Source: a virus
Virus record (IMG/VR): IMGVR_UViG_3300047548_001285
Span: 1-41,894 of that record
DNA: 41,894 nucleotides
Direction: 5' to 3' (one strand)
Shown here piece after piece: positions 1-41,894 of this stretch. The notes under the pieces were generated by a model. The model searched no databases, had not been told where the DNA came from, and was given only the letters and a program-made list of their open reading frames with translations. How positions within the stretch are numbered: the stretch's first letter is position 1; the number at the start of each line of letters is the position of its first letter. A program made the position numbers and the translations under genes.

Positions 1-8
1 TATAAATA
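1..8 (+). promoter_or_regulatory. T4-type late promoter
   Basis: Exact TATAAATA octamer, with a second partial copy (CTAAATA) a few bases downstream. In T4 this octamer is recognised by gp55-RNA polymerase. It sits 40 bases before a short reading frame. Confidence 0.6.
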
Positions 9-47
9 ACAAACTAAATAAACAAACAAGGAAACGAAAGTTCAAAA

Positions 48-164
48 ATGATTAAGTTCGAGCATAATAATAAACCAGCAAAGGCAATGCAGCCAGCATT
101 CGCTAATGCCATGTTTATTGATTATCGCGCCCAAGAAAATACCAGCGGGGCTTTAATTATGTGA
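48..164 (+). CDS. Small protein of 38 residues, function unknown
   Basis: ATG at 48 is preceded by a late promoter and an AAGGAA ribosome-binding-like site about 14 bases upstream. The product starts MIKFEHNN and ends SGALIM; I see no domain, signal peptide or membrane segment. A strong terminator hairpin lies just behind the stop, so this looks like the last gene of a transcript entering from the left. Its reality rests on promoter, ribosome site and terminator, not on homology. Confidence 0.5.
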   Translation: MIKFEHNNKPAKAMQPAFANAMFIDYRAQENTSGALIM

Positions 165-190
165 TGCAAATGTACAGCATCGTTTAATTA

Positions 191-217
191 AAGCCTCGGA
201 GAAATCCGAGGTTTTTT
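191..217 (+). terminator. Rho-independent terminator
   Basis: Six-base GC-rich stem CCTCGG/CCGAGG (194-199 with 206-211), six-base loop, then six T. It separates the 38-residue gene from the RNA gene cluster. Confidence 0.85.
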
Positions 218-220
218 ATT

Positions 221-487
221 GACAGGTAGTTATCCCCTCGGCATAAGGATAACCCTCGACTAGTACTGTCCCGCATGGGAAGGTGGTTTCAGCGAGGAAT
301 GTTATGAAGAATAACTTATTACGCCTGTAGTAGATAGTGGTACTGCAGGCTGCGACAGGATGATAGTAGTTTAACGGTAAAACACCGCCCGGGTGGGTTC
401 GATTCCCTTTCAAGAGCTGGTGCTCAGGGGGGTGATGCAAGTTTCGAAGTCTTGCCTATTGTTTCTACTACAGGCGTAATAAGTTAT
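221..487 (+). ncRNA. Structured RNA candidate ahead of tRNA-Tyr
   Basis: No gene is convincing here, but stems are dense. GACAG 221-225 pairs with CTGTC 266-270, GTTATCC 229-235 with GGATAAC 247-253, CCTCG 254-258 with CGAGG 293-297, and TCCC 269-272 with GGGA 277-280; some of these compete. A 24 bp perfect inverted repeat then encloses a tRNA-like sequence. A TTGACA at 219-224 with CATAAG 17 bases on could be its promoter. I recognise no family. Confidence 0.45.
311..487 (+). repeat. 24 bp perfect inverted repeat around a broken tRNA-like sequence
   Basis: Bases 311-334 are the exact reverse complement of 464-487. The 129 bases between hold a tRNA-style D-arm (TAGTTTAACGGTAAAAC near 367), a T-arm-like GGGTTCGATTCCC near 395-407 and a second imperfect T-arm near 438-456. 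ATGATAG before the D-arm can pair with CTATTGT after that last arm. The whole would fold as a tRNA remnant on a long helix. tRNA-Tyr starts three bases later. Confidence 0.7.
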
Positions 488-489
488 AA

Positions 490-575
490 GCTTGGTCGGC
501 GCAGTGGGAGAGGCGCGACGGACTGTAAATCCGTTCCTTATAGGTGAGTAGGTTCGAATCCAACACCAAGCACCA
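490..575 (+). tRNA. tRNA-Tyr(GTA)
   Basis: Acceptor GCTTGGT pairs with ACCAAGC, discriminator A, encoded CCA. Anticodon GTA at 525-527 in a CTGTAAA loop. The long variable arm is normal for bacterial tRNA-Tyr. Confidence 0.93.
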
Positions 576-583
576 AATTAAAA

Positions 584-661
584 CAGAGTGTACGAGAGCC
601 TGGTTTCTTCCCGCGGCCCTGGAAGCCGTGAACGGTGGTTCGAATCCACCCACTCTGACCA
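584..661 (+). tRNA. tRNA, probably Pro(TGG), with odd anticodon loop
   Basis: Acceptor CAGAGTG pairs with CACTCTG, discriminator A, encoded CCA, good T-arm. The anticodon stem GCGGC/GCCGT closes a CCTGGAA loop, which reads TGG at 620-622 but puts C rather than T at position 33. C1-G72 with A73 fits bacterial Pro identity. Reading GGA (Ser) would break the stem and there is no long variable arm. The D-arm is also irregular. Confidence 0.6.
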
Positions 662-715
662 ATTTTGATGTTTGTATAGCATATAGTCCATAGATGAAGC
701 CGCACTACAATAGAC

Positions 716-799
716 GGACTGGTTACCGTAGTGGCGAACGGCGCGGACTTTTAATCCGCTATACAAACACCGTGGGTTCGAGTCCCACCCAGTCCTCCA
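716..799 (+). tRNA. tRNA-Lys(TTT) with expanded variable region
   Basis: Acceptor GGACTGG pairs perfectly with CCAGTCC; discriminator T, encoded CCA. Anticodon TTT at 750-752 in loop CTTTTAA on a GCGGA stem. The variable region is about 12 bases instead of 5, the D-stem is short, and the T discriminator is unusual for Lys. The tRNA-Lys(CTT) at 4856 shares these traits. Confidence 0.8.
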
Positions 800-804
800 A
801 TTAT

Positions 805-880
805 TGAAGTGTAGCTCAGTTGGTAGAGCATCCCGCTGTTAACGGGACGGTCGCAGGTTCGAGCCCTGCCTCTTCAGCCA
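805..880 (+). tRNA. tRNA-Asn(GTT)
   Basis: Acceptor TGAAGTG with one mismatch, discriminator G (usual for Asn), encoded CCA, anticodon GTT at 838-840. A second tRNA-Asn(GTT) lies at 7541. Confidence 0.93.
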
Positions 881-892
881 ATAAGTAATGAT

Positions 893-1648
893 ATGATACT
901 TGCTGTTATATCGTATCCATATCATTATCACATAACACAGTTAGCAATTAAACATGCGTTAGCCAATGTTGATGGTATCACTGATGTAAAAGTTATTTGG
1001 GATGATAGTTTTATATCGCCACCAAATAATGATTACATACCGTTCAGTAAAATTGTTACTATACCATTGTACATAAAAGGTTGGTATGCACAACAGTTAA
1101 TCAAGTTAAATTTGCATCACGTGTTTGATGATGAGATTTTAATAATGGATGGCGATGCTGTTTTAAACAGCAAGGTTAATCCAAAAAAATATTTCTATGC
1201 ACCGTTAATGGGACAAGAAATAACAAGCTACTCAAAAATCAATGAGCTGTTGCGAATACAGCAATATGACTTTTTAAGTACACGATTTATGTATGTACAA
1301 TCAAGTTGGTTAAACGAATTACACAATTTAAACACAAACATTAACGAATATTATTGTAAACTTGCTAATTCAAATTGGTCACAAAATGGAAGATGGTCAA
1401 TAAGTGAATGGGAGTTAATCCATTCCTTTGTAACAAAAATTAAACGTATTAATAAAGATACAATTCCATTTGAATTTAATCTTTTGGACACAGTCCAGTT
1501 TGAGAAACAATTTTCTCAAAATATGCATTATGTTTTAGAAGGGAAAGACAACTTTGCTGTTGACTTTTATCAAAAACACAGTATAACTGTAAATGAAACT
1601 TTATGGAAACAACTTTATGGTCCCATCGACTATCGGTTAGGTCGCTAG
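893..1648 (+). CDS. Glycosyltransferase-like protein (DUF6492-like)
   Basis: The 251-residue product has a GWYAQQLIKL motif (63-72) followed by MDGDAV with the acidic DGD at 86-88. This arrangement matches GT-A-fold proteins of the DUF6492 kind, where the acidic triplet would hold a metal and nucleotide sugar. The role is inferred: sugar transfer to a phage or host surface or to DNA. A second protein with a similar core lies at 22216. The start is 12 bases after tRNA-Asn with no clear ribosome site. The last 30 bases are also the 5' part of tRNA-Glu, so the C-terminal residues are encoded by tRNA sequence. The gene is very AT-rich like its surroundings. Confidence 0.65.
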   Translation: MILAVISYPYHYHITQLAIKHALANVDGITDVKVIWDDSFISPPNNDYIPFSKIVTIPLYIKGWYAQQLIKLNLHHVFDDEILIMDGDAVLNSKVNPKKYFYAPLMGQEITSYSKINELLRIQQYDFLSTRFMYVQSSWLNELHNLNTNINEYYCKLANSNWSQNGRWSISEWELIHSFVTKIKRINKDTIPFEFNLLDTVQFEKQFSQNMHYVLEGKDNFAVDFYQKHSITVNETLWKQLYGPIDYRLGR

Positions 1649-1693
1649 CCTTTCAAGCTGGAGAGACGGGTTCGACTCCCGTTGGGACTACCA
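1619..1693 (+). tRNA. tRNA-Glu(TTC)
   Basis: Acceptor GGTCCCA pairs with TGGGACT, discriminator A, encoded CCA, anticodon TTC at 1652-1654, normal T-arm. Its first 30 bases overlap the end of the glycosyltransferase-like gene on the same strand. Confidence 0.9.
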
Positions 1694-1706
1694 ATCGCTG
1701 GATTAC

Positions 1707-1778
1707 TATAGAGACGGATGGTGCACTCTGTCTCTTGTGCGTACCAGTAGAGGAGCAGGCGTGGTAACAACCTCTATA
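1707..1778 (+). ncRNA. Stem-closed structured element A
   Basis: TATAGAG 1707-1713 pairs with CTCTATA 1772-1778. Inside, GAGAC 1711-1715 can pair with GTCTC 1730-1734, while TGGTGCAC 1719-1726 can pair with GTGC 1737-1740 plus ACCA 1743-1746, giving a possible pseudoknot. TAGAGG 1748-1753 also competes for CCTCTA 1771-1776. There is no gene and no tRNA T-arm. Family unknown. Confidence 0.4.
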
Positions 1779-1801
1779 AAAACCCCGGCCAACAATTTAG
1801 T

Positions 1802-1909
1802 TTAGACATGCTGTGACCCACGTAGCTAGTGGGCGCCTGGAAGATAACTGCAATGCACGGAAGACGGTTCAAATCCGTTAGGGCCTGATCAGCCCCGCAG
1901 CATGTTTAA
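1802..1909 (+). ncRNA. tRNA-like RNA closed by a 12 bp stem
   Basis: Bases 1802-1813 pair with 1898-1909 (12 bp, one G-T). Inside are a CCCAC/GTGGG hairpin (1817-1821, 1829-1833), a canonical T-arm GACGG/CCGTT with loop TTCAAAT (1863-1879), and a GGGC/GCCC hairpin (from 1881). A CTGCAAT sequence near 1848 resembles a Cys(GCA) anticodon loop but lacks its stem. It has no CCA end. Reading as tRNA-derived is inference. Confidence 0.5.
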
Positions 1910-1920
1910 TGTATTTTAAG

Positions 1921-2003
1921 ACCGCTGGAGTGTGTTGGATACACCTTCTTGCCGTAAAGCGAGAGTGTCCCGGGCAAAGGGTTCGATTCCCTTGGCGGTA
2001 ACC
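1921..2003 (+). tRNA. tRNA-like sequence without CCA
   Basis: D-stem GTGT/ACAC and T-arm AAGGG/CCCTT with loop TTCGATT are good, and ACCGCT pairs with GGCGGT as acceptor. The anticodon arm is abnormal: a 7 bp stem (1946-1952 with 1959-1965) and a six-base loop CGTAAA, so no amino acid can be assigned. The 3' end reads AACCT, not CCA. It may be decayed or need end repair. Confidence 0.5.
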
Positions 2004-2009
2004 TTATAA

Positions 2010-2086
2010 TGGCGCATAGCTCAGTTGGTTAGAGCACTGTCCTGATAAGACAGGGGTGGGTGGTTCGATTCCACCTGCGCCAACCA
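2010..2086 (+). tRNA. tRNA-Ile(GAT)
   Basis: Acceptor TGGCGCA pairs with TGCGCCA, discriminator A, encoded CCA. Anticodon GAT at 2044-2046 in loop CTGATAA. D-arm and T-arm are canonical. Confidence 0.95.
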
Positions 2087-2114
2087 ATTGCCAACAGGGA
2101 GGTCGCGAACTCCT

Positions 2115-2187
2115 TGGTCGTTCGTCTAGGGGACTAGGACACTTGGTTGTACACCGAGAAACATGGGTTCAAAGCCCATACGACAGG
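2115..2187 (+). tRNA. tRNA-like sequence, anticodon position GTA, without CCA
   Basis: The D-arm (TTCGTCTAG...CTAGGAC) is like bacterial tRNA-Glu, the anticodon stem CTTGG/CCGAG is good, and the T-arm ATGGG/CCCAT is perfect. The loop TTGTACA would read GTA at 2149-2151, with a pyrimidine at 37. Only GTCGT/ACGAC of the acceptor pairs and CCA is not encoded. Likely decayed or dependent on 3' end processing. Confidence 0.5.
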
Positions 2188-2259
2188 CATGTCCAAAATA
2201 ACGGTTGTATCAATTTTAAATGAGTTTATAAGTTAATCATAACAACACGGAGGCAGCAA

Positions 2260-2949
2260 ATGACAGTCCAAATTTATAAGGTAGGTGGTGCCGTCCGTGA
2301 CGAGTTTCTGGGCGTTAAGTCTAAAGATATTGACTTTGCTGTTGAGGCTCCTAGTTATGCTGCAATGCGTGATTACATTGCTGTTAACGGCAAGATCTTC
2401 CTAGAGAAGCCTGAGTACTTTACTATTCGAGCCAAGCTGGACGGTGTTGATGCAGACTTTGTTCTGTGTCGTAAGGAGCATGGTTACAGCGATGGCCGTA
2501 GGCCTGATCTAGTTACTGCTGGCGACATTTACGACGATCTGAGTAGGCGTGACTTTACTGTTAACGCAATTGCTATCCGTGTCTTGGACGGCGAGGTGTT
2601 TGATCCTCACGCGGGTGTACGTGACATTGCAAAGCGTACCATCCGCTGTGTTGGTCGTGCTGAGGATCGTTTTAGTGAAGATAGTCTACGTATGATCCGT
2701 GCAGTTCGGTTTCATATCACCAAAGATTTTTGGCTGGATATTGAGATTGTTGATGCGCTGAACAACCAGAAGCTAGTAGACAAGCTGGAGAATGTTAGCA
2801 AGGAGCGGATCCGTGAGGAACTGAATCGTTGCTTTAAGCATAACACTCTGGCCACGCTGATGGCGTTTGAGCGTTTTCCTAAGCTGCGTAATGTTATTTT
2901 TGGTAATGACAATACGCTGTGGCTGGAAGCTACTAACAAGGATAGGTAA
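2260..2949 (+). CDS. cca: CCA-adding enzyme / tRNA nucleotidyltransferase
   Basis: The 229-residue protein carries the class II nucleotidyltransferase signature: GGAVRD (9-14), the metal-binding DID (23-25), RRDFTVNA (96-103) and RFSEDSLRMIRAVRF (137-151) with the EDxxR nucleotide-selecting motif. Such enzymes add or repair CCA at tRNA 3' ends. It is shorter than cellular forms (350-400 residues) and lacks most of the tail domain. ATG follows a GGAGG site. It sits directly after two tRNA-like sequences with no encoded CCA, which suggests it matures or repairs phage tRNAs. CTG and CGT codons are commoner than in neighbours, a hint of separate origin or strong expression. Confidence 0.9.
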   Translation: MTVQIYKVGGAVRDEFLGVKSKDIDFAVEAPSYAAMRDYIAVNGKIFLEKPEYFTIRAKLDGVDADFVLCRKEHGYSDGRRPDLVTAGDIYDDLSRRDFTVNAIAIRVLDGEVFDPHAGVRDIAKRTIRCVGRAEDRFSEDSLRMIRAVRFHITKDFWLDIEIVDALNNQKLVDKLENVSKERIREELNRCFKHNTLATLMAFERFPKLRNVIFGNDNTLWLEATNKDR

Positions 2950-2951
2950 CG

Positions 2952-3206
2952 ATGTATCCATACAGGTACGCATACAGTTATGATGCAAAAAAACACCGTT
3001 ACCTAATTAAGCACCAAGGTGTTTGGAAGATTCTCGAAACATGGGCGATGAAGCCAGATTGGGATGACGATGTAACAGATGTTATTTGGCTTAAGAGCGG
3101 TAACATGATTACAAGTTGGTGGCAATTAAAAGATGGTAAGCGTTATCAACCATATATTGTAAGGGATGAAGAGTTGATGTTAATTCTATTACAGGTTCAA
3201 AGTTGA
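2952..3206 (+). CDS. Hypothetical protein, 84 residues
   Basis: Starts two bases after the CCA-adding enzyme stop, so it is probably co-transcribed. The product (MYPYRYAYSYD...) is rich in Tyr, Trp and Lys, with no recognisable motif, signal peptide or membrane segment. Base composition returns to the AT-rich average. Function unknown. Confidence 0.65.
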   Translation: MYPYRYAYSYDAKKHRYLIKHQGVWKILETWAMKPDWDDDVTDVIWLKSGNMITSWWQLKDGKRYQPYIVRDEELMLILLQVQS

Positions 3207-3208
3207 TA

Positions 3209-3526
3209 ATGTATAAGTTTTTAGTTTGCAAACCACAGCCTGATATTAATGAAAGCGATTGGCTTTATAGTTATAATAGCAAGATGTATCCAAACTTCGA
3301 TAACTCGGTTAAAGAAGCTATCTTAGTTGGTTATTATTCTAGAGCACAGGACAAGTGGATTACAAGTGGCACAGCTATCCATCTAGTAGAAGATTACAGG
3401 AAAGTTCGTAAAGCTTTTCCCGATACTGAAATGTGTTTAATTGTGCTTGGCAATGATATTTCAGATAAAGCAAAAGATAATGTTTACTTTAGATCTTATC
3501 CTAGTATTCCGCCAGAGTTTGTTTAA
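3209..3526 (+). CDS. Hypothetical protein, 105 residues
   Basis: ATG at 3209 lies two bases after the previous stop; a TTG at 3203 in the same frame would overlap it. The product (MYKFLVCKPQPD...) has no motif I recognise. It looks like the third gene of a short operon with the CCA-adding enzyme. After it comes a 350-base stretch of tRNA and tRNA-like sequence. Confidence 0.65.
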   Translation: MYKFLVCKPQPDINESDWLYSYNSKMYPNFDNSVKEAILVGYYSRAQDKWITSGTAIHLVEDYRKVRKAFPDTEMCLIVLGNDISDKAKDNVYFRSYPSIPPEFV

Positions 3527-3608
3527 CTAGGTTAGAGCATTGTGGGTATGGCTGTAATGTATGTCCGCTGGGATAAGTGACTGGACAAACCCTCACTATA
3601 GAATTTTA

Positions 3609-3692
3609 ATTGGGGCGGTTACGGGGGTTCGACTCCCTTGGGTGTAACGTAACTGTATAAACATAGCAGGTTCGAAACTGCTATGCCCCAAT
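3609..3692 (+). ncRNA. Stem-closed element with two T-arm-like hairpins
   Basis: ATTGGGGC 3609-3616 pairs with GCCCCAAT 3685-3692. Inside, GTTAC 3618-3622 pairs with GTAAC 3644-3648 around a T-loop-like GGGTTCGACTCCC, and CATAGCAG 3662-3669 pairs with CTGCTATG 3678-3685 around GTTCGAAA. GTAAC is repeated in tandem at 3644-3653. It has no CCA and no assignable anticodon. Bases 3527-3608 before it hold further hairpins (GTCC/GGAC near 3569-3595) but no gene. Confidence 0.45.
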
Positions 3693-3699
3693 GTTATAA

Positions 3700-3775
3700 G
3701 CCTCGATAGCTCAGTTGGTAGAGCACGTGCCTGAAGAGCATGGTGTGGGTGGTTCGATTCCATCTCGGGGCACCA
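3700..3775 (+). tRNA. tRNA-Phe(GAA)
   Basis: Acceptor GCCTCGA pairs with TCGGGGC (one wobble), discriminator A, encoded CCA. Anticodon GAA at 3733-3735 on a CGTGC/GCATG stem. Confidence 0.94.
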
Positions 3776-3779
3776 GTTT

Positions 3780-3867
3780 AGTACAGTAGGAACAGAAGTG
3801 GCCTTGATGGTATGGCCTGCGGTTGCGGTTCCCCTGCGGGGCGAGGGTTCGATTCCCTCCTGTACTA
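3780..3867 (+). tRNA. tRNA-like sequence without CCA
   Basis: Acceptor AGTACAG pairs perfectly with CTGTACT, and the T-arm GAGGG/CCCTC with loop TTCGATT is canonical. CCCC-TGC-GGGG (3831-3841) would be a class II variable arm. No normal anticodon arm can be found. The 3' end reads ATAA instead of ACCA and is part of the late promoter of the next gene. Confidence 0.5.
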
Positions 3868-3873
3868 TAAATA
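3866..3873 (+). promoter_or_regulatory. T4-type late promoter, leaderless arrangement
   Basis: Exact TATAAATA ending four bases before the ATG of the radical SAM gene, so transcription should begin at or beside the start codon. It overlaps the last bases of the preceding tRNA-like sequence. Confidence 0.7.
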
Positions 3874-3877
3874 TTTT

Positions 3878-4690
3878 ATGCTTTTCATACCTCACGTTGA
3901 TTTTTACATCACGAATGTTTGTAATTTAACTTGTCGTGGTTGTAATAGATTTAATAATTTAGGACTAAAAGGATTTCAACGTTGGAGTGACCATGCAACT
4001 GAAATAGAGCATTGGGCTAAGCGTTTAACTTTTAATAAAATTACTATAATAGGTGGAGAACCAACACTTAATCCTGATTTGGAAAAGTGGTGCATTAATC
4101 TTCGCCGTCTATGGTCAAATACTGAAATATTGATACAATCAAACGGCACGTACAAAACATCTAGTCTTGATTTTTTTCAAGAGTATAATATAGGGTTTGC
4201 AGTAAGTGTGCATGATGAAGAAATGGTTTCTAATATTAAAAAAAATTGGAGCCAAGATACATTCTTAATAGGGGCAACAGTATTTCATCAAAATGCTTTA
4301 GTAGATCATAAAGATTTTTGGGGTGTACATACAAGCAATCCAAAAATAGCATTTGAAGCATGTAGCATGAAATACGACATTACATTCTTTAATGGCAAAT
4401 TATACAAATGCCCGGTAACAGCATTGTTGCCAGAAGTATATAAGCAAAAAGATTTGCGTTTGAATAAAAGACAGTTGGAGTTGATGATGAGATATACACC
4501 TCTTACTCCTTCATGTACGGACGAAGAATTACAAACATTTATTAGCCAGAGAGATACTCCAATTGCAAATTGCGAGTTTTGTCCAAGTAAGTTAAAATGG
4601 CATACCGCATTAGGTGAATTAAAAGAAAATTTACCTAAACCAAAATTTGAAAGATATAATGAAAAAACCAGCAGCAAAAAAGATAGTTAA
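3878..4690 (+). CDS. Radical SAM protein
   Basis: The 270-residue product has the radical SAM cluster motif CNLTCRGC (C15, C19, C22) close to its N-terminus and a GGEPTLNPD motif typical of the SAM-binding strand. Further Cys near residues 163, 177, 211 and 231-234 could bind an auxiliary cluster, as in SPASM/twitch enzymes. The substrate is unknown; peptide or nucleotide modification is possible. ATG at 3878 is chosen because the motif begins 15 residues later and a late promoter lies four bases upstream; an upstream in-frame ATG at 3812 falls inside tRNA-like sequence. One of four radical SAM genes in the window. Confidence 0.85.
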   Translation: MLFIPHVDFYITNVCNLTCRGCNRFNNLGLKGFQRWSDHATEIEHWAKRLTFNKITIIGGEPTLNPDLEKWCINLRRLWSNTEILIQSNGTYKTSSLDFFQEYNIGFAVSVHDEEMVSNIKKNWSQDTFLIGATVFHQNALVDHKDFWGVHTSNPKIAFEACSMKYDITFFNGKLYKCPVTALLPEVYKQKDLRLNKRQLELMMRYTPLTPSCTDEELQTFISQRDTPIANCEFCPSKLKWHTALGELKENLPKPKFERYNEKTSSKKDS

Positions 4691-4853
4691 AAAAGAAACA
4701 AAGAAGAAAAGTAAAGAGCAATTTACAGTAAGCGTTTTTACTGAACGCGGTGCAATATCTCACAAGAAAATTTATGAAAGTGCGGGTTATAAGTTTATTA
4801 AAAGTAAAGTAACTCCAGATAAAGTATTCCTCACGTTTGAGGACAAAGAATAG
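4659..4853 (+). CDS. Small basic protein, 64 residues
   Basis: ATG at 4659 lies inside the end of the radical SAM gene; TTG at 4647 is an alternative. The N-terminal third is almost all Lys and Ala (KKPAAKKIVKKETKKK), followed by a more ordered part ending LTFEDKE. A nucleic-acid-binding or partner role is possible, but I see no known domain. The 32-base overlap suggests translational coupling. Confidence 0.6.
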   Translation: MKKPAAKKIVKKETKKKSKEQFTVSVFTERGAISHKKIYESAGYKFIKSKVTPDKVFLTFEDKE

Positions 4854-4855
4854 TT

Positions 4856-4940
4856 GGACCTGTCTCCTAGCGGCTATGGAAGCAGACTCTTAATCTGTCG
4901 CAGAAATGCATCGTCGGTTCGAGTCCGACCAGGTCCTCCA
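4856..4940 (+). tRNA. tRNA-Lys(CTT) with long variable arm
   Basis: Acceptor GGACCTG pairs perfectly with CAGGTCC, discriminator T, encoded CCA. Anticodon CTT at 4889-4891 in loop CTCTTAA. The variable arm forms GCA-GAAA-TGC, a class II feature not normal for tRNA-Lys. It resembles the tRNA-Lys(TTT) at 716, so the two probably share an ancestor. Confidence 0.82.
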
Positions 4941-4950
4941 ACTTTTACGC

Positions 4951-4979
4951 TTGCACATGAATTATAAATTTGTTATAGT
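4951..4979 (+). promoter_or_regulatory. Sigma-70-type promoter, leaderless arrangement
   Basis: TTGCAC and TATAGT separated by exactly 17 bases. The -10 hexamer ends six bases before the ATG of the next gene, so the predicted transcript starts at the start codon. Confidence 0.7.
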
Positions 4980-4985
4980 GTATCT

Positions 4986-5363
4986 ATGAAAAAGAAACCA
5001 AACCCATTTAAAAAAATTTTAGATAGCGCTCGTAGTGCTCAATTAGGATGGAATGCATGGCATCAAAAGAAAGGTGTCAACAGGCCAGTAAAGCAGTTTA
5101 GTATTACTGAACACGACATTGAAAGAATTTATAATGAACAAGGCGGATTAAGCAAGTGGCTAAAAATTCCACTTAATCCAGATGATGTTTTTAGAAAACA
5201 CTATCCATTAGCACCAAGTCTAGATCGTTTAGATAACGACAAAGATTATACACCTGATAATATTTGCTTAAGTACACGTTTTGAAAATTATGGTTTTAAT
5301 AGAGCGACAGACGAAATTAAAACTGAATGTATAGAACGTATTTCTTCTTCATTAAAGAAATAA
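4986..5363 (+). CDS. Putative HNH-type endonuclease
   Basis: The 125-residue protein has SLDRLDNDKDYTPDNICL near residues 78-95, the D-R-D...Y-x-x-x-N pattern of a phage HNH-like nuclease group, after a helical N-terminal half. Such free-standing nucleases spread by homing. It lies between tRNA-Lys and tRNA-Arg; its stop ends one base before tRNA-Arg begins. An early-type promoter precedes it without a leader. A zinc-binding HNH with classical His pair is not visible, so activity is uncertain. Confidence 0.65.
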   Translation: MKKKPNPFKKILDSARSAQLGWNAWHQKKGVNRPVKQFSITEHDIERIYNEQGGLSKWLKIPLNPDDVFRKHYPLAPSLDRLDNDKDYTPDNICLSTRFENYGFNRATDEIKTECIERISSSLKK

Positions 5364-5440
5364 GCACCGTTAGCTCAACTGGATAGAGCACGGGTCTACG
5401 AAACCTGAGGTTGGAGGTTCGAACCCTCTGCGGTGCACCA
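5364..5440 (+). tRNA. tRNA-Arg(ACG)
   Basis: Acceptor GCACCGT pairs with GCGGTGC, discriminator A, encoded CCA, anticodon ACG at 5398-5400. A34 is normally deaminated to inosine by TadA, presumably the host enzyme. Confidence 0.94.
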
Positions 5441-5446
5441 AATTAT

Positions 5447-5522
5447 GGCTCCTTAGTCGAGTGGTCAAGACGCTGGCCTGTCACGCCGGAAATCACGGGT
5501 TCGAACCCCGTAGGAGTCGCCA
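5447..5522 (+). tRNA. tRNA-Asp(GTC)
   Basis: Acceptor GGCTCCT pairs with AGGAGTC, discriminator G as usual for Asp, encoded CCA, anticodon GTC at 5480-5482. Confidence 0.94.
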
Positions 5523-5529
5523 TTTTTAT

Positions 5530-5628
5530 AGCCCTGCTACGACTCTGGGAAGCCGGCTGGTTGTCTGCTAGTGATACGGTACAGCGTAATGAAAAGCAAA
5601 GTGGGTTCAAATCCCCGTGGGGCTACCA
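5530..5628 (+). tRNA. Unusual tRNA-like sequence with encoded CCA
   Basis: Acceptor AGCCCTG pairs with TGGGGCT, discriminator A, CCA encoded. At 99 bases it has class II length. The T-stem is only 3 bp around TTCAAAT, and the best anticodon stem (GCTGG/CTAGT) closes loop TTGTCTG, which would read GTC with an abnormal T37. The amino acid cannot be named. Confidence 0.5.
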
Positions 5629-5636
5629 ATTTTTAG

Positions 5637-5795
5637 CGCAGACTATTTGAGAAAATCTCAAATAATGAAGATCATAATGACAATAGTCCAAATAATTTAG
5701 TTCCATTATGTCCAACTCATCATCAATATATGCACAGTAGATATAAAAAAGAAATTATTGACATTGTAACAAATTATGTTATTATGCATAAGTAA
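5637..5795 (+). pseudogene. Remnant of an HNH endonuclease gene
   Basis: This stretch has no usable start, but one frame reads through NNEDHNDNSPNNLVPLCP and THHQYMHSRYKKEIIDIV to a stop. It is the C-terminal half of an HNH motif: D-H-x-D-x-N-x-x-N-L-x-x-L-C-P-x-x-H. The intact HNH gene at 24080 has the matching DHIDGNSDNNKLENLRLLCP. A 9 bp hairpin lies at its left end. It is probably the tail of a homing nuclease left beside a tRNA. Confidence 0.75.
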
Positions 5796-5804
5796 GTTTA
5801 GTTA

Positions 5805-5882
5805 CTGGGTGTAGCTCAGCCTGGCCAGAGCACTTGCCTTGGGAGCAAGGGGCCGGAGGTTCGAATCCTCCCACCCAGACCA
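5805..5882 (+). tRNA. tRNA-Pro(TGG)
   Basis: Acceptor CTGGGTG pairs with CACCCAG (C1-G72 as in bacterial Pro), discriminator A, encoded CCA, anticodon TGG at 5840-5842 in a normal CTTGGGA loop. Confidence 0.94.
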
Positions 5883-5917
5883 TTTAAGGAGTTTACCACT
5901 CCGACCATATACCTTTT

Positions 5918-5993
5918 GGGGGATTAGCTCAGTTGGGAGAGCGATAGATTTGCATTCTATAGGCCAGCGGTTCGATTCCGCTATCCTCCACCA
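5918..5993 (+). tRNA. tRNA-Ala(TGC)
   Basis: Acceptor GGGGGAT pairs with ATCCTCC including the G3-T70 wobble that marks Ala, discriminator A, encoded CCA, anticodon TGC at 5951-5953. Confidence 0.94.
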
Positions 5994-6000
5994 AACCTTT

Positions 6001-6091
6001 TAATACTAAGATGAAAACTACTGCCACACTCTGACTGTGGACTTGGTAGATGGGCTAGTGAGGGCGGACAATCTAGCTTAACTTGGTATTA
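6001..6091 (+). ncRNA. Stem-closed structured element with Gln-like loop
   Basis: Bases 6001-6010 pair with 6082-6091 (10 bp, one G-T). Inside, CCACA-CTCTGAC-TGTGG copies the loop of tRNA-Gln(CTG), and GCTAG/CTAGC forms a second hairpin. There is no T-arm and no CCA. Function unknown; it lies between tRNA-Ala and tRNA-His. Confidence 0.5.
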
Positions 6092-6094
6092 CTT

Positions 6095-6169
6095 CCCTGT
6101 TTAGTTCAATGGCTAGAACGCCTGTTTGTGGAGCAGGATACCGTGGTTCGATTCCACGATCAGGGACCA
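6095..6169 (+). tRNA. tRNA-His(GTG)
   Basis: Acceptor CCCTGTT pairs with ATCAGGG with one mismatch, encoded CCA, anticodon GTG at 6128-6130. The base before position 1 is T and the discriminator A, unlike the G-1/C73 pair usual for bacterial His. Confidence 0.9.
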
Positions 6170-6204
6170 TATTAAATTTGTTTTTTAATGTAAAAAGTGT
6201 AGTA

Positions 6205-6210
6205 TATAAT
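6205..6210 (+). promoter_or_regulatory. Possible sigma-70 -10 element
   Basis: Perfect TATAAT seven bases before tRNA-Gln. No good -35 is found at normal spacing (TTGTTT is 21 bases away, TTTAAT 15). Confidence 0.35.
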
Positions 6211-6216
6211 AGTTAT

Positions 6217-6290
6217 TCGGGATTAGTTTAACGGTAGAATAGGGGACTTTGAATCCTTTGGTCGTGGTTCGAATCCATGATCCCGAGCCA
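6217..6290 (+). tRNA. tRNA-Gln(TTG)
   Basis: Acceptor TCGGGAT pairs with ATCCCGA, discriminator G, encoded CCA, anticodon TTG at 6249-6251. Confidence 0.94.
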
Positions 6291-6303
6291 TTTTATAGCG
6301 TAA

Positions 6304-6379
6304 TGCGGGGTAGAGCAGAAGCAGCTCGCTTGGCTCATAACCAAGAGGTCGTGGTGTGCAATTCCCACCCCCGCAACCA
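6304..6379 (+). tRNA. Initiator-like tRNA-Met(CAT)
   Basis: Acceptor TGCGGGG pairs with CCCCGCA, discriminator A, encoded CCA, anticodon CAT at 6336-6338. The GGGGTAGAGCAG start, AGCTCG D-arm, GGCTCATAACC loop and AGGTCGT variable region closely follow bacterial tRNA-fMet. Differences: T1-A72 is paired rather than mismatched, the anticodon stem has two rather than three inner GC pairs, and the T-loop reads TGTGCAATT instead of TTCAAAT. Initiator identity is probable, not certain. Confidence 0.75.
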
Positions 6380-6380
6380 A

Positions 6381-6454
6381 TGGGGATTAGTTTAATGGTA
6401 GAACAGCGGACTCTGACTCCGTTGGTCGAGGTTCGAGTCCTTGATCCCCAGCCA
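6381..6454 (+). tRNA. tRNA-Gln(CTG)
   Basis: Acceptor TGGGGAT pairs with ATCCCCA, discriminator G, encoded CCA, anticodon CTG at 6413-6415. Its body is very similar to tRNA-Gln(TTG) at 6217, suggesting duplication. Confidence 0.94.
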
Positions 6455-6536
6455 AATTTTATATTGCTTTACCAAAGTCCTTAAGCTTACTATTAATTGT
6501 TACAAAAACATTTTGTAAACTAAAGAGGATAAAAAT

Positions 6537-6905
6537 ATGTTTTATAATACTGCACGACTAGTAGCAGGTCTATTCTTCCTTTACGCTGGCGTAATGAAGA
6601 TTTTTGGATTTGCCGGCGTCGTTGGTTGGATCACTTTTATGGGTTATCCAATGCCTGAACTACTTGCAGTTATTGCAATCGTAGTTGAGATTGTAGGTGG
6701 TCTAGCACTACTTGCTAACCGTTATGTTTATGCTGCAAGCTTCGTACTTGCTGGCTTTACTCTACTAGCTGGGGTAATGTTCCATCAGTTCTGGGCAGTT
6801 TCACCAGAAATGGTTACAAACGAAACTAACCATTTCCTAAAGAATATTGTTATTGCCACAGGTCTATTACTTGTTGGCGAAACTGCCAAAAAGCAGAACA
6901 ACTAA
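6537..6905 (+). CDS. DoxX-family membrane protein
   Basis: The 122-residue product has four hydrophobic helices and the DoxX-type start ARLVAGLFFLYAGVMKIFG, with the family's usual length. DoxX proteins are small inner-membrane proteins linked in some bacteria to redox balance; the role in a phage is unknown. ATG follows AGAGGAT. Upstream (6485-6535) an imperfect inverted repeat TTACAAAA...TTTTGTAA could be a regulatory site. A strong terminator follows, so it is a single-gene unit. Confidence 0.8.
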   Translation: MFYNTARLVAGLFFLYAGVMKIFGFAGVVGWITFMGYPMPELLAVIAIVVEIVGGLALLANRYVYAASFVLAGFTLLAGVMFHQFWAVSPEMVTNETNHFLKNIVIATGLLLVGETAKKQNN

Positions 6906-6912
6906 AAGTTGT

Positions 6913-6945
6913 TAGCTAGGGAATACTGTTCCCTAGCTACTTTTT
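6913..6945 (+). terminator. Rho-independent terminator
   Basis: Perfect 11 bp stem (6913-6923 with 6929-6939), five-base loop, then ACTTTTT. Ends the DoxX transcript. Confidence 0.9.
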
Positions 6946-6963
6946 AAGGTCCAATATAAACGG

Positions 6964-6991
6964 TTGACATCAATTCAAAATATGCTATATT
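6964..6991 (+). promoter_or_regulatory. Sigma-70-type promoter
   Basis: TTGACA and TATATT separated by 16 bases, 20 bases before the deaminase ATG. An early-type promoter. Confidence 0.8.
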
Positions 6992-7011
6992 GCATTAGAA
7001 ATTGAGCATTT

Positions 7012-7458
7012 ATGAGGACCAAATTGATACTTAATCGTGATCTTAAGATCATGCAGTTTACCAAGCGATTGGCTATTGACAATCCTGGTGTTAATAACCG
7101 TATGAAGTTGGCTGCTAGTCTTGTTATTAAGCGAGACATTATTAGCGTTGGCGTTAATGTAATGCGTAGTCATCCTATCCAAAAGAAGTACGGCAAAAAT
7201 GATCAAGCCATTTATTTGCATGCCGAGATTAATGCAATTGTAAACAGTCTTAACCACGTTGATAAGGACGACTTGCGTAAAGCAGATTTGTATGTTTACC
7301 GCGTAAAGAAGGATATGAATGATCCTGCCCGTAAGCATTGGGTAGATGGTATGAGTTGTCCGTGTGAAGGTTGTATGAGCGCAATTGATGCGTTTAACAT
7401 TAAGCGTGTCGTCCATAGCACTGACGTTAATAATGAATATGAAGAATTGATTTTCTAG
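7012..7458 (+). CDS. Deoxycytidylate-deaminase-type zinc deaminase
   Basis: The 148-residue protein has the zinc and proton-shuttle motif HAEINAI (H70, E72) and PCEGC (C118, C121), the hallmark of the cytidine/deoxycytidylate deaminase fold. In T4-like phages dCMP deaminase supplies dUMP for thymidylate synthesis, so that role is likely. A free nucleoside deaminase or a tRNA-editing enzyme cannot be excluded, since the allosteric dCTP site of T4 Cd is not visible. It has its own early promoter, and a second promoter starts right after its stop. Confidence 0.8.
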   Translation: MRTKLILNRDLKIMQFTKRLAIDNPGVNNRMKLAASLVIKRDIISVGVNVMRSHPIQKKYGKNDQAIYLHAEINAIVNSLNHVDKDDLRKADLYVYRVKKDMNDPARKHWVDGMSCPCEGCMSAIDAFNIKRVVHSTDVNNEYEELIF

Positions 7459-7487
7459 TTGACATAAATATCGTTGTAGTTTATATT
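7459..7487 (+). promoter_or_regulatory. Sigma-70-type promoter for tRNA/ncRNA unit
   Basis: TTGACA and TATATT separated by 17 bases. It directly follows the deaminase stop and would drive tRNA-Asn, the structured RNA and tRNA-Met. CATAAATA inside it may add a late promoter. A CGACG/CGTCG hairpin follows near 7500-7518. Confidence 0.8.
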
Positions 7488-7540
7488 ACAACAATAGACG
7501 ACGAGGCCGTAACGTCGAAAATAAAACGGTGCGAAATTAT

Positions 7541-7617
7541 TGCTCGGTAGCACAGCCGGTAGTTGCGCCTGACTGTTAATCAGGATGTCGTAGGTTCGAT
7601 CCCTACCCGAGCAGCCA
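7541..7617 (+). tRNA. tRNA-Asn(GTT), second copy
   Basis: Acceptor TGCTCGG pairs with CCGAGCA, discriminator G, encoded CCA, anticodon GTT at 7575-7577. Confidence 0.94.
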
Positions 7618-7622
7618 ATTTG

Positions 7623-7865
7623 TTGTAAGTGAAGAATATGCGGCCCCCGAGGGCTTGGTCAAGGGGGAGAAACGACAAGCCCAACTTACAATGGCGATTG
7701 TCAAGCCCTAGTGATGTGAGAGTCCACTAGGCCACCAAACGAGGATGAGGCAACGGGCGTTTGGGTATAGGTGACGGGCACCTGAAGTCTCCGTATGTTG
7801 CCTCGTCTTTCGCTCTCAACAATCTGCTTCGCGATAAGGAAGCTTGCAGGATAGCAGTAACCTGC
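7623..7865 (+). ncRNA. Structured RNA with enclosed H-type pseudoknot
   Basis: An 8 bp stem (7623-7630 with 7684-7691) encloses a pseudoknot: CCCCC 7644-7648 with GGGGG 7663-7667, and GGGCTTG 7651-7657 with CAAGCCC 7676-7682. A second CAAGCCC at 7702-7708 could compete, which would allow switching. Further hairpins: CCTAGTG/CACTAGG (7707-7713, 7725-7731), GAGGCAAC/GTTGCCTC (7747-7754, 7797-7804) around AGGTG/CACCT, and GCAGG/CCTGC (7846-7850, 7861-7865). It sits between two tRNAs. I recognise no known family. Confidence 0.6.
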
Positions 7866-7874
7866 ATACCATTT

Positions 7875-7951
7875 GCTACTGGGGAGGTTTTGGCAATTTC
7901 ACCGCTCTCATAAGGCGGGTAAAGCTGGTTCGATGCCAGCCAGTAGCACCA
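7875..7951 (+). tRNA. tRNA-Met(CAT), elongator type
   Basis: Acceptor GCTACTG pairs with CAGTAGC, discriminator A, encoded CCA, anticodon CAT at 7909-7911. It could instead be a lysidine-modified Ile tRNA; sequence alone does not settle it. Confidence 0.85.
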
Positions 7952-7985
7952 TTTTTCGCTAAATAACTGAAAGAAGGAAAAACAA

Positions 7986-8288
7986 ATGCCTTATACAGTT
8001 AAAGTTATTAGAGTTAGACCAAATTTAAGTATTCCATTCGTTGACCCTAACGATACTAATAGCGAAGGTACTCCAGTTGAAAGACAAGAGTATAGCGATG
8101 ATGGTTTAACAAATACAACATATTTCAAATACGATCAAGTTCCAAGCTTTATCTACGATTGGGCAAGTAGCTCAGCATATGAAAAGCAATATGACGCTTA
8201 TTTAAAGCAAAATAATATTACAAGACAAATTATAGTTACCAACGATACTACTGGTGAAGTAGTAAAATCATTTTATACTTGGCAATAA
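7986..8288 (+). CDS. Hypothetical protein, 100 residues
   Basis: A CTAAATA late-type element near 7961-7967 and an AGAAGGAAA ribosome site precede the ATG, so late expression is likely. The product (MPYTVKVIRVRPN...) looks like a small beta-rich protein ending KSFYTWQ, with no motif I can name. Its stop overlaps the start of the next gene by one base, so the two are probably made together. A virion-associated role is possible from late expression only. Confidence 0.65.
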   Translation: MPYTVKVIRVRPNLSIPFVDPNDTNSEGTPVERQEYSDDGLTNTTYFKYDQVPSFIYDWASSSAYEKQYDAYLKQNNITRQIIVTNDTTGEVVKSFYTWQ

Positions 8289-8527
8289 TGTTAATTAAAG
8301 AAATATTAAATGAACTAACATTTGGTGGTAGTCGCTGCACAAAAGATTGCAGCGGCCACAAAGCCGGATATCGCTGGGCATTGCGTAAAGGTGCATCCAG
8401 CGCAAATAGTAAAAGCCCTTCATTTAATAATGGTGCTGCAATAGCAGGTAACCAACAAAAAGCCGGATTAGTTAAAATACCTAAAATTAGAGACGATCGT
8501 GGTCGTTTCTCTTTCAATCCACGTTAA
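8288..8527 (+). CDS. Small head-targeted protein candidate, 79 residues
   Basis: ATG at 8288 shares a base with the previous stop. The N-terminus MLIKEILNE resembles the T4 capsid-targeting sequence (MKTYQEFIAE in IPIII), which gp21 protease cuts after (L/I)-x-E; a cut after residue 9 would fit. The rest has SRCTKDCSGHKAGYRWALRKG, which I recall from other T4-like marine phages, and a basic Gly/Asn/Lys-rich tail. An internal head protein injected with DNA is an inference. tRNA-Leu begins immediately after the stop. Confidence 0.6.
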   Translation: MLIKEILNELTFGGSRCTKDCSGHKAGYRWALRKGASSANSKSPSFNNGAAIAGNQQKAGLVKIPKIRDDRGRFSFNPR

Positions 8528-8612
<85 letters not shown>

Positions 8613-8615
8613 AAC

Positions 8616-8692
8616 GCCCTTGTAGCTCAGTGGATAAGAGCTTTGCGCTTCGAACGCAACGGTCGGGAGTTCGAATCTCTCCAAGGGCTCCA
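8616..8692 (+). tRNA. tRNA-Arg(TCG)
   Basis: Acceptor GCCCTTG pairs with CAAGGGC, encoded CCA, anticodon TCG at 8650-8652. The discriminator is T, uncommon for Arg. Confidence 0.92.
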
Positions 8693-8723
8693 TTAAAAAT
8701 AAAACAGATTACCAAAATAATAA

Positions 8724-8751
8724 TTGCAAATAAAATAAAAGACTGTATATT
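8724..8751 (+). promoter_or_regulatory. Sigma-70-type promoter of the giant RNA
   Basis: TTGCAA and TATATT separated by 16 bases in an AT-rich stretch. The predicted start is near 8758, just before the first stem of the giant RNA. Confidence 0.65.
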
Positions 8752-9256
8752 AAGAAAATAGACGCTGTAGCAAAAACGCAAGTTAAAGCAACAGCGCAGA
8801 GTTTGGGGGTTTAGCCTCGTTAGGATAAGCACAGCGATGTGCCCAAAGCTGCAAAGCCTACATAGCAGCGCATAGCAATATGTCCATCTAAACAAGCCTG
8901 AGTTAAGTTTACACGGGGTGAAATTCCCCTAAGGTAAACTCCGCCCGTAGGAAGGCGGTAAGCAGTAAGTTACTGCTATATGTCCGAAAGGATAAGTCTG
9001 GAGCCGATCGGTGAGGACGAATTGGGTTGGCGCCCAAGCATGTAGCACGCCAAAGTAACGAGTGCTTAATACTAACAGGTAGGTACCTAGTCAGACTGTT
9101 CGCGCAGAAAGGCAAAGTACCATTGCAAGAGTTGGAGGTGAAAGCCCGAGACTTAAAGCAATGCTTAGTAGCCCGCAAGGCAAAAGGCGAGAGGGTGTGT
9201 TGTATTTCTTATCTAACAAGATAGGAAGCGACTGGAGCAGCACATCACAGTAGGTT

Positions 9257-9328
9257 GCAAACATAGCTCATTTGGTAGAGCAATCGCATTTCAAGCGATC
9301 GGTAGTTGGTTCGATTCCAATTGTTGAT
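9257..9328 (+). tRNA. tRNA-Glu(TTC)-like domain inside the giant RNA
   Basis: D-arm GCTC/GAGC, anticodon stem ATCGC/GCGAT with loop ATTTCAA (TTC at 9290-9292) and T-arm GTTGG/CCAAT are all present. The acceptor has only four good pairs and no CCA. Instead, TTGCAA 9255-9260 can pair with TTGCAA 9338-9343, and GGAGCAG 9234-9240 with CTGCTCC 9347-9353, placing the domain on a long helix of the host RNA. Confidence 0.7.
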
Positions 9329-9683
9329 TATACAAAATTGCAAAGACTGCTCCGGTTGAATGTGTAAGGTGTCAAATGCTTAGGCCGCAAGGTAACTAAG
9401 CCTAACGAAACCCGCAAGGTCTAGTTAGTTCATGAAGGAAGTTTCGTAACCTCTTAGCGGAGGTGAATAGCTCGCAAGGCTAACGGGATAGATAGCGTGG
9501 AGTAGCATTCAACGACGAGTCTAATGCCTGACTCTAAAAACGGCGACACTGCTAGGATACTTGTTCACAAATGGCCTCCGTGCCCGGAACGAGTGGATGT
9601 CGGATTAAGCTAACTCGCAAGGTTAGGTCGTACGGTCCGAAGACTTAGCACTGTATGGGTAATCTCACCATACGCTAAAACAA

Positions 9684-9706
9684 AGGCGCTTAGTGCGCCT
9701 TTTTTA
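9684..9706 (+). terminator. Rho-independent terminator of the giant RNA
   Basis: AGGCGC 9684-9689 pairs with GCGCCT 9695-9700 around a five-base loop, followed by T to 9705. A GTATGG/CCATAC hairpin lies just upstream. Confidence 0.9.
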
Positions 9707-9721
9707 GTCTATAATTACAAT

Positions 9722-10810
9722 ATGAGCAACTTTTATTGTCCTAGAATAAAGAATGGTATTGCATTTACTCCTAACCGTGATTATGATGTATGCGGAGTAA
9801 GAGACCTCAATAACTCTAGCAAGCTAGGTATTAGTTCTACTAGTTTAAATGATTTCTTATCTAGCGACTATCGCAAAAATCTACTAGAGACTGCTAACAA
9901 AGGCGAATGGCCAAAAGGCTGCGAGGGCTGTTTTTGGTTAGAGAATATTTCTTTACAAAGCCCTCGCCAACAAGAGATTGCTTTAGAAAAACAAAACGGT
10001 ACACGGCCTTTAGTCCACTTTAATAGTGGATCTATCTGTGATAGCGATTGCATTATGTGTGGTCCAAGATGGAGCACTAGCATTGCTAACAGACTAAAAA
10101 AGCATCCTGCACCAAGCGATTCATATTTTACGCTGGGCAATGATGGTATAGATTTACCATCTGATAAAACTTCCCTTGAAAATTTAAAAAACGCTATTGC
10201 TATTTCCAAAAGATTAAAGGTAGTTGGGGGCGAACCTCTACTCGACAAAAAGCTATGGAAATTCTTAGACGAAGTTACGCAAGACAATAATAACTTTGAG
10301 TTTATCATTTCATCAAATGGTAACAACTATCCAAGCAAATACCAACTTGGTATCTTACAAAAGTTTGCCAAGGTCAATTTTATTTTTAGTATTGATGGCA
10401 CTGGTCCAACGTTTGAATGGATTAGACAAAACTTAAATTACAAAGCAGTAATCAAACACTATTTAAAAATAAAAGCATTAAGCAACGTAACATGTCATGT
10501 GACTGCGGTAGTACAAGCACACAATGTATTAAACTTAAAAAGCATGATGGATAGTTTTAAAACTAATATTGGTTTTAATATGCTAACACACCCTGCACTC
10601 CTATCAATTAGAAATGCCCCAAGATGGACGCTTGAACGGGCATTAGAAGAAACAAAAGGTCACTCTGATCTACAAACAATGTTAATGCTTTCACTCAAAG
10701 CAGGACCAACACATGATTTAGAAAGTTTGATTAAGCATACTAAGTATCTAAACGGGCATAGAACTCACTATTTTGACACAGACACTTGGAGTGTCCAAAA
10801 AAAGTCTTGA
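9722..10810 (+). CDS. Radical SAM protein, twitch-type
   Basis: The 362-residue product has the cluster motif ICDSDCIMCG (C106, C110, C113), a VVGGEPLLDKKLW SAM-binding segment near 205-217 and IDGT near 265. An N-terminal Cys pair (CEGC, 67-70) followed by SPRQQE matches the twitch-domain radical SAM family often annotated in marine T4-like phages; a similar protein lies at 27127. The substrate is unknown. TATAAT ends six bases before the ATG, so the message may be leaderless. It directly follows the giant RNA terminator. Confidence 0.82.
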   Translation: MSNFYCPRIKNGIAFTPNRDYDVCGVRDLNNSSKLGISSTSLNDFLSSDYRKNLLETANKGEWPKGCEGCFWLENISLQSPRQQEIALEKQNGTRPLVHFNSGSICDSDCIMCGPRWSTSIANRLKKHPAPSDSYFTLGNDGIDLPSDKTSLENLKNAIAISKRLKVVGGEPLLDKKLWKFLDEVTQDNNNFEFIISSNGNNYPSKYQLGILQKFAKVNFIFSIDGTGPTFEWIRQNLNYKAVIKHYLKIKALSNVTCHVTAVVQAHNVLNLKSMMDSFKTNIGFNMLTHPALLSIRNAPRWTLERALEETKGHSDLQTMLMLSLKAGPTHDLESLIKHTKYLNGHRTHYFDTDTWSVQKKS

Positions 10811-10856
10811 CTAGATTTTGTTAAGCTTTAAAGTTAATTTGCAAAAAGGAGTTCAA

Positions 10857-11204
10857 ATGAAATATATATTTGCATTATTATTATCGTTGTTTTTGGTAAC
10901 AGAAAGTTATGCTGCAACAGGTAAAGCAAGTTGGTATGGTCCAGGATTTCACGGACGAAAAACTGCAAGCGGCGAACGCTTTAATCAATGGGCAATGACT
11001 GCTGCTCATAGGTCTTATAAGTTTGGAACTTTAGTAAGAGTAACTTATAAAGGTAAAAGTGTTATTGTGCGTATTAATGATCGTGGCCCTTTTACTCGCG
11101 GTCGCATTATTGATTTAAGCAAGGGTGCTGCACGTAAAATTGGATGCAAAGGCGTTTGCGTTGTAAGTTTATCAGTTGTTGGTAAATCTAAAAAGAAAAG
11201 CTAA
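10857..11204 (+). CDS. RlpA-like double-psi beta-barrel protein, exported
   Basis: ATG at 10857 follows AAAGGAG. Residues 1-18 are a signal peptide ([19 protein letters not shown]), then [19 protein letters not shown] and [18 protein letters not shown], the conserved RlpA barrel motifs including the catalytic-type Asp. RlpA is a lytic transglycosylase acting on peptidoglycan lacking stem peptides. In a phage this suggests lysis or cell-wall loosening in the periplasm. No SPOR domain is present; at 115 residues it is the barrel alone. An in-frame ATG at 10818 is less likely because it lacks a ribosome site. Confidence 0.85.
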
Positions 11205-11229
11205 TGTTAGTAGTGGGGCAATGCCCCAC

Positions 11230-12285
11230 TTACCAATTCTCATCATCGTCTTTAGCTGCCATTCCTAAAAATTGCATAACTTTCTTTTCAAACTTGCTAT
11301 GCACGGCATAATATTCGCCTCTAACAGTAATTTCAAAACGTTGTTTAAAGGCGCCTTCTAAATCTTCGTCGATATAAATACCAAAGTTTTTAATTACACG
11401 ATCTGGACTTACCCAAAGCTTTAAATCTTGGAAAGCTTTAAACTCATCGCTCATTTGCGGAAGCACTGCTCTTACTGCTTCGACACTTGCGTACATAGTG
11501 TACTTACCAAAGAAACCACGTGTGTCTGCATTAAACATTAACGGATTGTATTCTTCTACATCACTTGGGTATATCCCACGCTCATTAGCAAAGTAATTAA
11601 TTACATCCTTCTTAAGTTCTTCATTTTTCCAAATGTTATCCATCAAATCTTCTACTACAGTTGGATCAATCATATCACCTAAGTTTTCACTGTTGAGGAT
11701 AAGGTCCTTAACTTTATCGCTCCAAGTGAAGTGGAATGGATCTCTTGGGAAAATAATATAAAGCTCGTGACCAAATCCCTGTGCAAAGTTTCTGTTTGTT
11801 GTGCAGAACATGCTGTTGTCGCGTCTTGCTTCCGCCCCAGCTTGCTTCAATGCATAGTTGAACGCATCAGAGTATTCAGTATTACTATCCTTTGCCATAC
11901 GCTTTTCAAATGGCTTACCATAAAATGCTGGCGCAGTTTCTTTAGTACCGCGATATAATAATTTGCCAGTTCTTTGACAAGCACTAACAGTTGTTGGGCA
12001 ATGTCTTACAATTGCTTTTAAGTAAGTCTCAAGCGGATCTTTCTTTAGTTGTCTATCATCTTGCTTAAGCTTTTCTTTAAGCTCGTCGATATACTTTTGG
12101 TACTCTTGCTTTAAATCTTCTAGTTCTTTTTCAGTACCAGGTATATTTGGAAGATAACCTAGACTATCTAATTTTTGTTCGTGATCTTCTATCTTACGTA
12201 TTTCTTTTTCAGCATCCTTGATTTTTAATTCAATTGCTCTACGTTGACCTGGTTCAAGTTTTTCAAATAGTTGACTTAATAGCAT
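11230..12285 (-). CDS. ADP-ribosyltransferase-like protein, R-S-E residues present
   Basis: The 351-residue protein has a charged coiled-coil N-terminal part (about 11-80) and a C-terminal domain with LLYRG (R112), NSMFCTT (S158) and VRGEYYAV (E324), the three-part R-S-E pattern of arginine-type ADP-ribosyltransferases such as T4 Alt. It would use NAD to modify host proteins, or RNA as T4 ModB does. The first ten residues MLLSQLFEKL(E) resemble a capsid-targeting sequence with a possible cut after E11, which suggests packaging and injection as for Alt. It follows the paralogue at 12288 by two bases on the same strand. The family call is from motifs only. Confidence 0.7.
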   Translation of the reverse strand: MLLSQLFEKLEPGQRRAIELKIKDAEKEIRKIEDHEQKLDSLGYLPNIPGTEKELEDLKQEYQKYIDELKEKLKQDDRQLKKDPLETYLKAIVRHCPTTVSACQRTGKLLYRGTKETAPAFYGKPFEKRMAKDSNTEYSDAFNYALKQAGAEARRDNSMFCTTNRNFAQGFGHELYIIFPRDPFHFTWSDKVKDLILNSENLGDMIDPTVVEDLMDNIWKNEELKKDVINYFANERGIYPSDVEEYNPLMFNADTRGFFGKYTMYASVEAVRAVLPQMSDEFKAFQDLKLWVSPDRVIKNFGIYIDEDLEGAFKQRFEITVRGEYYAVHSKFEKKVMQFLGMAAKDDDENW

Positions 12286-12287
12286 TT

Positions 12288-13328
12288 TTAATCTCTCATA
12301 CCCAATGCTCGTTCCATTTTAGTTTGCAATTTAGTTGATACTGCATAAACAGCATTCGCACTTAATGCAATATCATACCCGTAAGACATTGCGGTTTTGA
12401 TATTTTCAGTTTTTAGTTCAACACCTTCGCTGAATGATTTATATGAAACCCAATTCTTCAAGTACATAAATTGTTGCATTTCATCTGATACTAAATTAGC
12501 TTTAACGAGTTTAGTAATAGTTGCGACATTGTTTTCCCATTGATATCTTCCCATAAATCCATCAATTGTGCCAGCATAGTCTTTGCCCCATTCATATGCA
12601 AAGCCCCCTGCTGATTTAAAATCTTCAAACATTTGAGGATTGCCAATAAAATAATCCCATGCTGCTTTAATAATATCCTTATCAAATAGTTTTGCTATCC
12701 TTGCATCTGATAACATAAACTTTTCAATACCACCCATATAAAAATACTTGAAACCGTTGCGCGGGAATATGATGAATGCAGTTCTCCCATCTGTGTTAAC
12801 GTCGAATGCATCCCCACTTGCTAGTAAGCAATTATCGAAGCTTGCTATTTTAAATTTGTCTTCTAGCATCTCAGCTAGATCATCGAAGCGTCGTTCCCTG
12901 TAGTAATTTGGAACATCTATCTTTGCAGGAGGTTTACCATACAATGCTGTTTTACCTTGTGCATTTTTAAACCCAGTATATAAGAAAGTACGGTACGTCT
13001 TATAAAAATCAACTATTTCGCTACAATTTTTTCTAATGCCTGCAACAAAGTTATTGAATGAATCTTCTGGATAATCCGCTTTCAACTGATCTTTAAGTTT
13101 GTTAATTTCTCTTGTGTATGCAGCAATATATGCGTTTATTTTATCGTGTAACTCTTTTGGAAAAGAATCAATATTATAGTCAATCTCGTTACGTAGCTTA
13201 TTTTCTTTACGCTTTAACTCATCGAGTTTGGCTTCGTACTCAGATAGCTTAAGTTTAATTTCTCTAACTTCACCCGGGGATAGTTGAGCTTCATTTAATG
13301 GATCAATTATCAATTCATTGTAACGCAT
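12288..13328 (-). CDS. ADP-ribosyltransferase-like paralogue with lost catalytic residues
   Basis: The 346-residue protein shares the layout of the neighbour at 11230: the PGE-x-R-E-I-K-L-K-L coiled-coil start, a GKP segment, a FIIFPRNGF strand and a similar C-terminus. The key residues are changed: FLYTG has T118 where R is expected, NCLLAS replaces the S-x-F-x-T-T segment, and SANAVYAVS lacks the Glu. It is probably a non-catalytic relative or structural partner. The N-terminus MRYNELIIDPLNE fits a capsid-targeting sequence cut after E13. A late promoter lies four bases before the ATG, predicting a leaderless message. Confidence 0.65.
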   Translation of the reverse strand: MRYNELIIDPLNEAQLSPGEVREIKLKLSEYEAKLDELKRKENKLRNEIDYNIDSFPKELHDKINAYIAAYTREINKLKDQLKADYPEDSFNNFVAGIRKNCSEIVDFYKTYRTFLYTGFKNAQGKTALYGKPPAKIDVPNYYRERRFDDLAEMLEDKFKIASFDNCLLASGDAFDVNTDGRTAFIIFPRNGFKYFYMGGIEKFMLSDARIAKLFDKDIIKAAWDYFIGNPQMFEDFKSAGGFAYEWGKDYAGTIDGFMGRYQWENNVATITKLVKANLVSDEMQQFMYLKNWVSYKSFSEGVELKTENIKTAMSYGYDIALSANAVYAVSTKLQTKMERALGMRD

Positions 13329-13332
13329 CCAT

Positions 13333-13344
13333 TATTTATAAATA
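13333..13344. promoter_or_regulatory. Palindromic divergent late promoter
   Basis: TATTTATAAATA is a perfect palindrome carrying the TATAAATA octamer on both strands (13337-13344 plus, 13333-13340 minus). The minus octamer is 4 bases and the plus octamer 8 bases from the respective ATG. It should fire both the ART-like pair and the P-loop kinase late in infection. Confidence 0.7.
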
Positions 13345-13352
13345 ATAGCACT

Positions 13353-14024
13353 ATGCTTATTACTGAATTAACAGCCCCAGTTGAAGAGGGCATGTATGAT
13401 CCACACATTTTTAAAGCTGTTTTTATGGCTGGGAGCCCAGGTGCAGGCAAAAGCACTATCGCCAATAAGCTATTTGGTGGTACAGGATTAAAGACATTAA
13501 ATGTCGATGCATTCTGGCAGCTATACAAAGCGCAGGGTAAAGTAGGAAATTACGAGCGTTATTGGGAACTATACAAGTCCCAAGAAAAGAACTTGTTAGA
13601 TGGGCGTATTGGATTGATTATAGACGGCACTGCCAAAAACCCAGAACGTATGGCACAAGTTAAAAAAACATTAGAAGATCTTGGTTATGATACTGCGATG
13701 GTGTTTGTTAACACAAGTTTAGAAACAAGCATGAATAGAGTTGTCAATCGTGCTCGTTCAGGTGGAAAAGATACTGGTCGTGAGATTGACCCGCAGTTTG
13801 TTAAAGATACTTGGGAAAAGACACAAAAGGGGCTTGGTGCATTGCAAGCAATGTTTGGCGGTAGTTTCTTTATTGTAGATAATAATCGTAGCGAACCAAA
13901 TCTAAACTATGTTGCTAAAACAATGAATCGTTGGTTAGCAGCAAAGCCAAGCAAACCTGCTGCTAAGGAATGGATGCAGCAACAATTAGCAGCAAAGCAA
14001 GGTGCTAACGATGCTGATAAATGA
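13353..14024 (+). CDS. P-loop kinase, zeta-toxin-like
   Basis: The 223-residue protein has a Walker A motif GSPGAGKST (27-35), a VDAFW segment after strand 2, IDGTAKNPERM (Walker-B-like) and an R-rich lid (NRVVNRARSGGKDTGR). This resembles zeta-toxin/AAA_33-type small-molecule kinases, which in zeta toxins phosphorylate UDP-sugars. The substrate here is unknown. The N-terminus MLITELTAPVEE resembles a capsid-targeting sequence with a possible cut near E11 or E12, so it may be injected. It overlaps the next ART-like gene by 14 bases. Confidence 0.7.
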   Translation: MLITELTAPVEEGMYDPHIFKAVFMAGSPGAGKSTIANKLFGGTGLKTLNVDAFWQLYKAQGKVGNYERYWELYKSQEKNLLDGRIGLIIDGTAKNPERMAQVKKTLEDLGYDTAMVFVNTSLETSMNRVVNRARSGGKDTGREIDPQFVKDTWEKTQKGLGALQAMFGGSFFIVDNNRSEPNLNYVAKTMNRWLAAKPSKPAAKEWMQQQLAAKQGANDADK

Positions 14025-14823
14025 AATCCTGTTGGAAAATGACAAGTATGGTCGCACTAGAGAGATTACTGTTGCTGAATTTAAAAAACTTTTACCTCAA
14101 CTTGAGATAGCTATCAAAAAACAACAATCAGGTGACCATATCTATCGTGGTAGTCCAAATCTTGCATCACTTGTTTACAGCGACCCAACTGGTGTTGAAC
14201 GTACTTCACGCAACACATCTAACGAGCTAACATTACTTGTTAGTCATATATTACCAAGTTGGCAAAATTGGCCTAAGCGTAGCCGTAGTTTAATTTGTTC
14301 TGAGAGTTATAGTACGGCTAGTTCTTACGGCAGCGGTGGACCGTATATTGTTCTTCCAATTGGTAATCCAAACGTTGGAGTTGTCCCAGCATCAGACTTT
14401 TGGGATGCATTTTCTATGTCACCACCTACGTTCAACGATAACTTTTTAGAATTTTTTAGAACATTTAGATTAGTAGCAGAAGAAGCTAAATTAGGGATTC
14501 ATGTGCCAGCAGCCATTTCAAGCGCACAAGAAATGGTACAAGTCTTAAAAACATATGATGCAGTTTTTACGAAAATGCCACAGTTGGTTGAAAAAATGAA
14601 AGACGAGTTATCTAGTTCTCGTATATATAGAATTGGTGCAATGATTAATTTGCTAACCGCAGGTGATTGTATTTCATCCTTGGATACTTACTTTAATCCA
14701 AAATCAAATAACTTTGTATTAACACCATACAGTGATTACAGTAACCATTTAAACTATGAAGTTTGGTTTAGTGGGCCTGCTGTTCTTGTCAAACAGAAAA
14801 TGTTTAACAAACTTATGAACTAA
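14011..14823 (+). CDS. ADP-ribosyltransferase-like protein
   Basis: ATG at 14011 is inside the end of the kinase gene. The 270-residue product has HIYRGSP (R46), SRSLICSESYSTASSYG (S93) followed by YIVLP, and NYEVWFSGPAVLV near 252-264 with a candidate catalytic Glu. This is the R-S-E layout of the neighbours in a shorter form without the long coiled coil. It begins MLINEILLE, close to the capsid-targeting pattern with a cut after E9. NAD-dependent modification of a host target is the likely role, unproven. It is convergent with the Nudix gene, overlapping by 11 bases. Confidence 0.6.
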   Translation: MLINEILLENDKYGRTREITVAEFKKLLPQLEIAIKKQQSGDHIYRGSPNLASLVYSDPTGVERTSRNTSNELTLLVSHILPSWQNWPKRSRSLICSESYSTASSYGSGGPYIVLPIGNPNVGVVPASDFWDAFSMSPPTFNDNFLEFFRTFRLVAEEAKLGIHVPAAISSAQEMVQVLKTYDAVFTKMPQLVEKMKDELSSSRIYRIGAMINLLTAGDCISSLDTYFNPKSNNFVLTPYSDYSNHLNYEVWFSGPAVLVKQKMFNKLMN

Positions 14824-15205
14824 GTTGCTGGAAGAAAGCATTAATGATGGGGCGATGCTGTTCACGCCCCACTGCACTAAACTCGGTCCAACTCATCCAT
14901 TTAGTCTCTGCAATTTCCCAGCAAAACGGATTAAACGCTACTGGGTCTTTTACCTCTGCCATATAAACGGACAGCAAGTAATCAAACGTCTTAAACGTTC
15001 CCAAATGATTTACTGGTCCAATGTTTGATTGACGCAGCCCAAGCTCTTCTTCTGCTTCACGAATGGCAGCTTGCTCAATGCTTTCGCCTTCATCCACATT
15101 ACCCTTACACAGAGCAAAATGTGGACCGCCAAACATGGGGTTGCTAGAACGGCACACAAGCACCTTGCCGTTGTGATATGGAATAAATGCAGCTTTGGTT
15201 TTCAT
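14813..15205 (-). CDS. Nudix hydrolase
   Basis: The 130-residue protein holds a full Nudix box: GNVDEGESIEQAAIREAEEE and following LGL, matching G-x5-E-x7-R-E-x2-E-E-x-G-U. Nudix enzymes cleave nucleoside diphosphates linked to another group. Substrates could be ADP-ribose, NAD, capped RNA or oxidised nucleotides. Being surrounded by four ART-like genes makes an ADP-ribose or NAD-linked substrate attractive, but this is inference. It is the only minus-strand gene between 13.3 and 17.9 kb and appears self-contained. Confidence 0.85.
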   Translation of the reverse strand: MKTKAAFIPYHNGKVLVCRSSNPMFGGPHFALCKGNVDEGESIEQAAIREAEEELGLRQSNIGPVNHLGTFKTFDYLLSVYMAEVKDPVAFNPFCWEIAETKWMSWTEFSAVGREQHRPIINAFFQQLSS

Positions 15206-15255
15206 GTCAATAGTATACTACAAATAAATATACCAGCAATAGGATATTTGGTAAA

Positions 15256-16236
15256 ATGTCGTTAAAACCAGGACAAATTAAAGATCTAAAAGTAAAGTTT
15301 GAAAAGCTAAAAGGACTTGAAGCACTAGAAAAAAGGTTGAAAGCCTTGAACGATACGAGGTATCACTTTGATTCTTTGGATACAAAAACTTCTGGCGCAC
15401 TTAGTTTTGCTAAAAAAGAATTTGACGTAGTATTCAAAAAAGTCAAAGACGAAATTGACAAGACCAAACAAGAAATAATGGCATTGCAAAATACCAAAGC
15501 TGCTAAAAATCCTGCTTTAGATAAACTAGTAAAAACAATGGCAAAAGAATGCAGCCAAGCTATTACAGCTTACCGTAAAGCACAAGCTGTTTTGGTACGC
15601 GGGTCCAAAGGTAAACCAGATGCATTTATAGGTCGCAGTTGGAATAACAGAGAACCAAAAGACAGTGATTCAGATGCACAAAAGATCTATGATATTGCAC
15701 TTAAATCAATGGGCTTTAAATCACTAAGATCAAATAGTATTTTCACTACAGCAGATACAGATCAAGCAAGCGGGTATGGCGACACTTATTACATTTTCCC
15801 AAAGAATGGATTTGCATTTCATTGGACTCGAGGTAATCCTGACTTAGTGCTAGACAGCATTGGTGAAGTTTTAGATATAGGTAAAATTGAAGATATAACA
15901 GTTGATGTTGAAAATTGGTATGCGAGCAAATATAAGAAAAGCTTAAATTGGAAGTATGAAGATCCATACGATGCTGCATATGATATTGCCGGTTTTCTAA
16001 AAACACTTGCTAAACTAAAATATCCAAAAGCAAAAAGCATAACATTAAACAAACTAATTAATTTTGAGTTCATCAAGAATGAACTTGAGGCAACTAACAA
16101 AGACTTTTTAAGTGCTATAGAAAGCGGCGGTGAAGTTATGATCGCTGGTGAATATTATGCTATTAGTACCGAATCAAAATTAGGCGAATACATACTCAAT
16201 GCACTAAAAATAGAAGCAATGAATATGTATTTTTAA
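15256..16236 (+). CDS. ADP-ribosyltransferase-like paralogue without targeting peptide
   Basis: The 326-residue protein aligns in layout with the genes at 11230 and 12288. It starts MSLKPGQIKDLKVKFEKL, matching their PGQ/PGE coiled-coil segment, so it lacks the 10-17 residue N-terminal extension. Catalytic residues are kept: VLVRG (R115), NSIFTT (S161) and AGEYYAIS (E299). There is no in-frame start upstream. AGGA lies ahead of the ATG and an ATAAATA late element near 15225. It may act in the infected cell rather than be packaged. The radical SAM gene follows by six bases. Confidence 0.7.
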   Translation: MSLKPGQIKDLKVKFEKLKGLEALEKRLKALNDTRYHFDSLDTKTSGALSFAKKEFDVVFKKVKDEIDKTKQEIMALQNTKAAKNPALDKLVKTMAKECSQAITAYRKAQAVLVRGSKGKPDAFIGRSWNNREPKDSDSDAQKIYDIALKSMGFKSLRSNSIFTTADTDQASGYGDTYYIFPKNGFAFHWTRGNPDLVLDSIGEVLDIGKIEDITVDVENWYASKYKKSLNWKYEDPYDAAYDIAGFLKTLAKLKYPKAKSITLNKLINFEFIKNELEATNKDFLSAIESGGEVMIAGEYYAISTESKLGEYILNALKIEAMNMYF

Positions 16237-16242
16237 TCAAAA

Positions 16243-17778
16243 ATGAACATAAAATTTATTTTAACATGTGCCCCAGCTGATAAGATTTACATTAGTCCAG
16301 CATATTTTATGCTTCGAACTTATTTTGATTTAAATAGTTCGAATAAAGATAAGGTAAAATGGTTTAGTCCATTTTACGATCCTAATGTCAGTTTATCAGA
16401 AATTGTAAAAACAATTGTCGAAGAAGAAATTGATATACTCTGTCTAAGCGTGTTTATCTGGAACAGAGTTCAACTTCTACAATTAGCTGAAAGTATCAAA
16501 AAGATTTTACCTAACATAATAATTGTTGCAGGTGGTCCAGATTTAGATGCACATCGTAATCCAGAATTTTTCAAAGATTATCCTTATTTAGATTATGTTG
16601 TTTATGGAGACGGTGAAGAAGCATTTACAGAAATTGTAAATTCAATAATTGAAAAACGCCCCTTAACATCAGCTAACAATATTGTTACAGCTAAGGAATT
16701 TTTCCCACATAAAATTTTCCAAGACGAAGAGTTTTCTAAAATTAGTCCTTGGCTTGTACTGCGTGACGAAATCAAAGAAACAGTTGATAATTTTGGAAAA
16801 GATAATTGCATTTTATTTTGGGAAATGGCAAGAGGTTGTCCATACAAGTGTAGCTTCTGTGATTGGAACAATGGATTACATAATAAAGTCAAGCGTCGTA
16901 GATCTAATTGGAAAGAAGAAATTGATTTCTTTAGTGAAATAGGTGCAGAGGTTCGAGTTATAGATGCAAACTGGGGTATATACAAAGAAGACGTTGAGAT
17001 ACACAAATATGCAGTTGACAAACTAGTTTTTCATGCTTTTAATTTACCTAAACTTAATAAAAAAATTGCATACGATATTATGTCATTTAGCTATCAACAT
17101 TTCCCAAATGAAAAATATCGCGTTAGCTTACAAGATGTAAATGAAGAAGTATTAAAAAACATTGATAGACCTAGTATCCCATGGGATGAACACAAACAAC
17201 TATTACTTGAATTACGTGAAAAGCACCCTAATATAAGCATGGGAGGTGAAGTAATTGTTGGTTTACCTGGTCAAACTGTTGACTCTTGGATTGAAACTTT
17301 AATTGAAATAGAATCAGCGAGTATAAACACATTACACGCAAACATTTGGATGCTGTTACCAAATAGCCCTGCTTATAAAAAAGAATATCAAAAGAAATTT
17401 GAAATTACAAATGATGAATTAATTTTTATTAATAAAGAATTTAATTCAGTTGATGAAGTATATAATGCGATTGATAATGGATTACCAGGATGGTATAAAA
17501 CACGAATAGTTACAGGTATGTATACTGCTAATTTTACTGACATAATAACAATGTCTGCATTAAGTCTAGTTTATGTAGCAGTAAAGGAATATTTTAAAAA
17601 GATTCCATTCCATACTTTCATTAAAAAAATTAGAAAAAGACTTGAAGAAGAATGCCAATTAATTGCAAATGATATCATAACAACAAAAGTGTTTGGTGTC
17701 CAAAAAGATGGAAAAATAATATCATTTGATTCATACTTTTTAGACGTATATAACATTAAACAATTATTAAAAAGTTGA
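16243..17778 (+). CDS. B12-binding-type radical SAM protein
   Basis: The 511-residue protein has an N-terminal Rossmann-like part (about 50-130, with VAGGPDLDAHRNPEFF and YGDGEEAF) typical of cobalamin-binding radical SAM enzymes, then RGCPYKCSFCDW (C199, C203, C206) and GGEVIVGLPGQTVDSW. Members methylate or rearrange unreactive carbon atoms. The classical cobalamin-binding DxHxxG motif is not seen, so cobalamin may not bind. It follows the ART-like gene closely and is followed by a structured RNA. The substrate is unknown. Confidence 0.85.
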   Translation: MNIKFILTCAPADKIYISPAYFMLRTYFDLNSSNKDKVKWFSPFYDPNVSLSEIVKTIVEEEIDILCLSVFIWNRVQLLQLAESIKKILPNIIIVAGGPDLDAHRNPEFFKDYPYLDYVVYGDGEEAFTEIVNSIIEKRPLTSANNIVTAKEFFPHKIFQDEEFSKISPWLVLRDEIKETVDNFGKDNCILFWEMARGCPYKCSFCDWNNGLHNKVKRRRSNWKEEIDFFSEIGAEVRVIDANWGIYKEDVEIHKYAVDKLVFHAFNLPKLNKKIAYDIMSFSYQHFPNEKYRVSLQDVNEEVLKNIDRPSIPWDEHKQLLLELREKHPNISMGGEVIVGLPGQTVDSWIETLIEIESASINTLHANIWMLLPNSPAYKKEYQKKFEITNDELIFINKEFNSVDEVYNAIDNGLPGWYKTRIVTGMYTANFTDIITMSALSLVYVAVKEYFKKIPFHTFIKKIRKRLEEECQLIANDIITTKVFGVQKDGKIISFDSYFLDVYNIKQLLKS

Positions 17779-17947
17779 CCCCAGACCGATCCCTGTTACT
17801 ATAGACATTAATTTCCACTGTCTGTAATATATCCCTGGGCCTCTTTCCGTTAATCTAAGGTGGAAAATAAATTAACGGATGTCCAAGAGGGCGGTGCAGC
17901 CGGGCACTAGGTTGGATGCAGGAACATTGTTTGTTTGCATCACCGGC
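17779..17947 (+). ncRNA. Structured RNA element behind the radical SAM gene
   Basis: This 170-base gap is more GC-rich than its flanks and full of nested stems: CCCAG/CTGGG (17780-17784, 17835-17839) competing with CAGAC/GTCTG, CCTCTT/AAGAGG (17840-17845, 17885-17890) around CCGTTAAT/ATTAACGG (17847-17854, 17871-17878), and GCCGG/CCGGC (17899-17903, 17943-17947) around GATGCA/TGCATC. No T-run follows, so it is not a simple terminator. The strand is not certain. I recognise no family. Confidence 0.45.
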
Positions 17948-17951
17948 ACTT

Positions 17952-18431
17952 TTATCCTAAAAATTGCATATGAAATGAACTATGTGCAGGACCAAGGTAA
18001 AATGTACCGAGAGCAAATGAATCTGCTATAACATCTATGTACTGAGAAGCAGTCATATTTTCAATTAGTGATACTGACCAAACACCACTTGCAGAAGCAG
18101 GCACATGCATCAATTGCATTAAAGCACCATTTTTTCTAATTTGAAATCTTCCCGATGTTGCTCCATTTTGATACATATTCAAAGTTATTTGATAATATCC
18201 GGCATCTGTTACTGTTACTTGTCCTGTAGTTCCATTCCAAGTAATGCCGCCTCTGCTAAATCTTTGAACAAAATGTGTTGAATTTAATACCTGCTGACTT
18301 GCAGTATAAAGCACATCTCCCCCAAAGTTTCCGTTTAGACTTAATGCAGGTCGAGCAGCAAGACTCGAAGCTAATTTATCTGGAGTAACGGAACCAGAAG
18401 CAATTACATCTGCTGTAACTTGTGTAAACAT
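17952..18431 (-). CDS. C1q-like / fibre-tip protein
   Basis: The 159-residue product starts with a short segment found in fibre proteins (SGSVTPDKLASSLA) followed by a beta-rich domain of about 125 residues (NSTHFVQRFSRGGITWNG, DAGYYQITLNMYQ, MTASQYIDVIADSF) that reads as a C1q/TNF-like jelly roll. Such domains form trimers at fibre tips and bind surface ligands. A CATAAATA late element (18450-18457) and AAGGAG precede the ATG. It stands alone on the minus strand, so a switched or accessory adhesin is possible. Confidence 0.7.
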   Translation of the reverse strand: MFTQVTADVIASGSVTPDKLASSLAARPALSLNGNFGGDVLYTASQQVLNSTHFVQRFSRGGITWNGTTGQVTVTDAGYYQITLNMYQNGATSGRFQIRKNGALMQLMHVPASASGVWSVSLIENMTASQYIDVIADSFALGTFYLGPAHSSFHMQFLG

Positions 18432-18482
18432 AAATAAAATCTCCTTGCATATTTATGGTTCCTGTGCTAACTTAAAAGTCAA

Positions 18483-18572
18483 GGAAGGATGGGCGAGTGG
18501 TTTATGCCTGCAGTCTTGAAAACTGCCGTACTAGCGATAGTACCGTGAGTTCGAATCTCACTCCTTCCGCCA
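18483..18572 (+). tRNA. tRNA-Ser(TGA)
   Basis: Acceptor GGAAGGA pairs with TCCTTCC, discriminator G as usual for Ser, encoded CCA, class II variable arm, anticodon TGA at 18517-18519. Confidence 0.94.
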
Positions 18573-18588
18573 ACTACAGGAAAATAAT

Positions 18589-19710
18589 TTGCGTATTGAA
18601 AATGATTTAAAGTTAGACTTCTCTGATGTACTAATACGTCCAAAGAGGTCGACACTAGCAAGTCGCAGCGAAGTAAGCTTAGAGCGAGAGTTTACATTCC
18701 GTAACAGCAAACAAACTTACAAAGGCATTCCAATTATGGCTGCTAACATGGATGGTGTTGGTACATTCACTATTGCTGAGGTATTAGCAAACTATGGAAT
18801 GTTTACTTGCTTAGTTAAGCACTATCCAATTGATGATCTAGTAGAATGGATCTATACTATTGGTGGGAAAGATTGTGAAAATTGGGCATACAGTCTTGGT
18901 ATTACTGAATCAGATCTTGAAAAGTTCTTTAGTGTGTATAAGCGCACACTGGATGAAGATCATGTTAACAGGTCAATCAAATACGTGTGCATCGACGTAG
19001 CAAATGGTTACAGCGAACGATTTGTAGACTTTATTAAGAGATTTAGGGATCTTTACCCTGAGCTCGTATTAATTGCTGGTAACGTTGTCACTGGCGAAAT
19101 GACAGAGGAATTAATCTTAAATGGTGTCGATATTGTTAAAGTGGGCATTGGACCTGGATCAGTATGTACAACAAGGATTAAAACTGGGGTTGGGTATCCA
19201 CAACTATCTGCTATTATTGAGTGTGCTGATGCTGCTCATGGGCTTGCTGGCCACATTATTGCTGACGGTGGCTGTACTAGTCCTGGAGATGTAGCAAAGG
19301 CTTTTGGGGCAGGAGCAGACTTTGTTATGCTAGGTGGTATGCTTGCCGGTCATAAAGAAGGCGGCGGCAACATTACCAAGAAAATGTACCAAACAAATGA
19401 ACTTGATGAACACGGGTATCATATTAACAAGGAAGAAATGTTTGTTAAGTTCTATGGAATGAGTTCTCAAGCTGCAAATGAAAAGCATTTTGGTGGACTA
19501 AAGGATTATCGTGCAAGTGAAGGGCGCGAAGTTCTAATTCCTTTTAGGGGAAGTATAGAAAATACTGTACAAGACTTACTTGGTGGATTGCGTTCTTCTT
19601 GTACATATGTTGGTGCAAGTAAATTAAAAGAATTAAGTAAGCGCACAACATTTATTCGGGTGAATAACACTCATAATAAAGTTTATGAGAGCAAAACAAC
19701 AAGGATTTAA
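18589..19710 (+). CDS. guaC: GMP reductase
   Basis: The 373-residue protein follows the IMPDH/GMPR barrel. It opens [17 protein letters not shown], has the active-site loop [11 protein letters not shown] with its catalytic Cys, [19 protein letters not shown], the phosphate-binding DGGC and GGMLAGH segments, YRASEGREV and [17 protein letters not shown] rather than IMPDH is indicated by the missing CBS domains and by these sequences. It converts GMP to IMP with NADPH, feeding purine salvage. TTG at 18589 follows CAGGAAAA and gives the expected N-terminus. It is rare in phages; host takeover of guanine nucleotide pools is inferred. Confidence 0.92.
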
Positions 19711-19712
19711 AA

Positions 19713-20345
19713 ATGTCAAACTTTATCTTTGATCAAAGCGTAGTTAGTGATCCGCAATTTGTAGATGTAAAACACGTAATAGATTCGCTTTGGCATGGAG
19801 GCATTATTCAACGAGGCGCAGGATATTGCTTAGGGATGAGCGATATTGTGCAAAAAATGCTAGAGGCACGTGGAGTAAAATCTGAAATCGTTGAATGTAA
19901 ATTGATCGTTTTGAAAAAAGATCCACCAAGTATGTTTTTAATTGGTCAAAACAAAGTTTTTACAGAAGGAAACATAAATTCTGATCAAACAAAAATTGAT
20001 ACTCACGTAGTTTTGATTACTAAAACTAAAATACCAATGTTAATTGATACTAGCATCGGACATGTTAGTAAAAATGTGCCTTACATATGTGGTCCTGTAA
20101 ACGGGAAAGAACAGACATTAGCTGAATATAAAATAGATGGGGCCGAGTGGGTATACTTAAAAAAGCCTGTTGAAGTATTACCTAACCTACATCAAAAAAG
20201 TTTACTTGAACGTATACGCACAGATTTTGAGGTTGCAAATACATTAAAGTTAATGAAATATATTGTAATTGCGTTAATTTGTATGAGTTTGATTAATTTT
20301 ACTTTAAACATAACAACAGTTGTACTAAAGTTGATGTATCCTTAA
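19713..20345 (+). CDS. Transglutaminase-like cysteine protein with membrane tail
   Basis: The 210-residue protein has GYCLGMSDIVQKMLEARG (C39), THVVL (H98) and LIDTS (D112), in the order and spacing of the Cys-His-Asp triad of the transglutaminase/NlpC-like superfamily. A hydrophobic helix (about 182-203, YIVIALICMSLINFTLNI) near the C-terminus would anchor it in the membrane. Activity could be peptide cleavage or crosslinking. It follows GMP reductase by two bases and so shares its transcript. Family placement is tentative. Confidence 0.55.
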   Translation: MSNFIFDQSVVSDPQFVDVKHVIDSLWHGGIIQRGAGYCLGMSDIVQKMLEARGVKSEIVECKLIVLKKDPPSMFLIGQNKVFTEGNINSDQTKIDTHVVLITKTKIPMLIDTSIGHVSKNVPYICGPVNGKEQTLAEYKIDGAEWVYLKKPVEVLPNLHQKSLLERIRTDFEVANTLKLMKYIVIALICMSLINFTLNITTVVLKLMYP

Positions 20346-21226
20346 AAATTTGGTATAATAAAATCAGCAGAATAAAAGTTACTATTTCGGTTATATTCTA
20401 TTCTAATTTTTTGATCTAAACTAACACCAACTCGAGTTAAAGCTTTAAAATACAAATTTGAAGAACACAGTGAAATATAGTCTAAACTTATATCAGCTTT
20501 TTCTTTACTAAAGACGCTTACATGATAGTTATGGTAATCATCAGTGATCCTGCCATCTGTTGTGTAAGCGTTACCTAAAAATTTTACTCTTGTTTGCGCC
20601 TTCATGGGCATAGAATTTTCTAGTAACTCTATTGAATAATTGTCAATACTACTCCATTTTCCTATAGTATCAATGGACTCAGCATAATGTATTTGGGGTA
20701 CGTTGTTTATTAAATCTAGTATAATATGAAAATTATGGCTTGAAGGATCAATGCGTCTTAATATCCAATATAGTTCTTGAGTAGTGCCTATTTTATTTCC
20801 AATACTGCTAGGACCTAACAATAACATATGTGCATTAGTTAAATTTAAAACGTCAAATGCAATAATTTTCTTTTGACCTTTTGTTATGTAAAAGTGATCG
20901 TTATTGACACTGTTTAAAGAAAAAACTGTTTTAATAGGATTATAGATAAAACTATCTATTAAAAGTTTTACAGGGTAAATTGATTTTATATCTTTTTTAA
21001 ATAATTCGTAGAACGTTCTTATAAATTCTTTTTTATATACTCCTTTACTTGTTTGAGCATGATCAAAAAAATTACCAAATGAACTTGGAAAGTAAAAGAT
21101 ATGATCAAAAATATTGCCATAAAAATAATGTAAGTCGAGATTAAATTCCTGTTTTAAAAAATTTATGAGATCGTCATTAGGATAATCTCTAAATCCATCT
21201 GCATAAAGCTTAAATAATTTAGCCAT
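20342..21226 (-). CDS. Hypothetical protein, 294 residues
   Basis: The product (MAKLFKLYADGFRDYP...) is rich in Phe, Tyr, Asn and Asp, and I recognise no motif, signal peptide or membrane helix. It is convergent with the preceding gene, overlapping by four bases. An AATAAATA late element ends four bases before the ATG, predicting a leaderless message, and that element touches the first base of tRNA-Arg on the other strand. Confidence 0.65.
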   Translation of the reverse strand: MAKLFKLYADGFRDYPNDDLINFLKQEFNLDLHYFYGNIFDHIFYFPSSFGNFFDHAQTSKGVYKKEFIRTFYELFKKDIKSIYPVKLLIDSFIYNPIKTVFSLNSVNNDHFYITKGQKKIIAFDVLNLTNAHMLLLGPSSIGNKIGTTQELYWILRRIDPSSHNFHIILDLINNVPQIHYAESIDTIGKWSSIDNYSIELLENSMPMKAQTRVKFLGNAYTTDGRITDDYHNYHVSVFSKEKADISLDYISLCSSNLYFKALTRVGVSLDQKIRIEYNRNSNFYSADFIIPNF

Positions 21227-21230
21227 AAAA

Positions 21231-21238
21231 TATTTATT
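21231..21238 (-). promoter_or_regulatory. Late promoter variant, leaderless arrangement
   Basis: AATAAATA on the minus strand, four bases before the ATG at 21226. Confidence 0.5.
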
Positions 21239-21315
<77 letters not shown>

Positions 21316-21324
21316 TTTAATTTA

Positions 21325-21395
21325 TTGACATATACAATAACAAACATTTACACTTCTTATGTTGGGCTTAACATATCCTTTCCCAACATAAGGAG
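21325..21395 (+). promoter_or_regulatory. Promoter and leader hairpin of the queuosine-precursor transporter
   Basis: TTGACA 21325-21330 with TACACT 18 bases on is a plausible promoter. A perfect 11 bp hairpin follows (21356-21366 with 21382-21392); its 3' arm covers the first bases of the AAGGAG ribosome site (21390-21395). This could gate translation. It does not match the preQ1 riboswitch consensus I know. Confidence 0.5.
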
Positions 21396-21403
21396 AAACT
21401 TTA

Positions 21404-22015
21404 ATGATATCTAAACTACTTGAAGGAGTGGATAGAACAATGGTTGCAAAGCTAGTTCTATTTCACACGCTAGTCATTGCAATCAGCAATTATCTAGTAA
21501 CATTTACTTTTGAACTTGCTGGTCATCCGCTGACATATGCTGCCTTCACTTTTCCGCTTGTGATTGTAGCAACTGACTTAACAGTACGATTGCTTGGAAA
21601 AGAACTTGGACGAGCGGTAGTTGCTTTTGCTTATATTCCCGCAGTAATTGTAAGCATTCTAGTAATTCTATTACAAGGTGCACCTGCAAGCGTAGCATTT
21701 AGAATTGGTTTTGCAAGTGGTACTGCTTACCTAGTTGGTACAATGCTCGACGTTTATGTATTCCAGTATATTCGCGAACGCATGACGGGTTGGTGGTGGG
21801 CTCCGGCTATTAGTATGGTAGCTGCTAACTTCATCGATACCTATACATTCTTCTACGTAGGATTTGCCGGCGGAGAGGATGCTTATATGGCAGCAAACTG
21901 GTCTGAGGTTGCTTTTAATCAAGCACTAACTAAGTTAATTATTGGCTGGGTAGTATTCCTACCTGCATATGGTATTTTGCTTGCTTACCTAAAAAATAAG
22001 TTCGCAAAGTCCTAA
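21404..22015 (+). CDS. yhhQ: Queuosine precursor transporter (YhhQ/VUT family)
   Basis: The 203-residue membrane protein has six hydrophobic helices and the family's NYLVTFTFE, FPLVIVATDLTVRLLGK and FIDTYTFFYVGFAG signatures. The family imports preQ0/preQ1, precursors of queuosine in tRNA. In phages these precursors also feed 7-deazaguanine DNA modification that resists restriction. No DpdA, QueC-F or Tgt is in this window, so whether tRNA or DNA is the target cannot be told. Its own early promoter and an SD-masking hairpin precede it. Confidence 0.88.
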   Translation: MISKLLEGVDRTMVAKLVLFHTLVIAISNYLVTFTFELAGHPLTYAAFTFPLVIVATDLTVRLLGKELGRAVVAFAYIPAVIVSILVILLQGAPASVAFRIGFASGTAYLVGTMLDVYVFQYIRERMTGWWWAPAISMVAANFIDTYTFFYVGFAGGEDAYMAANWSEVAFNQALTKLIIGWVVFLPAYGILLAYLKNKFAKS

Positions 22016-22192
22016 TTACTCACCAAGAGTATTAAATGTCCGTGTTGGCGATTTTGTTGGCACGGACACCTTTTTATTTGATGTAATAATGCCCTTTGAG
22101 GGGTGAGTTTTAGCTGCAACTTTTTCAATTTTTGTTTGATTATAATTCTTTTTAGGTTTTACTGGACCCAAAGAACAGCTTCTACATACCAT
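22016..22192 (-). CDS. Small Cys-containing basic protein, 58 residues
   Basis: On the minus strand, an AGGAG site and the minus half of a palindromic late promoter precede ATG at 22192. The product begins MVCRSCSLGPVKPKK and ends TFNTLGE, with a single CxxC pair and many Lys/Thr. Its stop abuts the stop of the transporter gene. The hairpin GTCCGTG/CACGGAC followed by CCTTTTT inside it (about 22040-22077) probably ends the plus-strand transporter message. Function unknown. Confidence 0.6.
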   Translation of the reverse strand: MVCRSCSLGPVKPKKNYNQTKIEKVAAKTHPSKGIITSNKKVSVPTKSPTRTFNTLGE

Positions 22193-22202
22193 TTTAATCT
22201 CC

Positions 22203-22216
22203 TATAAATATTTATA
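22203..22216. promoter_or_regulatory. Palindromic divergent late promoter
   Basis: TATAAATATTTATA reads TATAAATA on both strands. The plus copy ends five bases before the glycosyltransferase-like ATG (leaderless). The minus copy serves the 58-residue gene, which has a leader with AGGAG. Confidence 0.75.
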
Positions 22217-23124
22217 TGTTAACTCTTTTCTATAGTGTTTCCAAAAAATATCAACCAATACTTCCACTAAACGCAAAACAGCACATTAAGATGTGTGTAG
22301 ATAAAATAAATCACTTGTTTATTGTATATGCTGAAAATGTGGATGTCGATGAATTAGCAAAAAACTTAAAGTATCATATTAGTGATGATGTAAAGATAAC
22401 CTTAATGCACGAGCAAGAGGCTGCAGACATTATTGGTTACAATCACACAACAGATTACAGAATTAGATATGATGGCTACATGCTAATGATTGCATGTAAG
22501 CTACACGTTGATGTGCTTACAAAATGCGACAATGTAATCGTAACAGATCCAGATAATTTCATATTAAAGCCAACTCCATATTTGGAGAATAGTAAAGGCA
22601 TACTTTATCACAGCACCCCATTCACAGTTAATTGGTCTAAGATGGCACGAATAGTTCTCGGTGATAATATCAACTTTGATTACGACTTTATGAATGAAAA
22701 GATACTAATGCAAAGGAAAATATTAGAACCTATGCGTGATTGCATGAAGGATGCGTTACTCAAGTATAGTTATAAAAGACATAGTTGGTATGACATTGCA
22801 GAAGATGATTATAACAGATTAGCGGGAGTTGATTGGCCAAAGCTTACAAATTGGTTTGATTTGCCAAAGTTTGTACAAGAAGAAATACAGCAAATGATTA
22901 AACCTGAAATGATACAAACCGAATGGTATGAGGATTTTTCTGATTATATGATGTATGGATATTATGCTATGATGTATCATCCAAATGAAGTAATCTTAAG
23001 AGAAACAAAAGTACAGAACGGACCTTGGGGCGATGGATCAGCAGACATCTTTTTAAATCGAGCAAGTGAAAAGAATTCTATTGACGCATTCAATTTTATA
23101 TGCAATAATGTCTTGTATAAATAA
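22216..23124 (+). CDS. Glycosyltransferase-like protein
   Basis: The 302-residue product has GYMLMIACKLHVDVLTKCDN and VIVTDPDNFILKP, placing an acidic DPD (111-113) after a helix, as in the gene at 893 (GWYAQQLIKL...MDGDAV). It therefore looks like a DUF6492-type GT-A enzyme. The C-terminal half is rich in Trp, Tyr and Met. Donor and acceptor are unknown. The late promoter lies five bases before the ATG and there is no ribosome site, so late leaderless translation is expected. Confidence 0.6.
   Translation: MLTLFYSVSKKYQPILPLNAKQHIKMCVDKINHLFIVYAENVDVDELAKNLKYHISDDVKITLMHEQEAADIIGYNHTTDYRIRYDGYMLMIACKLHVDVLTKCDNVIVTDPDNFILKPTPYLENSKGILYHSTPFTVNWSKMARIVLGDNINFDYDFMNEKILMQRKILEPMRDCMKDALLKYSYKRHSWYDIAEDDYNRLAGVDWPKLTNWFDLPKFVQEEIQQMIKPEMIQTEWYEDFSDYMMYGYYAMMYHPNEVILRETKVQNGPWGDGSADIFLNRASEKNSIDAFNFICNNVLYK
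23116..23123 (+). promoter_or_regulatory. T4-type late promoter
   Basis: Exact TATAAATA overlapping the stop codon region of the glycosyltransferase-like gene, 21 bases before the next ATG. Confidence 0.65.
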
Positions 23125-23144
23125 AGCATAACGATGGAATAAGA

Positions 23145-23357
23145 ATGTCTGATCCAATTAATCCAGATGACGATGATCGAAAGTTTGAACTAGCTCTGAG
23201 ATTAATGGGAAATGAAGTCATCGCTATTGCTTTGTTTTCAAATAGTCCAAGCAGTAAATGGTTATGGATGAGCATTGGTGCAGTGCTTGTTCTTTTTATT
23301 AGCATAACACTATTTGGCGCAGACATAAGCACCTTTTATAAAAGCCTTTTAGGTTAA
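23145..23357 (+). CDS. Small membrane protein, 70 residues
   Basis: An acidic N-terminus (SDPINPDDDD) is followed by one clear transmembrane helix (about 43-61, WLWMSIGAVLVLFISITLFG) near the C-terminus. Served by the late promoter at 23116. Holin-like or membrane-associated roles are possible but nothing specific is visible. tRNA-Thr starts one base after the stop. Confidence 0.65.
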   Translation: MSDPINPDDDDRKFELALRLMGNEVIAIALFSNSPSSKWLWMSIGAVLVLFISITLFGADISTFYKSLLG

Positions 23358-23358
23358 T

Positions 23359-23434
23359 GCTGGAATAGCTCAGCAGGTAGAGCAGCGCACTTGTAATGCG
23401 AAGGTCGGGGGTTCGATTCCTCTTTCCAGCACCA
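23359..23434 (+). tRNA. tRNA-Thr(TGT)
   Basis: Acceptor GCTGGAA pairs with TTCCAGC, discriminator A, encoded CCA, anticodon TGT at 23392-23394. Confidence 0.95.
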
Positions 23435-23437
23435 TTC

Positions 23438-23513
23438 GCCCACATAGCTCAGTTGGTAGAGCAGACGATTAGTAATCGTCAGGTCGGGAGTTCGAATCTC
23501 TCTGTGGGCACCA
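23438..23513 (+). tRNA. tRNA-Thr(AGT)
   Basis: Acceptor GCCCACA pairs with TGTGGGC, discriminator A, encoded CCA, anticodon AGT at 23471-23473. A34 is unusual in a bacterial Thr tRNA and would need inosine modification or reads ACU only. Confidence 0.93.
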
Positions 23514-23517
23514 TCTA

Positions 23518-23868
23518 TTATGTAATAATAAATTCTAAAACTAAATTTTCACTTGGTCCCCAAATAAAATAATCCTGTATCAAATAAGAATTTTCTGTAT
23601 AACTCAAGTCAGCATTAGATAGCGCAACATAATTAACAATTAAATTGAGATCAGTTGAGCCATCCGCAAAATAGTCGTTGTTGAAGTTTATTTTAAGTGT
23701 ATGAGTTGCTACTGCTTCAAAGGTGAACTCAAATACTTGAGGATTTATTTCTACTTGATTGACTACTATATTTTCTTCTAGCGGCACATCATCTAAAAAA
23801 ATTGAAGCACTGGCACTCATAAGGTCCAAACTGCTTGATAACGCAATTTTTAATTTTCTTTGTGCCAT
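23518..23868 (-). CDS. CBM-like beta-sandwich protein, 116 residues
   Basis: ATG at 23868 (MAQRKLKIALSS) is chosen because GGAGA lies just upstream; a longer frame from 23910 would run through that site. The segment THTLKINFNNDYFADGSTDL and NLIVNYV follows the pattern of CBM36/60-type calcium-dependent carbohydrate-binding modules. It may decorate the virion or bind host glycans. A TATAAATA late promoter (23883-23890, minus) precedes it. Lies between tRNA-Thr and tRNA-Gly on the opposite strand. Confidence 0.7.
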   Translation of the reverse strand: MAQRKLKIALSSSLDLMSASASIFLDDVPLEENIVVNQVEINPQVFEFTFEAVATHTLKINFNNDYFADGSTDLNLIVNYVALSNADLSYTENSYLIQDYFIWGPSENLVLEFIIT

Positions 23869-23882
23869 TTTATTCTCCAAAT

Positions 23883-23890
23883 TATTTATA
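23883..23890 (-). promoter_or_regulatory. T4-type late promoter
   Basis: TATAAATA on the minus strand, 14 bases before the CBM-like gene, with a GGAGA ribosome site between. Confidence 0.65.
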
Positions 23891-23941
23891 GAACATGTTG
23901 ACATGAACATAAATATCGCGTATATTAAACAACATAAACAA

Positions 23942-24015
23942 GCGGGTGTAGCTCAATGGTAGAGCCGTAGCCTTCCAAGCTAAAGACGAGGGTTCGATTC
24001 CCTTCACCCGCTCCA
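23942..24015 (+). tRNA. tRNA-Gly(TCC)
   Basis: Acceptor GCGGGTG pairs with CACCCGC, discriminator T as usual for Gly, encoded CCA, anticodon TCC at 23974-23976. Confidence 0.95.
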
Positions 24016-24079
24016 ATTTTCCCTCAAAGATAGAGTACTTCTAAACTGACTGTGCTAAATAGTTGAGCAAGGAGTTGTC

Positions 24080-24601
24080 ATGTATAAATGTCAATGCGGG
24101 AAAGAATTTAAAAATCAACGTGGGTTGAATGCCCACCAAGTTTCACATAAAGAAAGAGAAAGTCGGTATTCAGTAAGTAGAAGAAAAATTGAACCTAAAA
24201 CATTTCATTGCAAATACTGCAAACAGAAAATGGAACATAATCACAGTACTACTAACAAGTTTTGTTCTGTTGAATGTTTTTCAAAGTACCAGTGGGAAAT
24301 TGTATCCATCCCAAAGATTGAAAAAGGTTTAGGTGGAAATTATAAACGCTACTTAAAAGAAAAATTTGGTGAAGAATGTGTTGAATGTGGCCAAAAAAGT
24401 ACTTGGAATAATAAGCCACTTGTGTTACAGTTAGACCACATAGACGGTAATAGTGATAACAACAAATTAGAAAATTTAAGATTACTTTGTCCAAATTGCC
24501 ATAGTCAAACGGGTACATTTGGTAACGCTGGAAAAGGTAGTCGATATAAAAAGATAACTAAGCGTAATAAGTACTTGCAAGAGTACAAAATGGGTCGTTA
24601 G
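24080..24601 (+). CDS. HNH homing-type endonuclease with zinc fingers
   Basis: The 173-residue protein has an N-terminal C2H2-like finger (CQCGKEFKNQRGLNAHQVSH), a second Cys-rich part (CKYCKQKM...FCSVEC), and an HNH domain with CVECGQK, LDHIDGNSDNNKLENLRLLC and PNCHSQ. This suggests a free-standing homing endonuclease that cuts DNA site-specifically. A CTAAATA element and AAGGAG precede the ATG. Its last ten bases are the first bases of tRNA-Val, so it appears inserted against the tRNA. The remnant at 5637 belongs to the same kind. Confidence 0.88.
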   Translation: MYKCQCGKEFKNQRGLNAHQVSHKERESRYSVSRRKIEPKTFHCKYCKQKMEHNHSTTNKFCSVECFSKYQWEIVSIPKIEKGLGGNYKRYLKEKFGEECVECGQKSTWNNKPLVLQLDHIDGNSDNNKLENLRLLCPNCHSQTGTFGNAGKGSRYKKITKRNKYLQEYKMGR

Positions 24602-24666
24602 TTTAATGGTAAAACGCTGCTTTTACACGGCAGATAGCGGCAGTTCGATTCTGTCACGACCTACCA
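24592..24666 (+). tRNA. tRNA-Val(TAC)
   Basis: Acceptor GGGTCGT pairs with ACGACCT, discriminator A, encoded CCA, anticodon TAC at 24624-24626. It overlaps the HNH gene end by ten bases. Confidence 0.94.
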
Positions 24667-24690
24667 CACCAATTTTAACAAGAGGTTCTT

Positions 24691-24939
24691 ATGATTGCAA
24701 ATGTAATCGACAAGCGTACAAACAAGTATGATGTACGGTGTGATGTAGCTTTTGAACCCAGTTGGCATGATAACAGTATTAAAGGAGCGACGCAGTTTTG
24801 GCGTACACGCTCCTTTTCTTATGAAGAATCGAAGAATACAACAATTGTACAAGCAATAGAATTTGCCCAGCAGTGGGATTTTCCTGTAACAATGTTTATC
24901 TACGATGTAGATGTTCTAGCAAGAGAGGGACTAAAATGA
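24691..24939 (+). CDS. Hypothetical protein, 82 residues
   Basis: ATG follows AAGAGG. The product (MIANVIDKRTNKYDVRCDV...) ends FPVTMFIYDVDVLAREGLK. I see no motif. It overlaps the next gene by four bases (ATGA), so it heads a compact run of small genes reaching 26294. Confidence 0.65.
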   Translation: MIANVIDKRTNKYDVRCDVAFEPSWHDNSIKGATQFWRTRSFSYEESKNTTIVQAIEFAQQWDFPVTMFIYDVDVLAREGLK

Positions 24940-25139
24940 CCGATAAGCAGCAAAGCCATTTAGATGCACTAAGCCGCAAACACCGAGAACTTGATAAGCA
25001 AATTACTGCTTTACAGGAAAGCGAGTCGTTTGACGATAACGAACTAATGCGACTTAAGCATGAACGACTAAAGATTAAGGACGAAATTTTCACTTTTAAA
25101 CGTCAGCTAGCAGAAGATATTCTTTCATCTAAGGAATAA
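24936..25139 (+). CDS. DUF465/YdcH-like helical protein
   Basis: The 67-residue protein has the DUF465 pattern: a short helix with HLDALSRKHRELDKQI, a small turn (ESFDDNE), then LMRLKHERLKIKDEIFTF, the L-K-x-E-R-L-x-L-K-D-E-I motif. Cellular members are small helical-hairpin proteins of unknown function. It overlaps the preceding stop (ATGA) and precedes a 50-residue gene by two bases. Confidence 0.75.
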   Translation: MTDKQQSHLDALSRKHRELDKQITALQESESFDDNELMRLKHERLKIKDEIFTFKRQLAEDILSSKE

Positions 25140-25141
25140 TG

Positions 25142-25294
25142 ATGGCTCACGGTTCACTTTGGATTAAACGAGAACTTCTAAGACAAGACCTTATCCTTCT
25201 AAAGATCAATAAGGAAAAAGGCAAAGAAGACAAAAGAACCATTGAGGAATGGCTAACCGATACAATTGCTGAATTAGACAAAGTCTGCAAATAA
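25142..25294 (+). CDS. Small charged protein, 50 residues
   Basis: ATG two bases after the DUF465 gene; the product (MAHGSLWIKRELLRQDL...) is helical and highly charged (KINKEKGKEDKRTIEEW), ending DKVCK. Start and stop fit tightly between neighbours, supporting a real gene. Function unknown. Confidence 0.6.
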   Translation: MAHGSLWIKRELLRQDLILLKINKEKGKEDKRTIEEWLTDTIAELDKVCK

Positions 25295-25295
25295 T

Positions 25296-25664
25296 ATGAT
25301 TAACATTTCTGTAAGGCAAAAGCGCCTATATAAGATGTGGGCGAAACAGTTTGCCATTGTTGCAGTTTCAGGAATTGCAATGTTTGGGACTGTATGTGGT
25401 ATTGCTATTGGACTTATTATGCTTGGTAAAGCATATGGACCACCTGCTGTATTCATGACACTAATTGGTTTTTTAGCAACAATAGGTGCGCTAGTAATTA
25501 GCCACTCTATTGCAAATGAAAAGCTAACCAAGATGGAACGTGAAGAAGAGCGTACTATGAATGCTCTTAAAAAGGACTATACACCAACACTTTCTCTAGA
25601 TATGGAGAAAAGAATCTCCAAATATTACAATATTCTTTATGGAAAGAAAAATGTCACATCGTAA
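25296..25664 (+). CDS. Two-helix membrane protein, 122 residues
   Basis: A basic N-terminus (QKRLYKMWAKQ) leads into two hydrophobic helices (about 19-42 and 50-71), followed by a charged cytoplasmic-type tail (NEKLTKMEREEERTMNAL). It overlaps the next gene, which repeats this plan. Function unknown. Confidence 0.65.
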   Translation: MINISVRQKRLYKMWAKQFAIVAVSGIAMFGTVCGIAIGLIMLGKAYGPPAVFMTLIGFLATIGALVISHSIANEKLTKMEREEERTMNALKKDYTPTLSLDMEKRISKYYNILYGKKNVTS

Positions 25665-25911
25665 TACACGAATCGCAATCCTTTGGCTACGCAATATGGC
25701 TATAGCATTTGCCATTATTTTTGGACTGTTCGCTTTTGGATTTTTACTGCTCTTTCTAACCAAAATATTTGGTACTGCACTGTTTAGTTTGATTGCTGTA
25801 GGTGCAATTTCCCTTGTATGGATAGGTTTTATGTGCTATAAAGTTGCAAGCGAACAGTACGGCGAAGAACAGCGTCGCAGTGAAAAAGTAATGGAGAGAC
25901 TTCGTACATGA
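25651..25911 (+). CDS. Two-helix membrane protein, paralogue of its neighbour
   Basis: ATG at 25651 follows GGAAAG; an ATG at 25639 in frame is less likely. The 86-residue product has the same order as the gene at 25296: RNTRIAILWLRNMAIAF, a Gly/Phe-rich helix, a second helix and a tail SEQYGEEQRRSEKVMERL. A tandem duplication is likely. Confidence 0.65.
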   Translation: MSHRNTRIAILWLRNMAIAFAIIFGLFAFGFLLLFLTKIFGTALFSLIAVGAISLVWIGFMCYKVASEQYGEEQRRSEKVMERLRT

Positions 25912-26294
25912 CAATGCATATGGTTGGACCTTATCTTACTACTAATGCTTCTAGCAAGAAGAAGAAAAAGTCCGCTAAACAGCTTAAGGCAGATGCAGAA
26001 CATGCTGCATGGCTAAAGAAGCGTGGCCTTGATCGTGAACGTGTTCAAGCTATTGTTGAACGTGCTAAGCCCCGTGCTGAGATGCCAAAGTATGAATATA
26101 AGAAAGTCCAATACAGCAACGTTGTTGGTTCTGGTACACAGTCTGGTGTAATGGCTAACTTGGCAAACGAATCTCCTCAAACTCGTAAAGAAATTTTGAA
26201 CAAAGCCAAAAGAATTGCTCCAGCATATTCAAAAGGTGCATACCAATATATCACACCCAAATCTGATCTAACTGATATTGGTAAAAAGAAATAA
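25908..26294 (+). CDS. Conserved T4-like phage hypothetical protein, 128 residues
   Basis: Starts on the ATGA overlap with the previous gene. The product begins MTMHMVGPYLTTNASSKKKK, then a Lys-rich helical region (SAKQLKADAEHAAWLKKRGL), and ends in a Tyr/Lys-rich tail. I recall similar proteins in marine T4-like phages without known function. The basic charge suggests nucleic acid or protein binding. Confidence 0.7.
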   Translation: MTMHMVGPYLTTNASSKKKKKSAKQLKADAEHAAWLKKRGLDRERVQAIVERAKPRAEMPKYEYKKVQYSNVVGSGTQSGVMANLANESPQTRKEILNKAKRIAPAYSKGAYQYITPKSDLTDIGKKK

Positions 26295-26313
26295 CTAATT
26301 TGCTCCTTTGTTG

Positions 26314-26321
26314 TATAAATA
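26314..26321 (+). promoter_or_regulatory. T4-type late promoter
   Basis: Exact TATAAATA with an AAAGGAG ribosome site nine bases downstream, ahead of a TTG start. Confidence 0.65.
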
Positions 26322-26344
26322 AGTACAATAAAGGAGCATTTTTA

Positions 26345-26968
26345 TTGTACACAAATCGCAAAAATTTTAGGAAAAAACCAAAGGATATTGAACCAGGGTT
26401 ACATGCACATCATGTTATTCCATTACACGCTGGTGGAGTAAATGATGCTTCTAATATTGTGTACCTAACTGTAACTGAACATGCCGAAGCGCATCGTATA
26501 TTATTCGAACAATACGGGAAGTGGCAAGATAAACTTGCTTGGCAAATGCTTTCAGGACAAATAGGCAAAGAAGAAGCAATAAAGTTTGCTCAAAAAAACG
26601 CAGACAAATCTTGGATGAAAACTCCAGAAGGAAAAGCGTTGTTAAAAGAAGCACAACGCATTTCTTGGGAAAAAGGAAATAGACCTGATCCTTGGAATAA
26701 AGGATTAACCAAGGATAAAGATATAAGACTTGTTGAGTACTCCGAAAGAGCTAAACAACATATGTCCGAAGGAAGAATACATTGCATCGGTGACAGTATG
26801 CGTGGCAAAGAGTTTACTGATGAGCATAAAGAAAAGTTAATCCAAAAAGCGTTAAATCGTCCAAAAATAAAATGTGAAATTTGTGGGAAAGAAGTTATAA
26901 AGCAAATGTATGCTAGATGGCATGGAAATAATTGTAAAACAGTTGGAACAAAGAGTCGTCGAGGATGA
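26345..26968 (+). CDS. HNH endonuclease with NUMOD3-like repeats
   Basis: TTG at 26345 is chosen because AAAGGAG lies eight bases before it; the frame extends upstream across the late promoter. The 207-residue protein has HAHHVIPLHAGGVNDASNIV and a following TEHAEAH (HNH core), then WNKGLTKD and RGKEFTDEHKEKL, NUMOD3-type DNA-binding repeats, and a C-terminal CEICGKEV zinc-like motif. It is a homing endonuclease of the SegD/I-type group. Cutting activity and site are unknown. Confidence 0.85.
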   Translation: MYTNRKNFRKKPKDIEPGLHAHHVIPLHAGGVNDASNIVYLTVTEHAEAHRILFEQYGKWQDKLAWQMLSGQIGKEEAIKFAQKNADKSWMKTPEGKALLKEAQRISWEKGNRPDPWNKGLTKDKDIRLVEYSERAKQHMSEGRIHCIGDSMRGKEFTDEHKEKLIQKALNRPKIKCEICGKEVIKQMYARWHGNNCKTVGTKSRRG

Positions 26969-27117
26969 TGATTGAACTTGATCTATTCAAAACAATAGTG
27001 GCCCTAGCTTGTCTAGGGTCATGCTTATATTCCCTTCACAGGGGGTGGGCACAGGCAGCTGGTTGGTTAGGATTGCTATCCTTCTTCGCTGTTTTAGGCG
27101 TAGCAAGTGTTCACTAA
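26965..27117 (+). CDS. Small membrane protein, 50 residues
   Basis: ATGATG overlaps the HNH stop. The product has two short hydrophobic stretches (FKTIVALACLGSCLYSL and AAGWLGLLSFFAVLGVASV) with HRGWAQ between, a helical-hairpin membrane protein. Its stop is part of the CTAAATA element that precedes the next gene. Function unknown; holin-like size but no supporting context. Confidence 0.6.
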   Translation: MMIELDLFKTIVALACLGSCLYSLHRGWAQAAGWLGLLSFFAVLGVASVH

Positions 27118-27126
27118 ATACCCTAG

Positions 27127-28098
27127 ATGTCGTCTGATAAACTAAAATTCAATAACCCGTTTTGTTCTTATCCATTTTTACATCAGCACTTAGATACAAG
27201 AAAACAATCTAAGCTTTGCTGTTTTTCAGAAACGGATATGCAAAGCGGGTTTAATTTTAACTCTAACGAATACAAAGAAGTTAGAGATATGATGCTTAAT
27301 GGTGATTGGTCAGTCCATTGCCAAGGATGCCAATCTTTAGAGCAACGCAAGCTAATAAGTCCTAGACAAAAAGCATTGCGTGACGAGAATACAGAATTGC
27401 TACAGCATCAAGTGGATAAGCATCTAGCAGGGGAACTGTTAGACCCATATCAGTATGACTTGCGTATTAGCAATCTATGCAATCTAGCTTGCATAATGTG
27501 TGGTCCAAAAAGCAGTTCAACAATTGCAAAGAACTTAGGTATAGATAATGAATTTTTATCCTATGAGCCCGATGTGTATATCAATCCTAAAGCCAATTAT
27601 ATGTATCTAGCAGGCGGGGAACCATTTTTAATCAAAAAGTTTTCTGCGCTGCTTAATAAGATTGAAAACACTAATTGCAAAGTTGTTATCAACACAAATG
27701 GAACTATAGTTACAGATCATTTGATGAAAGCATTAGAACGCTTTCATAACGTTAACATGACTGTTAGCATTGACGGTTATATGGACTTAAACAGTAAAAT
27801 TAGGATTGGTAGTAATTGGGAAGCTATAGATAAAAATTTAATCATTTTTAAAGATGCGGGTTTTTCATTACACATTAATACTGTTGTTCAAAAAGACAAC
27901 ATTAATGAACTATTTGAATTAGGAACATTTTTAGAAACTGTGCCTATCAACAAATGGACACTATCTGAACTTACTGTTCCAGAAGAACTTAGATACATAC
28001 AAAACATTAATAAGGAAAGAGTAGAAAGGTTAATGACGTTAAATTTAGTCAAAACAAATCCAGAAACAATCTATCTGCTAAATAGTATACTAAAATGA
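27127..28098 (+). CDS. Radical SAM protein, twitch-type
   Basis: The 323-residue product has the cluster motif [10 protein letters not shown] (C118, C122, C125), [13 protein letters not shown] and [10 protein letters not shown]-terminal Cys pairs (KLCCF; CQGC 65-68) precede [11 protein letters not shown]. It matches the gene at 9722 in layout, so the two are paralogues. A CTAAATA late element ends six bases before the ATG. Its last codon overlaps the IF-1 start, so the two may be made together. Substrate unknown. Confidence 0.82.
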
Positions 28099-28322
28099 GC
28101 AAAGAAGATACAATCAAATTTGATGGCATTGTCAAGGAGATACTGCCAAATAACATGTTTAGGGTCATGCTTGAGATGGCCAATGAAAAACACGAAGTTA
28201 TAGCTTACCTATCTGGTAAGATGAAACAAAACAAGATCAAGGTAATTAGCGGCGATAAAGTTGAAGTAGAAATGACTCCATACGACCTAAAGAAAGGCCG
28301 CATTAGTTTCCGTCATCGTTAA
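28095..28322 (+). CDS. infA: Translation initiation factor IF-1
   Basis: The 75-residue protein follows bacterial IF-1 along its length: [47 protein letters not shown] and [15 protein letters not shown], compared with about 72 residues in E. coli. IF-1 is an OB-fold protein that occupies the ribosomal A-site during initiation and helps IF-2 and IF-3. A phage copy is rare. It overlaps the radical SAM stop (ATGA) and is convergent with the kinase gene, overlapping by four bases. Confidence 0.93.
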
Positions 28323-28888
28323 GCAAATGGATCTATAATTACTGGAGTATCGCCGCGCATCATCATATTGCTGCGGTGTAAGTCGTAATGAATATTATTG
28401 TCACTTGCTATCTTCATTAGAGATCTTATAAACTCAATTAGACCTGGATATTGCTCTTCAATTTCAGCAATTAATGGTTTATCGTGTTCATTGAATACTG
28501 CATAATCAATTTTTTTAAACAGATCAATATCCATTCTTTTTAACTTTTCTAATCTAACAATGCTGTAGTTGTTTGGTAATTTTATAATTTTACCTTTTAA
28601 CTTTGGTACATATGGGTTGTTAGCATTTTTTCTTACATAGTTTAAGAATGTTGTATATCCACGATCTTCACGAAATATTTTAATGACATAGTTGTCTTGT
28701 GGACGAGCATATACTTGGGCATAGTATCCAGATCCAATGTTATACTGTTGATATCCAAGTTCATTTAATTTAGCTGCTATTGTTTTTAAATGAGCAGTTG
28801 GGTCCGATGCCGGATGAGTGTTTGGGGGATTTTTAAAAGCTTGGTACTCTGGCTTTTGCTTGTAGCCAACTAATTCATTTACTTTCAT
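28319..28888 (-). CDS. Small protein-kinase-like protein
   Basis: The 189-residue protein has a Gly-rich loop [10 protein letters not shown] (51-60), an ATP-binding Lys in VIK (70), a catalytic loop HYDLHRSN (168-174) and IIDPFA at the C-terminus in place of the DFG metal site. This is a minimal eukaryotic-type kinase fold. The N-terminus [15 protein letters not shown] resembles the capsid-targeting starts of nearby effectors, so it may be injected to phosphorylate host proteins. A TATAAATA late promoter ends five bases before the ATG. Confidence 0.75.
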
Positions 28889-28893
28889 AGGAA

Positions 28894-28901
28894 TATTTAT
28901 A
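28894..28901 (-). promoter_or_regulatory. T4-type late promoter, leaderless arrangement
   Basis: TATAAATA on the minus strand, five bases before the kinase ATG. T4 spacing would place transcription start at the A of ATG. Confidence 0.7.
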
Positions 28902-28936
28902 AAAAGAGAGGGGCAGTTGCCCGCCCCTCCGTTGTA

Positions 28937-29389
28937 TCACCCTCTTCTAAATTGAGCCACGCTCTTTCTAGAATAGGCAGTGACCTTGACGCTATTGCTC
29001 TGATTGCCTCCAATCACCAAGACCTTGTCGCCCTTAAAGCCAACAAAGAATCCAACATGATACCCACGCTTTGTTTTGATAATAACAATATCCCCTTGTT
29101 GAGGCTTTGTTACTCTCTTACCCCAGGCAAAGAAGCTGCGGGCAGTTAAACTGCCTGTACCCTTTTTGCCTTTCTTCTTTAGTATAGCATTAGCAAATGC
29201 TGCACACCAAGGGGTCTTCCTTGGATTTACCTTTAGGAGTTTGGAAAGAGAACCTGAGTTCTTGCCCTCCGTCATTCCTTGATAGGTCTTGGCTGCGGCT
29301 ACAGTTGAGGCTGTAGCTTGATCAGAATGCCCAGTGGCAAAACTGACAAATAGCGCCAAGACCATAGCCGAAGCCATGTGTCTTGTCAT
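28937..29389 (-). CDS. Exported cysteine peptidase, TIGR02594/CHAP-like
   Basis: The 150-residue protein has a signal peptide (MASAMVLALFVSFATGH), then TPWCAAFANAIL (C62), GDIVII and GYHVGFFVG (H111) and VLVIGGNQSNSV, the layout of TIGR02594/NlpC-CHAP-like hydrolases that cut peptidoglycan peptides. With RlpA at 10857 it forms a second periplasmic wall enzyme, so one or both may aid lysis. AAAGGA precedes the ATG. Confidence 0.82.
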   Translation of the reverse strand: MTRHMASAMVLALFVSFATGHSDQATASTVAAAKTYQGMTEGKNSGSLSKLLKVNPRKTPWCAAFANAILKKKGKKGTGSLTARSFFAWGKRVTKPQQGDIVIIKTKRGYHVGFFVGFKGDKVLVIGGNQSNSVKVTAYSRKSVAQFRRG

Positions 29390-29521
29390 TTTCTGTCCTT
29401 TCTGTCCCTGAGCTATATGCCCAGCAACAGTAGTAGTTAAGCACCATCCGTTTAGAATTAAAATATAATAAAACTCTATGGGGATATTGACTAAATTATG
29501 TTGCGTAAATACAATAATAAC

Positions 29522-29839
29522 ATGATTACAGTAACCGAAACAGCTAAAAACTATCTAAATGATCAGCTATTAAGGAACAATCGCCCGTATGTAAAGTTAA
29601 GTGTTAAAGGTGGCGGCTGTGCTGGATTTAGCTATGATTATTCATTTGTGGATGAAAAGGATCCAATGGACTTTGAAATTCCGCTTATTGATGGTGCATT
29701 CCTAGTTGACGGCATGAGCTTTATGTATGTTGCTGGAACTGAGTTAGATTATGTTCAAGATCTGGCTGGAAGCGCCTTAAAACTAAGAAATCCAAACGAA
29801 ACATCAAGTTGTGGATGCGGAAAGAGTTTCGCAGTCTAA
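29522..29839 (+). CDS. A-type iron-sulfur carrier (IscA/ErpA-like, HesB family)
   Basis: ATG at 29522 starts MITVTETAKNYLNDQL as cellular homologues do; an in-frame ATG at 29498 would add eight residues. GGGCAGFSY and the C-terminal SCGCG supply the three conserved Cys that bind the cluster. A-type carriers pass Fe-S clusters to apoproteins. Four radical SAM enzymes in the window need 4Fe-4S clusters, a plausible reason to carry it. TATAAT at 29464-29469 may be a -10 element. Confidence 0.88.
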   Translation: MITVTETAKNYLNDQLLRNNRPYVKLSVKGGGCAGFSYDYSFVDEKDPMDFEIPLIDGAFLVDGMSFMYVAGTELDYVQDLAGSALKLRNPNETSSCGCGKSFAV

Positions 29840-29878
29840 ATCAAAACGCATAAATATCTAAATAAAGGGTAGATATTT

Positions 29879-30268
29879 ATGGCACAACAGGTTATTAACA
29901 TTGGCGGTACTGCTAATGACGGTTCCGGCGATCCACTACGTACAGCATTCACAAAAGCTAATCAAAACTTTGCAGAACTGTATGCAAAGGGTGCTGCGGG
30001 TTCAAATCTAGATTTAAGCGATAATAAAATTGAAGCAACTAATTCAAACGGTAATGTTGAATTAGTACCAAATGCCGCTGGAAGAGTTGTTGTAGTAGAT
30101 GATAGTATAACAATTAACACAAGCAAAACTCCTCTAACTAGCATTGGGGTAGATGGTGACAAAGCTGGCATGGTTGCGTGGGATTCAAATTACATCTACG
30201 TATGTACTGCAAACTACAATGGTGTAGCAAATATTTGGAAGAGAGCTGCTATTAGCGGCACTTGGTAA
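29879..30268 (+). CDS. Small virion fibre-like protein, 129 residues
   Basis: Begins VINIGGTANDGSGDPLRTAF followed by KANQNFAELY, a start repeated at 30279. This is typical of structural fibre proteins in marine T4-like phages. The C-terminus (DKAGMVAWDSNYIYVCTANY, NGVANIWKRAAISGTW) recurs in the protein at 37599, suggesting a shared tip or assembly domain. CATAAATA and CTAAATA late elements lie just upstream with AAAGGG. Likely late and virion-associated. Confidence 0.75.
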   Translation: MAQQVINIGGTANDGSGDPLRTAFTKANQNFAELYAKGAAGSNLDLSDNKIEATNSNGNVELVPNAAGRVVVVDDSITINTSKTPLTSIGVDGDKAGMVAWDSNYIYVCTANYNGVANIWKRAAISGTW

Positions 30269-30278
30269 GGGATTTTAA

Positions 30279-32243
30279 ATGGCACGACAGAATATTAATC
30301 TAGGAACCAATGCTAACGATGGTACTGGCGATAACCTTCGCGATGCCATGCAAAAAATTAACGAAAACTTAGTTGAGTTGTATGTACGCACTGGTGGGGA
30401 TGCAACTAAAACTGGTGTTGATATTTCAACTACTGGAAACACTTTAAGTATTAGTAGTGACATGACAATTACTACTAATAACGTTGGTAATTTAAACATT
30501 GCTGCTCCAACATATTTTAGTAAAGATGTATTTCTATTTGGTAATGTAAAAATTAACACTACTGAAATTGATAACAATTACAGCACAATTGTTTCAGGTA
30601 ACGTAAAAATTAGAGGCAATACAGAATTTGGCGATGACCCACTTGTTGATAGACTTGTTTTAAACAGTTATATTACAGGAACAATCACACCATCATTTAA
30701 CTTAGCATATGATCTAGGCACTACCAGTTTGCGTTATAGAGATGTGTATGTTGGTGGAACAATTGATTCTACTAGTATCTATACAGCAGGAGCAAACATC
30801 AATGGCGGCTCAATCAATAATACATTTATTGGTTTATCTAATCCGTCAGAGGGTAGATTTAGTATACTGCGTGCCGAAGATTCATACTTAGGTGAATTAT
30901 TGATTAGAAATAATCAAATATCAACTAACGATTTGAACACTGATATTGAAATTAAACCTAACGGAACAGGTAACGTATATGTTTCTACAAAGCTAATTGT
31001 TGGTGCTGGTACTACACCAATGGTAAACCCTGTTTTACAAGCAACAGGTAACGCAGATACATTTACACAGATTGGTGTACAAAACAAGAGTAACGGAAAG
31101 TTTGCATGTTCTGATATTGTTATTTTCACTAATGAAGGTTCAGACTTCTATAATTTCTGTGATATTGGGCAAAACAACTCGAATTGGGATGGTAGTTTAC
31201 AATACGTTTATTTTGATTCATCAAGTGAAGCATTTGAATGGGAAGTTGGTCATACAATTGTACAGTATGATTTAGATGGATCAACAATTTTAGCACGTGG
31301 CGTAATTGATGAAAAAATCATTAACCCTTTTAATATTAATGAAGTAAGGATTCGAGTTTGTAAAGTTTTTGAAGGTACAACTGGAATATTTGAAGAAGGT
31401 TCAACTTATGGGGATGTCTTCAACGAAAATGATTTTTCTTTTGCTACTCCTAAAGATCACCTTGTAGAAACATTTATTGCCACTGGTGAATCAAAATACA
31501 ATTTGGGAACACATACACTAAATTCTAGTACAGCTAGAGCTGCATTTGCTCCTACTGTTGCACTTGCAGCAGATAGCGTTGAAGTCAAAGTCGATGGCGA
31601 AATACAAAAACCTGGTGTTGATTTTACAATTCAGTTTGATAAAATTTTATTCTATAAAGTACCTGCTTCTGGAAAAACAATTACAATTAGACAATTCCCA
31701 GATGCAAACTATCCATTTACAGTAGGACAAAGTGCTGATAGTTATATGTACAATAACGGCAGCAAATTAACTATTGGCACAATGACTGGGCATGATGTGT
31801 TATTCCATGTCAATGGTGTTCGTTATACTGCGGAAGCTGGAAGAATTAAAGGTGATACACGAAACTGGATATTAGGGAATGGTGTTACTAGTAAAGATGG
31901 ATTTGTGGATACAGGAGAACTTCTACAGGTTCATGGTACAATTAAAACTACAGAAAATACTAAAGGCGGAGTAGTAGAAGGAAGTATTACAGCGGACTTT
32001 ACGCTAATGCCAACTAAGAAAATATATTCATTTACCCCAACTAGAAATGATGTAATTATCAATCTTGAAAAGTCCCTAGAAAAGACTGTTGGAAGTGTAG
32101 TGATATTCAATAATCGTTCAACAACTCACAATTATAATTTGTTCGACTCTGACACTAGTTCATTTATTGTAAGTATTGAACCAAATACAGCACATTCTTT
32201 AGCATGTGATTCAAGCGGGTGGTTTGTAGTTTCAACAATTTAA
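30279..32243 (+). CDS. Virion structural / tail fibre protein, 654 residues
   Basis: Starts NINLGTNANDGTGDNLRDAM as in the preceding gene, then long repetitive beta-rich stretches high in Asn, Thr, Ser and Gly, and a C-terminal part ending THNYNLFDSDTSSFIVSIEP. No enzymatic motif is seen. Its length and place at the head of the structural block fit a fibre or baseplate-associated protein. Confidence 0.75.
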   Translation: MARQNINLGTNANDGTGDNLRDAMQKINENLVELYVRTGGDATKTGVDISTTGNTLSISSDMTITTNNVGNLNIAAPTYFSKDVFLFGNVKINTTEIDNNYSTIVSGNVKIRGNTEFGDDPLVDRLVLNSYITGTITPSFNLAYDLGTTSLRYRDVYVGGTIDSTSIYTAGANINGGSINNTFIGLSNPSEGRFSILRAEDSYLGELLIRNNQISTNDLNTDIEIKPNGTGNVYVSTKLIVGAGTTPMVNPVLQATGNADTFTQIGVQNKSNGKFACSDIVIFTNEGSDFYNFCDIGQNNSNWDGSLQYVYFDSSSEAFEWEVGHTIVQYDLDGSTILARGVIDEKIINPFNINEVRIRVCKVFEGTTGIFEEGSTYGDVFNENDFSFATPKDHLVETFIATGESKYNLGTHTLNSSTARAAFAPTVALAADSVEVKVDGEIQKPGVDFTIQFDKILFYKVPASGKTITIRQFPDANYPFTVGQSADSYMYNNGSKLTIGTMTGHDVLFHVNGVRYTAEAGRIKGDTRNWILGNGVTSKDGFVDTGELLQVHGTIKTTENTKGGVVEGSITADFTLMPTKKIYSFTPTRNDVIINLEKSLEKTVGSVVIFNNRSTTHNYNLFDSDTSSFIVSIEPNTAHSLACDSSGWFVVSTI

Positions 32244-32256
32244 AATAAATAATTGT

Positions 32257-35200
32257 ATGGCTGCACCAGTATGGAAAACACCTAAAGGTAATCTAGGAAC
32301 TATTCAGGAACAAGAGTTTTACGAGTTAAACTTGGAAGCTATTGTTCCTGATGACAAAACTCCTAATTTAAGTTATAAAGTTATAGCAGGATCGCTTCCT
32401 CCAGGAATTGTTTTAAACGAATTTACTGGATCTATAAATGGTCGTCCAAAGGACTTGTATCGTTTCCGCGGTGTTCCTTTTGATGTTGCAGAGGATGTTA
32501 CAAGCACGTTTTGTTGCAGGGTAACTAATTTACGCACAAATCAAGTTGCTGATAGGACATTTAGCATAACAGTTACAGGGCAAGATGCTCCAACAATTGT
32601 AACCAATGTAATTGAATTAGGACAAGTATTTGATGGAACTTATGTAGAGTTTCAAATAACAGCAATAGACTTAGACAGAGAACCACTAACATATTACATT
32701 TCAAGCGGATCGTTGCCGTTAGGATTAAGTTTAAATAAAAGCACTGGGCTAATCTCAGGCGTAGTTGAACCAAATGAAATACTTGAGATTGGTTCATTAA
32801 TAGGATGGAGTACAGAAGCTTCATGGGATCAAGAACCATGGGATTTTGGTTCTAAGGCGGTTAGCAAAAGATTTGAATTCGACGTTAGCGTAACTGATGG
32901 TAAAGACATTGTTTCTAAAAAGTTTAGCATTTATATAGTCAGCAAAAATTCATTAACCGCGGATAATGATATAATTGCAGTAAATGGATATTACGATTTT
33001 ATTACTGCTGATCTTGATACAAAACGTAACCCAGTACTAACTACATATAGTGCAAATTTAGGAACCTACGCACACGATAACTATTTTGCTTATCGCTTTA
33101 CAGCAAAAGATTTTGATGGGGATTATGTTTCATTTTCATTACTAGTTGCAGAAAATATTGGTTTTGATAACGAAACAAATGGGTTTGATAGTACATTATT
33201 AGATGTTGGCGAATCTAAATTGCCACCAGGTTTAACTTTAAGCGAAGAAACTGGATGGTTGTATGGAAATTTAAGAAACATCGATTCGATACAAAAAGAA
33301 TATCAATTTGGTGTTTATGTTTACAAGAGAGATTACCCACAATATAGATCAGAATTAGTTCAGTTTAAGTTAACGCTAGTTGGTGATTTACGTTATGTTG
33401 TAAATTGGATTAGCCCAGAATTTTTAGGAAGTGCTATTGCTGGGGAAGTTAGTGAGCTAGCAGTTGAAGCATCCAACGTCTTAGGAAAACGATTAATTTA
33501 TACACTGGAAGTTGGTTCCGATAGTAGATTGCCTCAAGGATTAAGATTACTAGACAATGGGTTAATTTCTGGAAGAGCAAGCTTTGAGGTAACAACATTT
33601 GATCAAAATACTTTAACATTTGACAAAAATGTTAGAGAAGCTGGAGCATTGATTCCTGAAACAACTATCGATAGAGATTATACATTTACTGTACGAGCTA
33701 GCGATTTAGATAATAATATTATAGCATTTAAAACATTTAAAATTAAGTTACTTTCCGTTTATAATCGTCCATATGAATCATTGTATTTGAGGGCATATCC
33801 AGGATTTGGTGATAAAGAAATATACAATCAAGTTGTATTCAACTCAGATATAATTCCAAATGAATTTATTTACAGAGCTGGGGATCCGTTCTTCGGTAAA
33901 CAAAAAACATTAGACATGTTAGTAATTGCTGGAATAAATCCAAGCGAAGCTAGAGAATATATCGAAGCAATGGCTATTAATCATTATCGTAAAAAATTAT
34001 TGATTGGTGAACCAGAGATTGCACAAGCTCTTGATAGCGATGGTAATGTAAAGTATGAAGTCTTGTATTTGCCGATGAGAGATGACGGTGGCCCTGTAGC
34101 TAAGAGTCTTGATCTTAGAACAAAAATTAAACGTAATGTAACAACAGATAATATAAATCCGTCGGTTGATTTAACATACTTCAATATTAACACTTATGAT
34201 AAGGTAATTTATCCTAATGGTCTAAATGCTATGCGAGAACAAATTCGCAATGCACTGGGATACGTAGATAGAGAAGTTTTACCAACTTGGATGAGAAGCA
34301 AGCAAGAAAACGGGATTATTCCTTATTGGAATCCAGCGGCTGTATTGGCTTATTTAAAACCAGGTACCGGTAAGCAAGTTAAGTTTTTAATTAATAGACT
34401 TTTTGAATATGATTTAAAAGATATCAGTTTTGAAGTAGATAGATACGTTTGGGATTGCAACTTAAGTTCAGTTTATAACACTTTAACTAATACATATCTT
34501 GAAAGTAATCTTACAACATTTGATTCTGATGTAAGACAAGGAAGCGACACACTAACTTTCTCGTTTGCTGGAGACGGGTCAACTAAAGTATTTGATACAA
34601 ACATACAAATTGAAACAGGTATTATAGAAGTTATTATTGAAAAATACATTTTACTTTCCGATTCTACTCTTTCATTAAACCGTAGTGTTCAAATTGAAAA
34701 TGTAGATTTTACTCGTAATAATAATTTTATTACATTTACTACTGCTCCAGAAGCTAATGCAACTGTAATAATCAACTATACTAGTAGCTTACTATTAAAT
34801 GTTGATCATGCGGTTACTGTACCATTTAATAAAATAGACGGTATGCCTTCATCTTATATTACTAATGTATTGGGCGGGTTTGACTCAATCATAACTGTAT
34901 ATGAAGGCAAAACTATTATTTTTGCAAGACAAGAACAATACTCAGGTTACATTGAGCCAAATGATGGTTGGGTACAAAACAACGTAATGTGGGATGATGG
35001 AAATGTTTGGGATGATCCAGATATTGGGTGGGATGATTATCGTATAATTCCAGGTTATAACGAAAATCAAGCGAATCAAAATGTCGATAACGAACGAGCA
35101 GGAATTTGGCAAGTTACAACAAATAGCTTTGGATTAATCAAACTTGTTCCAGTAGAAACTGTGATTCCTGGACAGCGAATTCAAGTTAATAATGGAGCGC

Positions 35201-35415
35201 TCTATGGTGGCAAATTACTAAGATATGGGCCACTAATACAATTTGATGTGGGAGAAACAGTCCCAAGTTATAAAGTAATAAGTGAACAAACAAGAGGAAG
35301 CGAAACGATATTTGATAGTGGAAGTACGAGGTTTGTTGAAAACATCAACGTTTATCAGACTCCTGATGAAGGGGATAAATACCTTGCGTTCCCACGTGTC
35401 AACATATTCGCCTAG
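32257..35415 (+). CDS. Large Ig-like-domain virion protein, 1052 residues
   Basis: Repeated cadherin/He_PIG-like modules are visible from motifs such as AGSLPPGIVLNEFTGSINGRP, SGSLPLGLSLNKSTGLISG and LPPGLTLSEETGWLYGNL, each about 100-130 residues, in the first 500 residues. The C-terminal half has different sequence including WMRSKQENGIIPYWNPAAVL. Such proteins form tail or baseplate structures that may contact the host surface. An AATAAATA late element ends five bases before the ATG. Confidence 0.82.
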   Translation: MAAPVWKTPKGNLGTIQEQEFYELNLEAIVPDDKTPNLSYKVIAGSLPPGIVLNEFTGSINGRPKDLYRFRGVPFDVAEDVTSTFCCRVTNLRTNQVADRTFSITVTGQDAPTIVTNVIELGQVFDGTYVEFQITAIDLDREPLTYYISSGSLPLGLSLNKSTGLISGVVEPNEILEIGSLIGWSTEASWDQEPWDFGSKAVSKRFEFDVSVTDGKDIVSKKFSIYIVSKNSLTADNDIIAVNGYYDFITADLDTKRNPVLTTYSANLGTYAHDNYFAYRFTAKDFDGDYVSFSLLVAENIGFDNETNGFDSTLLDVGESKLPPGLTLSEETGWLYGNLRNIDSIQKEYQFGVYVYKRDYPQYRSELVQFKLTLVGDLRYVVNWISPEFLGSAIAGEVSELAVEASNVLGKRLIYTLEVGSDSRLPQGLRLLDNGLISGRASFEVTTFDQNTLTFDKNVREAGALIPETTIDRDYTFTVRASDLDNNIIAFKTFKIKLLSVYNRPYESLYLRAYPGFGDKEIYNQVVFNSDIIPNEFIYRAGDPFFGKQKTLDMLVIAGINPSEAREYIEAMAINHYRKKLLIGEPEIAQALDSDGNVKYEVLYLPMRDDGGPVAKSLDLRTKIKRNVTTDNINPSVDLTYFNINTYDKVIYPNGLNAMREQIRNALGYVDREVLPTWMRSKQENGIIPYWNPAAVLAYLKPGTGKQVKFLINRLFEYDLKDISFEVDRYVWDCNLSSVYNTLTNTYLESNLTTFDSDVRQGSDTLTFSFAGDGSTKVFDTNIQIETGIIEVIIEKYILLSDSTLSLNRSVQIENVDFTRNNNFITFTTAPEANATVIINYTSSLLLNVDHAVTVPFNKIDGMPSSYITNVLGGFDSIITVYEGKTIIFARQEQYSGYIEPNDGWVQNNVMWDDGNVWDDPDIGWDDYRIIPGYNENQANQNVDNERAGIWQVTTNSFGLIKLVPVETVIPGQRIQVNNGALYGGKLLRYGPLIQFDVGETVPSYKVISEQTRGSETIFDSGSTRFVENINVYQTPDEGDKYLAFPRVNIFA

Positions 35416-35426
35416 GAGAAGGATTT

Positions 35427-37121
35427 ATGGCAGTTACAATAAACAAAACAGATGGCATAGTTTTAACTACTATTCAAGATGGTGCTATCGACACAGACAG
35501 CACTGATTTAACTTTGATTGGTCGTTTGTATAGAAATTATGGCGAACTAGTTAATGAAAATTTTGTAAAGTTGCTTGAAAACTTTGCTAACAGTTCGTCA
35601 CCAACTGCCCCAATTATTGGGCAACTTTGGTACAATACAACTACAGGAGCAATGAACGTATATCGTTCTACTGGCTTTACTGGACTAGCTAACTTAACTA
35701 CTTCTTCTGCACAGCCAAATTTACCAAAACAAGGCGATTTATGGTTTGATACTATTGATGCTCAACTAAAACTTTATACTGGAACAGCTTGGTTAGTAGT
35801 TAGTCCTCAATTTACTTCTTCTCAAACAAAGACAGGAGTTTTTGCAGAAACCATTAGAGATGTTTTAAATACTAATCATGTTTGCTTAGTTCATTATCAG
35901 CAAAATAACATTGTTTCAATACAATGCCGTGATTCAGAATGGATACCACAAGTTGCTATTTCAGGTTTTTCATCAATTAAACCTGGATTTAATTTAGCTA
36001 CCATAAATGGGCAACAGTTTACTGGTAATGCGTCAAATTCTTTATCACTAGGAAACATTGCAGCCAACAGATACCTAAGAAACGATATCAGTGGTTCAAT
36101 TGATGGTGGCCTAACACTCACCAATGAAGGTTTAACTATTGGTGAATTTAATGATATTCAGTTGTACGCTGATGGGGTTGATGGATATTTCACAAAATCT
36201 GAAGGCAATATCAATTTTGCAATTGGATTAGATAATACATTAAAACTTACAGAAAATAGACAATCATTATTTGCTGATGGTGATGAAACAAATCCAAGTA
36301 TCAGTTTTATCGAAGATGATAATACTGGTATTTACCGTGTAGCTGAAAATATAATTGGCGTTACTGTTGCTGGAACTCCAGTAATGGAAATTAGCTCGGG
36401 TGGATTGTTTGTTATTGGCAACATACAAGCAACCAATTTTTCAGGAACACTTAATGCAGATAACATTGTTGCATCTTCATTATCAATAAGTGGTTCAACT
36501 ACTACTGGAAGCTTACAAGTAGTTAATAATACAATACTAGGATCAAACGCAGGAAACACTGTGCAAATTCGTGCAGGAACAATTTCTGCTCCAAACGGAT
36601 TAGTTTTCTCTAACAATGAAATTGGGTTTAATGGTCCAGTAACATTAGCTAATACAATTAGTGGCGCTGACGGCACATTAAACGTTGATTCAAATTTATA
36701 TGTTGGAGGTACTCTAACTGTTGATTCAAGTATTAACGTTGGTGGTATACTTATTGGGGATACAAGCGGCAGACTTAGATTAAACTCTGCAGTTGCTACT
36801 GGTTATGCTAATGTTGGTGATTTCAGCATGGGACAAACAAATGGCATACGAAGCTATAATAGTCCTAAAATGTGGATTGCATTTAATGGTACGCTTGCTG
36901 GTCTAGCAATATATGATAGCTTTAACATCGACTTTGTAACACGTACAAGCACAAACAATTATACATTCACAACTGAATATCCAATCTCAAGCGGAGCAAT
37001 GGCAGTTGTAGGTTCAAATGGCGCTAACTTAACTTCAATTCCAAGTATTGGCGCAACAAGTTTTTCAATCACAACCACTAGTGAAAATGCTAGAATGGGT
37101 CTAGTGGTATTAAGTCAATAA
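35427..37121 (+). CDS. Tail fibre protein, 564 residues
   Basis: AGGAGAAGG precedes the ATG. The N-terminus (MAVTINKTDGIVLTTIQDGA, then LIGRLYRNYGELVNENFVKL) and GQLWYNTTTGAMNVY repeats are typical of T4-like phage fibre proteins. The rest has beta-repeat features (TNEGLTIGEF, NATNFSG-like) leading to a C-terminal SFSITTTSENARMGLVVLSQ. Probably a receptor-contacting fibre. Followed by small assembly-like genes. Confidence 0.82.
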   Translation: MAVTINKTDGIVLTTIQDGAIDTDSTDLTLIGRLYRNYGELVNENFVKLLENFANSSSPTAPIIGQLWYNTTTGAMNVYRSTGFTGLANLTTSSAQPNLPKQGDLWFDTIDAQLKLYTGTAWLVVSPQFTSSQTKTGVFAETIRDVLNTNHVCLVHYQQNNIVSIQCRDSEWIPQVAISGFSSIKPGFNLATINGQQFTGNASNSLSLGNIAANRYLRNDISGSIDGGLTLTNEGLTIGEFNDIQLYADGVDGYFTKSEGNINFAIGLDNTLKLTENRQSLFADGDETNPSISFIEDDNTGIYRVAENIIGVTVAGTPVMEISSGGLFVIGNIQATNFSGTLNADNIVASSLSISGSTTTGSLQVVNNTILGSNAGNTVQIRAGTISAPNGLVFSNNEIGFNGPVTLANTISGADGTLNVDSNLYVGGTLTVDSSINVGGILIGDTSGRLRLNSAVATGYANVGDFSMGQTNGIRSYNSPKMWIAFNGTLAGLAIYDSFNIDFVTRTSTNNYTFTTEYPISSGAMAVVGSNGANLTSIPSIGATSFSITTTSENARMGLVVLSQ

Positions 37122-37131
37122 GGATTAACAC

Positions 37132-37344
37132 ATGAAGATAATTTATCCAAGTCCCTCAGGTGGTGTAGCAGTTGCAGCAGTAAATCCAAAGTTTACTGAT
37201 CTAGTTGCTGCTGGTAAAAAGTTTGTTCCAAAAGGGTTACCATTTAAAGTTGTCAAGGATAGCGATCTTCCTTCTGATGATACATTCTTTGATGCTTGGG
37301 AATATGATTTCTCTATTAAAGATGGTATAGGAGAAAGAGTATAA
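37132..37344 (+). CDS. Small fibre-assembly-like protein, 70 residues
   Basis: Begins MKIIYPSPSGGVAVAAVNP and has FKVVKDSDLPSDDTFFDAWEYD, a form I recall next to fibre genes in other tailed phages. It may act in fibre assembly or as a chaperone. Stop and next ATG overlap by one base. Confidence 0.65.
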   Translation: MKIIYPSPSGGVAVAAVNPKFTDLVAAGKKFVPKGLPFKVVKDSDLPSDDTFFDAWEYDFSIKDGIGERV

Positions 37345-37586
37345 TGATTACAATTAACATGGATAAAGCTAAAAAGATTTGGCGCGATAAGATTGCAGAA
37401 GCTCGCAAAGCAGCATTTGAAAAGAATGACATTGCTATTCGTGATGCACAATTAGAAAATGACGCTATTGCATTAAAGTTTGCATTAAAGCGCAGAGATG
37501 AGCTAAGAGCTATTGGTGATAAGATTAATTCTGCAAAAACTACTGATGAGTTAAAAACTACTTTAGCTATAATAAATATGGTATAA
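37344..37586 (+). CDS. Small helical protein, 80 residues, fibre-associated
   Basis: Starts MITINMDKAKKIWRDKIAEA, a charged helical protein (coiled coil likely) of the type paired with the preceding gene in phage fibre operons. No catalytic motif. A role in fibre assembly is inferred from position. Confidence 0.65.
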   Translation: MITINMDKAKKIWRDKIAEARKAAFEKNDIAIRDAQLENDAIALKFALKRRDELRAIGDKINSAKTTDELKTTLAIINMV

Positions 37587-37598
37587 AGGAATTAATCA

Positions 37599-38348
37599 AT
37601 GGCATCAAACGTAAATCCAAATAACATTGATGGCACATATCCAGTTGCAGGACAGGATAATGACAGTCAAGGTTTTAGAACTAATTTCACTAACATTAAA
37701 AATAACTTTGTGTACACTAAATCTGAAATTGAAGATTTACAGGCGAAAGTTGTACTTAAAACCGCTTTAACTGGTACTACAGTAGATAATAATATGGCTG
37801 GCACTGTTTTACGCTCAGCTGAAATTAGAGATTTTAGAGAAAGTCGCGTTGATCTTGGTACAGTTAGCGGTTCAGTTACCATAGATCATACCACCGCACA
37901 TTATTATGTTGCAAGTACATCTGGAAATATTGAACTTTCCTTTGCAGGTTTTCCGGCAGCAGGAAGAGTTGGCAGAATTCGTTTAGAATTAACTGTTACT
38001 GATACAGCAGACACATTAGTTCTTCCTTCAAGTGTAACATACGGAACACAGGGATTAGCAGGGTTTGATGGAACTGATACAATTAGTTTCTTCTCTACCG
38101 GAACTTACATTTTTGAATTTGTAACTGAAAACGGTGGAACTGACATTCATATAGAAGATTTAAGTAGAGCAAGAACATATTTCCATAGTCAAGAAATACA
38201 ATTGCAGCAAAGAACTCCAGCAAATACTGGCAGAGCTGGTGATGTTGCTGGTATGATGGCAGTCGACAGTGCTTACGTTTACGTATGCACTGGAACATAT
38301 AATGGTTCATCCGTTATATGGAAAAGAGCCGCAGTAAGCACCTATTAA
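37599..38348 (+). CDS. Virion structural protein, 249 residues
   Basis: The N-terminus (NPNNIDGTYPVAGQDNDSQG, FRTNFTNIKNNF) is a variant of the fibre-start motif. The C-terminus (GRAGDVAGMMAVDSAYVYVC, IWKRAAVSTY) repeats the end of the protein at 29879. It is the last gene before a terminator and closes the structural block. Confidence 0.75.
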   Translation: MASNVNPNNIDGTYPVAGQDNDSQGFRTNFTNIKNNFVYTKSEIEDLQAKVVLKTALTGTTVDNNMAGTVLRSAEIRDFRESRVDLGTVSGSVTIDHTTAHYYVASTSGNIELSFAGFPAAGRVGRIRLELTVTDTADTLVLPSSVTYGTQGLAGFDGTDTISFFSTGTYIFEFVTENGGTDIHIEDLSRARTYFHSQEIQLQQRTPANTGRAGDVAGMMAVDSAYVYVCTGTYNGSSVIWKRAAVSTY

Positions 38349-38389
38349 GGACGAAAAAGTAACCTCGCTTTATGTTGTGACAAAAGCAC

Positions 38390-38417
38390 CCCGGTAGTTC
38401 AGGCTGCCGGGTTTTTA
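38390..38417 (+). terminator. Rho-independent terminator
   Basis: CCCGGTAG 38390-38397 pairs with CTGCCGGG 38404-38411, then TTTTT. Ends the structural block. Confidence 0.88.
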
Positions 38418-38464
38418 TTTGCATTGTTTTACAATACTTGCTAATGTTGTGCTAGGAGTAAAGC

Positions 38465-38878
38465 ATGACACAAGTTGATTTAAACAAGTATCGAGATTTT
38501 GTATTAGAAGTAACCAGTAAGACAAGCAAGGATCTTACTGAATTTATGAACCAATTAGATTACCTAGATGGCAGTGATGTAGATATCAATGTTCCGCTAC
38601 TATTAACTGCTGGTATTGGACTAGCAAGCGAAGGCGGCGAGTTTAACGAAATTGTTAAGAAGATGTTCTTCCAAGGCAAACCACTTAACGAAGAAAATCA
38701 TTTTCATATGAAGCGTGAACTGGGCGACATTATGTGGTATTGGATTAATGCTTGTACTGCACTAAGACTTGACCCAAACGAAGTAATTGCTGAAAACGTT
38801 GAAAAGCTTAAGGCACGTTATCCAGGTGGTGAGTTTAACGTATGGCATAGCGAGAATCGAAAAGAAGGCGATCTCTAA
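38465..38878 (+). CDS. mazG: MazG-like nucleotide pyrophosphohydrolase
   Basis: The 137-residue protein has SEGGEFNEIVKK (ExxE) and ELGDIMWYW (ExxD), the metal-binding helices of the MazG/all-alpha NTP pyrophosphatase family. Phage MazG cleaves dNTPs or NTPs, or lowers ppGpp in some models. AGGAG precedes the ATG. It overlaps the next start by one base (TAATG). Its exact substrate cannot be read. Confidence 0.85.
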   Translation: MTQVDLNKYRDFVLEVTSKTSKDLTEFMNQLDYLDGSDVDINVPLLLTAGIGLASEGGEFNEIVKKMFFQGKPLNEENHFHMKRELGDIMWYWINACTALRLDPNEVIAENVEKLKARYPGGEFNVWHSENRKEGDL

Positions 38879-39201
38879 TGTACGAAAATAAGTTTGGTCT
38901 CGAACTTATTGCTGCTGTAAAGCAGGGTGCAGAACGACTCAAATACGCTGACAAAAAAGATGTGATGCGCTTTTTGGAACGTGCGGGTGTTATTCCAACT
39001 CTAAATGAAAAAGGTACTATCGAACTTTGTGAAAACTGCAAAGGTGAGGGTATTGTATATTGGGATGAATGCACAAACTATCACAAGGGCGAATATGAAA
39101 CATATTCAAAAGAATGTCCGTATTGTGAAGGGTCGGGTCGTATGATAGTTACTGAACATTCTGCAATTACTCGTAGAGCGTTTAAACCAAGTGAAAAGTA
39201 A
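38878..39201 (+). CDS. DnaJ-type zinc-finger protein, 107 residues
   Basis: Contains CENCKGEG and CPYCEGSG, two CxxCxGxG repeats as in the DnaJ Cys-rich domain, enough for one zinc site. The N-terminal half (LIAAVKQGAERLKYADKKDV) is helical. It may bind unfolded protein or nucleic acid; the J-domain is absent. Confidence 0.7.
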   Translation: MYENKFGLELIAAVKQGAERLKYADKKDVMRFLERAGVIPTLNEKGTIELCENCKGEGIVYWDECTNYHKGEYETYSKECPYCEGSGRMIVTEHSAITRRAFKPSEK

Positions 39202-39423
39202 ATGGGTTTAGGTCCTCCTGTATGTGAGCATTGTGGTGTGTATGCATATTACGATGTAGACATAGAATCTTGGCATTGTAAATACTGTGGTAATAAAAAT
39301 CCACAGTGGCATACATGGTCCTGTGGTCTTACAGAGGAACAATTAGATGGTAATGCCAAGTTCCTCGATTTCGTGAAGGGATTTGATAATGCATCCACTA
39401 GCAGGGGACCTAACTCAACTTAG
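39202..39423 (+). CDS. Small zinc-ribbon protein, 73 residues
   Basis: CEHCGVYAYYDVDIESWHCKYCG gives two CxxC pairs 16 residues apart (shown here by their ends), a zinc ribbon. ATG directly follows the previous stop. Function unknown; a transcription or replication accessory role is possible. Confidence 0.65.
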   Translation: MGLGPPVCEHCGVYAYYDVDIESWHCKYCGNKNPQWHTWSCGLTEEQLDGNAKFLDFVKGFDNASTSRGPNST

Positions 39424-39625
39424 TGACGAAGAACTACTAAAGAAAGTAAACGAACTATACGATAGACTTAAAAAGGCTTATTACTTTCCAGATCCAAGTA
39501 TTAGTCACCAATTAAGACTATTGCTTGAATCTTATAGAAATGAGCAGCAACGCAGAGCACAAATTGCTCAGCAAAAATTTATGGATCAAAACAAAAAATT
39601 AGCAGACAGGATAGATATTAACTAA
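39389..39625 (+). CDS. Conserved T4-like phage helical protein, 78 residues
   Basis: ATG at 39389 gives MHPLAGDLTQLSDEELLKKV, which I recall as a conserved start in marine T4-like phages; TTG at 39383 is an alternative. The remainder is helical (LRLLLESYRNEQQRRAQIAQ). It overlaps the zinc-ribbon gene by 35 bases. Function unknown. Confidence 0.72.
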   Translation: MHPLAGDLTQLSDEELLKKVNELYDRLKKAYYFPDPSISHQLRLLLESYRNEQQRRAQIAQQKFMDQNKKLADRIDIN

Positions 39626-40287
39626 TGTTTACATGGAAAACTGGTTGGCACGGAATGATGCTGTTGGACAACATTCTAATTCCAAATGAATGGGAAATTA
39701 AGGTTGAGTTTAACGGTGAAGCAAATGATCCAGATCAAGAGCAAATTGCATTTGATAGATGCAAGTTCCTAATTGAAGTAGCTTATCAAGAAGCATTGTT
39801 TATGCACGTTGAAGAAGGTACATTTAGCAAGTTACACGATAAGATTCTATGTCATAAGATTACTTTACCAGATGAAGCCATCGACAGTACAATTGCAATT
39901 GCAACACTTAGCAAGATGATGTGTATTGTAGAAGATCGTTTATCGTTCGATGGTATTAGTATTAGCAGTCGTATTTCTGAAGGTGTTGAATTCTATTTTG
40001 ATGCACATTTGATGAAGGAAGTTCCTTGGTTAATTGATAATCCTGTACGCAAGTTTACTGGTGAACCAGCATGGTTTATGAGAAGTGATGCCGGATCAAC
40101 TGATATTTGGATTCAAGGAAAGAAGAAGCACGAAATTATTCGCGATGTTGATGAATGGAAAACATACGGATTGGACTGGGAACAAACTCCTGTTACAAAT
40201 GCAAACGAAGCTGTTGCAGCAGCCAATCATAAACCCATAATCAAGAAGGGTTGGAAACCAAAGGTAATTGAGGGCGGCAAATCTTAA
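39625..40287 (+). CDS. Conserved hypothetical protein, 220 residues
   Basis: Overlaps the preceding stop by one base. The product (MFTWKTGWHGMMLLDNILIP...) is acidic with DPDQEQIAFDRCKFL and PWLIDNPVRKFTGEPAWFMR. I see no catalytic motif. Tight spacing with replication-side genes suggests a conserved role, unknown to me. Confidence 0.7.
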   Translation: MFTWKTGWHGMMLLDNILIPNEWEIKVEFNGEANDPDQEQIAFDRCKFLIEVAYQEALFMHVEEGTFSKLHDKILCHKITLPDEAIDSTIAIATLSKMMCIVEDRLSFDGISISSRISEGVEFYFDAHLMKEVPWLIDNPVRKFTGEPAWFMRSDAGSTDIWIQGKKKHEIIRDVDEWKTYGLDWEQTPVTNANEAVAAANHKPIIKKGWKPKVIEGGKS

Positions 40288-40817
40288 TGCTGTTAGACAA
40301 ATACAGTCGTAGGATTATAAGTGAGAATGATCTTATAAATCTTCTCTACATTAATCCTGCGGTTGATTTGTCACATGCGTATTTGGATAATGCTACTAAA
40401 CATAATAATGCCGTTGCTGCAAATTACAGCGAGTTATCAAAACTAAACGAACTACCAATACTTGACATTGATCTAGAAGTATGGCACAAGCAAAATCAGC
40501 AACATTGGTGTATGCCTGATGAATACAAAAATTTTGATATTTCTGCTTGGGTACTAAACGAATGTAATAATAACGAAACTGAATTGCAACGTTGCGGGCA
40601 AGAACTTCTTGAATATGCTGCTAGGGATTTACTGCCCTTATTACAATACCTTAAATACTTAGTAGACACTATGCGCGCCAATAACATTGTTTGGGGTGTA
40701 GGCAGAGGCAGTTCAACTGCAAGCTTTGTACTTTACAAAATTGGAGTACATAGAATTAACAGTATTGAATATCAATTACCGCTAGAAGAATTTTTTAAAG
40801 AGTTACTTGTAAATTGA
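40287..40817 (+). CDS. DnaE-like fragment (DNA polymerase III alpha-like)
   Basis: The 176-residue protein ends with VWGVGRGSSTASFVLYKIGV and INSIEYQLPLEEFF, which follow the DnaE palm-region pattern G-x-G-R-G-S...S-x-V-x-Y-x-L-x-I. The rest of DnaE is absent, so it is not a polymerase. Similar short proteins occur in T4-like phages. It could bind DNA or nucleotides; function unknown. Confidence 0.65.
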   Translation: MLLDKYSRRIISENDLINLLYINPAVDLSHAYLDNATKHNNAVAANYSELSKLNELPILDIDLEVWHKQNQQHWCMPDEYKNFDISAWVLNECNNNETELQRCGQELLEYAARDLLPLLQYLKYLVDTMRANNIVWGVGRGSSTASFVLYKIGVHRINSIEYQLPLEEFFKELLVN

Positions 40818-40859
40818 TTCTAGCCAACAAATATACTAAAATACTTTTAGGAGAATTAC

Positions 40860-41306
40860 ATGGGTAAGATTTATAGAACAGCTCAAGGTCGTCAATTAGA
40901 TATGGAAGCTATTCGTTTACAAAACGAATTAGTCCCAGCTTTGGGTAATATGCGTGTTAACGCAAGAGGTGATCAGCTAGGTCCAGGGGGAAAGATTGTT
41001 AAGACTCGCGAAATGATTATGGACGAGTACTACAAAACTCGTGCAACACCAGCTACTGATAATATTCCGCAGCAAAGCGAAATTCCAACACGCAGCAACC
41101 CAAGTCGTCGTAGAACCGACCCGCTTCCTACAAGTAGCAAGAAATCTGAGTTTACACCTGATATTGCTAGACCAGATGACATTAAACCAGCTACACAAGA
41201 AGCACCAAAAACAGAAGCAAAAGCCGAACCAAAGCTTAAGGGTGGTCTAGCTGCTGCTATTGCTAAGACAAAAAGTACAGAGAAAAAAGTAAAGAGGATT
41301 GAATAA
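40860..41306 (+). CDS. Conserved T4-like structural-type protein, 148 residues
   Basis: AGGAG precedes the ATG. The first 60 residues (MGKIYRTAQGRQLDMEAIRL, QNELVPALGNMRVNARGDQL) follow a conserved T4-like marine phage protein, probably head-associated. The C-terminal half is low-complexity (Pro, Thr, Lys, Ala). It overlaps the GroES start by one base. Confidence 0.7.
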   Translation: MGKIYRTAQGRQLDMEAIRLQNELVPALGNMRVNARGDQLGPGGKIVKTREMIMDEYYKTRATPATDNIPQQSEIPTRSNPSRRRTDPLPTSSKKSEFTPDIARPDDIKPATQEAPKTEAKAEPKLKGGLAAAIAKTKSTEKKVKRIE

Positions 41307-41653
41307 TGCCAGTAACACACGTTGAAGGAAAAGTAATTCCAGTTAGAGATCATATTCTTGTTGAGGAAATGAACTTCGGTGAACGTAAAACACGATCAGG
41401 TATCATTCTACCTGGTGATAATGGCGAAGTTCGTGGCATTCGTCCACGTTGGGGCCGCGTTTATGCAGTTGGGCATGAACAAAAGGATGTAAAAGAAGGA
41501 CAATATATTCTTGTAAGTCATGGTCGTTGGACTCGCGGCGTTGATGTTACATATGAAGGTAAGACAATTACTATTCGTCGTGTCGACAATAACGATGTAT
41601 TGCTTGTTAGTGATGACCATCCAGGGGTTGATGAGAACGTAAACGCATCATGA
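41306..41653 (+). CDS. GroES-like co-chaperonin (gp31 analogue)
   Basis: The 115-residue protein has VIPVRDHILVEEMNFGERKT, SGIILPGDNGEVRG, WGRVYAVG and GQYILVSHGRW, the GroES barrel with its mobile loop (RKTRSGIIL). In T4 gp31 replaces GroES for folding the major capsid protein with host GroEL. Length and order are close to GroES. The next gene's ATG overlaps its stop. Confidence 0.92.
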   Translation: MPVTHVEGKVIPVRDHILVEEMNFGERKTRSGIILPGDNGEVRGIRPRWGRVYAVGHEQKDVKEGQYILVSHGRWTRGVDVTYEGKTITIRRVDNNDVLLVSDDHPGVDENVNAS

Positions 41654-41811
41654 CCCAACAAGAAATAATGACAGAACTAGATATTCTAAGAAGGAATGTC
41701 GCAGACTTGCAAGCAGAGTTAAACAAAGCATACAAGCGTATTGCTGAGTTATCCGATCAAGTTATTGCTTTACAGCGTGAGCAGAGTGTAAGCTTAGGGC
41801 AACGCTATTAA
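41650..41811 (+). CDS. Small coiled-coil protein, 53 residues
   Basis: ATG overlaps the GroES stop (ATGA). The product (MTQQEIMTELDILRRNVADL...) is a single heptad-type helix (LQAELNKAYKRIAELSDQVI) ending SVSLGQRY. It lies between GroES and the clamp loader. Function unknown. Confidence 0.65.
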   Translation: MTQQEIMTELDILRRNVADLQAELNKAYKRIAELSDQVIALQREQSVSLGQRY

Positions 41812-41820
41812 GAGGAATAC

Positions 41821-41894
41821 ATGAAGCAGCTTTGGGTAGAATCGTATAGGCCAAAAACAATTGATGATTACGTTTGGCGTGATCAAGATCAAAA
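41821..41894 (+). CDS. Sliding clamp loader large subunit (gp44-like), 5' end only
   Basis: AGAGGA precedes the ATG. The 24 visible residues (MKQLWVESYRPKTIDDYVWR...) match the start of T4 gp44-type and RFC-like AAA+ loaders (YRPKT motif). The gene continues beyond the window. It loads the gp45 clamp for replication and late transcription in T4. Confidence 0.85.
   Translation, partial: MKQLWVESYRPKTIDDYVWRDQDQ

Follow-up and report, generated by a model that had tools for sequence, protein, structure and literature searches.

The stretch at 8758-9706 of a phage contig raises two questions, namely which RNA it encodes and what the variable linker inside that RNA is for. The window, by which we mean the whole 41,894-base IMG/VR virus contig that was analysed, also encodes a T4 gp9/10-like baseplate protein, and a preliminary description of it had placed a giant RNA of the GOLLD or ROOL type at this position. 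When the whole window was compared with Rfam 15, GOLLD (RF02032) was matched at 175.7 bits (E 7e-48), above the gathering score of 150 bits and throughout the 416-position model (1-416), and no other family competed for the match. The GOLLD part of the earlier assignment was thereby confirmed by the covariance model. ROOL is excluded, because RF02032 matches without a rival family, and it gave no match even at E<=5 in a permissive Rfam scan of 8690-9730, in which nothing credible appeared besides GOLLD and the tRNA family. According to the GOLLD literature, the Rfam model is limited to the conserved 3' domain. For the 5' half, ROOL and other Rfam families were considered and rejected, since they gave only sub-threshold chance matches.

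The remainder of the RNA was assessed by homology and covariation. The total length exceeds 800 nt, and a less conserved 5' domain, beginning with a hairpin at about 8762-8797, lies upstream of the 3' domain, as is characteristic of GOLLD. Downstream of about 8800 and up to its 3' terminus, the RNA matches many relatives at 64-69% identity over 750-980 positions, and the nearest relative, L023, shows 86% identity with homology from 8712. Every column pair in an alignment of 86 non-redundant full-length sequences from viral contigs was scored for covariation by APC-corrected G statistics, with custom scripts rather than R-scape. All of the 50 strongest column pairs in this alignment and 95 of the strongest 100 were canonical, as compared with 10% of random column pairs (background 0.10). 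The covarying helices cover both domains, and some of those in the 3' domain cross each other (9357-9362/9506-9511 and 9369-9373/9545-9549). Since full-length homologues and covarying helices both extend over it, the 5' half is, as judged from this conservation, a genuine part of the GOLLD RNA. The dense hairpins and GNRA loops noticed earlier were borne out as well: the folding of 8758-9706 is better than that of dinucleotide shuffles (z -2.96, equalled by 0 of 20), and at least five hairpins with GCAA loops of the GNRA type have covarying stems, for example at 9172/9180, 9385/9392, 9411/9419, 9471/9479 and 9614/9622. The setting is AT-rich as described, with 37% G+C in the whole window and 47% in the RNA.

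We found no conserved open reading frame across the interval, the frames being kept in 6, 20 and 26 of the 86 homologues, and a coding gene inside it, which the preliminary description had named as evidence against its proposal, was rejected. The other readings of the interval, as a ROOL RNA, an mRNA leader or an unstructured stretch between genes, are ruled out by the Rfam scans and the covariation, and the lack of a conserved frame also speaks against them. The promoter-like site is no better than chance as a bare consensus (3 sites as compared with 1.9 expected), but L023 has exactly the same block around it, at about 8715-8770, as compared with about 84-86% identity over the RNA itself. 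An 8-bp terminator stem followed by Ts is present as claimed. As a family trait the terminator was rejected: it was found in 9 of 86 homologues and in 10 of 258 random stretches, which means that a clean terminator is not a general feature of GOLLD. Almost certainly, the interval is a phage gene for a GOLLD RNA of about 950 nt and is served by a promoter and a terminator of its own.

Features of the window and permuted linkers of relatives (positions are those of the window unless a locus is named)
Feature	Position	Strand	Basis or remark
GOLLD RNA gene	8758-9706	+	about 950 nt
5' domain of GOLLD RNA, beyond the Rfam model	8758-9193	+	homology; covariation at 8807-9188
Conserved 3' domain of GOLLD RNA	9194-9671	+	RF02032 match; covarying helices, some crossing
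Variable linker of the 3' domain	9250-9345	+	counterpart in env-38 lies inside the cage; closing pairs 9235-9237/9350-9352 covary
Acceptor-clipped tRNA-like domain, tRNA-Glu(TTC)	9257-9329	+	ARAGORN, Rfam
Promoter-like site TTGCAA-16-TATATT	8724-8751	+	consensus scan; block identical in L023
Intrinsic terminator, 8-bp stem (9682-9702) and T run	9682-9707	+	sequence scan
Upstream neighbours tRNA-Leu(GAG) and tRNA-Arg(TCG)	8528-8692	+	encoded CCA in both
Permuted tRNA linkers of relatives	L041:7592-7720; L100:4744-4870; replicate in L283, about 5365-5486, reverse strand

The phage setting and the tRNA neighbours agree with the preliminary description, as two tRNA genes lie directly upstream, and the window encodes 26 tRNA genes other than the linker element together with its own tRNA nucleotidyltransferase. 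A weak tRNA-Tyr-like element (2115-2188, 30.8 bits), the sole other tRNA without an encoded CCA, adjoins the gene of this enzyme (2260-2946). Three different radical SAM proteins are encoded at 3812-4690, 9722-10810 and 27127-28098, one of them directly downstream of GOLLD, and a GMP reductase-like gene at 18589-19707 is 40-58% identical to copies in large Caulobacter, Xanthomonas and Stenotrophomonas phages, with a copy in the same range in a Salmonella-linked record.

The linker of the 3' domain was found to contain an element that was absent from the preliminary description. Both ARAGORN and Rfam (RF00005, 51.2 bits) call it a tRNA, and its cloverleaf possesses the D, anticodon and T arms with the elbow contacts. 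Of the acceptor stem only the four inner pairs form; C2/A71 and A3/G70 are mismatched, and an outermost G-T pair is possible. It also lacks the CCA that is encoded by 25 of the 26 other tRNAs in the window. An ordinary, functional tRNA was therefore rejected for this element, which has neither a 7-bp acceptor nor CCA; relatives show the same lack.

Relatives were collected by DNA patterns built from conserved GOLLD words. Among the 65 records retrieved by the first two patterns, 40 gave a Rfam GOLLD match, 36 of them above the cut-off; a search of genome contigs gave 105 hits, of which a smaller part was inspected singly, and 138 GOLLD 3' domains emerged when the retrieved loci were all searched with a profile. 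A GOLLD from Thalassospira (L286, 190.3 bits) also has a tRNA-like linker, and a GOLLD hit from the order of Amycolatopsis and L244 (L287, 144.5 bits, just below the cut-off) has a tRNA-like linker without CCA. GOLLDs of this kind are carried by the laboratory phages CcrMagneto of Caulobacter and MD18 of Phaeobacter. Close phage relatives in GenBank gave partial matches only (DSS3_MAL1, Phosso and Caulobacter phages), and an Erwinia phage was discarded, because its match is to a tRNA only and no GOLLD turned up in that record. A pattern built on the Rfam consensus retrieved chance hits only, the search via the adjoining radical SAM gene yielded one distant locus without GOLLD, and GOLLD was not found in the sampled Bacilli genomes, where the very few candidates scored per genome do not establish absence. 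On the contig of L069 (about 1829-1944 and 2351-2812), a second, partial match to the GOLLD 3' domain (49 bits) lies about 400 bases upstream of a complete GOLLD, and is perhaps a decayed or duplicated copy.

From these loci 135 linkers were extracted, of which 109 were unique. The cloverleaf was fitted on the D, anticodon and T arms with the acceptor left out; a small weight was given to the T-loop and GG motifs, and none to 15:48, 13:46, positions 33 and 37 and the acceptor pairs. An acceptor-clipped cloverleaf in canonical order was found in 98 of the 109 unique linkers, and the fit took in one misfit besides, the permuted L041; this figure of about 90% applies to one broad group of phage GOLLDs, since the relatives were found by the sequence words of that group. 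In the 98 linkers, the inner acceptor pairs 7:66, 6:67, 5:68 and 4:69 form in 97, 89, 93 and 92%, with compensatory types at 4:69 (GC 36, CG 26, AT 17, TA 6). For the outer pairs 3:70, 2:71 and 1:72 the frequencies are 52, 30 and 51%, as compared with 44, 32 and 46% expected from composition. In a shuffling test on 48 representatives below 80% identity, the inner pairs 4:69 to 7:66, the tested arm pairs and the elbow pair 15:48 all reached p<=0.0002; the value for 3:70 was 0.0048, and 1:72 (0.15) and 2:71 (0.69) were unsupported. The outer pairs serve here as an internal control, because they share their phylogeny with the inner ones. CCA follows 2 of the 98 linkers, in contrast to 1191 of 1228 free-standing tRNAs at the same loci. 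Unlike nearly all others, one of the two contains a complete tRNA with a 7-bp acceptor (L082:12363-12432), and the acceptor of the other, L094, is nearly complete. The tertiary signatures are preserved, namely T8-A14, G18/G19 with T55/C56, and T54-A58, and 15:48 and 13:46 covary. Among the anticodon loops of seven bases, U33 is present in 82 of 86 and a purine at position 37 in the same number; roughly one loop in ten is longer, with 8-9 bases.

Two divergent phage GOLLDs, L041 and L100, were found to carry a circularly permuted tRNA in the linker instead. The T arm, the 3' acceptor strand and ACCA come first, followed by a short loop and then the 5' acceptor strand, the D arm and the anticodon arm. 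Both acceptors are perfect 7-bp stems with double changes between the two at 5:68, 6:67 and 7:66, and when the halves were restored to normal order, ARAGORN recognised a cloverleaf with a full acceptor in both. Their host GOLLDs score above the Rfam cut-off (188.5 and 198.8 bits), and the two bodies are 57% identical and are not sisters on the tree. The permuted tRNA appears to be tied to GOLLD via the variable arm rather than the acceptor; the clipped and the permuted arrangements both keep the elbow and the anticodon arm, and both tether the tRNA to the GOLLD RNA. A two-piece (permuted) tmRNA lies within a few kilobases of GOLLD in the phages L008, L009, L031 and L100/L283.

The complete tRNA of L082, the intact acceptors with ACCA of the permuted linkers and the nucleotidyltransferase of the phage would suit a GOLLD that carries a functional tRNA, or is its precursor, with the tRNA excised for use in translation. 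We consider this very unlikely, as the outer acceptor pairs are close to random in the clipped linkers, 96 of 98 lack CCA and about one in ten has an enlarged anticodon loop; moreover, the internal pseudo-tRNA of a Mycobacterium GOLLD was not seen as a separate RNA on northern blots (PMC6582537).

The structure of the env-38 GOLLD, a hollow RNA cage of 14 copies solved by cryo-EM, shows the position of the linker, which has 42 nt there (497-538), is disordered and lies inside the cage (PMC12286853). By homology with env-38, the RNA described here would assemble into a hollow homo-oligomeric cage, and we regard it as very probable that the window GOLLD does so. The linker would project into the lumen as in env-38, with the shortened acceptor stem as the root of the tRNA module. 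Given a clipped acceptor and the lack of CCA, the host tRNA-processing machinery would neither excise nor charge the module, and the clipping observed here makes it likely that the cage displays inside it about 14 uncut, uncharged and non-functional tRNA mimics. During infection, the mimic may capture inside the particle a factor that recognises the elbow or the anticodon arm; a host nuclease that targets tRNAs, or an enzyme that modifies them, would be an example. Capture of a tRNA-recognising factor appears to be the most likely use of the module, although we put it forward tentatively. A point against the proposal is that large factors might not reach a mimic enclosed in a cage. In the available parts of PMC10264068 and PMC11555353, tRNA-targeting defences are described as common enemies of phages, and phage tRNAs as a means of countering tRNA-cleaving defences. 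A somewhat doubtful extension is that GOLLD cages, by virtue of the many mimics inside them, trap or sense host factors that recognise tRNAs, anticodon nucleases for instance; the clipped acceptor, or alternatively circular permutation, would then be the adaptation by which a tRNA retains its shape and is yet tied to the cage. For the proposal as a whole, a GOLLD cage with an unprocessable tRNA mimic in its lumen that captures a tRNA-recognising factor, we see the balance as about even.

Other features of the linker bear on whether the module does anything at all. On a GOLLD tree from which the linker was left out, at least 40 anticodon changes are needed to account for 75 rows, which means that the decoding identity is not preserved; the TTC anticodon of the window already differs from the 8-base loop of its sister L023. 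Seven of the 109 linkers (L026, L043, L051, L113, L124, L136 and L139) have shrunk to a single plain hairpin or a pair of them, some of these linkers resembling a D arm and an anticodon arm without the T arm, and the linkers of the Rfam consensus and of env-38 are shorter with no tRNA visible. These reduced linkers, together with the 42-nt linker of env-38, suggest that the mimic is dispensable in some members. L059, L069 and L070 carry an identical linker on different bodies, which indicates that the tRNA-like module can move. The linker cores resemble one another (median 0.91) more than they resemble any of 1025 free tRNAs (median 0.79, none >=0.9), which shows that most of them were not captured recently. 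Taken together, the sequence comparisons show a tRNA shape under selection, an anticodon identity that is free and an acceptor tip that is missing in about 90% of the sampled relatives.

The free drift of the anticodon, the replacement of the tRNA by simple hairpins, the exchange of linkers between bodies and a linker length that is steady at about 85-100 nt would all fit an inert, self-folding spacer, derived from tRNA genes of the phage array that were caught long ago. Such a compact, nuclease-resistant module would be retained since it is harmless to cage assembly, and its acceptor would be clipped so that RNase P and 3' processing cannot split GOLLD. Against this reading, U33, purine 37, 15:48 and the contacts between T loop and D loop have been maintained across such divergence, which a spacer would not require. 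We nevertheless treat the passive spacer as the main rival, nearly as likely as factor capture and to be entertained with the same reserve.

The preserved U33 and purine 37 are also consistent with a mimic that docks GOLLD on ribosomes or translation factors via its anticodon arm, so that ribosomes are sheltered or stalled late in infection, and GOLLD was bound by ribosomes in pull-downs that are cited in PMC12286853. The linker faces the lumen in the cage solved in that study, and the anticodon identity is not preserved; we therefore regard docking as improbable. The function of GOLLD has been a puzzle from the time it was discovered, and nothing but the linker occupies the interior of the solved cage. 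If the linker is usually a conserved clipped mimic, the search for a partner narrows to factors recognising the elbow or the anticodon arm, experiments in which linkers are swapped would be decisive, and a new kind of tRNA mimicry would be added, with permuted tRNAs placed in a phage non-coding RNA.

Judged against the papers compared here, systematic clipping of the acceptor seems to be unreported. That a GOLLD linker can contain a tRNA is already known, as Kretsch et al. note that this is sometimes so and a pseudo-tRNA was reported in Mycobacterium. Our literature search for a tRNA-like GOLLD domain found nothing relevant. The GOLLD of the Maub type strain of Mycobacterium resembles the present one in its tRNA cluster and internal pseudo-tRNA; it belongs to a different phylum, and the available part of PMC6582537 uses the term pseudo tRNA and describes no conserved clipped acceptor. 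With RF02032, of which Weinberg 2009 is the original paper, the window RNA shares the sequence and structure of the 3' domain, the phage and tRNA-array setting and a variable linker in the 3' domain; a rise in expression during lysis by the phage is a further trait of that family. Env-38 has the same two domains (420 and 413 nt, as compared with about 436 and 478 nt here, the 5' domains being compared by layout), but in place of its short disordered linker the window has one of about 95 nt with a tRNA-shaped domain, known here from sequence. ROOL is likewise a large phage or prophage RNA with tRNAs close by, and it too builds a hollow cage whose linker lies inside (PMC12286853), but it differs in sequence and fold. 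In the permuted tRNA genes of algae and archaea the 3' half precedes the 5' half, as in L041 and L100, whose copies differ in lying within another RNA; the window has none, and a literature search found no record of permuted tRNAs in phages. The closest functional parallel is YrlA, a bacterial Y RNA and, like GOLLD, a modular non-coding RNA with a tRNA-shaped domain that does not decode; the YrlA domain binds PNPase (PMC8394870), a partner binding that is YrlA's own. YrlA mimics the D, T and acceptor arms, whereas in the GOLLD module the acceptor tip is lost and the anticodon arm is kept along with the D and T arms. A mimic of the YrlA type was rejected on this ground and because the GOLLD body is unrelated, so that the likeness is one of analogy only; YrlA with PNPase would nevertheless be a precedent for the principle that a tRNA-like domain captures a partner.

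Follow-up and report, generated by a model that had tools for sequence, protein, structure and literature searches.

A truncated tRNA-like domain with a fast-changing anticodon loop in the linker of phage GOLLD RNAs, a possible bait for enzymes that read anticodons

The stretch of DNA analysed here, referred to as the window, is a 41,894-base IMG/VR virus record with baseplate and tail profile matches. On its forward strand, positions 9194..9671 hold a GOLLD RNA, identified by an Rfam covariance-model match (RF02032) that scores 175.7 bits (gathering score 150) and covers model positions 1-416 in full. This is the RNA that a preliminary description of the window had called a giant RNA and taken as the host of a tRNA-like domain. 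The Rfam-defined part is the 3' region, and the accessible text of PMC12286853 describes GOLLDs as often longer than 800 nt and less well conserved towards the 5' end, and their function as unknown. Given these sizes and the alignment with the nearest relative (L277, 75% identity to window positions 8740-8900 and 80% over 9164-9555), the forward-strand stretch 8760..9193 probably represents the less conserved 5' part of the transcript. A terminator-like hairpin followed by TTTAGTCTAT lies 3' of the RNA (9682..9702, forward strand), located by a scan for terminator-like sites that returned 2 against 1.6 expected from shuffles. A phage or prophage setting near tRNAs is a trait of GOLLDs, and the window element shares it, being surrounded by a tRNA array (27 ARAGORN tRNA calls in the window).

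Other features of the locus were recorded alongside. Two radical-SAM-like genes (phrog_14086) are present, one directly after the GOLLD RNA (9722-10810) and one at 27127-28098, and a search for kin of the window through this neighbour returned one distant relative only. Two odd tRNAs without CCA were also seen, one at 6304-6376 with an Rfam match and no ARAGORN call, and one at 2115-2188 with a weak tRNA-Tyr call.

The linker of the GOLLD RNA is filled by a tRNA-Glu(TTC)-like cloverleaf at 9257..9329 on the forward strand, called by ARAGORN and matched by the Rfam tRNA model (RF00005, 51.2 bits). It is enclosed by a closing helix of 10 pairs between ACTGGAGCAG (9231..9240) and CTGCTCCGGT (9347..9356). 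Inward of this helix come AGCACATC and a GTAGGTT-type flank, then a 4-bp acceptor stump in which AACA (positions 4-7 of the acceptor, 9260..9263) pairs with TGTT (9322..9325), followed by the three arms. The D arm spans 9266..9281 (stem 9266-9269/9278-9281) with the GG-containing loop ATTTGGTA, the anticodon arm ATCGC-ATTTCAA-GCGAT spans 9283..9299 with the anticodon TTC at 9290-9292 (ARAGORN and arm layout), and the T arm GTTGG-TTCGATT-CCAAT spans 9305..9321; covariation supports the D and T arms, the latter together with its layout. An A-rich strand leads from the cloverleaf to GCAAAGACTG, all of these elements being read on the forward strand. The complete set of D, anticodon (TTC) and T arms noted earlier was thus recovered, as in a canonical tRNA gene. 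The 7-bp acceptor stem of such a gene is missing, since in cloverleaf register only five of seven pairs form (pair 1, a G-U, and pairs 4-7) while pairs 2 and 3 are mismatched, and this agrees with the earlier remark that the acceptor is broken. CCA is likewise absent after the domain, as had been stated, whereas 25 of the 27 listed free-standing tRNAs of the window end in it, although a missing encoded CCA is by itself compatible with enzymatic addition. The fold of 9229-9357 is better than that of all 200 dinucleotide shuffles (z -3.10). An origin of the domain by copying of one of the window's free tRNAs was considered and rejected, the best identity being 0.59.

The preliminary description placed the domain on two stacked helices, and these fared differently. 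The outer one, GGAGCAG/CTGCTCC, holds and is longer than described, being part of the 10-pair closing helix. The inner one, in which TTGCAA at 9255..9260 would pair with TTGCAA at 9338..9343 (forward strand), appears in the predicted fold of the window and does not extend to homologues as a general feature. Across 71 representative linkers, the best inner helix had a mean length of 3.56, hardly longer than the 3.44 obtained with shuffled partners (sd 0.07, maximum of 200 shuffles 3.65), and it was rejected as a general linker feature. An inner helix may nevertheless exist in a subset of linkers, as the 5' motif TTCGC is accompanied by GCGAA in 12 of 14 cases, compared with 0 of 56 for GCAAA.

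GOLLD homologues were gathered by pattern scans of IMG/VR and of genomes and by blastn against named phages, and all loci submitted to Rfam passed the RF02032 gathering score (L002-L006 with the window, 11/11 and 5/5). Of 165 flank matches, 34 were set aside because they lacked a recognised anchor or had fewer than 6 pairs in the closing helix, and restoring L292, L320 and L325 from these gave 111 distinct linkers, of which 104, among the matches listed, hold a cloverleaf in normal order. The remaining linkers hold a permuted tRNA (L299 and L320), D and anticodon arms only (L281) or no tRNA part (L314, L318, L323 and L325). As a control, 1031 free-standing tRNAs were taken from the same loci as the linkers. 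The cloverleaf finder demands pairing of the D, anticodon and T stems, which raises these by design, and leaves acceptor pairing unscored. Two of the scans, one of them with at least 80 matches, required a T arm and are biased in this respect; a fair rate of cloverleaves therefore comes only from the 5'-flank pattern, which ignores linker content, favours one GOLLD group and gave at least 80 matches. Among the 80 of its matches that were listed, 3 are not GOLLD (L288, L305 and L319), and the 77 GOLLDs comprise 71 with a cloverleaf, 2 permuted, 2 without a T arm and 2 with none; 68 of the 71 were found by program and three by eye (L284, L285 and L290, the last two cut by a contig end). The sequence GTGTAATCTCAGCCT was tried as an unbiased GOLLD probe and rejected as a denominator because most of the 73 stretches that it returned lack a GOLLD-like layout.

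Comparison of the linker cloverleaves with the free tRNAs reveals a specific loss at the acceptor end. In the 104 linker cloverleaves, the fraction with a formed pair at acceptor positions 1 to 7 is 0.51, 0.42, 0.53, 0.92, 0.92, 0.93 and 0.98, respectively; in the free tRNAs of the same loci it is 0.89-0.94 (n=1031). With shuffled partners, 47.9, 37.9 and 45.4 of 104 would form pairs 1-3, so the 53, 44 and 55 observed are at chance, while pairs 4-7 form in 96-102 of 104 as opposed to 43-72 with shuffled partners. CCA is encoded in four of the 104 (L193, L280, L293 and L322) versus 934 of the 1031 free tRNAs. Because pairs 4-7 are kept and pairs 1-3 are at chance, the graft point is constant, and the linker tRNA can be described as severed after acceptor pair 3 and joined there to GOLLD sequence. 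The rest of the tRNA body is retained: the elbow features are found in nearly all linker cloverleaves (D-loop GG in 98/104, T-loop TTC in 101/104), and of the 94 linker loops of seven nucleotides, 89 have U33 and 89 have a purine at position 37, the corresponding counts in free tRNAs being 982 and 976 of 1010. Anticodon loops of other lengths occur in 10/104 linker cloverleaves (6, 8 or 9 nt) and in 21/1031 free tRNAs.

Without an outer acceptor and CCA, the domain should be neither released nor charged. The anatomy gives good support to a maintained tRNA mimic built into GOLLD and not a tRNA destined for release, its non-release being what we infer from that anatomy. That a working tRNA gene instead lies within GOLLD and is excised from it seems very improbable to us, even though gene finders call the window domain, one of the four homologues with CCA (L193) has 7/7 acceptor pairs, and the two permuted linkers described below have a complete acceptor with CCA. 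The window copy itself has two of its seven pairs broken, one of the remaining five being a G-U, and no CCA; the outer pairs of its homologues are at chance; and the window encodes a free-standing, full-length tRNA-Glu(TTC) at 1619-1693 (ARAGORN), which makes the linker domain redundant for decoding. In addition, a Northern of a Mycobacterium GOLLD with a pseudo-tRNA inside is reported without expression of the latter in the accessible part of PMC6582537. The proposal that this is no working tRNA but a graft on a helix of the giant RNA is therefore upheld by the chance-level outer pairs and the rarity of CCA across the linkers.

Whether the linker is kept as a structure was assessed by covariation in an alignment (A1) of 70 sequences, the window and representatives, over 28 pairs. 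Standard pairs occupy 95.7% of the cells, and changes on both sides of a pair were found in 479 cells, far above the 125.8 in shuffles and the at most 84 in slid-partner controls. All five stems show such changes, with 6 pairs in the closing helix, 4/4 in the acceptor stump, 4/4 in the D stem, 5/5 in the anticodon stem and 3/5 in the T stem. Since pairing of the D, anticodon and T stems was required by the finder, the independent evidence lies in the closing helix, whose 10 pairs are formed in 97.4% of cells over the 70 sequences, and in the acceptor stump. The comparison of homologues proposed earlier thus finds both the enclosing helix and the domain kept with compensating changes, and the absence of that helix from homologues, which was to count against the graft, did not occur.

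Two GOLLDs (L299, 198.8 bits; L320, 188.5 bits) carry a circularly permuted tRNA in the linker (L299:4748-4865 and L320:7596-7710), and a further contig, L395, has a linker identical to that of L299. The order in these is T arm, acceptor 3' strand, ACCA, a short loop, acceptor 5' strand (7/7 pairs), D arm and anticodon arm, and ARAGORN calls both L299 and L320 once they are rotated to normal order and neither when unrotated. As the permuted graft runs through the variable arm, conservation seems to concern the tRNA body rather than the way in which it is tethered. At the other extreme, L314, L318 and L323 have linkers of 38-50 nt without a tRNA and still match the whole Rfam model. These bear on the idea that the cloverleaf is a structural spacer which merely closes the linker and aids folding or assembly of the cage, an explanation that we regard as quite unlikely: the constant graft on the closing helix would suit it, as would the published GOLLD structure, in which the linker is inside and disordered according to the accessible text of PMC12286853, but short tRNA-free linkers evidently suffice for a full model match, and the behaviour of the anticodon loop described below would be left unexplained.

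Other GOLLDs without a linker cloverleaf have a hairpin of 5 bp with a 7-nt loop (L413 and L414, from DSS3P8 and V10, and L416, from Xanthomonas phage X1). The hairpins read TTTGA-TTTAGGA-TCAAA in DSS3P8 and V10, TTTGA-CGGTTAA-TCAAA in X1 and ATAGA-ATTGGGA-TCTAT in L281. Hairpins with such a loop arose in 43-58 of 1000 dinucleotide shuffles (L281, DSS3P8 and V10), any 5-bp/7-nt hairpin arose in 341 of 2000 mononucleotide shuffles of X1, and no anticodon-arm-like hairpin was found in the linkers of L314, L318, L323 and L325. In view of these shuffle rates and the four linkers lacking one, the lone hairpins were regarded as suggestive of anticodon arms and given no weight.

The anticodon loop behaves differently from the remainder of the domain when closely related linkers are compared. 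Among cloverleaves at least 95% identical outside the loop, the anticodon differs in 11/26 linker pairs versus 0/96 free pairs, and at 90-95% identity in 12/24 linker versus 5/163 free pairs. With the Caulobacter phages left out, several anticodons occur within 6/13 linker clusters versus 3/112 free clusters at the 90% threshold or above, and within 4/10 versus 0/73 at 95%, and several base differences within a cluster may be accounted for by a single block replacement. For linker pairs with 90% or more identity, the fraction of differing sites is 0.20 in the loop, 0.12-0.18 in the acceptor strands and 0.014-0.067 elsewhere in the cloverleaf body, where position 26 alone stands out at 0.156. 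On these comparisons, the anticodon loop is the fastest-changing part within the cloverleaf body. Diversifying change of the loop on a kept scaffold, as expected of an anticodon-nuclease decoy, is seen here as a pattern and may reflect selection.

This behaviour is further illustrated by the Caulobacter phages, for which 13 of the 18 matched records were compared. Their cloverleaves are identical outside the anticodon loop, while the loops read CGTCCTA in seven, CTCTTAA in five and CATCCTA in one, and phiCbK and CcrMagneto carry different natural loop forms. Between the CTCTTAA and CGTCCTA groups, compared with phiCbK, 20-26 of about 1413 bases differ, 5 of them consecutively in the loop. No site that co-segregates with the loop, as would be expected of loop-GOLLD pairing, was found in the Rfam-defined part of GOLLD in the substitution lists of these phages. 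Outside that part, co-segregation was seen at three sites, two of them upstream and one downstream, and such pairing appears improbable. The window and L277 have the D arm and anticodon stem in common, with loops ATTTCAA and GCTTGAA, respectively.

Replacement can also involve the entire insert. Over 2000 flanking bases, L095 and L344 show about one difference, yet the cloverleaf bodies in their linkers share only 67% identity, which points to a recent and precise replacement of the tRNA cassette in the GOLLD linker. Of the 20 pairs whose flanks reach 90% identity, 4 have linker bodies less than 75% alike, and in the other 16 the body is kept. Such exchange is at the core of the main rival to a bait function, namely that the cloverleaf is a tolerated passenger without a function of its own, the cage interior taking any insert and recombining tRNA arrays supplying and refreshing the tRNAs. 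The position of GOLLD in a tRNA array, the whole-cassette replacements, and the linkers without a tRNA or, as in L281, without a T arm would all fit this view. We nevertheless consider it rather unlikely, as a cage open to any insert sits poorly with 71 cloverleaves in the 77 GOLLDs among the matches listed and with few carrying anything else. Fresh captures would also have CCA, which only 4/104 do; a relaxed insert would not change fastest at its anticodon loop; and both the constant graft point and the arms kept by compensating changes speak against mere tolerance.

The linker loops are further distinguished by which anticodons they carry. Among the 94 linker loops of seven nucleotides, Asn GTT (27), Lys TTT (14), Lys CTT (11) and Arg TCT (8) lead, and these four together account for 35/64 linker representatives versus 102/1010 free tRNAs, an enrichment to be read as indicative only since the linker sequences are related and P values for anticodon bias are overstated. 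According to the accessible text of PMC12409363, the PARIS nuclease AriB cleaves Lys(UUU) and Thr(UGU), and Asn(GUU) less efficiently, and LshCas13a is described as cutting, with a preference for U-rich anticodons (PMC11042736, in the accessible portion). Phage tRNAs, in turn, are reported to counter tRNA-attacking defences as working replacements (PMC11555353, likewise in part).

Taking these observations together, the linker domain may serve as bait, directed at host enzymes that read the anticodon loop, for example anticodon nucleases; we rate this reading at somewhat under an even chance. An uncharged tRNA body would present its anticodon arm to a host enzyme, for instance an anticodon nuclease of a phage-defence system, and an arms race with that enzyme would drive the fast change of the loop. 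The reading is drawn from the mimic being uncharged, the tRNA body being kept and the loop changing fastest, as well as from the enriched linker anticodons, of which Lys(UUU) and Asn(GUU) are AriB targets, and from the published cage, whose linked tRNAs are drawn as exposed on opening. The fuller picture, an RNA cage armed with an uncharged, truncated tRNA bait whose loop or whole cassette is swapped between near-identical phages, tracking the enzymes that attack or read anticodons, is held more tentatively still. Several points weigh against a bait. The kept U33 and purine 37 also fit captured tRNAs that have not yet drifted, loops of 6, 8 and 9 nt are odd for an exact mimic, and Thr(UGU), a main AriB target, is not enriched (3/94 linkers versus 41/1010 free tRNAs). 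Some GOLLD linkers (L314, L318 and L323) do without a tRNA, and access to a bait enclosed in the cage would be difficult if the position seen in the published structure carries over to this member.

An alternative partner would be the translation machinery, with the tRNA body bringing GOLLD to a tRNA site of the ribosome or to a protein that handles tRNAs, so as to sequester or steer it during lysis. The preliminary description had likewise suggested that the mimic may dock a tRNA-binding protein. The retained elbow would suit such docking, and GOLLD reportedly binds ribosomes in pull-downs (PMC12286853, citing its ref. 45, in the accessible text). We judge it unlikely, as docking has no need for a fast-changing anticodon loop, which points to a reader of the loop rather than to a generic elbow binder, and the difficulty of access within a closed cage applies here as well. 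A tRNA without its acceptor end also loses its contacts with EF-Tu and the peptidyl-transferase centre.

The linker tRNA in itself is not new. GOLLD RNA with a tRNA in its linker is said to go back to Weinberg et al. 2009. GOLLDs of this kind have been published (PMC12286853 and PMC6582537, in the accessible texts), the latter citing the 2009 GOLLD discovery paper for the predicted tRNA, and the accessible text of PMC9569102 adds nothing further on tRNA in GOLLD. The cryo-EM structure of another GOLLD, env-38 only, is a 14-mer cage with the linker inside, in which 'covalently linked tRNAs' are drawn as exposed on cage opening (Kretsch et al. 2025, PMC12286853, accessible portion). The RNA family, the phage and tRNA-array setting and the position in the linker are the same as here; the insert is treated there as a phage-encoded tRNA, and the accessible text makes no mention of a loss of acceptor pairs 1-3 and CCA or of fast loop change. 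A cargo tRNA should keep its acceptor, and the loss seen in the survey does not match the expectation for cargo. The Mycobacterium pseudo-tRNA is likewise a degenerate tRNA within a GOLLD in a tRNA cluster, but it is a single case (PMC6582537, accessible part), whereas the anatomy reported here is shared over many phage GOLLDs. The largely open-access literature searched showed no account of GOLLDs with a lost acceptor or a hypervariable anticodon loop, and the shared linker anatomy and loop behaviour appear undescribed in the searchable literature. What is new is the comparison of 104 distinct, non-permuted cloverleaves from linkers with 1031 free tRNAs, and the acceptor loss and loop change give the loose notion of a 'tRNA near a giant RNA' a form that can be tested.

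Beyond GOLLD, tRNA-like modules are known in other RNAs. The bacterial Y RNA YrlA holds one within a non-coding RNA and has a known protein partner, and bacterial Y RNAs are said, by the title of Chen 2014, to 'mimic tRNAs'; the YrlA module and the GOLLD domain are both tRNA-like modules in another non-coding RNA, and the RNAs themselves differ. tmRNA (RF00023, RF01849 and RF04321) also has a tRNA-like part in a larger RNA. It lies beside GOLLD in several relatives, by alpha-type or permuted models (L002, L003, L005, L006, L299, L413, L414 and L417), and in the window itself the Rfam scan gave no match to any tmRNA family. A chargeable acceptor end is retained in tmRNA, whereas the GOLLD linker domain, including that of the window, is without one. 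A further parallel is offered by the phage tRNAs that evade defences such as PARIS/AriB (PMC12409363, accessible text) or retron-Eco7 and PrrC (PMC11555353, accessible text). These match the attacked tRNAs, with Lys and Asn recurring as in the GOLLD linkers, but they are free and working, while the GOLLD domain is unchargeable and part of a large RNA. If the bait reading is true, it would connect RNA cages with tRNA-targeting phage defence.

What the first reader, a model, noticed from the sequence alone, without database searches (positions are those of the whole stretch)
11230..16236. Four ART-like paralogues, one of which has lost its active-site residues
Genes at 11230, 14011 and 15256 keep R, S and E positions, while the one at 12288 has T for R, no S-x-F-x-T/S and no Glu. 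A tandem family with one dead member is typical of fast-evolving effectors, decoys or hetero-oligomer partners.
Basis: partly seen in the sequence, partly recalled or inferred. Interest (0 to 1): 0.7.

Follow-up and report, generated by a model that had tools for sequence, protein, structure and literature searches.

The report
Jumbo-phage ADP-ribosyltransferase-like array, one dead
This giant-phage fragment carries four related genes that look like enzymes for attaching ADP-ribose to host molecules; one has lost its catalytic residues but is kept intact in a related phage, and most carry a short start sequence like the tag that phage T4 uses to pack proteins into its head for injection, so the set probably reprograms the bacterium at the moment of infection.

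Summary
Four homologous genes lie at 11230-12285(-), 12288-13328(-), 14011-14823(+) and 15256-16236(+). Three keep R, S and E. The second has T118/C167/D319 in their place. They belong to a large family that Pfam and PHROGs do not name. 146 members from jumbo-phage contigs keep R in 135, S in 132 and E in 134 of the 139 that reach that column. Only gene 12288 and its orthologue (L003) have lost all three. That pair has intact frames and arose by duplication from gene 11230 (100/94 support) before the two phages split. So it is a retained pseudoenzyme, not a decaying gene. ADP-ribosyltransferase (ART) identity is likely, not proven: motifs and strand order fit, but fold matches to ARTs are weak and PDB gave none. 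Zeta-type kinases that neighbour or are fused to these genes share it. Best reading: head-packaged, injected ART-like effectors, with 12288 a non-catalytic partner of 11230.

The parts
11230..12285 (-). ART-like protein 1 (351 aa): tag MLLSQLFE, two-helix hairpin (12-77), catalytic-type core with R112, S158, E318
12288..13328 (-). ART-like protein 2 (346 aa), pseudoenzyme: T118, C167, D319 replace R, S, E; family-invariant R155 and D194 also lost; tag MRYNELIIDPLNE and hairpin kept
13353..14024 (+). Zeta-toxin/AAA_33-type P-loop kinase with tag MLITELTAPVEEG; neighbours or is fused to ART-like domains in other phages
14011..14823 (+). ART-like protein 3 (270 aa), second subfamily (phrog_12810 type): tag MLINEILLE, R46, S93, E250; overlaps the kinase gene by 14 bases
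14813..15205 (-). Nudix hydrolase (no tag); substrate not predictable from family scores
15256..16236 (+). ART-like protein 4 (326 aa): R115, S161, E293, helical N-terminal region, no tag (starts MSLKPGQ)
12262..12285 (-). Codons of tag MLLSQLFE of protein 1
13287..13328 (-). Codons of tag MRYNELIIDPLNEA of protein 2
14011..14037 (+). Codons of tag MLINEILLE of protein 3
13353..13388 (+). Codons of tag MLITELTAPVEE of the kinase
12975..12977 (-). Thr118 codon, at the catalytic Arg position
12828..12830 (-). Cys167 codon, at the catalytic Ser position
12372..12374 (-). Asp319 codon, at the catalytic Glu position

Best explanation
The block is a set of injected host-takeover proteins of a jumbo phage. 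(1) Shown: four homologous proteins; three keep a conserved R, S and E, as in R-S-E mono-ADP-ribosyltransferases; protein 2 and its orthologue lack all three but are retained with intact frames. (2) Likely: the core is an ADP-ribosyltransferase-type domain that transfers ADP-ribose, or NAD-capped RNA as T4 ModB does, from NAD to host targets. (3) Likely: the short N-terminal tag (M-[KR]-x-x-[EQ]-hydrophobic, often running into [LI]-x-E) is a capsid-targeting propeptide of the T4 internal-protein kind, so the tagged ART-like proteins and the tagged zeta-type kinase are packed in the head, probably trimmed by the prohead protease, and ejected with the DNA. (4) Inferred: protein 2 no longer catalyses. 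It is kept as a structural or regulatory partner, most likely a hetero-oligomer with its sister protein 1 through the N-terminal helical hairpin, or as a target-binding decoy. (5) Inferred: untagged protein 4 acts inside the cell after its synthesis rather than from the virion.
For: R/S/E conservation over 146 diverse members, with R-S spacing of 45-70 (median 47) and S-E of at least 68 residues. AF2 model of protein 1 (pLDDT 88.4): R112 lies in strand 111-114, S158 just before strand 159-162, E318 just before strand 319-322, the order expected of an ART core. In BFVD, after the family itself, weak matches include two PARP-catalytic-domain proteins and three PolyVal ARTs (ranks 28, 29, 31, 40, 49). 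T4 ModB beats 999 of 1000 shuffles against the family profile; its best segment includes the LYRG of its catalytic R73. Tag: 89/137 family members against 39/678 other genes, p=4e-52; a T4-derived pattern (made to fit ipII, ipIII and Alt) gives p=2e-7 for the family and 2e-6 for the kinases. The tag also occurs on a Pfam-recognised ART-PolyVal protein (L054 995-1855), a weaker ART-PolyVal match in Atu_ph07 and a weak PARP match. The Atu_ph07 array is CDS 53-63, inside the CDS 31-76 cluster where 29 proteins were found in virions by mass spectrometry (PMC6102473). Kinase and ART-like domains are fused in both orders (Atu_ph07, L079) and adjacent in window, L003, L051, L105. In protein 2 versus its orthologue identity falls in the core and E-motif (0.42, 0.29; protein 1 has 0.67, 0.61) but the tag (0.75) and hairpin (0.48) stay near protein 1's values.
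Against: No ART among Foldseek PDB matches; no Pfam or NCBIfam ART match for members or consensus sequences; hhalign finds nothing convincing against T4 Alt or ModA/ModB. BFVD matches to ARTs are individually not significant (E 0.12 to 7). Which of the 29 Atu_ph07 virion proteins are ART-like could not be read, as the supplementary table was not available. The tag was described on the same data on which it was counted. Protein 4 has no tag. No target or activity is known.
Confidence: 0.55

Rival explanations
1. ART-like enzymes made during infection and acting in the cytoplasm like T4 ModA/ModB. The N-terminal 'tag' is only a conserved first element of the proteins, or a motif for another purpose such as binding another phage protein.
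For: Protein 4 and several relatives (L088, L098, L099, L105) lack the tag and start near an LKPG/LQPG motif. T4 ModA and ModB are not packaged (literature). No packaging data exist for this phage.
Against: The tag sits on unrelated folds: zeta-type kinases, ART-PolyVal, a nucleotidyltransferase-like protein. It resembles T4 internal-protein propeptides, and the Atu_ph07 array lies in the virion-protein cluster.
Confidence: 0.25
2. Protein 2 is a neutral leftover of duplication on its way to loss, without function.
For: Highest dN of the nine ortholog pairs (0.52) and a loosened former active-site region.
Against: Frame intact in both phages at about 41% identity with near-saturated synonymous sites (pN/pS 0.56). 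It stays next to protein 1 in both; the tag and hairpin are conserved.
Confidence: 0.1
3. Protein 2 keeps NAD-linked or other catalysis with a non-canonical site (Thr/Cys/Asp).
For: The Glu column is Asp in both orthologues, and a few R- and S-bearing relatives also have Asp there.
Against: Arg is T/S and Ser is C/A, so the site is not even conserved between the two orthologues. Invariant R155, D194 and G323 are lost as well.
Confidence: 0.08
4. The fold is not an ART; the R/S/E trio belongs to an unrelated phage enzyme or structural family.
For: No PDB fold match and no curated ART family match.
Against: Trio, spacing, strand order and the presence of ARTs among weak BFVD matches; T4 ModB segment score.
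Confidence: 0.15

Closest known systems
T4 Alt (head-packaged, injected ADP-ribosyltransferase)
   Same: Short N-terminal propeptide of the same style (MELITELFDE); R, S and E motifs; proposed delivery with the DNA
   Different: No profile similarity; Alt is one 682-aa protein, whereas this family forms arrays of 190-500 aa proteins
T4 ModA/ModB
   Same: LYRG at the catalytic Arg (R73 in ModB, PMC10468400) and an ExE-W-M-I-P-I-G-K-Y motif resembling E-I-M-I-x-G-x-Y-Y
   Different: R-S spacing differs; no significant profile match; ModA and ModB have no such tag
PHROG families 11975, 12810 and 15932 (unknown function), including the Atu_ph07 array AUZ94865-AUZ94875
   Same: 72, 51 and 50 of 74 members match them; Atu_ph07 has 13 matches
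   Different: Not annotated as ARTs; no dead member like protein 2 was found there
Multi-ART jumbo phages such as Bacillus phage G (at least 10 ARTs, PMC9503650)
   Same: Many ART-type genes in one jumbo phage
   Different: Whether phage G's ARTs belong to this family was not tested
T4 internal proteins IPI-IPIII and their capsid targeting sequences
   Same: 10-residue N-terminal signal ending in L/I-x-E shared by unrelated cargo (PMC9026906; ipII and ipIII MKTYQEFIAE)
   Different: Packaging and cleavage not shown here

Membership tests
R-S-E ADP-ribosyltransferase superfamily | Conserved Arg (first strand), Ser and Glu (penultimate strands) | tested here: met
   Met for proteins 1, 3 and 4 and the family; lost in protein 2
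R-S-E ADP-ribosyltransferase superfamily | Split beta-sheet ART fold | tested here: inconclusive
   Strand order fits; weak BFVD matches to PARP/PolyVal ARTs; no PDB match with the whole model; core alone not modelled
R-S-E ADP-ribosyltransferase superfamily | NAD-dependent transferase activity | not testable with these tools
   Needs biochemistry
T4 Alt family | Sequence or profile homology to Alt catalytic region | tested here: not met
   hhalign A8 and A3 against the Alt alignment: probability 0.3%
T4 ModA/ModB family | Sequence or profile homology | tested here: inconclusive
   Only the LYRG region aligns, probability 3%, P=0.016; ModB above 999/1000 shuffles, ModA not
T4-type capsid targeting sequence | Short N-terminal motif shared by otherwise unrelated cargo | tested here: met
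T4-type capsid targeting sequence | Prohead-protease site [LI]-x-E near the N-terminus | tested here: inconclusive
   47% of family against 22% of background (p=2e-8), but a weak motif and not universal
T4-type capsid targeting sequence | Presence of the protein in virions | not tested
   Atu_ph07 array lies in a cluster with 29 virion proteins; identities not readable here
PHROG 11975 / 12810 | HMM match | tested here: met
   Proteins 1 and 4 to 11975 (2e-23, 9e-30); protein 3 to 12810 (6e-34); protein 2 matches neither at E<=1, though it is found by family profiles
Zeta toxin / AAA_33 kinase (13353-14024) | HMM match over the curated cut-off | tested here: met
   PF06414 2.4e-15, 56.9 bits against cut-off 22.3

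The most novel reading that the evidence does not exclude
Jumbo phages carry an unrecognised ART superfamily branch in tandem arrays (up to 18 matches per contig), sent into the host by a modular head-packaging tag shared with zeta-type kinases. Some phages keep a catalytically dead member as an obligate partner or guide for an active sister, so that ADP-ribosylation is carried out by hetero-oligomers, and the fused or adjacent kinase works on the same substrate or on NAD.
Probability: 0.3. Interest if true: 0.8.

Novelty: new variant of a known kind. Interest (0 to 1): 0.62.

Why it matters
Injected ARTs of T4 (Alt) and ModB reshape host transcription and translation, yet they are studied in one phage group. 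This family is wide among jumbo phages, is annotated 'unknown function' in PHROGs, and is easy to recognise by three residues and an N-terminal tag. It offers a list of candidate injected effectors, including kinases, that can be checked against existing virion proteomes, and a clear case of a conserved pseudo-ART beside its active sister.

Tried and rejected
Pfam, NCBIfam, PADLOC and PDB sequence searches gave no ART assignment; LmuB matches of protein 2 cover mainly its coiled N-terminus and were rejected. Foldseek PDB and VIA-align matches lie mainly in the helical hairpin 1-87 (SerRS arm, SMC, RNA polymerase) and were rejected as coiled-coil likeness; ARTs are absent from those lists, which does not exclude the fold. 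hhalign against T4 Alt and ModA/ModB was near background, as was the kinase control. A regular-expression count of R/S/E was too strict and was replaced by alignment columns. Two alignment scans of viral contigs failed for lack of conserved stretches; A6 found no relative; genome contigs gave none, so no evidence of cellular homologues was found at that sensitivity. A reading of the kinase as an NAD-salvage (NadR-like) kinase was considered, because L036 fuses it to a nucleotidyltransferase-like domain and L065/L071 place a nucleotidyltransferase-like protein by ART-like genes, but family scores do not support it.
Full report
Setting. The window is a 41.9-kb virus record with 27 tRNA genes. 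Its nearest relative found is IMGVR_UViG_3300044624_003294 (L003), which carries the orthologues of proteins 1, 2, the kinase, the Nudix gene and protein 4 in the same order and orientation; it lacks protein 3 there but has a relative of it at 10228-11067.

Observation. Protein 1 (11230) has R112, S158, E318; protein 3 (14011) R46, S93, E250; protein 4 (15256) R115, S161, E293; protein 2 (12288) has T118, C167 and D319 in these columns. Proteins 1, 2 and 4 are plain homologues. Protein 3 is a member of a second subfamily, linked through profiles. The profile comparison matches A3 to the A3-type second domain of AUZ94866, which lies in A5, and so is not independent evidence.

The family. HMMs from window, L003 and Agrobacterium phage Atu_ph07 proteins found 148 distinct frames of 150 aa or more (146 after leaving out the IMG/VR copies of Atu_ph07) in IMG/VR and phage loci. 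R is kept in 135 of 146, S in 132 of 146 and E in 134 of 139. All three are kept in 115 of 139, two in 20, one in 2, and none in 2, which are protein 2 and its L003 orthologue. Arrays are common: in eight records searched the matches number 13 (Atu_ph07), 18, 14, 9, 7, 5, 5 and 4 (a few of these are pieces of one frame or second domains of one protein). PHROGs put members in families 11975, 12810 and 15932, all of unknown function; Pfam names none as ART.

Is it an ART? The AF2 model of protein 1 (74-row alignment, pLDDT 88.4, pTM 0.81) has a two-helix hairpin (12-77) and a mixed core with R112 in strand 111-114, S158 just before 159-162, and E318 just before 319-322 followed by 325-329. Protein 2 keeps the same element order at lower confidence (81.7). 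Foldseek against PDB has no ART match, and VIA-align rows cover almost only the hairpin. Against BFVD the 25 matches with E<=0.001 are mostly unnamed jumbo-phage proteins, several from Atu_ph07. Weaker ones include PARP-domain and PolyVal ART proteins at ranks 28, 29, 31, 40 and 49 for protein 1 and two PolyVal ARTs for protein 2. Each is weak alone; such names should be rare in the library, which is my judgement and not measured. T4 ModB scores above 999 of 1000 shuffles with the family profile, its best segment including LYRG, whose R73 is catalytic in ModB (PMC10468400). T4 Alt shows no profile similarity. I put the ART fold at about 0.85.

Protein 2. In the tree proteins 1 and 2 with their L003 orthologues form a clade with 100/94 support, each pair 100/99, so the duplication and the loss precede the split of the two phages (the bootstrap had not fully settled). 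Residues nearly invariant in the family and changed in both protein-2 orthologues include R112, R155 (in a deleted stretch), S158, D194, E318 (to D) and G323; C96, G113, N157, G172, F179, P180, F184 and A327 stay in both. Its frame is intact in both phages, pN/pS is 0.56 against 0.46 for protein 1, with synonymous sites near saturation, and dN is the highest of nine pairs. Compared with protein 1, identity drops in the core (0.42 against 0.67) and E-motif region (0.29 against 0.61) but not in the tag (0.75 against 0.70) and little in the hairpin (0.48 against 0.56). This pattern suggests that constraint has moved from the catalytic site to the N-terminal part. Adjacent position 2 bases from protein 1 and the same strand suggest joint expression. 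A hetero-oligomer is therefore my preferred role, unproven.

The tag. Proteins 1-3 and the kinase begin MLLSQLFE, MRYNELIIDPLNE, MLINEILLE and MLITELTAPVEE. In the family 89 of 137 starts match M[KRIL]xx[EQ][ILFV], against 39 of 678 other genes in the same loci (p=4e-52) and 0.8% of internal Met. This pattern was written after looking at the family, so its p-value is descriptive. A pattern modelled on T4 internal proteins (it accepts ipII, ipIII and Alt, not ipI) gives 29/137 against 40/664 (p=2e-7), and 9 of 20 zeta-type kinases (p=2e-6). T4 propeptides are known head-targeting signals, cleaved after L/I-x-E (PMC9026906). Other tagged proteins include an ART-PolyVal protein over the Pfam cut-off, a weaker ART-PolyVal match in Atu_ph07, a weak PARP match and a nucleotidyltransferase-like protein whose start MLLSQLFEDK shares its first eight residues with protein 1. 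In Atu_ph07 the array is CDS 53-63 by count from the first annotated CDS, inside CDS 31-76, a cluster with 29 proteins detected in virions (PMC6102473). The individual identities were not readable here. By my gene calls tagged starts are 13 of 50 in that region against 28 of 759 elsewhere, but ten of the 13 are family members.

The kinase. P0005 is a Zeta_toxin/AAA_33 P-loop protein. It is fused behind an ART-like domain in Atu_ph07 AUZ94865, before one in L079, and adjacent to ART-like genes in window, L003, L051 and L105. Opposite fusion orders argue for a real functional link; its substrate is unknown.

Verdict. The finding is real, and the dead member is a conserved pseudoenzyme. The likely context is a set of head-packaged, injected ART-like effectors with a kinase, a new variant of the known T4 Alt theme.

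Noticed in passing
window 28319-28888 (-): Kinase-like protein (weak APH match) that starts MKVNELVGYK and so may carry the same tag.
   Followed up: partly
window 8279-8527 (+): Small basic protein with an inner ATG giving MLIKEILNELTFGGS, tag-like, and reminiscent of T4 small internal proteins.
   Followed up: no
L004 1485-3821 (Atu_ph07 AUZ94865) and L134 10507-11388: ART-like + zeta kinase + two repeat domains in one protein; inner repeats are preceded by L[TN]ELFDT, close to the start MLLSELFDT of a separate gene. It may be a pre-protein cut into several cargo pieces.
   Followed up: partly
L036 7470-8951, L065 4929-5570, L071 1-1374: Nucleotidyltransferase-like domains fused to the zeta-type kinase (L036), or tagged and beside or fused to ART-like proteins (L065, L071).
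   Followed up: partly
window 9722-10810 and 16243-17778: Two radical-SAM-like genes; in L003 both lie together after the protein 4 orthologue, so the block has been rearranged.
   Followed up: no
window 490-9329 and 18483-24666: 27 tRNA genes, including repeats of Tyr, Pro, Lys, Asn, Glu, Gln, Arg and Thr.
   Followed up: no
window 10818-11204 (+): RlpA-like (double-psi barrel type) protein next to protein 1, conserved in L003 1541-1927; assigned by eye.
   Followed up: no
L049, L052: Several members have Gly or Ala instead of the conserved Ser while keeping Arg and Glu, so partly altered sites are found elsewhere in the family (20 of 139 keep two of three).
   Followed up: partly
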